From positions 391,961 through 455,960 of the forward strand of contig JBBHKE010001155.1 of assembly GCA_037447655.1 (NCBI GenBank): a stretch of 64,000 nucleotides of DNA, in the 5' to 3' direction. The notes under the pieces were generated by a model. That model was given only the letters and a program-made list of their open reading frames with translations, ran no database searches and was not told the origin of the DNA. Shown in pieces: positions 1 through 64,000 of this stretch. Numbering within the stretch: the first letter of the stretch is position 1; every line of letters starts with the position of its first letter. This DNA comes from Zygnema cylindricum (lineage: Eukaryota > Streptophyta > Zygnematophyceae > Zygnematales > Zygnemataceae). Made by a program: the position numbers and the translations under genes.

Positions 1-1659
1 TCAAAGTTTGCCGCCGCCTTCTTGTCGTTGCGTTTTGAAATTTTGGGTAGTACATTTAATGCCCTCTGTACGAGTCATTAATTACCTCCGCTGGTACAGA
101 TATTACCTCCGCTTATACAGATATTGCGCTCTGACATTGCATTCGAAGATTCTTTCCAGATTTTAAGCATCGAATATTAGCCTACGTGTTACCAACCAGA
201 ATGAGCCACGCAGGTTTACAGACGCGACCTAATGGAAGGCATGCCCTTCAGTAAAATTTTCCGTACAATTACTGGGACGCCTAATGGAAGTCCACCCTAA
301 ACTTGAGATGGCTTGTTTACGACCATACTGAGAGTACGTTTAACTGTATGGCCTTAACAAATTGGCTTGAACGATTCGACCGATTACGACGGTTTCGTTT
401 GGTTTTTTAAACCGAACACCGAATTCAATTCGGTTTTAAAATATGCTATCTACGTACCAAAACGTTCAAAAGCACCTCCTGCCGACCTTTTGTTTTCGGC
501 GGCTGTAAAGTTGCTCTCCTTTGCCAATGGAGTGCACTCGGACGTGGCAATCCACGTGGCAAAGCTTTTGCTATTGTGCACTTTGTGGCGACGTCGCTGC
601 ACGAATGATGACGGAAGGCTGAGATCACCTCCACAGAATGAGGAGGCGATTGAAGGACGGTTTGGCGGCAGCAATCATTCATTGCGTTTCTTGAAATCCT
701 AAAACTTCAAATAGCGCCAATACTAGCCTTGACAGCACGATCCACTTTCTTTGCTATTCCACTTTCTGACTTCAGTGGGGTCCTGCCGCCGCCAATCGGA
801 GGAAAACATCTTTCCAAATTCTAAGAGTACAGTAAAGTACATTTCAGTACAGCTATGTACTTCCAAATGGTGAGTTCTTTGCAAAATCTTTGTCCACGTC
901 TGAAACAGCAGGCGGCCACCAATGTCCGGCAAGCCGTCGGCGGCCACTGCCTCGCTGGCTGACACGCTTTGACTGCTGTCAGGATTTTTCTGACTGGAAG
1001 CATCTAATGCACACAATAGTCGGAATTGCATTTTTGTGCGCCGTATTATACGGATATTACGTTTCTAAAGTTTAAATAGTGGTTGAAATTCCACACCGAC
1101 AAATCGGGATGAGAAACTCTGTAAATTATCTGATCGGACGGGGCAGGATCCACTCCTTAAAAGCGCCGTACAGGAGTTTCCTTGTTTTTTGTTTACATAG
1201 AGTATGTTAGACCAATCAAAACGCCCAAACCTGATTTGATCGCGGACGTGATTGGCCGTATTGCTGCAATGGCGAAAAAAAAAAGTGGAGGGGTTAATAT
1301 ATCCACGAAAACCGGACCTCATATCCACGGAAAACCTAACTATAGACGAACCTGGCAGCCGTTTTAGGACACGTGTCCATGTGCCTTAAGGTAAGGATAT
1401 TGTCTGTCGATTTCTTAAAAAGCTGAATGTTGCACCGAGATAAATCAAAAATCTTCGGCCGTACGTGGACGTGTAAAATCGGAAGTACAGGCTACGTCAT
1501 CCTGAAACGTACAGTACAGTACAGATCTGTAGTACTGTAGCGCCTTTGGCGTCTTTCCATTTTCGAGTTTCGACCCACTGCCACGTCATGCCAGTCATCT
1601 TCAAACTACCTCGAGAGTCGATTTGAGCCTTTGAAGTTAAGTGACACGTGACCGACAAT
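1..1659. other. Non-coding, GTAC-rich DNA
   Basis: No open frame here resembles a known protein. The stretch is moderately AT-rich and peppered with GTAC, GTACGG and CAGTAC words, for example a short self-complementary cluster near 1505-1530 around AGATCT. It is probably decayed transposon or intergenic DNA. I see no RNA gene. Confidence 0.6.
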
Positions 1660-2480
1660 TAGGAACAAATCCTTCGCACATTTCACACGATTTCTTTGTT
1701 TTTGGAGGAGAGAGAGTACAGTACATGCAGTTTTGTTTTTTTCTGCCTGTCGCACGCATGTACGGTTTTGTTTTTTTGCAGGGGCCTCCACTTTCATTCG
1801 TAAGTCTTTGCCAAATGTCGACGCCGTCGACGCCTATTTCCCTCCCCTCACATCACAATTCGTCGTTTTATTAGTGTTGAGCTTTTGTTCGCTCAAAACA
1901 TACTTTCTTCGTGCACACTCGTTGGATTGTCACTCCCATGGTTGCTATTGGAAGTCAAGATTTATGCCTTCCTATTGGCGGTCTCCGATTAACAATCTGA
2001 CAAGTGTGCACAAGAAACGACGTTTTAAGTGGCGATAAAATTTCAGCACTCTTAACGAAGAGCGGTGTACCTGGAATGAAACGCGACAATTTATGTATGA
2101 AATTATAGAACTCTGAAAAAAAAAAATTGACCATCTTTGCGCGTAATTTGGTGTCTGGTCGAGAGAGAAAAGACAAAAAATACAGAATTAAAAAGCCATG
2201 ACGTAAAGTTCCAAAATTTGTGACGTCGACAGTGTCACAAACTAGCATGACGTCACATTCACAAAAAATTGACGTCTACAATGTCACAAAATACTACGCG
2301 TCTATAATGTCACAATAAATAGACAATCCTTACGAGCATTAAATCGTCACAAAATTACGTAGCGCTTACAACTGTCACGCCTTTTAGTGACGGCTTTTAT
2401 TTCCGGACATTGGAAAAATGGTACGGAGAATCTTCTCTAGCTCATACCCTTCAGAAACTTTGAAAATCGTGCAATCTGAC
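1660..2480 (+). mobile_element. Diverged copy of the GTCCCCATG MITE family
   Basis: The segment follows the same order of blocks as the MITE at 52689-53617. Near 1750-1800 there is a CACGCATGTACGG-like block followed by a T-rich run, GCAGGGG and CCTCCACTTTCATTC. Near 1816 there is a GTCGACGCCGTCGACGCC-like block. Around 2220-2290 come GTGACGTCGACAGTGTCACAA and GCATGACGTCACA, and GGAGAATCTTC lies near 2426. I could not find clean terminal inverted repeats or a target duplication, so the boundaries are approximate and the copy is old. Confidence 0.5.
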
Positions 2481-3791
2481 AAATCCCGAAATGACGCCGT
2501 TTCCTGCGGGCAGGAGATACGCAGAAGCACAAAAGCATGTGGCGAATATACACGACAAAGATCTGACCGTACAAGTTGCGTAATTTACACACGTGCAAAA
2601 TTATGTTCTGAAAGGGCATCCTGAAACCGCTTCTCCATGCAGGTTCACCAAATGTGGCGTTGCCGTACACTTGTTTCAAAAGGTACGATTCAAGATTCCG
2701 AACCGTCAGACGAACCGGCAGGCATTAATGAAGGTTTTCTCGAATCCATCGGCGTGTGTCAGTACGACACGTCAAATGTACTCAGCGGCGCATGGACAGC
2801 CGAAAGACGAACCGCACCGACATTTCCGTGAGGACCTATTTTCAGTATTTAGTATTCACCTCGGTCGTTTACCTTTTCGTGAGTTCGAAAAGATATCGGT
2901 CCGAAATTGCGAACCTTACTAACGAACCTAAAACTAACGAGCCTTACCTGTACCTTTCGAAATGAGTGTACGGCAAGCCAACATTTGGCAAAACCGTGGC
3001 CCGCTCATCGAAAGGGCCGGTTAAGAATGCCCGTTCAAAGAGAATACACGTGAAATTCGCAATTTGTACGGTCACATTTCCTTGTCGTGTACCTTTGCCA
3101 CATAATCCTGTGGTTCTCCTTCCGCAATAAGCGGCGCCATTGCCGAGATTTGTCAGTTTGTACGATTTCAATTTTTTTAATTTAAAACAAGCTACCCAGG
3201 TTTGTCTGTACTCACTACTCAGTTTCCGTGGATAGGCGACATGTGTGGTTTTCGTGCGTAAAAGAACAGTACTCCACCGTCGATAGTATTTAGTGTATTG
3301 AACGCTAATTCGGCGCCCCTAAATTTTGAGGGTTTTACCTAAAATAGGGTAAAGGATACTAATTTTTCCTGTACGCTAATTACGAGATGAACAATTAGTG
3401 TACACCATTTTAATTTATGTAAATTTTTATTAGTGTGGAATACGGAACATGTCGGTTCGTATAAAAATGTACTTTTTTATCATACTAGTACGGATATTTT
3501 AATAATTTCTCTGCTATCGCACGAAAAACTGCCCTGTGAATTAAAGAATTTCATATTTGTACCTGTTTTAGTGTACATTTGTTTGTCGCGTATTGTCTAC
3601 ACCCTAAAAAACTGAAATTAGAGTTAGGAATTAATTAGAGTGAAAGTATGCGACAGTGTACGAATTGTCAGAATCTGTACTTTTACCTATATTAACGTAG
3701 ATATCCTCTCGACAAATCAGCTGTACCCATATTGGCGTACGTTGAAAAATTAGTGTATAACTTTTTTTTCGAAATTTTTCTAAGTCAAAAT
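2481..3791. other. Non-coding, GTAC-dense DNA
   Basis: There is no recognisable gene. GTAC occurs about a dozen times between 2560 and 3280, roughly four times random expectation. The 3300-3790 part is AT-rich, with repeated TTAGTGTA and GTACGAATT-type words, and is related to the repeat at about 28800-29300. Confidence 0.55.
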
Positions 3792-4335
3792 TACACCGCG
3801 CATCGTTATTAGTGTCAAAGTTTAAATAGTGTGTAAGTAAATATACCGTCATTGACGCTAATTAAGAATTTGAAAACTAAAAAAAAAAAAGGTTTATTCT
3901 AATTTCAGTGTTAACGCTAATTTGGAACAGCAAAAATGGAAAAAAAATTGTACGATTATATACATTATTATATGTATCCGTACAAAATGTAAAAAATCGT
4001 ACACCGTAGTGAAATTTAAATATCCGTACATGTCAGACTTATTTACATGTCAGACCAATCCCCTTTTTTTAGCGCACGTTCCTATGCGAACGCGTCCGAT
4101 TTAATTCATTTATTGTAAAATTTTCACTTTAAAAGGTACATTTATGTACGGTCTGACATCGACCGTACACCACGCTATTTAGATCTTATTGAACTTTAGT
4201 TCTTTACGCTATTTTGTACGGTACCTCAATTAACGTCAAGGAAAAATTAAAATCATGTATCCTATTTGAGGAAAAAAATCAAAATTTTAAGAACCCAAAT
4301 TAGTGACTTTGACACTAATAACGATGCGCGGTGTA
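3792..4335. repeat. 29-bp perfect inverted repeat flanking about 490 bp
   Basis: The left arm (3792-3820) begins TACACCGCGCATCGTTATTA. The right arm (4307-4335) is its exact reverse complement and begins CTTTGACACTAATAACGATG. The enclosed DNA is AT-rich and non-coding. Part of it (about 4110-4180, TTTATGTACGGTCTGACAT then GACCGTACACCA) recurs at about 29255-29300, so this looks like a dispersed non-autonomous element whose outer limits I cannot fix. Confidence 0.55.
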
Positions 4336-5711
4336 GTGTACATGACACTAAATTATTCTACACACTAATAATTTCTATACACTAAATGCGATCGACGGTG
4401 TACCACTCAAAAAAAATACAAAAAACTGAAAAACTCATAAAAGTATCTGTCGTGGTTTCCAAAGCTAAGAACGAACATTTTAGCGGCCAGTTTGAGGCCT
4501 TTTGCGCCCACCTCTCTCAAAGGTACAGAGTACTGTACTTTTGCGTCATTTTTGCGTATCCGCTCAGATACGAGATTTTTGCCAAAGCTTTTGTCCGCAG
4601 TCATTCAATTTTGTACCGTAATTCTGATCTCCGACGAAAGGTGTTTCCGTGTTTGCAGCGTTGAGTCTAAACGCTGAACTCCAAAATTCAAAAGACAAAA
4701 CTATGTTCTAAACGTTTAAATAATCGGAAACTGTGTTAACGTACGTTATTCTATTTTTTTTCAAGTACAGTACGTACCGTTTTGACTAGATTTACCTTTG
4801 GACCCCCTTTTTTTATTTATTTTCCTCTCTAAGGTATATTTTCTTGCTCACATACTTCTAAATTTTCCGTTTATTCGTACGGTATCTTCAATACGAATAG
4901 CAGTACGCAAAACCGAAAAACGGTAGAACGAAGTCCAGCATTAAGAAACGTTGACACACGTTTAAACTCCATTGACACCTATAAACGTGAAAACGTTTAA
5001 ACGCCGGAGCACAGCACTGGTGTTCGACTGTTTTCACTGGAATTGTGAGAGACGCTGTACGGAAGAAACGGGATATTGTCGTAATCGCCCGTCGAATGTA
5101 CTTTATCGTACGGTATTTGGTAGGCGTCCGTTTGTCCGGTTCATGCGATTTGCAATTTTATACTACAGTAGTGGAAGTTGTGTGGCGTCTGCAGACTTGT
5201 ACGGAAGAAGCCGGCTATTTCCGTACACGTCCGTCAAAGGTACTTTATGGTAATTGGTAGGCGTCCGTTTGTCCGGTTAGTCCCCGCCCGAGTCGACTGT
5301 CACGTCACGCATTCCAACTTTTGCCTACCTTGCAGGTAAGAATCTGACAGATAGAAATTACGAAATAATTGGGTTTTACGAAATCGTTGGGTTTCGGCCG
5401 CAGAGTATAGTATTTTTGTTACTTGTTTCTGCCTTCTGAGGTGATGCAATGCAGCACATTGTTTTTGAATATTCAAAGAAAAATATGAAAGAAAGGGCAG
5501 TTCAAAGGTTTTCATTCTGGTAGATATTGCTTCTTTAGTTATATATTTTTCTGACAACTGTTTTTGCATTCAAGGGGAAAGGAAATTGATAAAAAAAGCT
5601 GATGATTAGGTGACTTAAAACTGATATTTCTGGCAATAAGAACTTTAAGACAAAGAAGAAGTGCTTGAAGAAAAAAAAAAAAAAAAAAAAGTATAAAGGA
5701 CGTTTTACAAG
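4336..5711. other. Intergenic DNA and probable 5' region of the receptor kinase gene
   Basis: No coding region is recognised. The first part is GTAC-rich. From about 5300 the composition changes to resemble transcribed leader DNA, with a 21-base A run just upstream of position 5691. I see no convincing TATA box at a fixed distance from the ATG, so the transcription start is unknown. Confidence 0.4.
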
Positions 5712-8700
5712 ATGGTGAATAGTGTAGATGGTAAACTTACCTGGCAGTTTTCTGGCAGACACCCTTTCATGTTGTTTCTGTTACAAACCCTAATATTCTC
5801 CTCTGTTATTAGCAGTGTTATTACTCTGTCTTTTGGCGAGACTAAAATAAAAGAACGAGATAATAAATTCAGTTCTTTGAGATTCAGAGGGAGAGATCTC
5901 CAACAGGGAGAGAGAGGTCTCCAGGAGAGAGATTCGGAGAGAGAGAGCAAAAATCAGCAGGGAGATTTGGAGAGAGACGGAGGTCTCCAACAGAGAGAGA
6001 CAGAATTGGAAAAGGAGAGTTTACCGAGCAATGGCATTATTACTGAAGATTCTTCTGACCATTTGTTTGGAAGGAATCTGTTGACAACTGAAGCAATATT
6101 AGCAACTGGAAGTACCGAAAGAGACGCTTTAGTGGTTTCCTACATTGCAGGAGAAACAGTTACGAATGAAACTTTATGTGATGGGGAAATAGCTTACTTT
6201 GTTAAATGCTCGAAAGAAAAGAGAGTGGTGAGATTGGACTTTACTGATGGATATCCTTTGGAAGATGCTTTTCTACCAGAAAATGTGACTTTACTGGATA
6301 AGTTAGAGGTTCTTGTCTTATCTGAGACCGATATTAGTGGAAGTATCCCACCCTGGATTGGAAACCTCACAAATTTGAAGACACTAGACTTATCTTACAA
6401 TTATTTTGATGGCAGCTGTCCTGCATCTATTGGAAAGCTTACAAGCTTATCAACTTTGTTATTACATGGGAATACTGGACTTATCGGTACTCCAGAATTC
6501 TTTCTCGCACTGTTAGGGTTACCGAACCTCAAAAAGGTTGACCTATCCTCTGTTGACTTTTTAGCTTCTCCTTTACCTCCCATGGTAAGCAACTGGAGAA
6601 ACCTTACCCTTCTAGCAATGGCAAGTTGCAATCTCACGGGTCCTTTACCTCTGAAACTAAGTACTTGTACCAAACTCCAGTATTTGGACCTTAGTGCCAA
6701 CAAATTTTCTGGCTCTATTCCTCTTGACTACGCTTCTATGACGAAACTGAAGTATTTAGACCTCAGTGAAAATCAGTTGTCAGGTGCTTTACCAAATATC
6801 ACATGGAAACAGTTGACATACCTTGCCCTCAGTAGTAACAATTTTTTCGGCTCGATTCCGTCACAGCTTCTGGACTGTACTGCCCTTCAGGAAATCCATT
6901 TAGCTAATATCCTCATTGGAGGAGAGTTTCCTACGGCATTGGTGAATCTTGTTGATTTGACTGTCTTGGATATGGACGGTGCAAATTTTTCCGGAACTCT
7001 GCCATCTTCAATATCTACACTTGTCAAACTTGAGAAACTTCATCTTGGAAACAACAGTTTTACAGGCTCTGTCCCGGAATCTTGGACGTCTTTCAAGAAT
7101 TTACAATCGGTCTTTCTACGATATAACAAGTTGTCGGGCGGATTTCCTCTCTTTCTTACGCTGATCGAAAGCCTCTCAAGCATCGATTTGAGTTATAATC
7201 AGTTTTCTGGTGCGATTCCCGCGAGTATAAAATATTTACGGAAAAGTTTGACCTCTCTGGACCTCAGTTATAACGAGTTCGAGGGTCCCATTCCTCTTAC
7301 CACTATTTCTCAATTAAGTAATCTGACATACTTAGCCATTTCTAACAATAAATTGAATGGCTCCATAGATGGTCTTAATTTCACGTCGTTGGTCAATCTT
7401 ACAACTTTAAACCTCGATTACAACAATCTGAGTGGAAATATTCCGGAAAGTTTGGTTACATGTTGCCAAATTTCTGACTATTCACTCTCTTTAGATCTTT
7501 CTGGAAATCAACTCTCAGGGCAATTATCTCCTAAATTATTCAAAAATTTAGACTTTAGCGAAATCCGCCTGGCCGACAATGATTTCAGTGGACCTATTCC
7601 TAAAATGAAAGGTTCGGAGGAATTGTTTTATCTAATGCTCCAAAACAATCGCTTTAATGGTAGTATTCCAGCATTTGAGTCGTCTGTAAATCTTGTGGAA
7701 TTGAATGTTTCTGGAAACTTATTATCCGGAAAAATTCCGACCAAATTTCTCCCGAAAGACAGTATTTCTTCTGTGGACCTTTCCAATAATCTTTTGGAAG
7801 GACCTATTCCGTCCGATTTTGGAACTTACACTGATCTTGATTTACTTATACTTCGTGACAACAAATTTAACGGTTCCATTCCACAGTCCCTGTTAAACAA
7901 TACTCGTATTAATTTTCTCGATTTGCGTTCGAATCAACTTACTGGTCCTATTTCCGGAAGAAGTAGTTTTATGAATATGTCCAATGTTTATTTGGGCAGG
8001 AATTTCCTTGACGGAAGTATTCCAGAAAGTATAGCGAAATCAAGTTTTCTCCTAGAGATCTCTTTGGAGAATAATCAGTTTACTGGCTCTCTCCCGTCTA
8101 ATTTCTCTTCTAATTCAAGACTGTCTTCCTTTAAAGCCTCAAATAACAAATTAAATGGAGGCATCCCTTCCAGTCTTGGACAAGTACAGACTTTAATGGA
8201 ACTCGATCTTGACTCAAATTCCTTAACTGGACCTTTCCTTTCGGAATTGGGCAATTTAACAAACTTGCTGTACCTTCGTCTTCAGAAAAATCTGCTTTCG
8301 GGGGCGCTGCCTGCCGAGCTGGGGAACCTCACAAAACTTTCGGTTCTTGACCTTTCCAGCAATGCCTTCACTGGCAATCTTCCTCCCCAATTGGCCGGTC
8401 TCAGGAACCTAACTTTTTTTAACGTTTCCAACAACTTTTTTAATGGATCTTTGCCTGGAGGCAATCTGACTCAATTTAGTAGCAGTTCATATTTGAATAA
8501 TACGGCCTCACTTTGTGGATACCCTCTCACTGCATGCCCTTCTGATGTCAAAAATAGTGACAGTGGTCTTTCAACCGGTGTGGTTATTGGAATTTCTGTT
8601 GGAGCTGCAAGTTTTGGTATTCTTTTGTTACTTCTTGGAGCATTTTTCATTTGGCATTTACGAAAGTATGGCCCCGACGGAGGAGAGCTTATCCTTTATC

Positions 8701-10109
8701 ACAAGCTGGGATTTCCATTATCTTATCGGAGTATTTTGGAGGCAACGGATAATTTTGGAGAGGCCAACCTGTTGGGTGTTGGAGGCTTTGGTTCTGTTTA
8801 CAGGTGTGTGAAATTGTTTATTTGACAGTTATGTGTTCGTCTGATAATGATGTTTGTTTGGTAGGGAATGATAGCGGATGTTTCTTTGATACTGAAAAGT
8901 TTCTTTGATGGTGTATTTTTGTTTTATAGTGAAATGTTTTGTTTGATGGAATGGTGGCAATTTTTCTATGTTGGGTTACAATAATAAGGGAACGCTTATT
9001 GGAATGTTAATAGGGAATGCTAAAACGATTAGTAACCGACTTGTTCTCATCACTCTCAGTGGTTACCCTTTGCTAGTAAATTCAGATCTATTTGAACTAT
9101 TATCTGTTCGTCATTTAAAGTTTCTCGCTGACACAGGGTTAAGGTTACAATCTAAAAGATCATGAGCAATTAGCAAAAACAAAAGGAAAACAAATGGGAA
9201 CCATGATATATCAATTTTTTGGGATACGGTTTGACTTTTTGTGTGTGTGTTTTTTCTTCTTTTGGCTACAGGGCAACGTTAGGAGATGGACAAATGGAAG
9301 TGGCTATTAAACGACTGGCAGCGGGCAGTGGACAAGGTTTAAAAGAACTTCGGGCAGAAACAAAAACTTTGGGAAGTCTTCGACACCGAAATTTGGTGAC
9401 TTTGATTGGGAGTTATACGAGCCGTAAAGAAGCACTTCTGATATATGAGTTTATTTCTGGAGGAGATCTAGATGGTTATTTGAATGGTCAGAAAAAATCA
9501 TTTTCTGATTGGCAATCGAGGCATTATGTTCTTGTGGGATCTGCCAGAGGGTTTAAATATCTTCACCACGATTGTCAACCGGCGGTTATTCATCGTGACA
9601 TTAAACCGGCGAATATTTTATTGGACAGCGAAATGGAACCTCGAATCGCTGATTTTGGTCTTGCAAAGGAGCTCGACATTGACACAAAATCACATTTGTC
9701 GACTGCCGTTTCCGGTACAGTCGGATATCTGGCACCGGAATACGTTCTTAAGAAAAGGTTGACGACAAAAAGTGATGTTTATGCTTTTGGAGTTGTGATT
9801 CTTCAAATTCTCACGGGAAGACGACCTACGGATAAAAGTATCGGGGAATCTGGACTTGCTGCTTGGGTAAGTCTTTTATGGATCAAAAGAGCCGCTTTGG
9901 ACGCCGTGGATCCTAACTTGAAACTTGAGGAACACGAACAAGGTCAACTTTTGGGAGCTCTTAAAATTGGTCTTATGTGCACTTCCAGAAAACCGACAGA
10001 TCGACCAACGATGGCTCAAGTTGTTCATCTTTTGGAAAATCTGGACTTGTTCACAGCTGATTCTATGGGAGAAGTGGGAGAGGAGAAGGTCGAGAAAGTA
10101 GTGCATTAA
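5712..10109 (+). CDS. LRR receptor-like serine/threonine protein kinase (two exons)
   Basis: The gene encodes a plasma-membrane receptor kinase. Exons are 5712-8803 and 9272-10109. The intron (8804-9271) splits an Arg codon (AG|G), and the spliced frame reads GFGSVYRATLGDG, giving about 1,309 aa. Residues 20-42 form a hydrophobic signal peptide, and Met20 (5769) is a plausible alternative start. Residues about 47-105 are charged and low-complexity. About 30 LRRs with the plant LxLxxNxLxGxIP pattern follow (residues about 190-905), then a Cys pair (CGYPLTACPS), a transmembrane helix (about 956-980) and the kinase. All kinase signatures are present: GVGGFGSVY, VAIKR lysine, HRDIKPAN, DFG and an APEY activation-segment end, so it is an RD kinase predicted to be active. 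The domain order and kinase most resemble the BRI1/EMS1/PSKR group (LRR-X). I see no island domain between LRRs, so a brassinosteroid-type ligand pocket is not supported. The ligand is unknown. Confidence 0.93.
5880..6015 (+). repeat. GAGA-rich low-complexity stretch inside the receptor coding sequence
   Basis: Purine-rich, imperfectly repeated GAGAGAG and GGTCTCCAACAG units encode a Gln/Glu/Arg-rich segment (motifs such as GLQERD and GLQQRE) between the signal peptide and the first LRR. It looks like a microsatellite expansion kept in frame. Confidence 0.7.
8804..9271 (+). other. Intron of the LRR receptor kinase
   Basis: The donor is CAG|GTGTGTG at 8803/8804. The acceptor is a pyrimidine tract followed by GGCTACAG|GGC at 9271/9272. 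Splicing restores the kinase glycine-rich loop without a gap. Without splicing the frame ends at 8825. Confidence 0.92.
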
Positions 10110-11514
10110 ATGTTTTACATAACAGGGGAAGGGATGCACATTTCTTCCCCCCTTTATTTATTTAGATGCTCTAATTTTTTTATTTGCAAGTTGTGAATTT
10201 GGTTGAGTTGTGAGTAAGAGGGAAAGGTTTTTAGGAGTGCGAGGCTGCTTGGGTGGAGAAAAAAACCAGTTATTGAGATTTTTTTATTCTTTTTACTATG
10301 GTTTTTTATATTGTGTACTTAAATTATTCAAAATAGAAATCTTAGATTGAAGTGGTTTTCTAAGACCCTGGTCTTGTTTTTAAAATAATAAGGCAAGTTT
10401 AGGAACTCGCTCTCTTAGTAGTTACCTTGAACTTAATGCTATTATATTATTTGACACAAGGAAGAACTTCTATGGTATTCATTTTGTTGATCCTGAGATA
10501 AAGACGTCAAATCCCATAATGTAGGTTCTTGTAAAAGCAGTTGCAAAAAGATGTTATTTTTTAATAAAATCTCTTTATTATCTGGAACCAACAAATTTTA
10601 AATGTTGAAATGGCTGAAGCTGGTTGTTTTGTATCTTATGGGGCTGTTTATCTTGTATTGCCTACAGTACCTTATTTCATCCACTATAAAGCAGTACTGT
10701 CATATTAGTCCTTAGCGCAATTTTTTGCGGTAGGCGGTACACCGCTGTTCTGTACGCTGTTTCGGCGTGTCAAATCTGACTTTTGGATTTTAAAATATGG
10801 CTCCCCTCTCTCCCATCTCTCCCCCCTCTCCTCCTTCCCCTTCTCCCTCTCCCACCCCCACTCTTTCCCTCCCTGCCTATCCCTCCCCCTCCATCTGCTT
10901 CCCTCAAAGCCTCCCTCCCTCTTCTCCTCTCTCCCTCCCTCCCTGCCTCCCTCCCTCCCCTATTCATGTCCTCCTGAATTGAGGCACCGATCTTTTTTAA
11001 GTGTTTTGACTGATGGATGCACAGGACCACACTTGTCGTTATAATATGTATCAATCTTTGTCCTTATACAATTGTTATGTACACAGTCATTTTCATTTTC
11101 GAAACTCCCCTACATGGTAGTCATATGTACGTTATAACCGGAGTTACTGGCCTTAATCAGAAAAACCCTAAAAAAAGGCATAGACCATACATTCTTCAAA
11201 TAAGTTTACGAGGATTTTCAGCGAAGAAGACAAGCCTTTTATTTTAAGAAATTCAATATACATGTGCAACCTCTAATAACATGACAAACACTCGTCTTCA
11301 TTAGTTTTGTTTTCTTTCTCTTGACGAAACTTCAACCAAAATACATATAAAACTTGTCATTCAATATAATTGGCAAAATGCACGTTTAACCCAAAAATCT
11401 CACTTCTACTGTCAATTAATTGCATTCGTTAATGCAAAGCCACACCACAAATTTCCATTTTCAACAGCTCGTCTTTAGAATTTTGTATACATCCTAAAGT
11501 CTCAGAAAAAAATG
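10110..11514. other. 3' flank and intergenic DNA between two convergent genes
   Basis: The stretch lies between the receptor kinase stop and the ZNF830-like stop on the other strand. An AATAAA at 10563-10568 is a possible polyadenylation signal. The region holds a long pyrimidine tract (about 10800-10970). I see no further gene. Confidence 0.5.
10800..10970. repeat. CT-rich (polypyrimidine) simple-sequence tract
   Basis: Nearly uninterrupted CTCCC/TCCCT-type repeats on the plus strand. Open frames across it are compositional artefacts. Similar tracts lie at about 11800-11880, 14945-15110 and 59640-59775. Confidence 0.85.
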
Positions 11515-12367
11515 TCAAAAATGCTTTGCTCGCCAGTCTAGAAGACCGAACACCCCATCATCGTCATCGTCTTCTTCTTCGTCTTCTTCCTCATTTTCTA
11601 CCTCAACTTCCTTTGCGGAACCTTCTCCTTCTATTTTCTTGGCTTGGGCAAGTGCTGCGGCTCTCTCCTCCTTTTTACTTCGAAGAGCCTCCACTCGTTC
11701 CAATAATGACCTGACTCTCACAAGAAAATTCACTACCTAGTTAGTTTCCACCAGAATACTTTTTTGTAGTTTCCTTCAGAAACTCAAGAGCTCTTCATGC
11801 CCCACCCTCACCCTCTCCTCCTCCCTCTCCTTCTCCCGCTCCCTCTCCCTCTCCCTCTCCCTCTCCTCCCTCTCCCTCTCCATCAAGAAACACAAGGTAT
11901 CTGGGACAAAGATAAGAAAAATATAAGAAAAAGAGAAGAAAAAGAGAAGAAAAATGCACCTTTGTGTCAGAGCTTCCCGCATTTCTCGCTCATCAGCAGC
12001 ATCAGCCTGTCCATTGAAAAAAAAAAAAAAACAAAAAAAAAACATAAACAAATCTGTCGATTCTGAGATATACCATCCCTTGGGTAAAAAAAACAAGAAC
12101 CTCAATGAGATTGTAGTATCAACAACATTTTTGAATAAAGTGTAGTCTTACACATAACCTGTTCCATGGCTCGTCATTAAAAAAAAGTAAAAAAGTTCAA
12201 GGATGCATCTTGTGTTATGCAAAGGTGAAAAACAAATAAACGAAAATAAGAAAACCATCAGCGAAATTTTTTGTTTATCCCATTAGCTTACCTCATCTTC
12301 TTGTTGCCGGATATCAACTTCTTCGAGCTCCTCATTAACTGCCATCTGAAATTCTTTCAATTCTTCT
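11515..12367 (-). CDS. ZNF830/CCDC16-like protein, three C-terminal exons (partial)
   Basis: Three exons on the minus strand join in frame: 12292-12367, 11960-12006 and 11515-11710, with GT-AG introns of 285 and 249 bp. The last junction splits an Arg codon. Together they encode about 105 aa: EELKEFQMAVNEELEEVD, then ADAADEREMREALTQ, then SLLERVEALRSKKEERAAA, an acidic run, and the ending LLDWRAKHF before a TGA stop. This matches the C-terminus of eukaryotic ZNF830 (CCDC16) proteins as I remember them: an EEFQ helix, an ExxDxR acidic helix, a YRERVExLRxKK-type coiled coil, an acidic stretch and a terminal DWRxK. ZNF830 is a nuclear zinc-finger protein linked to pre-mRNA splicing and genome maintenance. 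The upstream exons with the zinc finger were not found. A 21-nt candidate exon near 12750-12770 is possible but weak. The first exon in the listed span has an open upstream phase. Confidence 0.75.
11797..11885. repeat. CT-rich tract in the last intron of the ZNF830-like gene
   Basis: CTCCCTCTCCCTCTC repeats lie on the plus strand inside the intron 11711-11959. Read in the direction of the gene this is a GA-rich intron segment. Confidence 0.8.
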
Positions 12368-12863
12368 CTGCCAAAAGATAGTCAAAGAAACATATGACGA
12401 CTACAATGTTTAGTATAAGGACATACTCTGGAAAAATAATTTGGCATATTTTTTATCCTAAATTGTGAATGCCGAGTCAGCGATTTCTGAGGCTCATTTT
12501 AAGGTTTGTTGTTAATATGGTTCATACTAAGTATTATTGATGTGGATTGATAAAAATCGACAAAATTACCAGTCAATGTGAAACAAACAAAGCATTAACA
12601 CGGTTAGTGTTAATGATTATCCATATCAAAACAACAAGAGGATCACAGACTATGACTAATAACATCACAACAATAACTTGCTCCATATCTTTCCGGATCA
12701 CTAACAAATCAAAGGAATGTAAGTCATAAACTGAAACTCACGTGGGTTTTGAATTAAGGTCCCTGTATTACCGTTGGCCTTAACACGAGAACGTGGAGAA
12801 ATGTAAACAGCTCACAAATATTTTTTACACACTAACTGTTGCCAGCACTGGTTTTTCTGATCA
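12368..12863. other. Probable intron of the ZNF830-like gene
   Basis: There is no clear coding signal. On the minus strand a short stretch at about 12750-12770 is flanked by an AG and a GTGAG and would encode DLNSKPT in the right phase to join the exon at 12367. This is too short to call. Confidence 0.35.
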
Positions 12864-13045
12864 AGGATTTTGTACAGTCGAAGCTGTAAGTGATACAACA
12901 TAATTCTTTCTGTTCTCTCTAAGAAAGGGTTTAGGGTACGTCCCCATGTAATCGAGGATTTTGTACAGTCGAAACTGTAAGTGATACAACATAATTCTTT
13001 CTGTTCTCTCTAAGAAAGGGTTTAGAGTACGTCCCCATGTAATCG
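12864..13045. repeat. Tandem duplication, period 91 bp, containing a MITE end
   Basis: Units 12864-12954 and 12955-13045 are almost identical. Each holds about 66 bp of flank followed by the TTA target site and the first ~22 bp of the MITE terminus (TACGTCCCCATGTAATCG). Only the second unit continues into the full element. Confidence 0.9.
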
Positions 13046-14010
13046 GTACTTTGATAAAATATTTTGGACAGTAGTAAAGATTCTCCGTAGTACTTTGAAG
13101 AGCGTCCCTATGTGCGAAAATGAAATCGGAACTTTGAAATGTGACGGTTGTAGACGTAGGTACAACCTCTGACGATTCAAGCCGACTACGAAACTTCTGA
13201 CGATTAGTGACGCCAACAAAAACAGCGACAGTGGTAGACGTCTAGATTTTTGTGAAATTGTAGATGTTTAGGGTTTGGTGACATTGTGACGTCATGCTCA
13301 CTTGTGACAACGTCGACGTCATTGATTCAATAACTTTCCGCCATGGTTTCCCGATTTCGTTTTTTCTACTTTTCTCACTCGACTTGCCATTAAAAAAAAC
13401 CTAATTTTTTTTAAAAATAATATTTTTAAAAAATCTTTCATTTTATACCAGTATTGTCGTGTCTCATTCTAAAAAGTGTGAGATAAAAGTGATAGTGTGA
13501 GAGGGAGAGGGGAGAGGCGACGACGGCAAAAAATCATCCAAAGGACCCATGAATGAAAGTGGAGGTCTGAGACCCCTGCAGATTTTTTTCCGTACATGCG
13601 CGTGACGGACACACCTGCAGATTTTTTTCCGTACATGCGCGTGACGGACACAGAGAAAAATAGCGAGGACTCTCCCTCGTCCAAAAAATTTCGCTCTCGT
13701 GTGGCGCGAGCGTGGGTCGTTTTTCATTCGCTGTTTGGGCTGTACTTTAACTAAAATCACCCCCTTGAGGTGATTTTGGATGAAGTTTTTTTATGTGCTG
13801 GATTCTCTTGCCCGGGGGTCGAAAAGGGGAAAACGCCAAAATGCGTTCACGTGACGACAAACACGCCGTACATTCAAAGTATGAATTGACGTTCACTGTA
13901 CTTTGGTAAACATGATTTTCTCGTACGGCTAAAGTTTTTGTCAAAGTTCCCTGAATTTTAGGGCAAAAAGACAGAGAAAAGTAGATACTTTAACACATGG
14001 GGACGTACCC
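13025..14010. mobile_element. PIF/Harbinger-like MITE, TSD TTA
   Basis: The element is 986 bp and non-autonomous. The left end GAGTACGTCCCCATGT and the right end ACATGGGGACGTACCC are inverted repeats. TTA flanks both sides (13022-13024 and 14011-14013), the 3-bp TWA duplication typical of PIF/Harbinger. It has no transposase. Internal marks are a 39-bp tandem duplicate (13576-13653) and a central near-palindrome AAAATCACC...GGTGATTTT (13753-13777). It probably lies in an intron of the ZNF830-like gene. Confidence 0.85.
13576..13653. repeat. Two 39-bp direct repeats inside the MITE
   Basis: The unit starts CTGCAGATTTTTTTCCGTAC and occurs at 13576-13614 and 13615-13653. The related MITE at 52689-53617 has a single copy. 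Confidence 0.9.
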
Positions 14011-15461
14011 TTAGTACCATACAAAATAAATATACTTTGCATCATCCATTGTGATTTTCAACGGCCAGAATCAGTCAGGTGTGCACCAGTTCAAAACTCC
14101 TGTCATGCACCTAAAAATACTTTGCGCCAGTTTATGGATTGTGGATCCAAACTACACCTACCATCACTAACGGAGCTTATAGTTTTTAAAATTCCTATGG
14201 ACAAAACCAAACTTTATTTAAGAGCTGAAAGGACGAACATTTAGCACTGAACTCTTTCCAGTTTATACTGCCATGTTTAGCTTATGCGGGACCTGCAATT
14301 ATATAGGGCTTAATCAATGCACATGGGAAAGGTACAAACAATCTTACATGCAAACTTACATGTATCTACTAAATTTACATAACTTAATTACCATTTGCCT
14401 ACGTTTCCCAGCCGCATTTATCCATGTGGACGTCATTTTTAGGGTTTTTACCATTATTATTACTTACAGTGACATTTTATCTTCTTACTATTTGACCTAA
14501 AAAATGTACAACAGCTGGGCTTAGGCCATCAACACAAGAAAAATAACTTTTGATAACCTAAATTACGCCTGAAACATTAATCAGATCTGGTTTCTGTGCC
14601 CAAACCACTTAAAGACCAGGCTAAGTAGTTTTTACAGGAAATGCAAGGTGTCAATGAATTGTACAGAAATACAGAAGTACAAAAGTACAAAGGTACAAGT
14701 AAAAGACACTACGGCCATACTGCGCTAATTTAATACTGTGTGAATATCAAATTGCATGATATCGAGGTGATTGCACTAAATAATTCGGTAAGACTACACT
14801 TACCCATGTATAAAAAAGAAATGCCCTACGTTTTTGTGCTCCAATTCCACACAATTATGGGACAAGTATTTTGTGCAGGCGACAAAAAGCGGCAGACCAT
14901 ACTTCGTGCAGTTTGGACTTGTAACATTAAAAAGAGTAGCCGCCAACAATCTCCTCTCGTCCTCTCCCTCTTTCCCCCTCTCCCACTCACCTTTTCTCCC
15001 CCTCTCCCTCTCTCCCTCTCTTCCTCTCCCTTTATCCCCTTCTCCCTTTATCCCCCTCCCCCTCTCTCCCTCTCCCCTTCTCTCACTCTCTCTCCCTCTC
15101 CCGCTCATAAAAATGGGATTCAAACTTACTTGATANNNNNNNNNNCGCCTGTCTCCCCTTTAGACTGTTGGTCTGTTTACAAAGGAGCATCAGCTATTGA
15201 AGAAAGACACATTTAGGAAAACGGTGATTAGCCCGAAACACTGCGAGTTACCACAATAGGCTCAAGTCAAAATTAAACTTTTGGGTGAATCTTGGCTAAC
15301 CGAAAGCCAATCCACCTGTCAGGTGGTCGAGGGCTCATAGCCGACGGTTTTAACTCCTGTAGAGGCTTAACTACCGACAGAAGGTGGCTAAAGAAAGACC
15401 TGTTCAGTAACGGAGAGGTATTCAAATTTCAAGTAGAACTACTCTATCAAAACAATGGAAC
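14011..15461. other. Non-coding stretch with a CT tract and an assembly gap
   Basis: No gene is recognised. It includes a polypyrimidine tract at about 14945-15110 directly before the run of Ns, which may be why the assembly broke. Around 15300-15330 there is a short block resembling the copia RT sequence CCGAAAGCCAAT, suggesting scrambled copia DNA. Confidence 0.5.
15136..15145. other. Assembly gap (10 N)
   Basis: Ten consecutive Ns. The real length is unknown. Confidence 1.
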
Positions 15462-17138
15462 AATGGCCTCAGATTTTGAGGGGGGAAGGAGAAGTAGCAA
15501 AAGACAGCAAAAAAAACAGGTTAATAACAAGGTAACAAAACTATCTCATCAAGATGAACTTTAAACTTATGGAGAGGCAATGACTTGTCCAGAAAGAAAT
15601 CGGTGGAAGACAGCCATCAATTCGGAGATGTCCTCAATTTTGGCAGCCGATACTCGGGAGCTGGTGGACTGTCCACCTAACCGAAAGCCAATCGGTTCTA
15701 AGTGGGTTTTCAAATTAAAACTGAACTCGGATAACACCATTGAGCGTCACAAAGCCCGATTAGTGGCAAAAGGATTTACACAGAAAGAAGTTATCGACTA
15801 CGAGGAAACATTTGTCTGGTTGTCAGATTTCCCCTCTGTCCGCATACTTTTCAGTCTAGCTGCGACAAAAGACATGGAGGTGCACCAGATGGACATCAAG
15901 ACAGCCTTTTTGCATAGATAATTGGAAGAGGAGATCTTCATGCGACAACTAGAAGGATTTGTGGAGGAAGGAGAGGAGAGTAAGGTATGCTGGCTGATTA
16001 AATCTCTTTATGGTTTGAAACAGGCGCCTCGAGAGTGGAATAAAAAGCTTGATGAGTTTCTTACCGGTATGGGATATATCCGGATCAGCTCAGATCACTC
16101 AATCTATGTTTTTGAAGATGAGGAAGGTGTTATATTTGTTGTAATTTATGTTGATGATTTGCTTGTTAAGTAAATCAATGGAAAAAATTAATAAACTGAA
16201 AACCGATCCTAAGGGGGGATTTGAAATGAAAGATATGGGAGAAGCAAAATATATATTGGGAATTCAAGAAGAAAGAGATCGAGAAAGAAAGATTATAAGA
16301 TTGACTCAAAAGGAAGCAATAGGGAACATGCAGGAAAAATTTCAGATGGATAAAGCTAATAGTTGAAACAACTCCAATGGAGTTAAAGAATGGAAGTGAG
16401 GGGAGTGAGGAAGAAGGAGTCATATTCTTAGATGAGGAGTTAAGTCCGAAGAACAAAAGTTCATGCAGACTATTCTTTACAGGCAAGTAGTGGGAAGCCT
16501 AATCTATTTTATAAATTGTACCCGGTCGGATTTAGCTGCAGCTGTAGGAGTGCTGAGTAGAAGTCTAAATGCTCCCACTAAGTAAGATTGGGAGGCAGCT
16601 AAGAGAGTCCTTAGATATTTGATAGGAACTAGGGATCTATGGTTGCATTTAGGTTAGGAGAATACTGATATCACTACTTGGAGTGATGCCAGTTATGGTG
16701 ATGCTCCGATAAGGAGATGTAGTTCTAGATATGTATTATATGTGGGTGATGGGGCTTGCTGTTGGAGTAGCAAACAGCAAAAGGTTATTGCTCAGTCCAC
16801 CATGGAGGCTGAGTATATGGCCTCTTGCTCTGCTGTAAAATAATTGATGTGGGTCAAGTCTTTGCATGGTGAGGTTGGTCACCTTAATAGTGGTGTGCAA
16901 ATTTTTTTTTGTGATAATCAGGATGCAATCGCTGTTTCTGCCAATCCTAAACATCATTTTAAAGCTAAACATATGGGCATTAGACTTCGCTTTGTTAATG
17001 AGAAAGTAGAAAACAAAATAATCAGTTTAAAGTACCGACCACATAGCGAGATGGTAGCCGATATGATGACCAAACCTGTGCCTTCCCCTAAGCTAATTTT
17101 CTGCAGGGAGAAGTGTGGTCTAAAATTTAAGATTGACT
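15462..17138 (+). pseudogene. Ty1/copia family-1 pol remnant (RT-RNase H), copy 1a
   Basis: The remnant starts in the linker before RT (SDFEGGRRSSKR) and runs to the pol C-terminus. RT blocks seen: GSKWVFKLKLN, RHKARLVAKGFTQKE, EVHQMDIKTAFL, SLYGLKQAPREWN and the catalytic YVDD in VVIYVDDLLV. A TAG at about 15919 and a frameshift near 16160 separate the RT parts. RNase H follows, with QSTMEAEYMASC and FCDNQDAIAV, ending VADMMTKPVPSPKL and the stop before a purine tract and LTR. Gag, protease and integrase are missing upstream. Several stops make it inactive. Confidence 0.92.
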
Positions 17139-17153
17139 AGAAAATAAGGGGAG

Positions 17154-18223
17154 TGTAGAAATTAATGTTTCCTTTTTAAGTATTCTCTAGGTATAAATTA
17201 AAATACAGAAAGAAACTCAGGTAGTCTATCTCTAACTTCTCACTCCAACTCCCACACTTGTCGCAGTCATTGGGAAGTTGGAGTGGAAGCTAGAGCCATG
17301 GCTGCCTACTAGGCTCTCCAGAGGTTTACGGGAAAATAGATTAGTTTACGTACCGATAAGTTTATTTACTAAGAGTGTTAATGTAAAAACCAAGATTTGA
17401 TCCTGGTACCTAAGGATAGATTGGTAGCCGTTAGCCGGCAGTCCTAACCGTTAAGTCTAAATGTAATGATATACGATGTAGGGTTTGATATTTATTTAAA
17501 TATTATTACGTAAGATAATTCATTTAACTAAAACTGTTTACGGGATACATAGATCCATTTATGTAAAAGTACGGATTACGGTATGTATAAGAAACTAGTA
17601 CCGCGCATTTATTTCTTTAAACGAAACAAATACCCCGCATGTATTTATGACGGCTACGATTGAAATTTGCATTCAATCGGACGGCCAAAAAGAAAGCCGA
17701 GATCGCGGAAGAGAATCTCGGTGGTTTGTGGTCATCGCCACATCGGATGACACGTGGAAAATTACGTTGGATCGCAACATCCCCGGGAAATACGGGACCG
17801 AACCCGGATATGACATGTGTCAACTTTTAGGCCATGTCGTACCATTTCCGTACACAAAGTACACTGGCAGCTGTACTTTTTTGTACGGAAGTGTAATATG
17901 ATTGGTTCCGTACATCAGTAGATAGAGTTTGTGAGAGAGATAGGACTTTAAAAAAAGTGGTAGATAGGACCCTCTCTCCCATAAAGCTTCTGTACAAAAG
18001 GTCAAATTTGACCCTCCATAACTTACTGCTCATGGGAGCAAATTGAGAGATTCTTTTTGCTATCGACTCAAAAGAGTCTTGCCTTCACAGGGGTGAAGTT
18101 GGTTAGATTTTTTGTTTGCCAAGGTGGCAGTTATTCTTGTTGAAAAACAAAGGGGTCAGGGTTATCCTAGAAGCTTCTTGGAAGTTGTCCACTCTGGGGA
18201 CTTATGGAGGTCTCAGAGTTTCA
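17154..18223 (+). repeat. Copia family-1 LTR (3' LTR of copy 1a)
   Basis: The LTR begins TGTAGAAATTAATG right after the polypurine tract AAAATAAGGGGAG and ends GGTCTCAGAGTTTCA (TG...CA). The end point is set by comparison with the copy at 40704-41750, where the primer-binding site follows directly. It carries CACGTGG in the U3 part (near 17751). Confidence 0.85.
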
Positions 18224-18505
18224 TTACTATGGGTGAAGTCGCTCCTCCAAGAACTTCATTTTATGCAATTCGGACCTCGAATAGTGTGGTGTGACAACTA
18301 GGCAACTAATGTGATTTTATCCAATCCGAGTCATCACTTCAAAAGCAATCATATTCACATCAAGCTGCATTTTGTAAGAGAAAAGGTGATGAATAAAATT
18401 TTGAAACTCGGTTATCTTCCGGATGAGAAGATGGTAGCAGATATGATGACTAAGCCTTTACCTGCACCTAAGTTAAAGTTTTGTAGGGAGGAATGTGGAC
18501 TCTAG
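18224..18505 (+). pseudogene. 3' end of another copia pol (family C), RNase H tail
   Basis: Directly after the LTR the frame reads a degraded WVKSLLQEL, then WCDN, NPSHHFKSNHIHIKLHFVRE and VADMMTKPLPAPKLKFCREECGL before a stop. This is the conserved end of copia RNase H, but more diverged than families 1 and 2. The upstream part of this element has been displaced by the family-1 LTR. Confidence 0.8.
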
Positions 18506-18857
18506 TACCGTCATTTCAGCGGAAATACTTTAACAGCGTACTATTTCATTTCTAGCGGCTCTCTGATTGGTGTAAATATTTATGTGCATTGGACGGTGGG
18601 ATTTTGTTGATCAAGAGTAGTGTACCAATTGACCACGGTAGTTATACTACGGTGTGATCAACTGTAGGCTCACTTGTATATATAAGACTTAGATTATTTT
18701 AGGAAAACTATGATTTTTGTATGGAAAACTGCGAAGCAGTTTTTGAGTGTTTTTTTATTGTAAGATCATTGTGGTCTTTTGGCAAAACCTTGTGAAATTC
18801 TGCATGTTGTTTCCTTGGTGTTCTTCTATATTGTGGCAAATTTAGTGCAAGTACGCC
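18506..18857 (+). repeat. Left part of a family-C LTR interrupted by the family-2 element
   Basis: The segment follows a copia pol stop and shares blocks with the LTR at 38078-38817 (GGTGTAAATATTT, TATATAAGACTTAG, TTGTGGCAAATTT). It continues after the inserted element at 25150. The exact start is unclear. Confidence 0.6.
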
Positions 18858-19802
18858 CGTTAAATAAGTAGTTTTTGTACTTCAGGCCCACCAATTGCTA
18901 AACACAGTAGGTTTCCACTTTACCCCAAATGGTTGTAGTCACTGGTTGAGAGAGAGCGAGCAGCCAGGCGCTCGCCCATAGGAAGGACTAAAGGGTGACT
19001 TTGTCACTCTAAACAAAGGTTGAGTCCCACAGACCAAATCCCCGACCGGGTTGTAGAAAGCCGTTCTCTAAGTAAGTCCGCTAGAGATATAGGGTTTCAT
19101 TAATACGCAAATTATCGCGTAACGCAAAAATCATTTAACTGAAACTCTTTACGACACGCATAGATACAGTTTTATGAAATGCGAAGTACCGTACTAAATT
19201 GAAACGCATAGTGCGCATTTTTTAGTACGGTTCAGATTTCATTTCGCGTCAAATCTAACGGCGCACATCATCGCCGAAATCCCGGAATGGTCACTTTGGC
19301 ATTTAGTGACGTGGCATGACCTGGCGCCACGTAGAGAGATGACATTCGGTCGCGGGAATTCTGAGGAACGTACGGACGAGTGGAAAATAGACACGCGTCC
19401 GCCTAATGGCCTTGTCGTACAAAGGCCGTACAGAAGGTACATCGGCAGTAGTACTTTTTGGTACTACACAGTGTTTTGATAGGTTCGTATAGGCAATAGA
19501 TAGGGGTTGTTAGAGAGAACTAGGAAAAGCTAGGACATAGGAAAAATCAGGTAGATAGCCCTCTCTCTCTTTGAGAGTTTGTATAAATTGGCATCTTTTC
19601 CACCCTATAACTTATTGGCTGGCTGGGCATTTTCAGTGATTCTTTTTGTTACAAACTCAGGGGAGTCGAGGCTGCACAAGGGTGCAGTCAAATTGTCAGT
19701 TTGCCTTTTTGGGTAGTAGTGGTTGTGGCTTGAAGTGGGTTAGTTAAATATTATCTAAAGGCTTCCTGAATTCAGTAGTCGAATGGAGGACACAGAGTTA
19801 CA
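18858..19802 (+). repeat. 5' LTR of the family-2 copia element
   Basis: It matches the 3' LTR at 24136-25149 and the solo LTR at 31143-32185, and ends GAGGACACAGAGTTACA just before the primer-binding site. It has an ACGTGGC box (19309-19315) and a TATA box (19582-19587). Confidence 0.85.
19582..19587 (+). promoter_or_regulatory. TATA box in family-2 LTR
   Basis: TATAAA in the context TTTGTATAAATTGGCATC. The same box is conserved at 24929-24934 and 31965-31970, as expected for the U3/R promoter. Confidence 0.6.
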
Positions 19803-20784
19803 GGTTATGGGCCCACCCTCTAGGGTTCCCACCTTCAATGGATCTGGGTTCATCTATTGGGAAGCCATGATCATGGGAGCTTTGTGTGAAAAACGATACT
19901 GGGGTATCGTTAGTGGGCAAGTGAAACGTCCACCTTCGGGAACTCCACCAGAATTTGGAGGAGTAAGGTTTCATGTAGCAACGGCTACCTCAGCGGAGGA
20001 GGCAGATGATGGGGACAGCACTGTGTCCGAAAAGGGGAAAGGGAAGGAGACATCCGCTACTCCTATTGCCACAGTACCAAGAGCGGCGACCATTAAGACC
20101 ACAGAGAACGATACTCAAATGTGGGAGGATGTAAACATGGCTGCCAAGAACTTCATTCTCATGCATCTCACTCAAGCTTTGGCCACTCCCCATCTTCACA
20201 TTTACAAGGTCGAGGAGTTGTGGGTGAGTTAAGAGGAGATTTATAGAGCTGGAACTATTCAAGAGCTCCAGTTGGCTGAGCAGAAGCTAGTGAGTTACAC
20301 TTACAAAGGAGGAAAGATGTTAGATTACTGTAATGATCTTTCTTGTTTGTATATGGAAATGGAAAGTGCCGGGTGGACAGGTACAATGAAAATGAAAGTT
20401 AACACTCTTATCGTGAAGTTACCAGATGAGTACGAGAACATAGTGTATCGAGTACAGGAAATGCCTGATAGTTCATGGAAATGGAACACAGTGGTCAGGA
20501 TGATACTTGTGCAGGAAAACACAATGGAGATTAGGAGAGGAGGAAAGAGCACTCAAGATCTAGCTGCAGGAGGGGACCGATGGGGGAAGGATACGAAGAA
20601 ACCGTACAAAGGGGAAAGAGATCATCCTGGAGGACCGAGGCCCCCAAAGGGTCTTTGTCATTTTTGCAAAAAGCCGGGACACTTCATCGTAGATTGTGTC
20701 AAGCTGTCAAAGCTGAGGCTCCAAGAGAACTGTGGAGGGGGTTCTTCGGAGGGAAGAAAAAGGCACTTGTGGATACAAAAGTGA
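19783..20784 (+). pseudogene. Copia family-2 gag
   Basis: The ATG at 19783 lies in the last 20 nt of the LTR, and the frame reads through the primer-binding site (MEDTELQ then VMGPPSRVP). The N-terminal part has the copia gag pattern FNGSGFIYWEAMIMGAL and WGIVSG. A TAA at 20230 interrupts it. It resumes with a UBN2-type segment (MKVNTLIVKLPDEYENI) and a nucleocapsid CCHC knuckle, CHFCKKPGHFIVDC, at about 20658-20699. A frameshift follows before the protease. Confidence 0.88.
19803..19815 (+). other. Primer-binding site matching the anticodon arm of initiator tRNA-Met
   Basis: GGTTATGGGCCCA immediately follows the LTR end. It is complementary to the anticodon stem-loop of initiator tRNA-Met (TGGGCCCATAACC), the half-tRNA primer used by Drosophila copia and yeast Ty5, rather than to a tRNA 3' CCA end. 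Confidence 0.8.
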
Positions 20785-20899
20785 CAGGAGAAACCGAGGA
20801 TGGGTCCTCTGAGTAGGATGGGGAGCTTCTTCTTGACGAGAGTCTGGAGGAGAAGGAGATCCCTCGGAGACAGAAGTGTGCCCTTGGAGCAATTCGGGA

Positions 20900-21953
20900 A
20901 GCTCCACAGAAAGGATGGATTATCGACTCAGGTGCATCCATGCATATGTGTCGTTATAAAGAACTTTTCACTAAGTTAAGGAAAATCCCTACTGTAGAGA
21001 TAGAGTATGGGGATGGGAGAGTAGTTACTACAAATCCAGTGGGATCAGTAGATTTGAAAGTCTTAGTGGAGGGTAAGACTTCTATACTTACATTTTTAGA
21101 TGTACTCTACATTCCTCAGCTGAGTAAAAATCTTGTCTCTACGTCTGTGTTAGATGACAAAGAGTTTGATACCTTCACTCGAAAAGGAGTCTTTACAGCT
21201 AAGTATTGGGATGAAGTTTACTTCACGGCAGATAAGGGTAGCCAAGGAATGTATAGGCTCAACCTGAGTAATGAAAAGAAGAATGCTTATTATGTTGGTG
21301 TTCCTAAGATGATGATTTAGCATAAGCGGTTGGGGCATGTACATTCTGATAGGTTGAGGGAATTAAAAAATCTTGGGGTAGTAGAAGGCATGCAAATTGG
21401 GGATAATGAAATGATAGATGATTGTAGTGGTTGTGCTCAAGGTAAGGCTCACAGACTTCCCTTTCCCAAAGCCGCCACATATAGAGGTGAGAAAGAGTTA
21501 GATTTGGTCCACACAGATATTTTGGGACCTGCAAAAGTACCTTCGGTTCAAGGAAAGAGGTTTATGATGACAATAACCGATGACTGGTCTAGGTACTCTA
21601 GAGTCTACTTTCTGAAAACAAAGTTCGAAGCATCAACTTACTTCAAATAATATAAAGCTTGGAGTGAGAAGTTGCATGAAACCCCCATTAAGAGGATAAG
21701 GAGTGATAATGGGGGAGAATATACCTCTAACCAGTTTGAGGAATATCTGAGAGATGAAAGAGTACAGCACCAGAAAATTGTACCATATAACCCGGAACAA
21801 AATGGGGTAACTGAGGGGTTGAATCGAACACTAGGAGATAGTGTATGCAGTATGTTGGCCGACAAGAAAATAGGAAAGAGATTTTGGGGAGAAGCAATAA
21901 ACTGTGCCAACTACATTAAGAATAGAGTCCTTACCTCAGCTGTAAGGGAGTGA
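20900..21953 (+). pseudogene. Copia family-2 protease and integrase core
   Basis: The aspartic protease signature WIIDSGASMHMC lies at about 20920. The GAG-pre-integrase zinc module follows: HKRLGHVHSDRL, then DDCSGCAQGKAHRLPFPK. The integrase core shows HTDILGPA (first Asp), RSDNGGEYTSNQF (second Asp) and an NPEQNGVTEGLNRT block holding the catalytic Glu. A TAG at 21318 (replacing a coding triplet) and a TAA at 21648 interrupt it, and the frame ends near 21953 with a shift into the next block. Confidence 0.9.
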
Positions 21954-23374
21954 CACCTTATGAGAGATGGGTTGGGAGGAATCCAAATATCTCACACCTT
22001 AAAGTATTCGGTAGCCAAGTTTACAGTCTTGACACGGATAGGAAAAACTGGAAACTAGATGCTAAGGGAAAACCTGGATCATTTGTGGGATATGATGAGG
22101 ATGTTAAGGGATATAGAATCTATGACTTAGCAAAGAAAAATATCATTCTGGTCAAACTCTTAGTTGTCATGGATGAAGGGAAATCATTTGACCCCTTCAA
22201 ATATACAAAGAAGATAAGAATCAGATTTGAGTCTGAAAGTGAGGAGAACTCGGTCGTTTCCGAAAAGGACATGAGTGAAACCGTGATTGCAAATTCAGGG
22301 GAGATCCAAGATGCAAGAGACTCACCGGAAACCTCACATTCTCCTATGGACTTCGAAGAAGTGGGACAAGAACCGGCTTCCAAGGACAGGGGAGTCGATG
22401 AGACAGTGAGAAGAAATCCAAGACTTCCATCTGTTCTAGCTTCGGAGTTTGAGGGAGGAAGGAGGAGCAGCAAAAGGATACAGGAAAAACAAGCCGCGCA
22501 TAAGGTAACTAAGCTATCTCACCCAGATGAGCCTCAATCTTACTCAGAGGCAGTGAATAGTCTAGAGAAAGAAAGATGGATTAGAGCCATAAATGATGAG
22601 ATGGCTTCAATCATGGAAGCAAATACCTAGGAACTAGCGGATTGACCTCCACACATAAAACCTATTGGGTGTAAATGGGTATTTAAACTAAAACTGAACC
22701 CAGATAATATCGTTGAGAGATATAAGGCTCGATAGGTAGCGAAAGGGTTCACCCAAAAGGAGGGGATTGACTATGAGGAGACCTTTGCTCCAGTTTTTCC
22801 GTTCCCCTCAGTAAGGATTTTCCTCAGTCTGGCAGCAGCGGAAGACATGGAAATCCATCAGATGGACATTAAGATAGCTTTTCTTAATGGTGAGTTAGAG
22901 GAAGAAATTTTCATGAGGCAATCCGAGGGGTTCATGGAAGAAGGAGAAGAGAGCAAAGTTTGCAGGCTCATAAAATCCTTATATGGACTGAAGCAGGCTC
23001 CCCGACAGTGGAATAAGAAACTTGATGAGTTTCTCACCAATCTGGGATATATCCGTATCAGCTCTTACCATTCTATCTATATGTTTGAAGATGAGAATGG
23101 TGTCATTTTTATTACAATTTATGTGGACAATTTGCTTGTGTTAAGCAAGTCTTTGGAGAAGATCAATAGGCTAAAGAAAGATCTTAGGGGCAGATTTGAT
23201 ATGAAGGATTTAGGGGAGGCAAAATATATTTTGGGGATCCAAATGGAGAGAGATAGGTGGAAGAAGATCATTAGACTTATTCAGAAAGAAGCAATAGGAA
23301 ATATGCTTGAGAAATTCCAGATGGAAAATGCTAACAGTTGTACCACTCCCATAGACTTGAAAAAAAGTAAGTGA
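21950..23374 (+). pseudogene. Copia family-2 integrase C-terminus and reverse transcriptase
   Basis: It starts TPYERWVGRNPNISHLKVFG, the conserved C-terminal integrase box, then a variable linker with a Ser/Glu-rich part and FEGGRRSSKR. RT begins near 22560. A TAG at 22628 and another in KARLVAKG (about 22733) break it. Later blocks are intact: QMDIKIAFLNGELEEEIF, SLYGLKQAPRQWN. The catalytic box reads YVDN instead of YVDD, so this copy could not be active. Confidence 0.9.
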
Positions 23375-23393
23375 TGGGAGTATAGAAGGAGGT

Positions 23394-24122
23394 GTGATGA
23401 TCTTAGACGATCAGATGAGTCCAGAGGAGAGAGAGTTTATGAAATCTATCCCTTATAGACAGGTCGTAGGAAGTTTAATCTATTTTATGAATTGTACCAA
23501 GTCGAACATAGCGGCAGCAGTTGGAGTACTCAGTAGGAGTCTTAATGATCCTAAGAATAGAGATTGGGAGGCAGTCAAGAGAGTCATGAGATATCTGGTG
23601 GGAACTAGAGAGTTATGGTTGCATTTGGGAGGGTAGCACACTGACATCACTACTTGGAGTGACGCTAGTTATGGGAACGCACCTATGAGACGATGCACTT
23701 CTGGGTATGTGTTGTATGTTGGGGAAGGTGCTTGCTGTTGGAGCAGTAAGCAACAAAAGGTGGTTGCTCAATCCACTATGGAGGCTGAGTACATGGCCTC
23801 TTGTTCTGCTAGGAAAGAATTTATGTGGGTCAAGTCCTTGCTGGAAGAATTAGGGTATATGAAGGAGGGAGTGCATGAAGTCTTTTGTGATAATCAAGCG
23901 GCCATAGCAATTACAGCCAATCCAAAACACCATTTTAAGGCTAAACAAATGGACATAAGATTAAGTTTTGTAAGAGAAAAAGTGGAGAATAAAATAGTGA
24001 ATCTTGTATATAGATCTGTTGAGGAAATGGTGGCTGACATGATGACCAAACCTGTGCCCTCTCCAAAGTTAAAATATCGTAGGGAAAAATGTGGATTAAA
24101 AGAAAAGCTAAAATTAGACTAG
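23394..24122 (+). pseudogene. Copia family-2 RNase H
   Basis: YRQVVGSLIYFMNCT, then an in-frame stop at 23634, then RRCTSGYVLY, VVAQSTMEAEYMASCSA, FCDNQAAIAI and VADMMTKPVPSPKL. The pol frame ends at 24122 just before the polypurine tract. Confidence 0.9.
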
Positions 24123-24135
24123 AAAATAAAGGGAG
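24123..24135 (+). other. Polypurine tract of family-2 copia
   Basis: AAAATAAAGGGAG directly abuts the TG of the 3' LTR, the usual plus-strand priming site. Confidence 0.75.
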
Positions 24136-25149
24136 TGTTGAAATAAGTAGTTTTTGTATTTTCTAGGTCTAAGTTAATTAGCGGAAAACATATAAAGAAA
24201 ATGTAGGCAGCCTGCCTCCATCTCTTCTCTCTTACCCCCATACTTGTTGTAGTCACTGAAGGAGAGAGAGAGCGATGGAGCCATGGTTGTCTCAGCTCCA
24301 TAGGAAGGACTAAAGGGTTGACTTTAAGTCACTCTCAACAAAAGGTTGAGTCCGGCAGGACTCGAGCCCCCGACCGGCAGAGCGCGGCGTAGCCGTTAGC
24401 TCTAACCAGTCTGTGGTAGAAGTCCGTTAGGAGATATAGGGTTTCATTGAAATTTAAATTATTGTGTAATGCAGAAATCATTTAACTGAAACTCTTTACG
24501 ACACGCATAGATACAGTTTTACGAAATGCGAAGTACCGTACTAAATTGAAACGGATGGTGCGCATTTTTTATTACGGCTCAGATTTCATTTCGCGTCAAA
24601 TCTAACGGCGCACATCATCGCCGAAATCCCAGAATGGTCACTTTGGCATTTAGTGACGTGGCATGACCTGGCGCCACGTAGAGAGATGACATTCGGTCGC
24701 GGGAATTTTGAGGAACGTACGGACGAGTGGAAAATAGACACGCGTCCGCCTAATGGCCTTGTCGTACAAAGGCCGTACAGAAAGTACATCGGCAGTAGTA
24801 CTTTCTGGTACTACACAGTGTTTTGATTGGTTCGTACAGGCAGTAGATAGGGGTTGTGAGAGAGAACTAGGAAAAACTAGGACTTAGGAAAATTTAGGTA
24901 GATAGTCCTCTCCCTCTTTGAGAGTTTGTATAAATTGGCATCTTTGCCACCCTATAACTTATCGGCTGGTTGGTCGTTTTCAGTGATTCTTTTTGCTACG
25001 CACTCAAGAGAGTCCAAGCTGCACAAGAGTGCAGTCAAATCGTCAATTTGCCTTTTTGGGCACTAGTGGTTGTGGCTTGAAGTGGGTTAGTTAAATACTA
25101 TCTAGAGGCTTTCTGAATTCTGTAGTCCAATGGAGGACACAGAACTGCA
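24136..25149 (+). repeat. 3' LTR of the family-2 copia element
   Basis: Begins TGTTGAAATAAGTAG and ends GAGGACACAGAACTGCA. It keeps ACGTGGC (24656-24662), TATAAA (24929-24934) and, on the minus strand, a tRNA-like block at about 24355-24410. Confidence 0.88.
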
Positions 25150-25291
25150 TGTCTGGTTTGCTTAGGGCTTCATTGTGAAGCTGGTCTTTTGTGGGATTTC
25201 GTGAGAGCTTCCTCTTTGCATATTTGATTGTCATGACAACTGCCGGTGCTTCTTCATCTTCTTCAGTGGCACCAGTTACCTCAAATTAACA
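25150..25291 (+). repeat. Right part of the interrupted family-C LTR
   Basis: TCTGGTTTGCTTAGGG onward matches the end of the LTRs at 51353-51499 and 54684-54830. It contains the gag start ATGACAACTGCCGGTGC (25233) and ends CTCAAATTAACA. Together with 18506-18857 it is one LTR split by the family-2 element. Confidence 0.7.
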
Positions 25292-25729
25292 TGAGTAAGC
25301 CAATAATTACGATATGTCGCCTTAGATTGATATAATAATTTGACATATTTTTGGAAACATCGCATAAAGTGTATAATTAACACTTTACAATCGATTACGA
25401 TTTGCGGCCCTTGTCTTTTTGTAGGATTCGCGAAATGATTAGTGTTAGTACCATGTCATATTTGCGATGCTAATCATTGTGGTACGTACTTCCACGACAC
25501 CAAAAGTACAAAGAACAATAATGTTGGAAAAAAAACGTACAAAATTTTCATTTTTTTGGTTTTTTGTTTGACTGACCGTAACCGACTGTTTTTTTTTTCT
25601 TGGTGAGTCAAACGACCGTAGCCGTCCGACCCCCTAAATTTGGCAACCGAATCCGTTCCGCATCCGGCGCGGGCGGTCGGTTAACGGTCGGTCACGGTTT
25701 TAGTTGGCCGTTTGCGAACTCTGCCTACA
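25292..25729. other. Non-coding DNA between an LTR and a MITE
   Basis: No gene is seen. The 25590-25720 part is rich in CGGTCGG and ACCGTAGCCG words, unlike its AT-rich surroundings, and may be a separate repeat. Confidence 0.45.
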
Positions 25730-26394
25730 ATAGTTTGTTGTCTAGCGCGATGCAATTTGTCGTCTAGCCCATTTCGACCGATTTTCGCGTCCTTCCAGCA
25801 CATGTTCAATCTTCACATCAAATCACCTCGCGAGGTGATTTTAAATATAGTCCAATTAGGTGAGCGAATAAGCAGATGTCGTTGCATGTGTCAGAAAAAT
25901 TCAATTTTTGTGAGCCGAGTAACGAAAATAAAAACCCCACTGCACGCTTTCAACCTGTGAGTATTTTTTCCTGTGCGCTAATTTCCGTACATGGGCCGTC
26001 TCTCTCAAACACACGTGTCTTCACACATACAGCGTAGGAAAAACATTGGGCACCTGTCGGCAAGTGGGAAGACGAAAAACGAAACCGCTTTTTTGTGCGT
26101 AAGCGAAGGTATTTTAGGGTTTCGACACGTCGACTGCAAGGCGTACGGACATTACGAAGTCACAAAAGTTATACACCATGCGGAAAGACGCCTCAAATTG
26201 AAGCCGAGTAGAAGTTTCGCCTCATTTTGTGTACCACTTTATCTGTCACATTGTTTCGTACACGTCTACGTAAATCACCTTTTTAACTAACAAGCTATTT
26301 GCGTTTACATCCGAATGCTCTAAAAGTTGCAGGGAGAATCTTCGCTAAAAAACAAAGAAACAAGACTAAGTTTTTGTTACATGCGAAAGTACCC
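25730..26394 (-). mobile_element. PIF/Harbinger-like MITE, copy B (one end lost)
   Basis: It is an inverted copy of the element at 26567-27372. It ends ATGCGAAAGTACCC at 26394, and similarity stops near 25730, so the other terminus is missing. It contains the palindrome ATCACCTCGCGAGGTGAT (25822-25839). Confidence 0.75.
25820..25841. other. Perfect 22-bp palindrome in MITE copy B
   Basis: The centre is CACCTCGCGAGGTG, flanked by AAAT and ATTT. Equivalent sites lie at 13753-13777, 27114-27139 and 52903-52927. Confidence 0.9.
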
Positions 26395-26566
26395 TGAGCC
26401 TTGCGTTTTTGGGGCTCTGTGAACCTGCGAGGTCGGTTTTGCGCATTGTGAGAGATCCACGTCGCCCCCTATCATCATTTCATTTTACGACGCGCCGCCG
26501 AGGAAACATATAAGATACCTAGACTGTACTTAAAGGTTAGAAAGTACAATACGTTTCGGATTGTAA

Positions 26567-27372
26567 GGGTACTTTCGCATGTAATCGAAACTTTGTCTTA
26601 CTACTTTGTTTTTTAGCGAAGATTATCCGTACAACTTCCAAAGCATTTGGATAAAAACGCAAATAACGTGTTACTTAAAAAAGGGACTTACGTAGACGTG
26701 TACGAAACAATTTGACAGATGAAGTGGTACACAAAATTAGGCGAAACTTCCACTCGGCTTCAATTTGAGGCGTCTCTCCGCACGCTATACAATTTTTGTG
26801 ACTTCGTAATGTCCGTACGCCATATTATCGACGCGTCGAAACCCTAAATTACCTTTCGCTGTCGCACAGAAATGCGGTTTCGTTTTTTGTCTTCCCACTT
26901 GCCGACAGGTGCCCAATGATTTTACTCCGCCGTATGTGTGAAGACATGTGTTTGAGAGAGACGCTGCACGGAAATCAGCGCACGGAAAACAGTACGTGCA
27001 GGCTTGAAACATGCAGTGTGATTTTTTTTTGGTACTCCGCGCACAAAAAATGTAAACAAAATCTGACACGTGCGACAGCGTCTGCCTATTCGTTTAACTG
27101 ATTGGACTTTATTTCAAATCACCTCGCGAGGTGATTTGATGTAAAGTTTGAACATGTGCTGAAAGGACGCGAGTGTGGGTCGAAATACGCTAAACAACAA
27201 ATTTCATTGCGCTAAACGACAAACTACTGGAAGTATAAAGTTTAAAGATAACGCAACTTGTACGGTGGTAGTTTCTATTTTTTGGTACGGTTGCGGATTT
27301 TCCCGTTTTTTTCTAAGTTATGGAGGAAAAGGACAGAAAGTAACTGTAAATTTATCATATGCAAAAGTACCC
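26567..27372 (+). mobile_element. PIF/Harbinger-like MITE, copy A, TSD TAA
   Basis: The element is 806 bp. The left end GGGTACTTTCGCATGTAA and the right end ATATGCAAAAGTACCC are inverted repeats, with TAA on both sides (26564-26566 and 27373-27375). There is no coding capacity. Confidence 0.85.
27114..27139. other. Perfect 26-bp palindrome in MITE copy A
   Basis: Same core as at 25820, extended by TC and GA on the outside. Confidence 0.9.
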
Positions 27373-27375
27373 TAA

Positions 27376-29303
27376 TAACGATGGGCTGTGTACTGAACTC
27401 TAGTCGAAAATTCTTGTTTGGCACCATTAGGTAGAAAGTGCGGTTTAGTGCGTCGGAAATATATGCACTCAAGTTCCTAAAATACTAAAATAGGTTATTA
27501 CTTATTAGGACAAAGAGCCCAAATCCACGCATTTTCAAATTGCAAAAGTCAAAATTTTAGATTCAGAATTGAAAATCTAATTGGCTGGAAGCTATTCAGT
27601 ACCGATAAACTTTGTCTGATTCCAAATGTCGCTGCAAAATATTTCGAGAACGCAATCTCCACCGGATCAATGTCCAGACGCGTCAATTTAGCAACGACAA
27701 GCTTTTAGGATGAGGTTGAGCGGCCTAACAAACAAAAAGTTATGTCTTCACATGTTTTCTTTACCTTTGTTTTCTTTGGCTATTTTTTAGCATTAAGCGT
27801 TTATTTCCCTTTTTTGAACCCTTTTGTACCTTGATAGATTTTCCATCGTTCTTTTTGAAACAAAGAAAAATTCCAATTTCTAACAAACAAAAAGTTATTT
27901 AAAAAAAGCCAAAATTCGAGCTATAAGAAAGGTACAGTACCATGATAGCATAGGGAAGCGATGACGTCGGATAATTTTGAACTGTTTAAACGTCACCTGT
28001 TGCAACGAGCGTCCGAACTTTTACCAAGCATGTGACCGATTACGGGACACGGCGACCGCTTACATGGATGTATCGGGATGGCAAATAGGTGTCAATGACG
28101 TGCTCAGTTTTGTTTCCCTCTGGTAATTAATCTACAAAAAAATCCGTATTGTATGAAAACTGCTCGAACTTAAACTCAAAATCTCCGAACTTCATAGTTG
28201 TTCAAATCGCGCGATTTTTTCCTTTTTTCCGATTAAAACGTATAATTCGTGACTTTTGAATAAATCGGAAAAAAACGCGATGTACTTTCTGTCCGGTAAA
28301 CTGAACGGATAATTTACAGAAACTGTACGGTATGTACAGTAAATGTACGGTTTTGTACCAAAAAAGTACGGAATTTGACTAAAAGATACGTTGCACTTCG
28401 TCGTACTTTCTGTCCGGTAAACTGAACAGAAATTTAACGGGAAACGTACGGAATTGTAATTAAATTGTACGGACTATGACGAAAAGAGACGGGAACTGTA
28501 CGGACAATGTACAAACTGCGTTATATGTAAAACTCAATTTCTCTTACATGTACGGAATTGTACGGAAGAAAATTCATTAACGATTTTAACGATTTTTTCA
28601 AAAGGTTCAATGCGTTTGTTACGTATAATTCGTCGCGATTAAATCGTTCGCACGAAACGCCGTGAACAACTATGGTAGAATTCCACATAGATGTCCCGTG
28701 CGCATATTACGCACGGTATAAACTAACGAATAATACGTACGGTACGCATCAAACGATGTTGAAAAGTTAATAAAATGCGTACCTTGCTTTGTAACCGTAC
28801 ATTATTTCTACACATACTTACAGTGTCCGTCTATGTTCGTACATTTTAGGGTTATTTTAGGGGACTTTTTAGGGTTTCCAAGACACGTTACACCGCCAAT
28901 CGTTATTAGCGTGTAAGTTTTTTTAGCGTATAAAAATAATTACCGTGGTGTACGCTATTTAAGAATTTGAAAATTTTGGAAAAAATCATACATTCTAATT
29001 GTTTGGTAATGGTAATTTGGATCTTTGAAAAAAAAAATGTCGGTCGCAAACATGCTTACACTAATATAGGTCTCCGTACAAAATCTGACAAATCGTACAC
29101 AAATTTTACATTCACACGGTCGAAACGCGGCTGTCGGACGAATATGTGCGAGCGGGATTTTTTACGACCTGGCTTTTTTTCCTTTTTAGAACGCACATTC
29201 TCATGCGTCCGCGGTTACTAAAAATAATTTATTGTACTTTTTAACTTAAAAAGGTACATTTATGTACGGTCTGACACTGACCGTACACCACTCTATTTAA
29301 GAG
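27376..29303. other. Non-coding DNA, partly GTACGG-rich
   Basis: No gene is recognised. A segment starting CGTACTTTCTGTCCGGTAAA lies near 28400 and its near copy lies near 28280. The 28800-29300 part is related to 3300-4200, including TTTATGTACGGTCTGACA and GACCGTACACCA, and ends in a gap. Confidence 0.5.
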
Positions 29304-29313
29304 NNNNNNNNNN
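29304..29313. other. Assembly gap (10 N)
   Basis: Ten consecutive Ns. Confidence 1.
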
Positions 29314-30903
29314 TAATTCAGCATCCGGCGAGTTTCAGGTCTATATCTCAGTTTGAACACTGGTGTTATTAGCTTTCGGTTGTTGTTTGGGATTAAGGTG
29401 AACCTTTTGGGAATAAGTTTTCGGTTTGGGATTAAGATCTGCCGGTTTTGAGGTTTAGACGTCGGTTCTTTATCTTACTATAGCGGGATTCCTGATCTTA
29501 TTTTTTCTAATTTAGGATCTAGACGACGTAGGGATTAAGACCTCGGGTTTAGGGCTTAAGACGTCGGTTTGGGATTAAGACCTCTAATTGGTATTTAAAC
29601 TACGTTTTAAATCCAAATTGTGGTTTCGGTTCTTTATATCACCGTCGTCTTATTCTCTGTTTCTAACTTTCCTTCTTTTTCGCCTTTTCTTGTCTGAAAA
29701 AAATAAATAAAAAATCTATTAAAAACATAAATTTTATTTATATAAAAAAAAAATCATTTTGTTTTTGTTTTCCGCTTTTTCTTCCTTTCAATCTTTGTCT
29801 CTTATTCTGCTGCCACTATATTTCTTGGCTTTGGTGTTAAACCTAAATTTTGCATCAAATTTATGGTTAATCTCCAGAATTAGGGTTTGGCTGCAGAATT
29901 CGGGATTTGGGCTCCAGAATTAGGGATGCAGCAGATCTAGGATTTAATCTTTTTTATTCTAGTCCTTAGGGCGATATCATTCTATTTCTTGGCTGCAGAT
30001 TTGGAGTTTTGGCCGTCTAGAATTAGGGTTTGGCTTTTGAATAAGGGTTTTCCAAGTGGAATTAGGGTTTGTTGTTGGCTTTCGATTATTGTGGTCACAA
30101 GTTTGACTCTATATCTGGACTTTGAGCGGCCTACGACTTAATTCTAACACACTTTTCCTATCTATCGCATTTGTGTGTCTTATTGGTTGCTTTTCTTCCA
30201 CACGAACTCTTTATTTTTTTCCTTCCATTGTTTCCCTAAAATTCCACGGCGTACATCTTCACGGTACGGACGGGTCTCGCGGAGGGTTTTTTTGGAGAAT
30301 TTTGCTCGGAGCGAACTTCATGGAACGAATTTTATCCCAGAGAGCTATGATAAACCCGACTTGCTTCGAACAAGTTTGGTTCACCCTTAGTGCTCACCAG
30401 AGTACTAAAGGTGTTTGTAAGTAGTTGATGCCTTGCGATGTGAAGCGTTTTGATTTAGAGTGGACACTCGTGTAGTGGATCGGTGTGGAGGGGTTCCATT
30501 GTGAACCTTCTTATTGAGAATTTGCATTTTCCGCCTTTCCCTACATGCCATCTGGCCCTAAGTGGCCTTCGATTTTCGTGTGACTATTTGGAGTGGGATT
30601 CCTTGCTAGATCTTGCCGTGGGTGGCACTCTGTAGACCTTTTCCCGGTTGTGTTGTTGTAGATCTGCACCCAAGGGCGCCTGGATAGCAATTTTTTTGTT
30701 TTTATAGATCTGGCCCTTTGGCCTTGCCAACTGTTTGCAGGGTAGAGGTTTTGGTAAACCGACTTTTTCCTAAACATAACCATCAATCCTTGATAGTGAC
30801 TGAGTGTGTTGATTGGACGAGTGGATTGGTCTGACACGTGTTGCATCTCGATTAGGTCGTGCAAAACATTTTATTTTCGTAGTTAGGGTTTCTCTTTTGG
30901 TTC
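29314..30903 (+). other. Presumed 5' LTR/leader region of the Ty3/gypsy element
   Basis: The stretch lies directly upstream of the gypsy gag ATG. It is repetitive, with GGGATTAAGACCTC, GAATTAGGGTTTGG and similar words. I could not match it to the DNA after the integrase (39640-39824), which is cut short, so LTR limits and the primer-binding site are not established. Confidence 0.35.
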
Positions 30904-33460
30904 ATGCCCTCGGATTGGGATAACCTTCCTTTTGAATCCGGTTCCACCCGAGGTGGTACACTTTATCGTCCTCCGCAGTTAGATTCTTCGGATCTTCCGG
31001 AATAGTTGACCACATCCGATCTGGTTGCGGATCGCAGATCGCCGTCAACGCAGTCTGGTCTGACATCTACGTCATCATTGTCCTCAATTTCATCTAGGTC
31101 ATACTTACAGGGGACCGAAGAAGACTTTAAAGAGGAAACCTTTGTTGAAATAAGTAGTTTTTAGTATATTTTCTAGGTCTAAATTTATTTGAAAAGAAAA
31201 TGTAGGCAGCCTGCCTCTATCTCTTCTCTCTCTCTCGCCCCCATACTTGTTGTAGTCACTGAAGGAGAGAGAGAGAGAGCAATGGAGCCATGGCTGGCTC
31301 AACTCCATAGGAAGGACTAAAGAGTGGCTTAAGCCACTCTCAACAAAAGGTTGAGTCCGGCAGGACTCGAACCCCCGACAGGCAGAGTGCGGCGTAGCCG
31401 TTAGCTCTAACCAGTCTATCGTAGAAGTCCGATAAGAGATATAGGGTTTCATTACTATTTAAACTTTTGCAATGTACTAGATTCATTTAACTGAAACCCT
31501 TAACGCCACACATAGATACAGTTCTACAAAATACGAAGTACTATACTTGTTTGAAATGGATATCGCGCATTTTGTTTCGACAGTGAAACAAATATCGCGC
31601 AAGTATTTATTACGGCCAAGATTGAATTTCGCGTCAAATCTAACGGCGCACGTCATCGCCGAAATCCCGGAATGGTCATTTTGGCATTTAGTGATGTGGC
31701 ATGACCTGGCGCCACGTGGGAAGACATCATTCGGTCGCGGGAATTCCGAGGAGCGTACGGACGAGTGGAAAGTGGACACACGTCCACTTAATGGCCTTGT
31801 CGTACAGAGGCCGTACAGAAAGTACATCGGCAGTAGTACTTCCTAGTACTATACAGTTTTGTGATTGGTTCGTACAGGCAGTAGATAGGAGCTGTGAGAG
31901 GGAATTAGGAAAAACTAGGACTTAGGAAAATTTAGGTAGATAGTCCTCTCTCTCTGAGAGTTTGTATAAATTGGCATCTTTGCCACCCTATAACTTATCG
32001 GCTGGTTCGCCGTTTTCAGTGATTCTTTTTGCTATGGACTCAGGGGAGTCCAAGCTACATAGGAGTGCAGTCACATTGTCAGTTTGACTTTTTGGGCATA
32101 AGTGGTCGTGGCTGAAAGTGGGTTAGTTAAATACTATCTAGAGGCTTCTTGTATTCTGTAGTCCAATGGAGGACACAGAATTGCAACCTTTCCACCTTCT
32201 CACACTCAGAGGTTCCCTACCAGCCCAGCTTTGGCACAACCAGCGCATCCTCTATTTTACGACATGCCTTCCTTTTCAGAAGGATTAATGGGTAAGATAC
32301 AATTTTGCTTTTCCGAATTAAAGGACACCATGTCCTTATCAAATTTCCGGATGTTATACAACACGGAAATGAGGGACCTAGCCTTTAGATATCAAGATAG
32401 GTTTTACCTCCGTGTCGCCTTTTCCTTTCTCGATCGATACCTCCGTAGTATGGCCCTCACTCTTTACACTCACAAGTACGAGGATGTTACGTGGCCTCCT
32501 TTGCGGGGTTACCAAAAGTCCTAGGCGAGGTGGATATCCGATATCACGCTGCGAGACTGGTTGTATTAGATGTTAACGGGGACGAGTTGTATCCCAGCTA
32601 TCCCTCAGGTTCCTTGTTAGTATGCAGTGGCTGCTCGAGCGGCAGTCCCAGCAAGAGCGGGGGGAACCATTCCTTTACGTGACCCTCTCTCAGTCATGTT
32701 TGACATCCTTCAAAAGGAGTACAGGATGCAAAATCCGGATTAGATCAGAGAGTTGATGAACTTCAAGCGTAGGCCAGGTGAAACTGCTCTTGCCTTGCAA
32801 GCTCGGATGGAAACTCTGCGAGAGGCTTTAACGGACCTCATGTCCGATACGAAGGCTGTCTAGAAATTTGTGGGACATCCAAGTCCATCAAAGAGGTTTA
32901 TCCAAAACCACCTCAGCCAGATGTATGAACTGAAATTCACCTTTGAGCAAGCGGCTCAATATGCGGTAGAGTATGAGATGCAGACATCGTGGTGGGACGC
33001 CCATGAGCGGTTCAAACCTGCTCACAGGGAACCGGCCAATCCATCTCCTCCTCCACCAAAAATCCTATGGCCCCCTAATAAGCCTCAGAAGACGCTAGCC
33101 ATTGGAACTCCAACACCCGTTAGTCCCGGAAACCGAATGTGTTTTTGATTTGGAAAGACCGGGCACGATGCCTGCATGTGTCTTGATAAGGTGGCCACTT
33201 GCACTCATTGCCACCAAAAGGGACATTGTGTCCATCGGTGCCAAATCAAAGACCCTAATTTCACTTATCAAAATCAGATAAAGAACGGCGGAATTCTTGC
33301 CCGTTTCGCGAATCCAGACACTCCGCCTAAGGAGACCGAAAAGGAGGAAGCTCCTCCTAAGATCTTTCATAGAGAGAGAGGGAAGGCCGAGATTCAAGCT
33401 ACGATGGCGGCCATGATGAAAGAGCAATTTGCAACTTTCATGGCGGAAATGAAACCCTAA
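30904..33460 (+). pseudogene. Ty3/gypsy gag, split by a solo LTR
   Basis: The first part starts MPSDWDNLPFESGSTRGG at 30904 and runs, with one TAG, to 31142. After the solo LTR (31143-32185) the frame continues in register (PPSHTQRFPTSPALAQPA). A capsid-like middle follows with stops, including FEQAAQYAVEYE near 32940. The C-terminal zinc region lies around 33145-33245, with CTHCHQKGHCVHRC as a complete CX2CX4HX4C knuckle, and a partial knuckle before it (FGKTGHDACMC after a TGA). Confidence 0.8.
31143..32185 (+). mobile_element. Solo LTR of copia family 2, TSD ACCTT
   Basis: TGTTGAAATAAG...GACACAGAATTGCA, 1,043 bp, flanked by perfect ACCTT duplications (31138-31142 and 32186-32190). It interrupts the gypsy gag, and removing it with one TSD restores the frame. 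This copy fixes both ends of the family-2 LTR and shows that the gag ATG (32166) is inside it. Confidence 0.95.
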
Positions 33461-33711
33461 TTTACTGGGATGGCTAGGACCGTTGTGCACATGTCGTTGT
33501 TGGCTGGGCAAACCCTTCGGGATTCCACCGTCTAACAACGTGTGGCCATATTTGAAAAGGGCTCAGCAGAGCATAACCGAGTGGGCAAATTACAAAATTC
33601 TCGTGTCTCACTCTCATTTGCAAAAGAGCCTCTGCCTTCCCTATAGGACACCGCTCATACCATCGCGGCAGAGGCACTAACCATTTTAGATAGCACTATT
33701 CATGAGGCTCA

Positions 33712-34576
33712 TTGAGTGAAGGAGCGATTAAGTATTTTTTAGCGATGTTAGAGGATGTACCGAAAGCCTTTCCCCTCGTTGAGGAGGTCGCAGCGGGAGC
33801 CGCTTTGAGGGCTTTGCAATTAAGCCCCCGTCTTTCAGCCGTTCAACCCGTTACTACGGAAGAGCGTCGTAATCTCGTTCCCCTTATCAGTTTCTTTGAG
33901 AACTCTTGGGGATCATTCTCACTGAACGGTGTACACCCCACTCTTCCTCTCATAAACACCGGAGACAAACCCGTGATCCTCGGATCCGGTTTTGCGCTCA
34001 AGCTTGGTCTGACAACAGATAAGCTTCAAGCTACAGTCACCCAACTTCTTACTTCGACAGGGACAACGGAGCCGGTCCTATGAATCACAAAGGACCCGCT
34101 CATTTTTCGATTTCAAATAGGAACCGAAAATGAGTCCGTTGAAATTGTTATTCATGCATTAGTCACTAAATGCAATGATTACGAGTGTTGGGCCAAGATG
34201 TTATATTCCTAGTCGGTGGTGGTGTGGACATGCACGACTATATATTTTCTTATCGACTAACTGACTTTTCGAAGTGCAAAATCTGTCTTCCCCTTATTTC
34301 AGCCCGTCGACCTTTGCCCACTATGGCTCACTCGGCTACGGCTCTTCCGGCATTTTTGGGGAACCTAGTTGTGGAGGAAATTTTCCACTCTCTTTGGCTG
34401 AAGAGATCATACCGGATAGTTCTCCCTTACTCGAGCTCTTTGCCAAACCGGGTTTTCTTATCAATTCTCACAAATTTGACAATAATTATAAGTCCACATT
34501 ATCTATTCTATTAACAACTTTCCCTCCTATACCTAGAGTTGCAACAGATCCTTCAGGTTTCTTGCCTATCAGTTAG
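33712..34576 (+). pseudogene. Ty3/gypsy protease region
   Basis: LINTGDKPVILGSGFALKLGL at about 33950-34015 has the shape of a retroelement aspartic protease site, but the catalytic Asp is replaced (N-T-G instead of D-S/T-G). A frame change near 34180-34270 leads into the frame shared by the methyltransferase. The region between protease and methyltransferase is poorly conserved and holds stops. Confidence 0.55.
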
Positions 34577-34588
34577 AAGCCCGTACAA

Positions 34589-35578
34589 CTGAGTATTCAT
34601 ACGGACGGGGTCGTTATTTTCGATTTATTCGTCGAGATCGGAACTTCACTATTCTCATGTTTACGGAATGGTCTCCTCATCCGTCACTACTATGTAGTAG
34701 AAATTGATGCATTAGCTAGAAAAGCACAATTGCACCATTGTAATCTCTTGCGTTCACAATATCCAGAATTTTTTCCAAAGTCACTGTTTCTACATATGCA
34801 CACTGCTCTTCCCTAAGACATTTGCATCTTTAGTTGTCATCATCTATGGGATGTTGAACCGATAAACCTTGTTTTTGGAGGGTGGGAGTGTAAAGGCATG
34901 TCTCGGGCCGGCAAAGGTCTTGGTTTGGCGGATCCCCGTGCCAAATTGTTTTCTGAGCTTTTCAAGGTCCTTCATTTTCTTCAAACCATGGCCAAGCTTG
35001 TCGGATGCATTTTAGAGAACGTCGCCGCTTATAATGATCCTCGGCCTACAGTTCTGGCTCACTATAAGCGCTTAGAACACCTTATCGGACCCCCGCTAAT
35101 TATTGATGCCGCTCGGCATAGGTCCCTTGCACATCGGGTTTGCTCCAAATAAACGAACGTAATCGATGTTGGTAGTCTTCGTGAGGCTAATTTGTTTGTA
35201 AGACCTCCCACTACAGACATTACGACAGCTTTGCTTCCCTTTCACCATGTCGAGTCATGTGTCCAAACTGACTGCCCTCCGAATTACAACATTAATGTAC
35301 CTGGCCAACCACCTAAGGTCCTTCCTACTTTAGTGTCTTACCCTAATTCCCATGCATACTCTTATAACGGTCTAGGAATGCTCCGGAATAATGTCACTAG
35401 AGAGTTAGAGGAGCCTACCGCCACAGAACGGGAGCATCTCATGCATTTTATTCCAGGCACTACTGCGGCCCCCGGCCTTACGGATAGACATCGTTGCACT
35501 TTGTTGGGTAGGGTCATGGATCCTCTGTCTTTATCATTTGACTTAGGTCTCGGCTTTGGAGCTGGTCACTATGCATAG
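34589..35578 (+). pseudogene. Cytosine-5 DNA methyltransferase domain inside the Ty3/gypsy polyprotein
   Basis: One reading frame holds the ordered C5-methyltransferase motifs. Motif I is VIFDLFVEIGTSLF (34613-34654) for AdoMet binding. Motif II is YYVVEID (about 34688-34708). Motif IV is GGWECKG (34877-34897) with the catalytic Cys codon at 34889, followed by SRAGKGLGLADPR. Motif VI is LENV (ENV codons 35015-35023). A motif VIII-like DAARHRSLAHR follows. The tail shows GQPPKVLPTLVSYPNSHAY, EREHLMHFIPGTT and LLGRVMD, matching the target-recognition/motif IX-X end of retrotransposon-borne methyltransferases as I know them. Stops at 34814 (TAA), 35150 (TAA, at a normally Trp position) and 35576 (TAG) disable it. 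Motif IV has Glu and Lys where the family has Pro and Gln (PCQG). Length about 325 aa. It lies between protease and RT, in frame with RT. Confidence 0.85.
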
Positions 35579-35587
35579 AATCAACCC

Positions 35588-37353
35588 GTGCAACCAAGGG
35601 GGGTAGGGAATACGGCGGCTCCTTCACGTCATGTTTCCTCTCGCATCTCTCCTACTCTCATGGGAAATCCATTTCAATTTTTTCTCTTCCCTTCTCTCAC
35701 ACTTGCAATTAAGGATATCTATATCTATGATTTCCTCAACCCGAGTCAAATGTCTTGGGAAATCCCGGCCTATACAGCCGTTCAATCCACAATTTCATTG
35801 TTTTCCGGTTCGGCACCGCACTGGACAGCTGCATTTCCCACGCGTAGTTGGCACCACTGGGTGAACTGCCTGCAACAAATGCCGATAAAATACGAGTTAG
35901 GCCAATCCCTCATTGTTGATGAGCAAATCGCATTTGCTCAGGCCATGGAAGCTTTCACTATCAAGAGTCCTAAGACGCCCAAGTGGAAGTTCGGTTCCAG
36001 CCTCACGAAGGGGGAACATGCACTAATAAGTGACACTTTCACCTGTCATATAGATGCTTTTGCTTTCTCCATGAATGACCTTGGACGTCATTCTACTTAC
36101 AAAATGTCAATCGACCTTGAAGACGATCGACCCATCTTTAAGCCGAAACACCGTCTCTTTGAAATGGAATGGGAGATGATGGACAAAAGATGTGTGAAAT
36201 TGGAAGAAGCTGGTCTAATCTATCGGTCGGATTCCACCTTTGTTGCTCCCACAGTCATGCCTAGGAAAAAAGATTCCGACGGAAATTTTTATGAGCGAAG
36301 AATGTGTGGGGACTACCGAGAGCTCAATGCCTTGACCGTTCAAGACCGCCACCCCATGCCTCTAGCGGAGGAAATATTTGACCATGTAGGTGGTGCAAAG
36401 TTTTTTAGCATTCTTGACTTACGTCAAGGGTTTAACCAGATTGAAATTGAGGAAAGAGATAGGCATAAAACTGCATTTTGGGGTAGTGATGGTCGGTGGG
36501 AATAGGCAGTCATGCCTTTCGGTCTTAAGAACGCACCCGCCGTGTTTCAAAATGTCATGGATTCGGTGCTGGGTGGATGTAAATTTGCTTAGTGCTACAT
36601 CGATGACTTGATAATCACTTCCGCCACGGTTGAGGAGCACGCCCACCATATTGAGTGGGTTCTCACCGAGTAAAAGAAATTCGGGTTGAAGTGTCAACCA
36701 GCCAAGTGTAATTTCGGTGCGGAGGGAGTGCCCTATCTCGGCCATTTTATTATGGCTGAGGGCGTCACTCCCTTGGAAGCTAAGGTAGAGGTGATCACCA
36801 AACTGCTGGCCTTCACCAATCTCACTAGTCTGAGGGCTTTTCTCGGACTAGCCAATTATTACCATCGTTTTGTACTAAATTTTAGTACGATTGCTTCTCC
36901 CCTCAATGACCTTCTCAAAAAAAAAGTGCATTTTGTTTGAGGACCCACCCAAGTAAAAGCGTTTCAAAAACTGAAAACCGCCCTTTTCAATGTTCCCATT
37001 CTTCGACCTCCTAACCACAAGCTTCCCTTTTGCCTACAAACCGATTTCGGGAAGCTTGGAATTGTGGCCATTTTAACGCAAAGAGAGTTGAAAGGAGAGG
37101 AATACGTAGTGGCATACGCCAGCCAGAGCAATAACCGAGCTGAATCTAATTACAGCAGTTACGAGGATGAATGTCTCTTCGCGGTATGAGTATTGTTCAT
37201 TTTCGACATTATCTTTACGGTAAGCCTTTCACGCTCCAAACTAGCAATAAACCCCTTTATTGGTTGATGACCAACGATAAGCTTTCAAGGAAGCTTGCCC
37301 GATGGGCTTTAATTTAACAAGAGTACGACGTTGAGATCATCCATCGACCCGAT
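35588..37353 (+). pseudogene. Ty3/gypsy reverse transcriptase and RNase H
   Basis: RT blocks: MSIDLEDDRPIFKPKHRL, MCGDYRELNALTVQDRHPMP, FFSILDLRQGFNQIEI, AVMPFGLKNAPAVFQNVMD and the catalytic CYIDDLI (36593-36613; YIDD form). Then CNFGAEGVPYLGHFI and LRAFLGLANYYHRFV. A TAG at about 36503 stands where Trp is usual, and others follow near 36590 and 36672. RNase H: PFCLQTDFGKLGIVAILTQ, VAYASQSNNRAESNYSSYED, with a stop then frame damage to about 37350. Confidence 0.93.
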
Positions 37354-38077
37354 TTGTTAAACTTGAACGCCGACGGGATTTCTCGGAGTCCACTACCTTG
37401 GACAACTGATAACGTTGTCCAGCAAGATTACTACGAGGACGTGGTACGCGCCATGTCGGCTAGTTCATATATCACTTACTGGCTCTCTTCTCTTCCTCAC
37501 CCTCAACCAGCCACAGATCCGTGGCGCGACGGCCCATTAATCCTCTTCCTCTCCTCTCAAACCTTTCGGCCCGATACTAGCGCCGAGGAAGAAGACTGAG
37601 TAAAGAAACGAGTCAAAACTTATTTGTGGCTTGGTGGATCTTTAGTTCGATTGCTAGCGGACATCAGTCATCAGCATGTCCCCCGGCCAACCGAGCGCTT
37701 GTCCTTGATTGAGCAGATTTATACTGAGCTCAGTCACTACGGGACCAAGCGTACCTTGAGCCTTGTACAGGCATGCTATTGGTTGTCCGGAATGCAAGCG
37801 GATGTGGCGGCCATTCTACACAAATGCGCCACATGCGATCGATTAAGCACCTCTTTCTCTAATCGGGAGTTGTCCCTACAACCATTGCCCATCAGAGGAT
37901 TGTCTTATCGCTGGTCCGTAGATCTCGCCGGACCGTTTCCCTTATCTCGAAAGGGGAAACAATACATCATGATAATGATTGAAAATTTTAGCAAGTGGGT
38001 GGAGGTGGTCGCTCTTCCCCACAAGACCGCTAAATTGACCAACGCTGCTTTTAAAGAGCACCTTCTCATGCGTTATG
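37354..38077 (+). pseudogene. Ty3/gypsy integrase, N-terminal half
   Basis: It starts in LNLNADGISRSPLPW, the end of RNase H/connection (NADxLSR-type), and after a TGA continues with the integrase zinc module (HYGTKRTL, then HKCATCDRL) and the core start RWSVDLAGPFPLSRKGKQY (first catalytic Asp, about 37922). The frame is cut at LLMRY by the LTR insertion at 38078. Confidence 0.9.
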
Positions 38078-38817
38078 TGTTGTTTTTAGAAAGCTTTAGT
38101 CCTCTTTATGCCTCAACTGTGAGAGAGAGGTGTTCAGGACTTAAGCTATTTTTGGTTGAGTTCGGTTCAGTACTTACCGAAATTAGTGTGACAGTGAAGT
38201 TGGGAGTTCACGGTTCATTCACACTTGGGACACGTGTCGTCACTTGGGAGAATGCGTGAGTATGTCCTCCGTGGACTTACGGAAATTCGGCTGGACCACT
38301 GGACTTCGTAAAGTCAATTCTACGGTGCCAAATCCTCTAATCGGACCGCTGACAGCCGCCGCCAACAAATAGTGACGAGGCGTGACTAGATCATTATCAC
38401 TTTACGTTGTCTGAACTTCGGTGTAAATATTTGTGATAGAATGTTAGATGTACGGCTGGAATGCCTCCGTACAGCTTAGTGTAGTTTCGGTGTATAAAAG
38501 TAGGACTTAGTGAATTTGATTTTTAGGAACAAATGATATGAAAACTGTACACTCAGTTTTATGTAATTTCATTTCTACATATCTCACAGATTTGTGAGCG
38601 GAATTGATTGAAATTTTGTGTGTGTGTGTTCGTTTTTATGCTATCTACAGTGTGGCAAATTTTCAGGACGTTTAGAGCGTTTTTCTGAAAGTTATAGTCT
38701 GTCAAATTTGCTGTTCAGCCATCGGTATTTGTGGAAGCTTCCTCTCTTGATTTGTTCTACGATGACTACTGCTGCATCTTCTTCATCTTCAGTGCCAGCA
38801 GTTGTCTCAGAACAAAA
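38078..38817 (+). mobile_element. Solo LTR of copia family C, TSD TTATG
   Basis: 740 bp, flanked by TTATG on both sides (38073-38077 and 38818-38822). It starts TGTTGTTTTTAGAAAGC. Its end CTCAGAACAAAA aligns with the other family-C ends CTCAATATAATA and CTCAAATTAACA. It carries TATAAAA (38493-38499) and a gag-type ATG (38762) encoding MTTAASSSSS. It splits the gypsy integrase core, and excision restores MRYGALATDQ. Confidence 0.88.
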
Positions 38818-39353
38818 TTATGGAGCTCTTGCGACGGACCAATGTACGGAGTTCCGAGGGGAATTTTAAGAGATGTTAGGTGAAGCTTTAATTGATCATC
38901 GTCGAACGAGTTGTGATCACCCACAAGCCGATGGCTTGGCAGAACGAGTTGTCCAGAATTTCAAGCGGGCTCTCCGAAAGCATTATTTGGAGAAACACAT
39001 TGTTTGAATATTCAAAAAGTAGCTAGTTTACCTTTGCCTCTAAAGTCTGACACCATTTTTTTGAAGAACTAACTCGCCGTGCTTTGCTTTTTGCTCGTGA
39101 GATGCCCATGGCTTTTGATAATATACAGATTGCCCAACAACGAGATACTTTAAGGTTCGCCACCACGTGGAGTGGTAGTTACAAGCCACAACAAAAATCC
39201 TACCGGGTCAACGATTACGTGTACCTCCGACGCCAGTCGTTCAATACTTTGAACACAGATCTTTCACCACACATTCTTCGTGTGGTGGAAATGGATGCTA
39301 ACGGGATGTTAGGTTTACGGGGTGTGAATACAAGGATAATTCGAGAGCATTTA
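38818..39353 (+). pseudogene. Ty3/gypsy integrase, C-terminal half
   Basis: ALATDQCTEFRGEF carries the second catalytic Asp. After a TAA the block HPQADGLAERVVQNFKRAL carries the catalytic Glu (about 38944). Frame damage at about 39005-39080 follows. Then comes a long open frame from 39084 with a GPY/F-like region (YRVNDYVYLRRQS, HILRVVEMDANGMLGLRGVN) and REHLKNCAPCYLPDL. Confidence 0.85.
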
Positions 39354-39434
39354 AAGAATTGTGCACCTTGTTACTTACCGGATTTGTCACAGGATATGGA
39401 TCTGATGAGGATGCCAATCACAGAGGCTACGGAG

Positions 39435-39569
39435 TGTACCATATGCAGGCGATCAGACGGCGAGAATACCATGTGTTTGTGCGACCATTGCAACCACGGG
39501 TTCCACATGGAGTGTTTGGTTCCTCCATTGACAGCAGTGCCAACTGACCATTGGATATGCCATGGTTCT
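39435..39569 (+). other. PHD finger at the integrase C-terminus
   Basis: In frame with the integrase tail: CTIC, LCDHCNHGFHMEC and WICHGS give a C4-H-C3 arrangement with seven of eight metal ligands. The last Cys is a Ser here. The spacing CX2C-X11-CX2C-X4-H-X2-C and the conserved Trp before the last pair are typical of PHD fingers, which bind histone H3 tails. The open frame ends at 39632 in a G-run. Confidence 0.8.
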
Positions 39570-39605
39570 CGTGAGCTGCCGACGGTTTTGACCAGCTCTT
39601 GCAGG

Positions 39606-39625
39606 CTAAGAAGCGGGGGGGGGGA
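39606..39625 (+). other. Probable polypurine tract of the gypsy element
   Basis: TAAGAAGCGGGGGGGGGGAA directly follows the PHD finger and would prime plus-strand synthesis. The LTR that should follow is not recognisable. Confidence 0.4.
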
Positions 39626-39639
39626 ATTATAGAGGTCAC

Positions 39640-39824
39640 TTCACTCTAGGGGAGTATTCTTCTTTTTTTCTCCTTTGGTCATTTTCACCTTAATTCTTTA
39701 TCTTGATATATATACATTTTTCCCTTTCTCATTTTTTTTTCGTTTGTATATGTGGTTGTTTGCATGACTTTGTTGGTTGTGATGCATGTTCGCTCTTTCT
39801 AGTCTCTCATGCACGACAATTGGT
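39640..39824. other. Remnant of the gypsy 3' LTR or flank
   Basis: A short AT-rich, T-run-containing stretch between the gypsy end and an inverted copia fragment. No gene. Confidence 0.3.
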
Positions 39825-40703
39825 GCTTCAAACTTTGTTTTTAGAAAGTAGACTCTAGATTATCTGGACCAGTCATGAGTAATTAGCATCATGAACCTCT
39901 TACCTCCTACCGAAGGTACTGTAGCAGGTCCCCAAATATCTGTGTGGACCACTTTTAGTAATTCCTCACATTTATATGTGGCAGTTTTTGGAAATGGAAG
40001 TCGGTGAGCCTTACCTAGAGCACAACCACTACAATCATCCACCATTTCATTATCCCCAAACTGAATGCTTTCTACTACACCAAGTTTCTTCATTTCCTTC
40101 AGCTTATCAAAGTGCACATGCCCCAACCGCTTATAGCAAATCATCAAGTTTGGGACATCAATATAGTAAGCATTATTCTTTTTATTACTCAGGTTAAGCC
40201 TAAACATTCATTCGCTACCCTTATCTGCTGTGAAGTAGACTTCATCCCCATACTTAGCTGTATGGGGCTCCCTTTCTAGTGAAGGTATTAAACTTCTTAT
40301 CATCTAATACACAAGTAGAGACAAGACATTTGTTCAGCTAAGGGATATAAAGTACATCTGAGAAAGTGACTATGGAAGTCTTACCCTTTACTAAGAATTT
40401 TAGATCTACCGATCCAACTAGATCTGTAGTAAGTACTCTACCATCCCCGTACTCTATCTCTACAGTGGGGATCCTTTTTAACTTTGTAAATATTGCCTGT
40501 CACGACACATATGCATGGATGCACCTGAATGGATGATCCATCTTTCTTGTGGAGGTTACCGAATGGCTCCGAGAGCAGACTGCTGCTTTCGAGGAATCTC
40601 CTTCTCCTCCAAATTCTCGTCAAGAAAAAGCTATCTATCCTCCTCCTCAGAGGACTCATCCTCATTGGTCTCCCTTTTCACTTGTGTGACAACAAGTGCC
40701 TTC
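39825..40703 (-). pseudogene. Inverted copia fragment (gag end, protease, integrase start)
   Basis: Read on the minus strand: an acidic stretch before the protease, a decayed protease site (a HSGASMHMC-like block with the catalytic Asp lost), GAG-pre-integrase CYKRLGHVHFDKLKE, DDCSGCALGKAHRLPFPK, then HTDIWGPATVPSVGGKRFMM and KTKFEA. It is closely related to family 2. The next element's LTR starts exactly at its 5' side. Confidence 0.88.
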
Positions 40704-41750
40704 TGTAGAAATTAATTGTCCGTTTAAAGTATTTTCTAGGTCTAAATAGAAATATAGAAAAAAGCCGAGGCAGTCTACCTCTAACTTCTCTCTCCAACTC
40801 CCTCAAACTTGTCACCATTGAGAAATTGAGAGGAAGCTGAGCCATGCCACCTAGGCTATCCAGAGGTTTACGGGAAATATATATTAGTTAGGGGTTTATT
40901 CACTAAGGATATGTGTAGGCCACATGAATTGATCCTGGTACCTACCGGACCGCAAACTGTCGGTAGTCGTTAGCCTTAGCCGTTAAGTCTTTGGCTAGTG
41001 TTAAGTACAATATGGTTTAATATTTAATTAAACATTACAAAGAAGGATAATCCATTTAACTATAATTGTTTACGCGATACATAGATCCGGTAATGTAAAA
41101 GTACGGATTATGGTATGGATAAGAAACCAGTACCGCGCATTTATTTCTTAAGCCAAACGAATACCTTGCATGTATTTATTACGGCTACAAATAAATGTGA
41201 ATTTAATCGGACGGCCAGAATAAGCGCCGAGGTCGCGAAAGAAGATTTCAGCGGTTTTGGTCATCGCCACATCGGATGACACGTGGCGGAATGACATTGG
41301 ATCGAGGCATCTCCAAGGATTAAAGGAGCGAATCCGGATTTACCACGTGTCCACATTTAGGCCATGTCGTATAGAGTTCGTACAGAAAGTACACCGGCAA
41401 CTGTACTTTTTTGTATGGAAGCGTAATCTGATTGGCTCAGTACATCAGCAGATAGTCTGTGAGAGAGATAGGTTTTAGAAAAATTAGGAGATAGGATCCT
41501 CTCTCCTAGAGAGCTTCTGTACAAAAGGTCAACTTTGACCCTCCATAACTAACTACTCATGGGAGCAAATTCAGAGATTATTTTTGTTATCGACTCAAAG
41601 GAGTCTTGCCTTTACAAAGGTGAAGGTGTTTAGAGTAATTGTCTGCCAGGGTGGCAGTTGTTCTTGCTGAAACACAAAGGGGTCAGGGTTATCATAGAGG
41701 CTTCTTGGACGCTGTCCACTTTGAGGACTTATGGAGGTCTCAGAGTTTCA
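40704..41750 (+). repeat. 5' LTR of copia family-1 element 1b
   Basis: TGTAGAAATTAATTG...GGTCTCAGAGTTTCA. It contains an ABRE/G-box-type ACACGTGGC (41280-41287) in the U3 part. Confidence 0.85.
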
Positions 41751-42884
41751 AGTTATGGGCCCACCCTCTAGGGTACCCATTTTTAAAGGAACTGCCTTCA
41801 TATACTAGGAAAGTATGATGATAGGAGCTCCATGCGAAAAAAGGTTTTGGGGGATAGTGAGTGGACAAGTAGGACGTCCATCAAGTCTTGGAATTCCTCT
41901 AGGGTTTGAATGAAGCAGATTCACAAAGAAAGTAGATCCATCTTCAACGGAGGAGACAAAAGAAGGAGAGGTGGTGGACAAAGGAGCGGAGAAGGAAACG
42001 ACCACACCCATAGGAACTGATTCAGCATTCATGTCACATATTTCGAGGAACAAGGAGAACGATACTGAAATCTGGGAATTGAACAATATGGCAGCAAAGC
42101 ACTTCATCCTACTCCATCTCATGCAAGGACTAGCATGTCCTCATTTGCAGGTAGAAATGCCATCCGATCTTTGGATGGCTCTCATAGAGATGAACCGAAG
42201 TGGTACGATTTAGCAACAATAGTTGGCTAATCAGAAAGTTAAGGAGTATGTATACAAAGGGTGGAAGATAGTGGATTTTTGCAATGAGCTTGCTACACTC
42301 TTCATGGAGCTAGAGAGTGCGGGAAAAGATTTTAGTGAAAAAGAAAAGGTTAACTATTTACTGATGAAGTTACCTGATGAGTTTGAAAACATAGTCAACC
42401 GTGTGTAGGACTTGCCGGACTCAAGGTGGATATGGAACTCAATGGTAGGGATGATTCTCGTTCGGGAGAATACGATTGAGATTCGAAGGGGAGGAAAGAG
42501 TGGCCAAGCCTTGGCAACTGCAACCGATTAGAGGAAGAAGGATTCCCGGAAACTGGTCGGTAACTATGGGGGGAGGGAGCAAAAAAAATGAGAGCGACGA
42601 GTTCGAAACCAAGGGCTCCCAAAGGTTTATGTCATTTTTGTAAGAAACCTGGGCACTATATGGCAGAGCGCACTAAGCTAACGGAGCTTCGGTTAAAGGA
42701 GGGGCAAACCGGTGGTACCCTGAGAGGAAAGAAAAAGGCCCTTGTGACACACGTACATGAGGCGGAATCCGAGGACGAGGACGATGAGCTCTTTTTCGAT
42801 GAGGAGTTGGAGGGGAAAAACGAGGTCAAAATTCCAGGAAGGCAGAAATGTGCTTACGGTGGATTGAAAGGTGAAGCAGGCTAG
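41731..42884 (+). pseudogene. Copia family-1 gag
   Basis: The ATG lies 20 nt before the LTR end. MEVSEFQ then VMGPPSRVP reads through the primer-binding site, as in family 2. Stops follow at about 41808 and 41908. Later parts keep NNMAAKHFILLHLMQG and LLMKLPDEFENIVNRV. The nucleocapsid knuckle CHFCKKPGHYMAER has lost its last Cys. Confidence 0.85.
41751..41763 (+). other. Primer-binding site of copia family 1
   Basis: AGTTATGGGCCCA, one mismatch from the initiator tRNA-Met anticodon-arm site in family 2. Confidence 0.7.
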
Positions 42885-43514
42885 ATTGTAGATTCAAGTG
42901 CCTCCATGCACATGTGTAAGGATAGGCACCTGTTCACTAAGATAAGAAATATTCCTAGGAGCTGGTGGATTGTCCACCTAAATGAAAACCAATCGGTTAT
43001 AAGTGTGTTTTCAAATTTAAACTGAAACCCAGATAACACAATCGAGCGCTACAAGGCCCGATTAGTGGCAAACGGATTTACCTAAAAGGAGGGAATTGAC
43101 TATGAGGAAATTTTTGCCCCGGTCGTCAGATTTCCCTTCGTCCGCATACTTCTCAGTCTGGCAGCAGCGGAAGACATGGAGGTGCACCAGATAGACATCA
43201 TGAGAGCCTTTTTGCATGGAGAATTGGAAGAGGAGATCTTCATGCGACAATTCGAAGGATTTGTGGAGGAAGGAGAGGAGAGCAAGGTATGCCGACTGGT
43301 TAAATCTCTTTATGGTTTGAAACAGGCGCCTCGACAGTGGAATAAAACGCTTGATGAGTTTCTTATCGGTCTGGGATATATCCGGATCAGCTCAGATCAC
43401 TCAATCTATGTTTTTGAAGATTGGGAAGGTGTTATATTTATTGCAATTTATGTTGATGATTTGCTTGTTTTAAGTAAATCAATGGAAAAAGTTAATAAAC
43501 TAAAAATTGATCTC
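42885..43514 (+). pseudogene. Protease stub joined to reverse transcriptase (copy 1b)
   Basis: IVDSSASMHMC is a protease site in which the catalytic G is lost (D-S-S). At about 42957 the sequence jumps to the RT start (ERYKARLVANGFT after stops). RT blocks to YVDDLLVLSK are present. The frame is cut at 43515. Confidence 0.85.
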
Positions 43515-43768
43515 TGTTGTTTTTAGAAAGCTTTAGTCCTCTCTATGCCTCAGCTGTGAGGGAGAGAGAGCTGTTCAGGACTTAAGTTAATTTTGGTTGA
43601 GTTCAGTTCAGTACTTACCAAAACTAGTGTGACTGTGAAGTTGGGAGTTCACGGTTCATTCACACTTGGGACACGCATCGTCACTTGAGAGAAATGCGTG
43701 AGTATGTCCTCCGTGGACGTACGGAAATTCGTCAGGACCACGGGAATTTGTGAAGTCAATTTGAGAAG
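43515..43768 (+). repeat. 5' part of a family-C LTR inside copia copy 1b
   Basis: TGTTGTTTTTAGAAAGC onward matches 38078 onward for about 250 bp and then stops. About 190 bp of pol present in copy 1c (about 49350-49540) is missing here, so insertion was coupled to deletion or later recombination. Confidence 0.8.
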
Positions 43769-44506
43769 AGTGTGGTAGAAAGAGCCATAATCTTAGACGA
43801 GGAATTAGGTTCCGAAGAACAAAAGTTCATGCAGACTATTCCTTACAGGCAAGTAGTGGGAAGCCTAATCTATTTTATGAATTATACCCGTCCGGATTTG
43901 GCTACAGCTGTAGGAGTGCTGAGTAGAAGTCTAAATGCTCCCACTAAGAGAGATTGAGAGGCAGCTAAGAAAGTCCTTAGATATTTGATCGGAACTTGGA
44001 ATCTATGGTTGCATTTGGGTGGAGGAAATATTGACATCACTACTTCAAGTGATGCTAGTTATGGTGATGCTCCGATGAGGAGATGTACTTCTGGATGTGT
44101 ATTGTATGTTGGTGATGGAGCTTGTTGCTGGAGTAGCAAACAACAAAAGGTTATTGCTCAGTCCACCATGGAGGCTCACTATATGGCCTCTTGCTCTGCT
44201 GTAAAAGAATTGATGTGGGTCAAGTCTTTGCTTGGTGAGCTTGGTCACCGTAAGAGTGGTGTGCATTTTTTTTTTTGTGATAATCAAGCATCTATCGCTA
44301 TTGTTGCCGATCCTAAACATCATTTTAAAGCCAAACACATGGACATTAGACTCAGCTTTGTTAGAGAGAAGGTAGAAAACAAAGTAATCAGTTTAGAGTA
44401 CAGACCAGATAGCGAGATGGTAGCAGATATGATGACCAAACTTGTGCCTTCCCCTAAGCTAATTTTCTGCAAAGAGAAATGTGGTCTAAAATTAAAGAGT
44501 GACTAG
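43769..44506 (+). pseudogene. Copia family-1 RNase H (copy 1b)
   Basis: YRQVVGSLIYFMNYTRPD, RRCTSGCVLYV, VIAQSTMEAHYMASCSA, CDNQASIAIV and VADMMTKLVPSPKL. An in-frame TGA lies near 43956. The pol stop is followed by a purine-rich stretch and the 3' LTR. Confidence 0.9.
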
Positions 44507-44518
44507 AAATAATGGGAA

Positions 44519-45571
44519 TGTAGAAATTAATGGTTATTTTTGTATTTTCTAGGTCTAAAATAAAATGCAGAAAAGAAGCCGAGGCAGTCTGCCTCTAACT
44601 CGTCTTTTCAGCCCTTACACTTGTCGCAATCACTCAAGGTTGAAGAGGAAGCTAGAGCCATGGCTGCCTATGCTGCTTAGAGATAGAGAGACATGTGGTA
44701 GATTTTGGTAGATTTACCAAAATATACTTGACAAACCCAGGATTTTATCCTGGTACCTCCTGTCCGTCAAGTCCAGCCGTAGCCGGTAGCTATATCCTAT
44801 TAGTCTAGGATCGGTGCTGGTAAATATAGGGTTTGACAGTTATTTAAATTGTTATACGTACACAGGTTCGATTTACGGCGTAAACAGTTTTGTAGACATA
44901 GACACACTCTTGTAGAGTACAACGTACGGTACTCCACGAAATGAATATCGCCCATTTGTTTCGACCGCGAAACAAATACCACGCAATTAATTTCGACGGC
45001 TATAATTAATTGCCGATCTAGATCGAACGGCCGTGATAGATGCCGAGATCGCGGAATGGACGCATTGGCGGTTTTCAGTCATCGCCACGTCAAATGACAT
45101 GTGGCACAATGACATTGGCTTGCGGCATCTCCGGGAAATATGGGAACAAATCCGGATGTAGCAGGCGTCAACATTTTGGCAATGTTGTACAATGGTCGTA
45201 CAAAAAGTACAACAGCACCTGTGCTTTTCTGTACGACACAGTAGTCTGATTAGTTCGTACTCTAGTAGTATAGGGTTTAGAGAGGGATTTAGGACTTAGA
45301 AAATTTGGTAGGTAGACCCTTCTCTCCCAAAGAGCTCCTGTACTAAAGGTCAATTTTGACCCTTCATAACTTACTGCTTAGGGGAGAAAATTCAGAGATT
45401 CTTTTTGTTATAAACTCAGGGGAGTCTTTTCTTCACAAGGGTGAAGTTAGTAAGAGTTTTTAACTGTCAGGGTGGCAGTTATTCTTGTGGAAACTCAAAG
45501 GGGTCAGGGTTATCCTACGGGCTTCGAGTGAGCTGCCTACTCTGAGGGCCAATGGAGGTCTCAGAGTTTCA
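44519..45571 (+). repeat. 3' LTR of copia family-1 element 1b
   Basis: TGTAGAAATTAATGG...GGTCTCAGAGTTTCA. Followed after only a few bases by an inverted copy of the same LTR. Confidence 0.85.
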
Positions 45572-45576
45572 TACAT

Positions 45577-46414
45577 GAGCTCTCTGGGAGAGAGGGGGTC
45601 TACCTACCAAATTTTCTAAGTCCTAAATCCCTCCCTAAACCCTATACTACTAAAGTACGGCACCAATCTGATTACTATGTCGTACAGAAAAATACAAGTG
45701 CCGAATTACTTTCTTTACGGCCATCTTCGACATGGCCAAAATGTCGACGCCTGCCATATCCGGATTTGTTCCCCTATTCTTTGAAGATGCTGCAAGCCAA
45801 TGTAGTTGTGCCACGTGTCACTTAACATGGTGATGACCGAAAACCGCCAAAGCGCCCATTCCGCGATCTCGTCATTTATCGTCGTCATTTGATCAAGATC
45901 GGCTTTTTATTCTAGCCGTTGAAAATAGTTGGGTGATGTATGTTTCCCTGTTGAAACAAATGTGCGTTATTCGTTTCGTGGAGTACCGTACACCGTACTA
46001 AACAAAACTATGTTTATGTCCAAAAAATCAGTTTGCGCCGTTAAATGAAATTGTCTATAAAAACGTCTATAAGTAAATATGAAATCCTATATACCTCAGC
46101 ACTGATCCTAGACCAATAGGATAAAGCTACCGGCTACGCGTTACTTGACGGGTTACTTGATGGACGGCAGGTACCAGGATCAATTCTTGGGTCCGTCAAG
46201 TGCCTTTTTGGTAAACCTACCAAACTACTACCTGTCTCTCTCTCGATAGCGTAGGCAACCATGGCTCTAGCTCCCTCTCCAACCTTCAGTGACTGCGACA
46301 AGTGTGGGAGTTGAAGAGAGGAGTTAGAGGCAGACTGCCTTTGCTTCTTTTCTGTATTTTATTTCCACAAGTTAAAACCTAGAAAATACTAAAAAATAAC
46401 CTTTAGTTTCTACA
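45577..46414 (-). repeat. Inverted, 3'-truncated copia family-1 LTR
   Basis: On the minus strand it starts TGTAGAAACTAAAGG at 46414 and runs to CCCTCTCTCCCAGAGAGCTC at about 45577, lacking the last ~220 bp of the LTR. With 44519-45571 it forms a large imperfect palindrome. Confidence 0.85.
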
Positions 46415-46418
46415 CACA

Positions 46419-46917
46419 GTGGCGCGTGATACGGTTCGAGATGTAATCTCTTTAGTGGGTAGTGAAGCAGGATACACATTGACACGTGAGGTGTCGCATA
46501 TTCTTCCTCCACACTCTCGATCCAGAGGCATAAGCGGCCCTCTCGTGGATCTCGTGTTTTTGCATGGATCAGAGAGAATTAGGGGATGTAGTTTTCACCC
46601 ACCCTATTGGATCCCATATTTCCACGCGTGCGGCATTACATATGGGTGTTGCGGCTCGTGATGCAGTAGCCTCTAAAGAACGTCATTACACTCACCGAGA
46701 CCCAACTAACAACTTTGTATCGTTTATTGTGGAGATATTTGGGACCTTAGACTCGTCATTTGACAACTTCATTCGTGATTTTGCTCGACGGTCGTTTGAA
46801 GTTAGGGGACTTGGAAGCCCTTCACCGACTCTCATGAATGTTTTTTACCGCAAACGTATCCCTGTCAGGTTCAATGGTCTCAAGTGTCTGCCTTTATCCG
46901 GCAAAGTACGGTGGTAA
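46419..46917 (+). pseudogene. LINE-type reverse transcriptase C-terminal fragment, copy 1
   Basis: Two overlapping frames give ARDTVRDVISLVGSEAGY, REVSHILPP, then after a shift GVAARDAVASKERHYTHRD, FVSFIVEIFGTLDSSFDNF and FARRSFEVRG. This is the conserved C-terminal region that follows RT in plant and algal non-LTR reverse transcriptase proteins, as I remember them. A frameshift near 46570 breaks it. Confidence 0.7.
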
Positions 46918-47097
46918 CTGATGGTCATGGACTACGAAATTTACCTCTGTGCTACCAGGTGCACATGAATAATTCAACTCTAGCCTTCAACAGTAGAACA
47001 ATTTTCCATTTCAATCACGTTTTGTACTTGGATGGTTTAACCATCTCAAACTTTAGCTAAAAGTTTTCCCCACCGCCCTTCTTATCTTACTCGTACT

Positions 47098-48351
47098 TCC
47101 CCTCCCAATCCGACATTTATCTCCTCTCTCTCGGCTTTTGACGATCGCCTCATGGAAGTCCTCCACACTTTATTAGGTCGGGGGGCATTTGATCGCGAGT
47201 CTGGGTCATCGGCCCGCATTCATGCATCCCTCCCCTGGAGGGTTGGGTCTACTATCCATTGCTCGTGTTGCTCCCGCTGCCTATTTGGGAAGTTGGTGTC
47301 TTATTGCCTCCACTCTTGTTTCCCGTTTCTTGGCTGGGGACACCCCCATTCTAGCTACTATTATCCCCCGCGTTTTAGAAGTTGTGTTCGCCTTCCAGCG
47401 ATCTCTATTGGACGCGTCACGTTCTCTTCCTCCCCATGCCCTAGTGGATGTGCCAATTTTCACCACCCTTGTTACAAAATCTATTGAGCGTGTCCACGAA
47501 TCGATTTATGATCGCGTTGTCGCCGCCATTAAATCTGACCTTCTCAAGGCGCTTCCCTCCGATTCTTCGCGTGCCCGTCTTCTCTCTTGTGGCGGACTTG
47601 GTTTTGGGTCTTCGCTTTTCGCTACACCGATTTTGTCCACTCTCCGATTCTCAACGGCTTAATTCACCACCGCCCTCCAGTTTCGCCTTGGCCTTCCCCA
47701 TCCTCCTTTACTTGGCTCTCTTGTTTGTGCATGTGGTCCCGTCTTGGGGGCCGATGGTGTCCATTTGCTTCGTTGCTCCCATGGGGGAGATTTGATCCTG
47801 GCGCACGACACTATTCACGATGTCGTTGCGACTATCGCTTCAGAGGGGGGCTTTTATTGTGCGTCGAGAAGTTTCTCATGTTATTTCCCAGGCGTCGGAT
47901 TGATGTTGTTCTGCTTGATGGTGCCCGTCGCATCTTCTGTGATGTTTTTTTGGCGAACCCTACTTCAGCTACAGTTGTTGGTCAAGCGGCTCGACATGTT
48001 GGGGTGGCGGCTCGTGATGCCGCTAAGGGGAAGGAGCGTGATTATGCCCACCGGGACCCTATGGATGACTTTATTTTGATGGCGGTCGAGATCTTTGGTT
48101 GTCTGGGTGTTGCCATGGACGATTTTCTCCGTACTTGCGCTCGACGTGCTTTCGAGCGCCGAGGACCAGGGAGCCCTCCTCCTTCGGTCCTTACTTCTTT
48201 TTATCTTCAACATTTATCTGTGGCTTTACAACGAGTGCAAGCTTCTATTCTCCAACGATCGGCTGTTGCTGCTATGGATCATCGCCAGGTTCCGGAACTC
48301 CCTCAACGTGCTCCCCCAGGATGGGGGGACTTACGGGGTGTCTTTTCGTAG
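47098..48351 (+). pseudogene. LINE-type reverse transcriptase C-terminal fragment, copy 2
   Basis: Longer than copy 1. GGLGLLSIARVAPAAYLGSW (post-RT region), then after a stop a zinc-like VCACGPVLGADGVHLLRC, LAHDTIHDVVATIASEGGF, VGVAARDAAKGKERDYAHRD, FILMAVEIFGCLGVAMDDFL and RCARRAFERRG-type ending VALQRVQAS, stop at 48351. Several frame changes (about 47200, 47660, 47870). The RT domain itself is not in the window. Confidence 0.75.
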
Positions 48352-48601
48352 TTATTTAATTAGGTTGGGGTTGGGGTTGTATTTATGGCTTTGTCAATTG
48401 TCGTGCTTTTCATTTTGAGTTTGGGTGCTTTTATTTTCCTGATTGTTGTTTTCTTTTTGTTTTTGTTTTTGGTGTGCTGTTATTTTATTCCCCTGCTGGT
48501 AGTTTTTCAGTTTCGGCCATGCCACCCCTTTTATGCCCCCGGACTCAGATGGTTTACCATCTTGCGTTTTAATATATCATGCGAGTTTAATTGAACAACA
48601 G
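48352..48601. other. 3' flank of the LINE fragment
   Basis: A T-rich stretch with no poly(A) tail before the gap. Probably LINE 3' UTR. Confidence 0.35.
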
Positions 48602-48611
48602 NNNNNNNNNN
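48602..48611. other. Assembly gap (10 N)
   Basis: Ten consecutive Ns. Confidence 1.
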
Positions 48612-48893
48612 TAGAAGTTTTTGTATCTAACTCACTAGACTCGACTAGGCCTATATAGGGTCTGGCTATTCTTTGAGTAGTTCGAAAAATACTGTGACAG
48701 CTCCGCGGACAGGCCGTATGGAACGAGAGGAGAGGAAGGAGGTGTTTAGAAAGCCCAACAGCGTACTTCTAGAGAAGAAGGTTAAGAGGTACGTTTTTCC
48801 CACAGAACTACAGATAGACCACGTGGAGGTACAGAAGGCGACGACGATCTGACTCTTCATACGCCTGATTCCCTTTAAACTGCTGGCCCCTAA
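48612..48893. other. Unidentified short stretch before copia pol
   Basis: No similarity to other parts of the window was noticed. No convincing gene. Confidence 0.4.
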
Positions 48894-50280
48894 CACAATC
48901 GAGCGCTACAAGGCCCGATTAGTGGCAAACGGATTTACCTAAAAGGAGGGAATTGACTATGAGGAAATTTTTGCCCCGGTCGTCAAATTTCCCTTAGTCC
49001 GCATACTTCTCAGTCTAGCAGCAGCGGAAGACATGGAGGTGCACCAGATAGACATCAAGACACCCTTTTTGCATGGAGAATTGGAAGAAGAGATCTTCAT
49101 GCGACAACCCGAAAGATTTGTGGAGGAAGGAGAGGAGAGCAAGGTATGCCGGACAGGCGCCTCGACAGTGTCATAAAAAGCTTGATGAGTTTCTTATCGG
49201 TCTGGGATATATCCGGATCAGCTCAGATCACTCAATCTATGTTTTTGAAGATGAGGAATGTGTTATATTTATTGCAATTTATGTTGATGATTTGCTTGTT
49301 TTAAGTAAATCAATGGAAAAAGTAAATAAAACTGAAAACCGATCTTAAGGGGAGATTTGAAATTAAGGATATGGGGGAAGCAAAATACATTTTGGGAATT
49401 CAAGTAGAAAGAGATCGAAAAAGTAAGATTATAAGATTGACTCAAAAGGAAGCAATAGGGAACATGCTTGAAAAATTTCAGATGGATAAAGCTAATAGTT
49501 GTACAACTCTAATGGAGTTAAAAAAATGAAGTTAGGGGAGTGAAGAAGAAGGAGTCATAGTCTTAGACGAGGAATTATCTCTTGAAGAATAGAAATTCAC
49601 GTAGACTATTCCTTACAGGCAAGTAGTGGGAAGTCTAATCTATTTTATGAATTGTACCCGGTCGGATTTAGCTGCAGCAATAAGAGTGCTGAGCAGAAGT
49701 CTAAATGCTCCCACTAAGAGGGATTGGGAGGCAACTAAGAGAGTCCTTAGATATTTGATAGGAACTAGGGATCTATGGTTGCATTTGGGTGGGGAGAATA
49801 TTGACATCACTACTTGGTGTGATGCCAGTTATGGTGATGCTCCGATGAGGAGATGCACTTCTAGATATGTATTATATGTGGGTGATGGGGCTTGCTGTTT
49901 GAGTAGCAAACAACAACAAGTTATTGCTCAGTCTACCATGGAGGCTGAGTATATGGCCTCTTGCTCTGCTGTAAAAGAATTGATGTGGGTCAAGTCTTTG
50001 CTTGGTGAGCTTGGTAACCTTAAGAGTGGTGTGTAGAAATATTTTTTATGATAATCAAGATGTAATCGCTATTTTCTGCCAATCCTAAACATCATTTTAA
50101 AGCCAAAACACATAGACATCAGACTCAGCTTTGTTAGAGAGAAAGTGGAAAACAAAATAATCAGTTTAGAGTATCGACCAGATAGTGAGATGGTAGCAGA
50201 TATGATGACCAAACCTGTGCTTTCCCCTAAGCTATTTTTTTGCAGGGAGAAGTGTGGTCTGATGTTAAAGATTAACTAGA
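48894..50280 (+). pseudogene. Copia family-1 pol remnant (RT-RNase H), copy 1c
   Basis: It starts abruptly in RT (TIERYKARLVANGFT) and has the same TAA as copy 1b in the next codons. The SLYGLKQ block is deleted (junction near 49153). YVDDLLVLSK is present. RNase H includes QSTMEAEYMASCSA and ends VADMMTKPVLSPKL. Multiple frameshifts. Followed by the 3' LTR at 50293. Confidence 0.9.
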
Positions 50281-50292
50281 AAATAAGGGGAG

Positions 50293-51352
50293 TGTAGAAA
50301 TTGATGGTCTCTTTTTTAAGTATTTTCTAGGTCTAAATAGAAATATAGAAAGAAGCCAATGGAGTCTATCTCTAACTTCTCTATCCAACTCTCACACTTG
50401 TTGCTGAGAAATTGGAGAGGAAGCTAGAGCCATGGCTACCTAGGCTATCCAAAGGTTTACGATAATATATTAGTTTATTTACCATTAGGGGTTTATTTAC
50501 TAAAAAGATATATGTTGCACCCAAGATTTGATCTTGGGACCTGCTGGACGGTAAGCCGCCGGTAGCCGGTAGCATTATCCGTTAAGTCTAGAACTAGTGT
50601 TACGTACTATATGGTTTGATATTTATTTAAACATTTTCAAGTAGGAAATTCATTTAACTGAAATTTTTTACGAGATACATAGATCAAATAATGTAAAAAT
50701 ACGGATTACGGTATGTATTAGAAACGAGTACCGCGCATTTGTTTCTTTAACAAAACAAAATCAACAGAAGTATTTATGACGACTCCGATTAAAATCTGCA
50801 TTCAATCGGATGGCCGGGAAGAAAGCCGAGATCGCGGAAGAGATTCTCGGCGGTTTATGGTCATCGCCACATCAGATGACACATGGCGAAATTACGTTGG
50901 ATCGCGATATCTCTAGGGATTACGACATTGAATTCGGATATGACATGTGTTGACTTTTAGGCCATGTCGTACAATGTCTGTACAAAAAGTACACCAGCAG
51001 CAGTACTTTTGTGTATCGAAGTGCAATATGATTGGTTTCGTACATCAGTATATAGAGTCTGTGAGATAGATAGGACTTGGAAAAATTAGTAGATAGGACC
51101 CTCTCTCCTAAAGAGCTTCTGTACAAAATGTCAACTTTGACCCTCCATAACTTACTGCTGAGGGGAGCGAATTCAGAGATTCTTTTTGCTATGGACTCAG
51201 AGGAGTCTTGCCTTCACAAGGGTGATGGTAGTATGAGTTTTTGTGTGCCAGGGTGGCAATTGTTCTTGCTGAAACACAAAGGGGTCAGGGTTATCCTAGA
51301 GGCTTCTTGGAAGCTGTCCAATCTGAGGACTTATGGAGGTCTCAGAGTTTCA
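50293..51352 (+). repeat. Copia family-1 LTR (3' LTR of copy 1c)
   Basis: TGTAGAAATTGATGG...GGTCTCAGAGTTTCA, followed by the end of a family-C LTR. Its middle (about 50560-50750) is almost identical to 53895-54085. Confidence 0.85.
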
Positions 51353-51877
51353 GTGTGTGTCTGATTTGCTTGGGGCTTTATTGTGAAGTCTTTCTTTTTG
51401 TGGTCTCCGTGAGAGTTTCCTCTTTTGTAATCTGAATATTATGGCAACTGCTGGTGCTTCTTCTTCTTCCTCTAGGTCACCGGTTGACTCAATATAATAG
51501 GTCACGGGCCCACCCTCACTGATCGCGATGTTTAATGGACAAAATTATTTATATTGGATAGATTTGAAGAAGTCTTACCTTAAGCTAGTGAAATTGTATG
51601 ATTTGATTTCCGGAGTTCTTTTGGATACGGATCCGCATTTTGAAAAGAAAAATGAGGATGCATTGCATTTTTTAAATTACTCTTGTCCGAAGATTTAAAC
51701 ATGACATATATCAATATCTCTAAAGGATATGATATATGGAAGGCATTGCGGGAGTCTTATTTCCTAGCTAGTGAGCAGAATAAGGTTATAACTGCTGAGA
51801 AAATTTGGGATTATAAGTATTCCCGGGATGATATGAACTCCTATTATAATAGATTGAAGCTTATTGTAATGGATTAA
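51353..51877 (+). pseudogene. End of a family-C LTR, primer site and gag start (duplicate 1)
   Basis: The LTR end carries ATGGCAACTGCTGGTGC (51441), encoding MATAGASSSSS, and ends CTCAATATAATA at 51499. The primer site GGTCACGGGCCCA (51500-51512) differs from GGTTATGGGCCCA at two positions. The gag continues MFNGQNYLYWIDLKKSY, KLYDLISGVLL and NISKGYDIWKAL, with two stops at the LTR end and a frameshift near 51695. Confidence 0.8.
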
Positions 51878-52685
51878 AGCTTTTATTGTCAGAAAATGCA
51901 TGTTCCGGGGAGGATTTTCCTCCCTATCATCAAGCTATGATTTTAAGCGGAGTATAAGACGTTTGACCCTAACCGCTTTCCATGTACACCATAGAGTTAG
52001 GTACACTTTCTCTGTACATGAAATCTATACAAATTTACGAAAAAGTTCAAAAACTAAAAAACTAAAAGCATTTTCGTAAAAAAATGAAAATTTATGCATT
52101 TGGTACCTCTATGATGTACAAATGATTCACGTACGTTCGAGAAGCTTTGTTCAAAAGTTACACATCCTTTTTGTTGAATAATAAGACCAAACGACACCTT
52201 GGATGTAAGAATAATCCCATTTCGGTCAAGGCATATGTTCCATTAAGCGGTCTCAGCAAACGTACGAATACATTTTTGCAAGCCTTTGTTCCATTGTGTG
52301 GGGCCTGTAAGCCATTTTTGCTTTGCCCTTTTTCTAAAAGGGAAAATCATTTTAGTCGCCTTCGTCTTTAGTGACAACGAAAATTGATTGTTGATTTTTT
52401 TTGTGTAAGATCTTGAGCCGTTGAGTGTTTTGAGTTTGATTGGAGTCTTTGGTGACAACGATAGTTGACCGTCGTTTTTTTTTGTGTAGTATCGTGAGCC
52501 GTTGAATGATTGGAGTTTTGATTGGCTTTGTCATGCTGCAATTTTGATGTAATGAAAATAGACACGTGGTAAAATGTTATTTGTTGTATTTCGCGTGGTT
52601 GTATTCTGCCGACATGATAGTACCGCTGAAATAATGGCGTAGTCGTTAATTTACACCGCGGCAATTCTACCGACATGATAGTACC
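51878..52685. repeat. Non-coding part of the 3.3-kb tandem duplication (copy 1)
   Basis: Nearly identical to 55210-56015. No gene is recognised. It is truncated by the MITE at 52689. Confidence 0.85.
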
Positions 52686-52688
52686 TAA

Positions 52689-53617
52689 TGGGGTGTCCCC
52701 ATGTTTTAAAGTATATACTTTTCTCTGTCTTTTTGCCCTTTTTTTCAAGGAACTTTGACAAAAACTGTAGCCGTACGAAAAAATCATTTTTACCAAAGTA
52801 GAGTGAACGTCAATTCATACTTTGAATGTACGGCGTGTTTGTCGTCATGTAAATGCATTTTGGCATTTTCCCCTTTTCGACCCCCAAAAAAAAACTTCTT
52901 CCAAAATCACCTCGAGGAGGTGATTTTAACTCACGTACCGCCCAAACAGCGAATGAAAAACGAACCACGCACGCGCCACACTATTTGTAAAAATTTTGGA
53001 CGAGGGAGATTCCTCGCTATTTTGATCCGTGGCCATCACGCGCTATGTACGGAAAAAAATTGCAAGGGTTTAGGACTTCCACTTGCATTCATGGGTCCTT
53101 TGCATAATTTTTTGCCGTCGTCGCCTCTCCTCTCTCCCTCTCACACTATCGAATGTATCTCACACTTTTTAAAATGATACACGACAGTATTGGTATAAAA
53201 TGAAATATATTTTAAAAATATTTTTTCTGACATTTTTTAGGTCTTTTTTAATGGCAAGTCAAGTGAGAAAAGTAGATAAAACGAAATCAGAAAACCATGG
53301 CGAGAAGTTCTTGAATCCGTGACGTCGACGTTATCACAAGCGAGCGTGACGTCACAATGTTACCAAATCCGAAACATCTACAATTTCACAAAAATCTAGA
53401 CGTCTACCACAATCGTTGTTTTTGTTGGCGTCACCAATCGTCCTAAGTTTCGTAGTCGCCTTCGATTGTCACAAGTTGTACCTGCGTCTACAACCGTCAA
53501 ATGTCAAAGTTCCGATTTCATTTTCGCACATTGGGACACTCTTCAAAGTAGTAGGGAGAATCTTCACTACAGTCCAAAATACTTTTTCAAAGTACCGATT
53601 ACATGGGGACACCCCCT
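52689..53617 (+). mobile_element. PIF/Harbinger-like MITE, copy D, TSD TAA
   Basis: 929 bp, with ends GGGGTGTCCCCATGT and ACATGGGGACACCCC inverted and TAA on both sides (52686-52688 and 53618-53620). It is an inverted relative of the element at 13025-14010. Its central palindrome has arms AAAATCACCTC/GAGGTGATTTT (52903-52927). Confidence 0.88.
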
Positions 53618-53632
53618 TAATGTTCTAAACAG

Positions 53633-54683
53633 TGTAGAAACTAATGGTTTATTAGTATTTTCTAGGTCTGAAAAGAAATATAGAAGTCGAGGCAGTCTAT
53701 CTCTAACTTCTCTCTCCAACTCTCAAACTTGTCGCAGTCACTGAGAAATTGGAGAGGAAACTAGAGCCATGGCTACCTTGGCTATCCTGAGGTTTACGCG
53801 AATTCTATGTTAGGGTTTATTTATTTATTTAAAAGGTATGTGCCGGCGGCAGGATTTGATCCTTGTACCTACCGGCCGGCAGACAGGCCGCCGGTAGCCG
53901 GTAGCATTATCCGTTAAGTCTAGAACTAGTGTTACGTACTATATGGTTTGATATTTATTTAAACATTTTCAAGTAGGAAATTCATTTAACTGAAATTTTT
54001 ACGAGATACATAGATCAAATAATGTAAAAATACGGATTACGGTATGTATTAGAAACGAGTACCGCGCATTTGTTTCTTTAAACGAAACAAATACCACGCA
54101 AGTATTTATGAAGGCTACGATTAAAATCTGCATTCAATCGGATGGCCGAGAAGAATGTCGAGATCGCGGAAGAGAATCTATGCGGTTCGTGGTCATCGCC
54201 ACATCGGATGACACGTGTCACAATTACATTGGATCCCGACATCTCCGGGATTACGGGACCGAATCCGGATATGACATGTGTCGACATTTAGGCCATGTCG
54301 TACAATATTCGTACAGAAAGTACACCGACAACTGTACTTTGATGTACGACACTATAATATGATTGGTGTCGTACATTAGTAGATAGAGTTTTAGAGAGAG
54401 ACAGGACTTAGAAAAATTTGGTAGATAGGACCCTCTCTCCCAGAGAGCTTTTATACAAAAAGTCAACTTTGACCCTCCATAACTTACTGCTCAGGGGAGC
54501 AAATTCAAAGATTCTTTTTGCTATCCACTCATGGGAGTCTTCCATTCACAGGGGTGAAGGTGGTCAGAGTTTTTGTCAGCCAGGGTGGCATTTATTCTTG
54601 CTGAAACACAAAGGGGTCAGGGTTATCTAGAGGCTTCTTGGAAGCTGTCCAATCTGAGGACTTATGGAGGTCTCAGAGTTTCA
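53633..54683 (+). repeat. Copia family-1 LTR without internal region
   Basis: TGTAGAAACTAATGG...GGTCTCAGAGTTTCA. The flanks (AACAG and GTGTG) do not match, so it is not a simple solo LTR. It is the junction of the tandem duplication. Confidence 0.8.
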
Positions 54684-56015
54684 GTGTGTGTCTGATTTGC
54701 TTGGGGCTTTATTGTGAAGTCTTTCTTTTTGTGGTCTCCGTGAGAGTTTCCTCTTTTGTAATCTGAATATTATGGCAACTGCTGGTGCTTCTTCTTCTTC
54801 CTCTAGGTCACCGGTTGACTCAATATAATAGGTCACGGGCCCACCCTCACTGATCGCGATGTTTAATGGACAAAATTATTTATATTGGATAGATTTGAAG
54901 AAGTCTTACCTTAAGCTAGTGAAATTGTATGATTTGATTTCCGGAGTTCTTTTGGATACGGATCCGCATTTTGAAAAGAAAAATGAGGATGCATTGCATT
55001 TTTTAAATTACTCTTGTCCGAAGATTTTAAACATGACATATATCAATATCTCTAAAGGATATGATATATGGAAGGCATTGCGGGGAGTCTTATTTCCTAG
55101 CTAGTGAGCAGAATAAGGTTATAACTGCTGAGAAAATTTGGGATTATAAGTATTCCCGGGATGATATGAACTCCTATTATAATAGATTGAAGCTTATTGT
55201 AATGGATTAAAGCTTTTATTGTCAGAAAATGCATGTTCCGGGGAGGATTTTCCTCCCTATCATCAAGCTATGATTTTAAGCGGAGTATAAGACGTTTGAC
55301 CCTAACCGCTTTCCATGTACACCATAGAGTTAGGTACACTTTCTCTGTACATGAAATCTATACAAATTTACGAAAAAGTTCAAAAACTAAAAACTAAAGC
55401 ATTTCGTAAAAAAATGAAAATTTATGCATTTGGTACCTCTATGATGTACAAATGATTCACGTACGTTCGAGAAGCTTTGTTCAAAAGTTACACATCCTTT
55501 TTGTTGAATAATAAGACCAAACGACACCTTGGATGTAAGAATAATCCCATTTCGGTCAAGGCATATGTTCCATTAAGCGGTCTCAGCAAACGTACGAATA
55601 CATTTTTGCAAGCCTTTGTTCCATTGTGTGGGGCCTGTAAGCCATTTTTGCTTTGCCCTTTTTCTAAAAGGGAAAATCATTTTAGTCGCCTTCGTCTTTA
55701 GTGACAACGAAAATTGATTGTTGATTTTTTTTTTGTAAGATCTTGAGCTGTTGAGTGTTTTGAGTTTGATTGGAGTCTTTGGTGACAACGATAGTTGACC
55801 GTCGTTTTTTTTTTGTGTAAGATCGTGAGCCATAGAATTATTGGAGTTTTGATAGGCTTTTGTCATGTTGCAATTTTGATGTAATGACAATAGACACGTG
55901 GTAAAACTTTATTTGTTGTATTTCGCGTGGTTGTATTCTGCCGACATGATAGTACCGCTGAAATAATGACTTAGTCGTTAATTTACACCGCGGCAATTAT
56001 GCAGACATGATAGTA
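54684..56015 (+). repeat. Second copy of the family-C LTR end, gag fragment and 3' flank
   Basis: Near-identical to 51353-52685, including the same stops. The primer-site variant is at 54831-54843 and the gag fragment at 54859-55104. Differences are a few substitutions and 1-bp indels. The copies part at GATAGTACC, where copy 1 continues with CTAATGGGG and the MITE. Confidence 0.9.
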
Positions 56016-56276
56016 CCGAAATTTTCTAAATAGGACACGCGTGGCAGTTCCAAAGTATTCATTTGAACTATGTCACTCTACGTTGTTCATTTCTCGAAGC
56101 ACCACCATTGGCCGAAATAGTCTTTCTAATCAGAATCGTCAGTTCTGCCATTCAACTAATTGGATACAAGATGTCCACAGGTCAATGATTTTTCACTTGC
56201 ACTCCTATATCTAATGCGATGACCCGCGAAACACTCAGAAATCATACTTTCCACTTTTTACATTGTTTACAAAGAG
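56016..56276. other. Non-coding stretch before the hAT element
   Basis: No gene or repeat recognised. Confidence 0.4.
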
Positions 56277-56284
56277 GTTTTTAC

Positions 56285-57171
56285 TAGTGTTTCTGTATCG
56301 GTAAAAAACTTAATGCGATAACATCGATATCGATAGTTATCGGTTATCGAACGGTCGAGGTACCGATATTATCGGTTCGAGACCAACAAATTCCATATCA
56401 GCGATAACTATAAAAACATATAGTACGCATACTATATTACATTATTAAACACTGTATTATACTATTTACATTATATAGCGTGGCATGCCACGTATACGAA
56501 TCTGTTCCGTAACTATTTAACTGAAAATTATTACAGACAACGCAACACAAAAAACATTGGTTGGTTAACTAAACAAAATATTTTTACGGCAACGTACGGA
56601 ATTTACAGTCAAACTGGTGAACATGGAATGGAAAAAGGACGGCGAACACAAAGTACAGCAGACGCAAAATAATATTCTGCGCGCCGCCGGAATCGAACAG
56701 ACGACTTGGAATGAAAAAGTACGAGCGAACAGCCAGCGTGAGCGTTGGCATCCCGGAATGGCTCTTTTGGCAGCTTACGCCAAAAAAGCTGACAGATTGA
56801 CACGTGGCAGGTATCCAGTGGATCCCAAGAAATAAAGGGACAAAGCCATGGCGTCGGATGTGAAAGGTACATCGTTTATATTGGATCCGAACCAAAACCG
56901 TACAGACGTCATGGCGGCTACTGTACTTTGTGCGCGTCCGGGAAATAAGACGTACAGTTGAGTGTAGATGCCGTACATTTATCTGTATGGACCGTACATT
57001 TTTCGCCGATAGTTATCGTTATCGGTGTTATCGCCGATAAGTACCTGATATTATCTGTTACTTATCGGCAATAAGACCGATAGCGATATATCGAACCAAT
57101 ATATCGATTATCGGGAACCCAAAAAAAGGTCCATATCGGTTATCAGTAAATACTTACCGATACACAGCACT
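56285..57171. mobile_element. hAT-type non-autonomous element, 8-bp TSD
   Basis: 887 bp. Termini TAGTGTTTCTGTATCGGTAA and, on the opposite strand, TAGTGCTGTGTATCGGTAAG, followed on both sides by AT-rich ATCGATATCGG-type subterminal repeats typical of hAT MITEs. The 8-bp duplication is GTTTTTAC (56277-56284) against GTTTATAC (57172-57179), one mismatch. It has no transposase. The middle (about 56580-56950) has a different, GC-richer composition. Confidence 0.85.
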
Positions 57172-57179
57172 AGTTTATA

Positions 57180-58357
57180 CGCACGACTAAAATCGGCGCG
57201 ATCAACGGACACGATTGTAGGACGGTCGCATTATCCTCTGCATGATAAAGGACTGTCTTTACACATCCGTACTCCTCTTTGATGCTTAGATTATCTAAGC
57301 TGAACGTTGAAAAAAAAGAAAAAAGCAAGACCGATTTCATTTGTCTTATTTTGCATGAATACGATATCATTTTGACTTCACTTGCATGGTTGCTTCACAA
57401 GACTCTCCTTACTCCGCGTATCGTTATTAGAGTCAAGGTTTTTTTGGCGACTTTTTTTTGGCGACTGTTAAACTTCATTCCGATGGCAAAAATAAATCAT
57501 TGTATACAATTTTTGAACCCAATGCAATATAATAATAGAATATGTAACGCGGAAAAAAGGTGCAACGACAGAAAAAAATGAGGCATGACCAAAATTACAC
57601 CGTACAATTCGGCTAATAAATGTAGCTGAAACGACACTTTGTCAATGGTAGTCAACTGTCAATTGAAACAAAATAAATGTATGATAAGTAAATGTATGAT
57701 AAATAAAAACCATATGGGGGGTAGAGTCCTCCACTAAAACGATCAGAATTTAAATGACAGACTAAATTGTATGACGCGACAAACTAAATCGTATGACGCT
57801 ATAGAAGTTTACATGTAATAAATATATTTTATGAAAAAGACAAAATTTCACGCTAAATACTCATATGTTACGAGTTTATTAATTATTTTCTGTCAAAATC
57901 CATGGCGAAAAGGTTCATGTATGTAGAAGAAGATGACGAAGCCAAGTGGATGGTTTAATTCGCGTTTCATTCATGTAGGGGGTTTGATTAAGCGTAAAAG
58001 TTTCACATTAATTTGAGCGTTCAATCTCAATCTAATGAACGATATGAATAAATGAATTGAATATAACATGTAGTACTAAATACTTTAATGTTAAATCTTG
58101 AATACACATTAAACCATTAGCATTATTCAACCATTATACGTTTAAACATAATACTAATGGTTTTTGTTTATTTTATACTAAGGTGTTGCATATATAATTT
58201 TTATATTTTTTTTATTAATACATAATATTACGAAAGAAAAAAACAAAAAAAAAGATAAACAAAATAAATAACCACAATACAACCTTGATCACATAACAAA
58301 AACGAAATAAACAAATGTAATAAGAAAAAAAATAGCATCAGACTTACCTAGGATGCA
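57180..58357. other. AT-rich non-coding DNA
   Basis: No gene recognised. Long AT-rich stretches with short GTACGG words near the start. Confidence 0.5.
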
Positions 58358-58890
58358 ACCAACTTAGTCGAAAGATCCAGAAGGTTCGAACAACATCATT
58401 ATTAGCTCGATGGCTGACTAACACTACAAACACGTATTTTCTTTTATATTTTTTGATAGTTAGACTATGTTGATTACTTTGAGTACTTTTTTTGTTTTTG
58501 ATCAAGCACCTTAGTCAAAGACCTTGATGGTTGCGTAAACATCATTATAAGCTCAAAGGCTGACTAACATTACAATCACTTATTATTTATTCATTTTCGT
58601 TGTTTATTATAGTAGACTGATTACTTTTAGTACTTTGTTTTTCTTATTATTTTTTTGTGATCAACCAACTTAGTCTTAAGACTTAGAAGGTTGTATAAAC
58701 ATCATTACCAGCTCGGAAGCTGGCCAACATTACAAACAGTTCTTATCATTCATAATATTTGTTTGTAAGATTACATTGTTACTTTGATTTTTTTGTTTTT
58801 GTTTTTTCGATCAACCAACTTAGTCTAAATACCAAGAAAGTTGTTGAACATCATTATCAACTCAAAGGCTGACCAACATTCAAACATTGG
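58358..58890. repeat. Degenerate tandem repeat, four units of about 150 bp
   Basis: The core CCAACTTAGTC, then AACATCATTAT, AGCTC and GGCTGACTAACATTACAA recurs at about 58358, 58506, 58665 and 58814. Units differ by 20-30%. It looks like an old satellite or minisatellite. Confidence 0.75.
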
Positions 58891-59639
58891 TATATACATT
58901 TTTTTAAAATACAACACAAATACTTTGACTACTTTGTTTTGGAGAAACTTGATTACTTTGTTTTTTTTTTGATGTTACTTGAAATAAACAAGTATTACTT
59001 ATATTTTTATTTATGTGCAAAAACATGAAAAATACTATGTTTCATGTAGCCTAAAACATTTAACGAATAAAAAAAAATATAGTAGAACCCTTAATTGGGT
59101 AATAATCAAACCCTTTAAACCTTTAATCTAGTAAATGATAATATACTAATCAAGCCTCTAAAATCCCTACACACGTATCTTTAGAAAAAATAGTATATAA
59201 AAAACTCTATGTATAAAAAAACACAAAAAAGTTTGTCGCATTAATTCTAGAATATAAAAAACACTCTACTAATATCGACGCTTATTGAAAATAGAGTCCT
59301 TTAATCCTTCAATTTTTGTCACATTAAGTTGAGACGTTGCTTTCCATCTATACATAGAACAAAACCAAAGTTAAAAATTTGTATGTATTAGCCAAAAAAC
59401 TAAAGCTAAGCGTCTGTATACGTAGATTGTAATAATTATCAGTTTTACAATACAAATACATAATTAATGACAAATGACAAAAAGATCATAAAGCCTTCGC
59501 ATAAAACAGATAAAATTGACAAAATTTAACATATACAGATAGAAAAAAGTACCTGGAGAAGGAGAGATCCGAGGAGGGTACTTGTGAGGGCGGCCAAAGC
59601 ACCGACTATCACGGCATACCAGGCAATAGTTTCCCTCTC
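58891..59639. other. AT-rich non-coding DNA
   Basis: Nothing recognisable beyond short A/T runs. Confidence 0.5.
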
Positions 59640-59775
59640 ACCCTCCCGTAAGAAGATAACCCTCCCTCCCTTCCTCCCTCCCTCCCGTTCCCCCTCCCCC
59701 TCCCTCTCACCCTCCAGTAAGAAAATAGCCCTCCCTCCCCCTCCCTCCCTCCTTCCCTCCCCCTCCCCCTCCCCC
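59640..59775. repeat. CCCTCCCT polypyrimidine tract beside a copia LTR
   Basis: Near-perfect CCCTCCC repeats that abut the LTR end at 59776. The copia element probably inserted into this tract. Confidence 0.85.
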
Positions 59776-60087
59776 TGATAGGATCTTACACAAAAAATCA
59801 GAGTGCAAGACTACAGCGGAAGCATTCACATAATTCACACGAGAGAGAGCTGTCCATAAAAGCCAATATATTTCATAGACATTTTCCTCATAAAAAAGAT
59901 TAACTTCCTACTCCCTCTAAGCTACAATATATAGTATATAGTACATTTGCTGTGACGTCACTATAATTCAAGCCAAACTAGATAGTGCGCACTAAGTGCG
60001 TACAAACTCATATTGAGTCAACAGCGAAACACAAAGAACTGCCGGTACAACTAACACGTACAATCAAAGCTATATAAAAAACAAATT

Positions 60088-60385
60088 GTACCTACATACC
60101 GTACACACCAAACGAAACATAATCTGGTCGTCGTCAAACAAAATCTCCGCGAGACCACGAAACTACAATCCGTACTACACGACTTAATAAAACCACCCTG
60201 GACCACTAACTCCACGTAAAGACAAATTAGCCAGCCGTACCTACATACCGTACACACCAAACAAAACATAATCTGGTCGTCGTCAAACAAAATCTCTGCG
60301 AGACCACGAAACTACAATCCATACTACACGACTTAATAAAACCACCCTGGACCACTAACTCCACGTAAAGACAAATTAGCCAGTC
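60088..60385. repeat. Two 149-bp tandem repeats inside the family-4 LTR
   Basis: Units 60088-60236 and 60237-60385 start GTACCTACATACCGTACACA and are nearly identical. Confidence 0.92.
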
Positions 60386-60387
60386 GC

Positions 60388-60486
60388 GCGACAGACCGCG
60401 ACGGCCGACTACAACTTTGACTGAATAAGACAGAATAGTCGGCCACGCGACAGACCGCGACGGGCCGATTACAACTTTGACTCAAC
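60388..60486. repeat. Short tandem duplication at the LTR start
   Basis: CGACAGACCGCGACGG followed by CCGA, TTACAACTTTGACT occurs twice about 50 bp apart (about 60388 and 60440). Confidence 0.8.
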
Positions 60487-60539
60487 AATCCCCCTCTCAA
60501 ACTTGTAATCATTACACCAACCCTAATTTAGGTCTTCCC

Positions 60540-61363
60540 CTCAAAAGTACATCATGACTCGCGGCTTTCGTCAACATATCCGCGGCTTCCTCCAACGTCG
60601 AAACGTACAAAAATTCAACTTCTTTTGCGGTGACCAAATCGCGTACGAAGTGTCACTGAATCCTAATCTGTTTTGTCCTTTTGTGAAAGACAGGATTCTT
60701 CACCAACGCCATCGAACTCATATTGTCGGAAAAAAAATTCATACAGCCAATAAAAATCCCCAATTCCCGAAGTAACTTCTTGATCCTAATCGACACCTTA
60801 GACGTATGACACGCAACCATGTACTCCGCTTCGGTTGAACTTAATGCGACAGTTGGCTGGAGTCGCAAACTCCAAGAAATTGTCGATCCACCAAAAACAA
60901 AAGCATATCCAGACGTTGACCTTCCTCTGTTAAAATCTCCACCCCAATCTGCGTCACGATATCCCATGCACTCCAAAGATGTCCGTCCAGATCGAAATAG
61001 TAAACCAATCTCAACCGTGCCTGCAAGGTAACGAAATATCTTCTTTACGGCCTCCCAATAAATCTTTTTAGGAGCCAGACAAAATCGGCTCACGACAGAA
61101 AATGCGGCTAAAATATCCGGTCGCGTGGCCACACTTAAATACATCAAACTTCCAACGGCCTCACGATATGGCACGTGGACAGTTTCCTCCTCCTCAAATT
61201 TGCGATATTGTAATTTGGAATCTAGTGGTGTCAAAACCGGCTTAGAATCCAACATAGCAAATTTTGTCAGTATTTCTTTGCAATATTGCGCTTGTGACAA
61301 TTTAATATCCCCATTATCGTACCTTAAAACTTCCACTCCAATAATATATTGTACGTCCCCCAA
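60540..61363 (-). pseudogene. Copia family-4 RNase H
   Basis: It starts near GDVQYIIGVEVLRYDNGDI, then YREAVGSLMYLSVATRPD, STSGYAFVFGGSTISW, VALSSTEAEYMVACHTSK and FSDNMSSMALVKNP. A TGA follows RIQ at about 60650. The frame continues HFVRDLVTAKEVEFLYV and EEAADMLTKA to about 60540. Apart from this TGA the domain looks intact. Confidence 0.92.
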
Positions 61364-62021
61364 AATCTGTGACTTTAAAGTGTAGACGCAGGTACTCCTT
61401 CAATTCCGCGATTCGCGTCAACTTGTCACATATCATCAAAAAATCATCCACGTAGACAGAAAATATGATTTGATCCTCCCTCTCACCTTTTACGTAAAAG
61501 TCTGAAACTGTTCGTACAAATCCAAATTCGGTTAGGACTTTGTGTAATCTCAAATACCAAGTTCGCGGTGCCTGTTTTAGTCTGTACAAGGACTTTCGCA
61601 GCCGCCATACCTTCCCCTCCTTCGACACTACTCCTTCTAGAACTTTCATATAAACCTCCTCCTCAAAGTCACCATTTAAGAAAGCCGTCTCTACGTCCAT
61701 TTGGTGAATGTGCTTCTTGCCGGCAACGATAATAGCAATAATCATCCTCAATGAATCAAACTTAACTACCGGTGCATATGTCTCCGTATAATCTATCCCC
61801 TCCCTTTGTTGACAGCCCTTGCAAACTAACCGAGCCTTATGTTTTACTACTTCCCCCGATGCACCAGTTTTTGTTTTGAAAATCCACTTCGCATCAATAG
61901 CCTTTTTACCTTGTGGTAGGCTTACCTCCTCAAATGTTTGGTTGTTGATATTAGATTGAAGTTCTCGTTCCCATGTCGGTTTCCAATGCTTCTCCCAATC
62001 GCATGATTTTCGTGCTTCCAA
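61314..62021 (-). pseudogene. Copia family-4 reverse transcriptase
   Basis: Blocks IDAKWIFKTKTG, KHKARLVCKGCQQREGIDY, IHQMDVETAFLNGDFEEEVY, SLYRLKQAPRTWY and the catalytic YVDD (FSVYVDDFLMI). A frameshift near 61360 separates it from RNase H. Otherwise intact. Confidence 0.93.
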
Positions 62022-62596
62022 ATACGATTGCGAATCGCCCGGCTTGTTTTCACATAATGCTTGCTATAAAAGAAAATCATCCTCCCTCTCCGCCGAAATA
62101 AAATAATATGAATTCTCCACATTCCCTTTACCATCAAAAGAGAGACGAGCCGGTTGCTTACCCCTATTTTCTCGCATACTCCTCCTCGGCTCAAATTATT
62201 TCTCCTCCCTTGCCGATTCCTCCTCAATAATATTCGGTTCACTTGATTTAGAAGACGAAGATTTCCTCGTGTCCGAAGACATTCTAGAATTTTCGCTTCG
62301 TGAATCCCCACCAATGTTACCAAAATTTACATTCTCCACAATTTTACCTTTCCCCCTTTTAACATTGGAGGTGGATTCTGGACAATTTCCGAATCCGAAC
62401 CCTCAACGTCATTAAGATCACCGATTTCAAATTCTTCACGAAAGTCAAGATTATAATTTCGCTTAGCCGATTGAGAGATTGTGGATAATAAGTCTTCGTG
62501 AAAATCCACATTTCTCGATTCCTCAATGATATTTCGAATCGGATCATAAACTCGATAAAGTCTCCCTTTCTCACTATATCCAGCGAAATAGCCACT
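62022..62596 (-). pseudogene. Copia family-4 linker between integrase and RT
   Basis: Ser/Asn-rich and poorly conserved, with several frame changes. It includes the end of the integrase C-terminal box. Confidence 0.55.
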
Positions 62597-63600
62597 CTAA
62601 CTTCTCGATGCAAACTTTCCCTTTCTCTTTTGTGCTTGAATATAAACCGACGCACGGCATCCCCAAATCCGAATGTGGTGTAGAGTAGGCTTTCGCCCAT
62701 ACCACAACTCATACGGATTTTTATCACCCGAAACCGATGTAATTCGCCGATTGCAAATATAAATCGCCGTTAAAATTGCATCGCCCCACAAATTAATACT
62801 CCTCCCGGATCCGTGTACCATGGATCGTACCATTTCTTGGAGCGTACGGTTCTTTCTTTCCGCCACTCCATTGGATTTTGGTGAGTAAGATGCGGTATAT
62901 TGGTGAGAAATTCCCCACTTTTTGCAATAAGGATCAAAAGCAAGAAATTCACCTCCATTGTCCGATCTAATAGATTTTAATTTTCTCTCACATTGCCTTT
63001 CGGCCATCACATGCCACTCTTGAAAGCGTAAAAATGCTTCAGATTTGTGTTTAAGTAATATTACCCATGTGAAGCGAGAGAAGTCGTCCACCACCACCAT
63101 AATATATTTGTTTCCACCAATCGTCTCCGGTTTTACGTCCCCACATAATCAATATGCACAAGATCAAGCGGATGCTTTAGATCGATGCATCGGATCCTTA
63201 GCCGGATGCGGCTTTCGGATTTGTCTCCCCTTACTACACCCCTCACATCCGTTAATTTTCTCTTCGACGCCAAGTCTAATCCCCTTACGCTTCCATTTTT
63301 AATCATCCGTCGTAAACTCGTCTCCGATGTGTGACACATTCGATGGTGCCACAAGGTTAGATCACCTTTCAATTCGGAAATTTGCGAAATAATGCCATTA
63401 GAATTTGGTTGGGATTTCGGCCGACGCCATTTTAGTCGACTATGCATAAAATACGTGACCTCTCTTTCACCTATTTGTACACCATCAGATCGTACAATTT
63501 TTATTGTGGAATCTCCGTATGCAAGTACACTGCCGCCTGCTCGTTGAATCTGCGGTACACAGAGAAGATTCAGTGAACCTTCAGGTAAGTACAAAAAATT
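62597..63600 (-). pseudogene. Copia family-4 integrase
   Basis: The zinc module reads LTLWHHRMCHTSETSLRRM. The CX2C pair (NGCEGCSKGRQIRKP) lies in the next frame near 63240, showing a frameshift. Core: DLVHIDYVG (first Asp), VVDDFSRFTWV, IRSDNGGEF (second Asp), SPKSNGVAERKNRT (Glu) and YELWYGRKPTLHHIRIWG. Confidence 0.9.
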
Positions 63601-63606
63601 AGTTAA

Positions 63607-64000
63607 CTAAGTTTGCGTAACTTTTTCTACCTCGCGTGAGTCAAAACTTGGTAAATCCAACCTTACAGTACCCATGGTACTTATCGAAATCACTTCTCCA
63701 CTTGCGACAGTGATTTGTTTTGGTACCGTGAGTTCGCCAAAATCGTCAAAGAGTGAAGCGTCGGTACAAACGTGATGTGACGCTCCTGAGTCAATAATCC
63801 ACTCTTTTTCGTGTAGCGTAAAACCTACCAAAAGATCAAGCGACAGGTTAAGGGCGGAAAATATTTGTGCTTCGTCGCCTCCCTCAAAGTAATCGTCACC
63901 CATAAAGTGTCCTCCTCCTCTTCCATTGCGGCCTCCACGACCACCGCTGCCGCCAAGACGACCGCCGCCGCGTCCACCGTATCGGCCGCCGCCGTCTCCT
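63607..64000 (-). pseudogene. Copia family-4 gag end and protease
   Basis: On the minus strand the upstream frame is Gly/Arg-rich (RYGGRGGGRLGGSGGRGG), an RGG-box-like nucleic-acid-binding tail, followed by MGDDYFEGG and the protease WIIDSGASHHVC with an intact catalytic Asp. The start of gag is outside the window. Confidence 0.88.

Follow-up and report, generated by a model that had tools for sequence, protein, structure and literature searches.

The window, a 64,000-nucleotide stretch of the Zygnema cylindricum genome, contains a dead copy of what is best explained as a Ty3/gypsy family present in many copies and of the same kind as KnitGypsy-Dnmt3, in which a single Gag-Pol frame encodes gag, protease, a DNMT3-like methyltransferase, reverse transcriptase (RT), RNase H, integrase and a PHD finger, accompanied by split direct repeats. 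Together with the mechanism proposed below, we give this reading a probability of about 0.7. The domain order, the existence of open copies, recent movement and purifying selection on the methyltransferase are all apparent from the sequences compared.

The window copy occupies positions 32185-39818 (blastn to sister copies) and, like all its parts, lies on the forward strand. It is truncated at its 5' end, beginning at the point (32185) where a copia LTR together with the first part of a copia gag comes to an end, and its nearest sister copies among 20 fetched stretches, L096 and L101, show 88-89% DNA identity over 32185-38077 (blastn). The gag region (32185-33460; tblastn of 33149-33457 to sister copies) holds a CCHC-like zinc knuckle at ~33149-33262, found by eye, which in one open sister copy reaches E=0.0086 in Pfam, under the cut-off. 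It is followed by a frameshifted, retropepsin-like protease (33850-34260), linked to ten sister copies by tblastn of 33850-34080. In the window copy this protease is recognised by its motif alone, Pfam giving no protease match at E<=1; its DTG is readable in three open sister copies, and the single open copy scanned for it gives a weak Pfam match under the cut-off (0.012). Behind the methyltransferase domain (34589-35578; Pfam, tblastn, alignments, Foldseek) come RT (36190-36937, limits approximate, with internal stops), which is identified by sister copies and by Pfam RVT_1 (E=4.8e-6 on piece 35579-36505, under the cut-off), and RNase H (36941-37310, end approximate; RT_RNaseH_2 E=5.5e-21 on piece 36941-37186). 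The integrase is in two parts: the H2C2 zinc finger and the initial portion of the core (37600-38077; Integrase_H2C2 1.6e-10, rve 1.7e-4, the latter under the cut-off) are separated by a 740-bp insert within the core (38078-38817; comparison with sister copies) from the remaining core and the C-terminal region (38818-39400; blastn and tblastn to sister copies). The Ty3/gypsy order of RT, RNase H and integrase with H2C2 and rve is present, and the Pol frame with this gypsy domain order includes the DNMT domain. A PHD finger had been said to accompany the decayed copy, and it is indeed found at the C-terminus of the polyprotein (39435-39563; Pfam PHD E=7.5e-10), the closest solved structures in PDB being PHD fingers of chromatin proteins, PHF12, lid and ORC1B among them. 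Finally, a B1 repeat of the split-repeat structure (39625-39818; 81% identical to the B repeats of L101 by blastn) is the sole repeat left in the window copy, which stops at the B1/A2 border. Given its in-frame stops, frameshifts, 740-bp insert and 5' truncation, the copy is dead and cannot make the enzyme, which corrects the earlier reading on this point.

Ty1/copia elements of related families fill 17152-54683 of the window (for example ~18923-25149 and 40704-45571), and nine places carry LTR-like repeats of ~1 kb. Two ~1-kb repeats (31143-32185 and 40704-41750), considered as LTRs of the gypsy element, belong to these surrounding copia elements. The segment 38078-38319 within the gypsy integrase is 90% identical to 43515-43761 in a copia pol, and perhaps a small mobile element sits in both; an antisense copia pol piece (39820-40702, 81.6% identical to 20760-21636) lies between the gypsy copy and a sense copia LTR, a complex rearrangement. 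Elsewhere in the window, 50291-52688 and 53631-56020 form a 2.4-kb direct duplication (92% identical), and an LRR-repeat frame (5697-8822) and the protein-kinase frame that follows it (9207-10106) probably belong to a single receptor-like kinase gene containing an intron.

The sequence-only reading had placed a C5-methyltransferase between protease and RT, in the RT frame, and a Pfam match, the distribution of stops and the sister copies all bear this out. The frame 34589-35575 is flanked by stops at 34574 and 35576 and interrupted by stops at 34814 and 35150. When searched against profiles, as had been proposed, its best piece (34817-35152) matches Pfam DNA_methylase above the cut-off (E=9.5e-5, 22.4 bits, cut-off 22), with no match for the pieces on either side, and the whole domain with stops read as X falls slightly under it (6.9e-4, 19.6 bits). 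Over the 974 codons of 34262-37187, the frame of methyltransferase and RT is broken by 8 internal stops and the other two frames by 42 and 71, which indicates that methyltransferase and RT were once in one frame, as part of Pol in a living element; RNase H lies in this common frame as well. The C5 motifs follow the order that had been read, with motif I ahead of IV, VI, VIII and X in the translated frame, and this unrearranged order excludes a DRM enzyme, in which the motifs are rearranged by circular permutation.

In local alignments the window domain scores 109-128 with five phage C5-methyltransferases (best of 1000 shuffles <=59), 70 with human DNMT3A (best of 1000 shuffles 57) and 31, which is chance level, with DNMT1. 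At 75 columns conserved among 34 viral C5-methyltransferases, taken in out of 68 viral proteins of suitable length, it keeps 36 residues and changes 39, whereas the shuffled sequence, held in the same alignment for every shuffle, keeps a mean of 4.3 and a maximum of 13. A chance reading of motifs is ruled out by these shuffles. With tblastn at a loose limit (E<=10) the domain matches 256 phage records, the best 20 of which are 18 annotated DNA/cytosine methyltransferases and 2 hypothetical proteins (best E 4e-7); plasmid matches are weak (best E ~1e-2 among the 20 matches listed). Searches of viral contigs with the methyltransferase, RT and PHD pieces, and of prokaryote genome contigs with the methyltransferase, yielded no confirmed relative. 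Matches of the whole domain to PDB sequences are weak (best 0.12, HaeIII methylase; DNMT3A 0.46). A structure predicted from the alignment with the 34 viral relatives is confident in its AdoMet-fold core but low in mean pLDDT (57.4), and the best 50 PDB matches listed by Foldseek for this model are all DNMT3 (E 9.1e-11 to 1.2e-8, query-normalised TM 0.51-0.59). The alignment scores and solved-structure matches rule out a DNMT1/CMT affinity.

A profile search of the 352.8-Mb genome that contains the window returned at least 123 C5-methyltransferase matches (E<=0.001, all above the cut-off), a lower bound in that 123 of 782 candidates were scored, with some host genes among the 123 and the window's own copy absent from them. 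One locus, L092 (G000:C514), is a DNMT1/CMT-type methyltransferase exon with a GGPPCQG motif, probably from a host gene. Twenty ten-kb stretches were fetched, 12 for long open frames and 8 mixed, all picked from methyltransferase matches, a choice that gives no share of relatives without methyltransferase. Copies with the same order of protease, methyltransferase and RT, which the earlier reading had proposed to seek, were sought in them with window pieces as tblastn queries: RT follows the methyltransferase in 17/20 and integrase is present in 17/20, and a protease precedes the methyltransferase in 10/20, comprising all ten stretches of one clade (A) and 0/10 of the other (B), where the window-derived query may miss a divergent protease. 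The PHD finger was detected in 10/20 stretches by tblastn and, more weakly, by Pfam in an eleventh (L098); L106 and L107 have the methyltransferase alone, and L110 has RNase H and integrase without RT. One stretch holds gag, protease, DNMT, RT, RNase H, integrase and PHD in a single open frame of 2395 aa. Seven of nine methyltransferase domains tested are without stops, and open copies align across the whole 329-residue window domain. Recent movement of the family is indicated by two copies that share 99.88% identity across 7415 bases. In three open proteins scanned with Pfam, the integrase core is present and no match to the phage-integrase (tyrosine recombinase) family appears up to E=0.05, which excludes membership of DIRS.

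The long-frame copy is bordered by split repeats. Repeat A (931 bp) precedes the leader (L114:1658-2588) and has a 100% identical second copy at L094:8125-9055, and this second A is flanked by repeat B (~243 bp; L094 7881-8122 and 9056-9298, 99.6% identical), giving the order A-ORF-B-A-B. The B pair occurs in 9/20 stretches. The first A, looked for upstream of two copies, was found for one, the other seeming to be 5'-truncated. No target-site duplication is evident at the one copy examined.

The two clades are far apart, clade B being ~31-50% identical to pieces of the window (clade A) domain by tblastn. In a 49-row C5-methyltransferase tree, built without K. nitens, plant and algal DNMT3, clades A and B form one group (100/100), with support of 100/99 for clade A and 95/71 for clade B. 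This group, DNMT3A and two viral rows meet in one unresolved fork (93/90) on very long branches. The order methyltransferase, RT, RNase H, integrase is common to both clades, and a PHD finger appears in 2/10 clade-B stretches, under the Pfam cut-off (E=2.4e-4 and 0.0044). The simplest reading is a single capture ahead of the A/B split. For one open copy per clade the nearest solved structure is DNMT3A (E=9.1e-11 and 2.9e-13), and open copies score 55-74 with DNMT1 and 151-192 with DNMT3A; with motifs I to X in order, the domain is nearer DNMT3 than DNMT1/CMT. We call the window's clade DNMT3-like because its motif IV departs from the Pro-Cys of the DNMT3 family.

Two other accounts of the domain's provenance have to be weighed. 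As the window holds one copy and the reading was made from decayed sequence, the methyltransferase could be imagined as a host gene fragment that landed by chance between protease and RT. However, this is refuted by the same order in sister copies of two clades, which equally dismisses a one-off insertion into the window copy, and the reading frame common with RT and purifying selection leave its probability negligible. It is improbable, albeit less drastically so, that the domain came from a bacterial virus or a bacterium rather than from a host DNMT3. The decayed window copy does score higher with all five phages (109-128) than with DNMT3A (70), and three open clade-A copies reach 178-197 with two of the five phage enzymes, above their 151-158 with DNMT3A, the other three lying below (122-143). 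However, open clade-B copies score 182 and 192 with DNMT3A, about level with the best phage (187 and 197), PDB and Foldseek rank DNMT3 first (both hold few phage enzymes), and the tree puts DNMT3A, the viral rows and the retroelement clade in that same fork. In addition, the accessible text of the 2018 paper (PMC5890265) classes the KnitGypsy domain as Dnmt3.

What sets the window's clade apart is motif IV, where Trp-Glu-Cys (34883-34891; translated frame and motif count) has Glu in place of Pro ahead of the catalytic Cys. In the GGWECKG read earlier from the decayed copy, the catalytic Cys stands, but decay as the sole cause of the Glu does not: Glu is kept in every clade-A sequence read, so GGWECKG is not merely decay. 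The residue before the catalytic Cys is Glu in 27/27 clade-A sequences, window included (17 GAG and 10 GAA codons), Pro in 14/14 of clade B and Pro in 34/34 viral relatives aligned. The counts for the two clades cover 41 sequences (20 + 20 loci and the window), selected rather than random and with near-copies among them, and the pattern used admits Glu or Pro only, matching all 41 intended sequences; L087, L092 and L093 were left out, a looser pattern giving nothing for L087 and L093. All 27 clade-A sequences retain the catalytic Cys, and the open copies displayed retain ENV/ENI and AHRVR. Between clade-A lineages, third-position differences rise to 0.57-0.61 and second-position differences are 0.06-0.09, with dN of 0.12-0.17 for the methyltransferase, whose silent sites are saturated, and 0.07-0.09 for RT. 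Saturated silent sites beside a conserved protein argue that the Glu-Cys enzyme has been kept by selection. In the two close pairs available, dN/dS is 0.17 and 0.14 for the methyltransferase and 0.06 and 0.10 for RT; on these two pairs only, the methyltransferase is under purifying selection, less tight than that on RT. The decayed window copy compared with L096 gives a methyltransferase dN/dS of 0.42. The methyltransferase comparison dropped L099, L101 and L102 (frameshift), L105 and L108 (stop) and L095 (near-duplicate of L094), and represents clade B by L097 and L098 only, of ten loci.

The clades differ in CpG content too. Across a common 2.4 kb, ten clade-A stretches have a CpG observed/expected of 0.85 and ten of clade B one of 0.63, with no overlap, copies inside each clade being related and not independent; for the decayed window copy the value is 0.78. 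Between the clades there is no significant difference in TpG or CpA, and GpC observed/expected also differs, though less (0.93 in clade A, 0.86 in clade B). The CpG contrast fits a lower methylation of clade A, but does not prove it.

How might such an element employ its methyltransferase? Perhaps the protease frees the methyltransferase inside the particle, where it would meet the new cDNA. In the Pro-Cys clade the enzyme may methylate that cDNA, much as proposed in 2018 for Symbiodinium DIRS, and the integrase-linked PHD finger could read a histone tail and steer insertion. In the window copy's own Glu-Cys clade the enzyme would be retained with its catalysis changed or lost, and methylation by this clade is in doubt. 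Judging from the sequences, we tentatively propose that in the Glu-Cys clade a selfish element, while multiplying beside its Pro-Cys sister clade, has kept under purifying selection a DNMT that is reprogrammed or silenced in its catalysis, and puts the protein to a use other than ordinary CG methylation, perhaps that of keeping its own DNA unmethylated.

Two further readings of the Glu-Cys enzyme can be envisaged. An RNA substrate has been proposed for another retrotransposon DNMT in the accessible text of PMC5890265, and the Glu-Cys enzyme could likewise be active with another specificity, for example for RNA, single-stranded cDNA or RNA:DNA hybrids. The remaining catalytic motifs kept in open copies and the selection would suit such an enzyme, which we nonetheless hold to be unlikely. 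A little less unlikely, though still doubtful, is that the Glu-Cys protein is a catalytically dead methyltransferase fold with a structural or DNA-binding role, kept to bind cDNA, oligomerise or fend other enzymes off the element. The invariant Glu with its two codons, the Pro kept in all viral relatives and the CpG values of ten clade-A stretches all above those of ten clade-B stretches point in this direction. However, the catalytic Cys is just as invariant, ENV/ENI and AHRVR persist in the open copies displayed, and the CpG contrast comes without significant TpG/CpA excess, with a difference in GpC and from copies that are not independent. A DNMT3L-like role would be an analogue of such a catalytically dead fold. 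For the family as a whole, our preferred reading is still a Ty3/gypsy element that carries its methyltransferase in Gag-Pol.

Why targets silenced by methylation should carry a methyltransferase is a question standing since 2018. Two old clades with open copies and differing active sites in one genome amount to a natural experiment that makes this question directly testable, and the PHD finger beside the integrase is a plausible chromatin-reading partner.

Among known systems, the charophyte Klebsormidium nitens, with a genome of ~104-117 Mb, harbours the element KnitGypsy-Dnmt3. The sequence-only reading was right to recall Ty3/gypsy elements with DNMTs from charophytes, but not in assigning those of Symbiodinium to copia, which are DIRS and LINE in the accessible text of PMC5890265; a 2025 paper, in its accessible part, terms them 'LTR Copia and DIRS' (PMC12344493) and mentions the published retrotransposon-DNMT cases again. 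As far as that text of the 2018 paper extends, KnitGypsy-Dnmt3 is, like the family here, a Ty3/gypsy element whose Pol frame includes an unrearranged Dnmt3-type domain, with repeats as in DIRS, and the domain is under purifying selection, with Ka/Ks<0.2 (de Mendoza et al. 2018, PMC5890265); our two pairs give 0.14 and 0.17. Unlike here, where at least 123 methyltransferase matches occur in 352.8 Mb, the K. nitens elements are fewer than those of Symbiodinium, and their key residues are said to be conserved, in contrast to our Glu-Cys clade (PMC5890265, same text). The word PHD is absent from the main text of that paper as accessible, and a C-terminal PHD finger is present here. In yeast, methylation by the KnitGypsy-Dnmt3 domain was not seen, a result from which its authors draw no conclusion since human DNMT3B failed there too (PMC5890265, accessible text). 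SymbioDIRS-Dnmt3 of Symbiodinium resembles our family in having a Dnmt3 domain in the RT frame and A-coding-B-A-B repeats and differs in having a tyrosine recombinase rather than a DDE integrase; its domains methylate CG in yeast, and methylation of cDNA was proposed (PMC5890265, accessible text). Gypsy elements of Ectocarpus likewise place a chromatin reader behind the integrase, but this reader is a chromodomain or Tudor domain, and no cytosine-5 DNMT is mentioned in the accessible part of the source (PMC12477816).

With DNMT3A and DNMT3B the domain shares motif order, the top solved-structure match, AHR in motif VIII and, in clade A, LLGR in motif X; it differs from them in the clade-A Glu for Pro in motif IV and in being embedded in a polyprotein. 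Animal DNMT3 carries ADD and PWWP (PMC12344493, accessible part), neither of which has a Pfam match in the three open proteins scanned. Among the matches listed in our literature search, outside which subscription journals mostly lie, and as far as their accessible text goes, no further primary account of a gypsy-DNMT element appears, and neither a PHD finger nor Glu-Cys is described in one. The combination of DIRS-like repeats with a gypsy Pol containing a DNMT3 domain is already published for K. nitens, and the window element is a relative of that kind; new are the many copies with recent movement, the C-terminal PHD finger (weak in clade B) and the two old clades.
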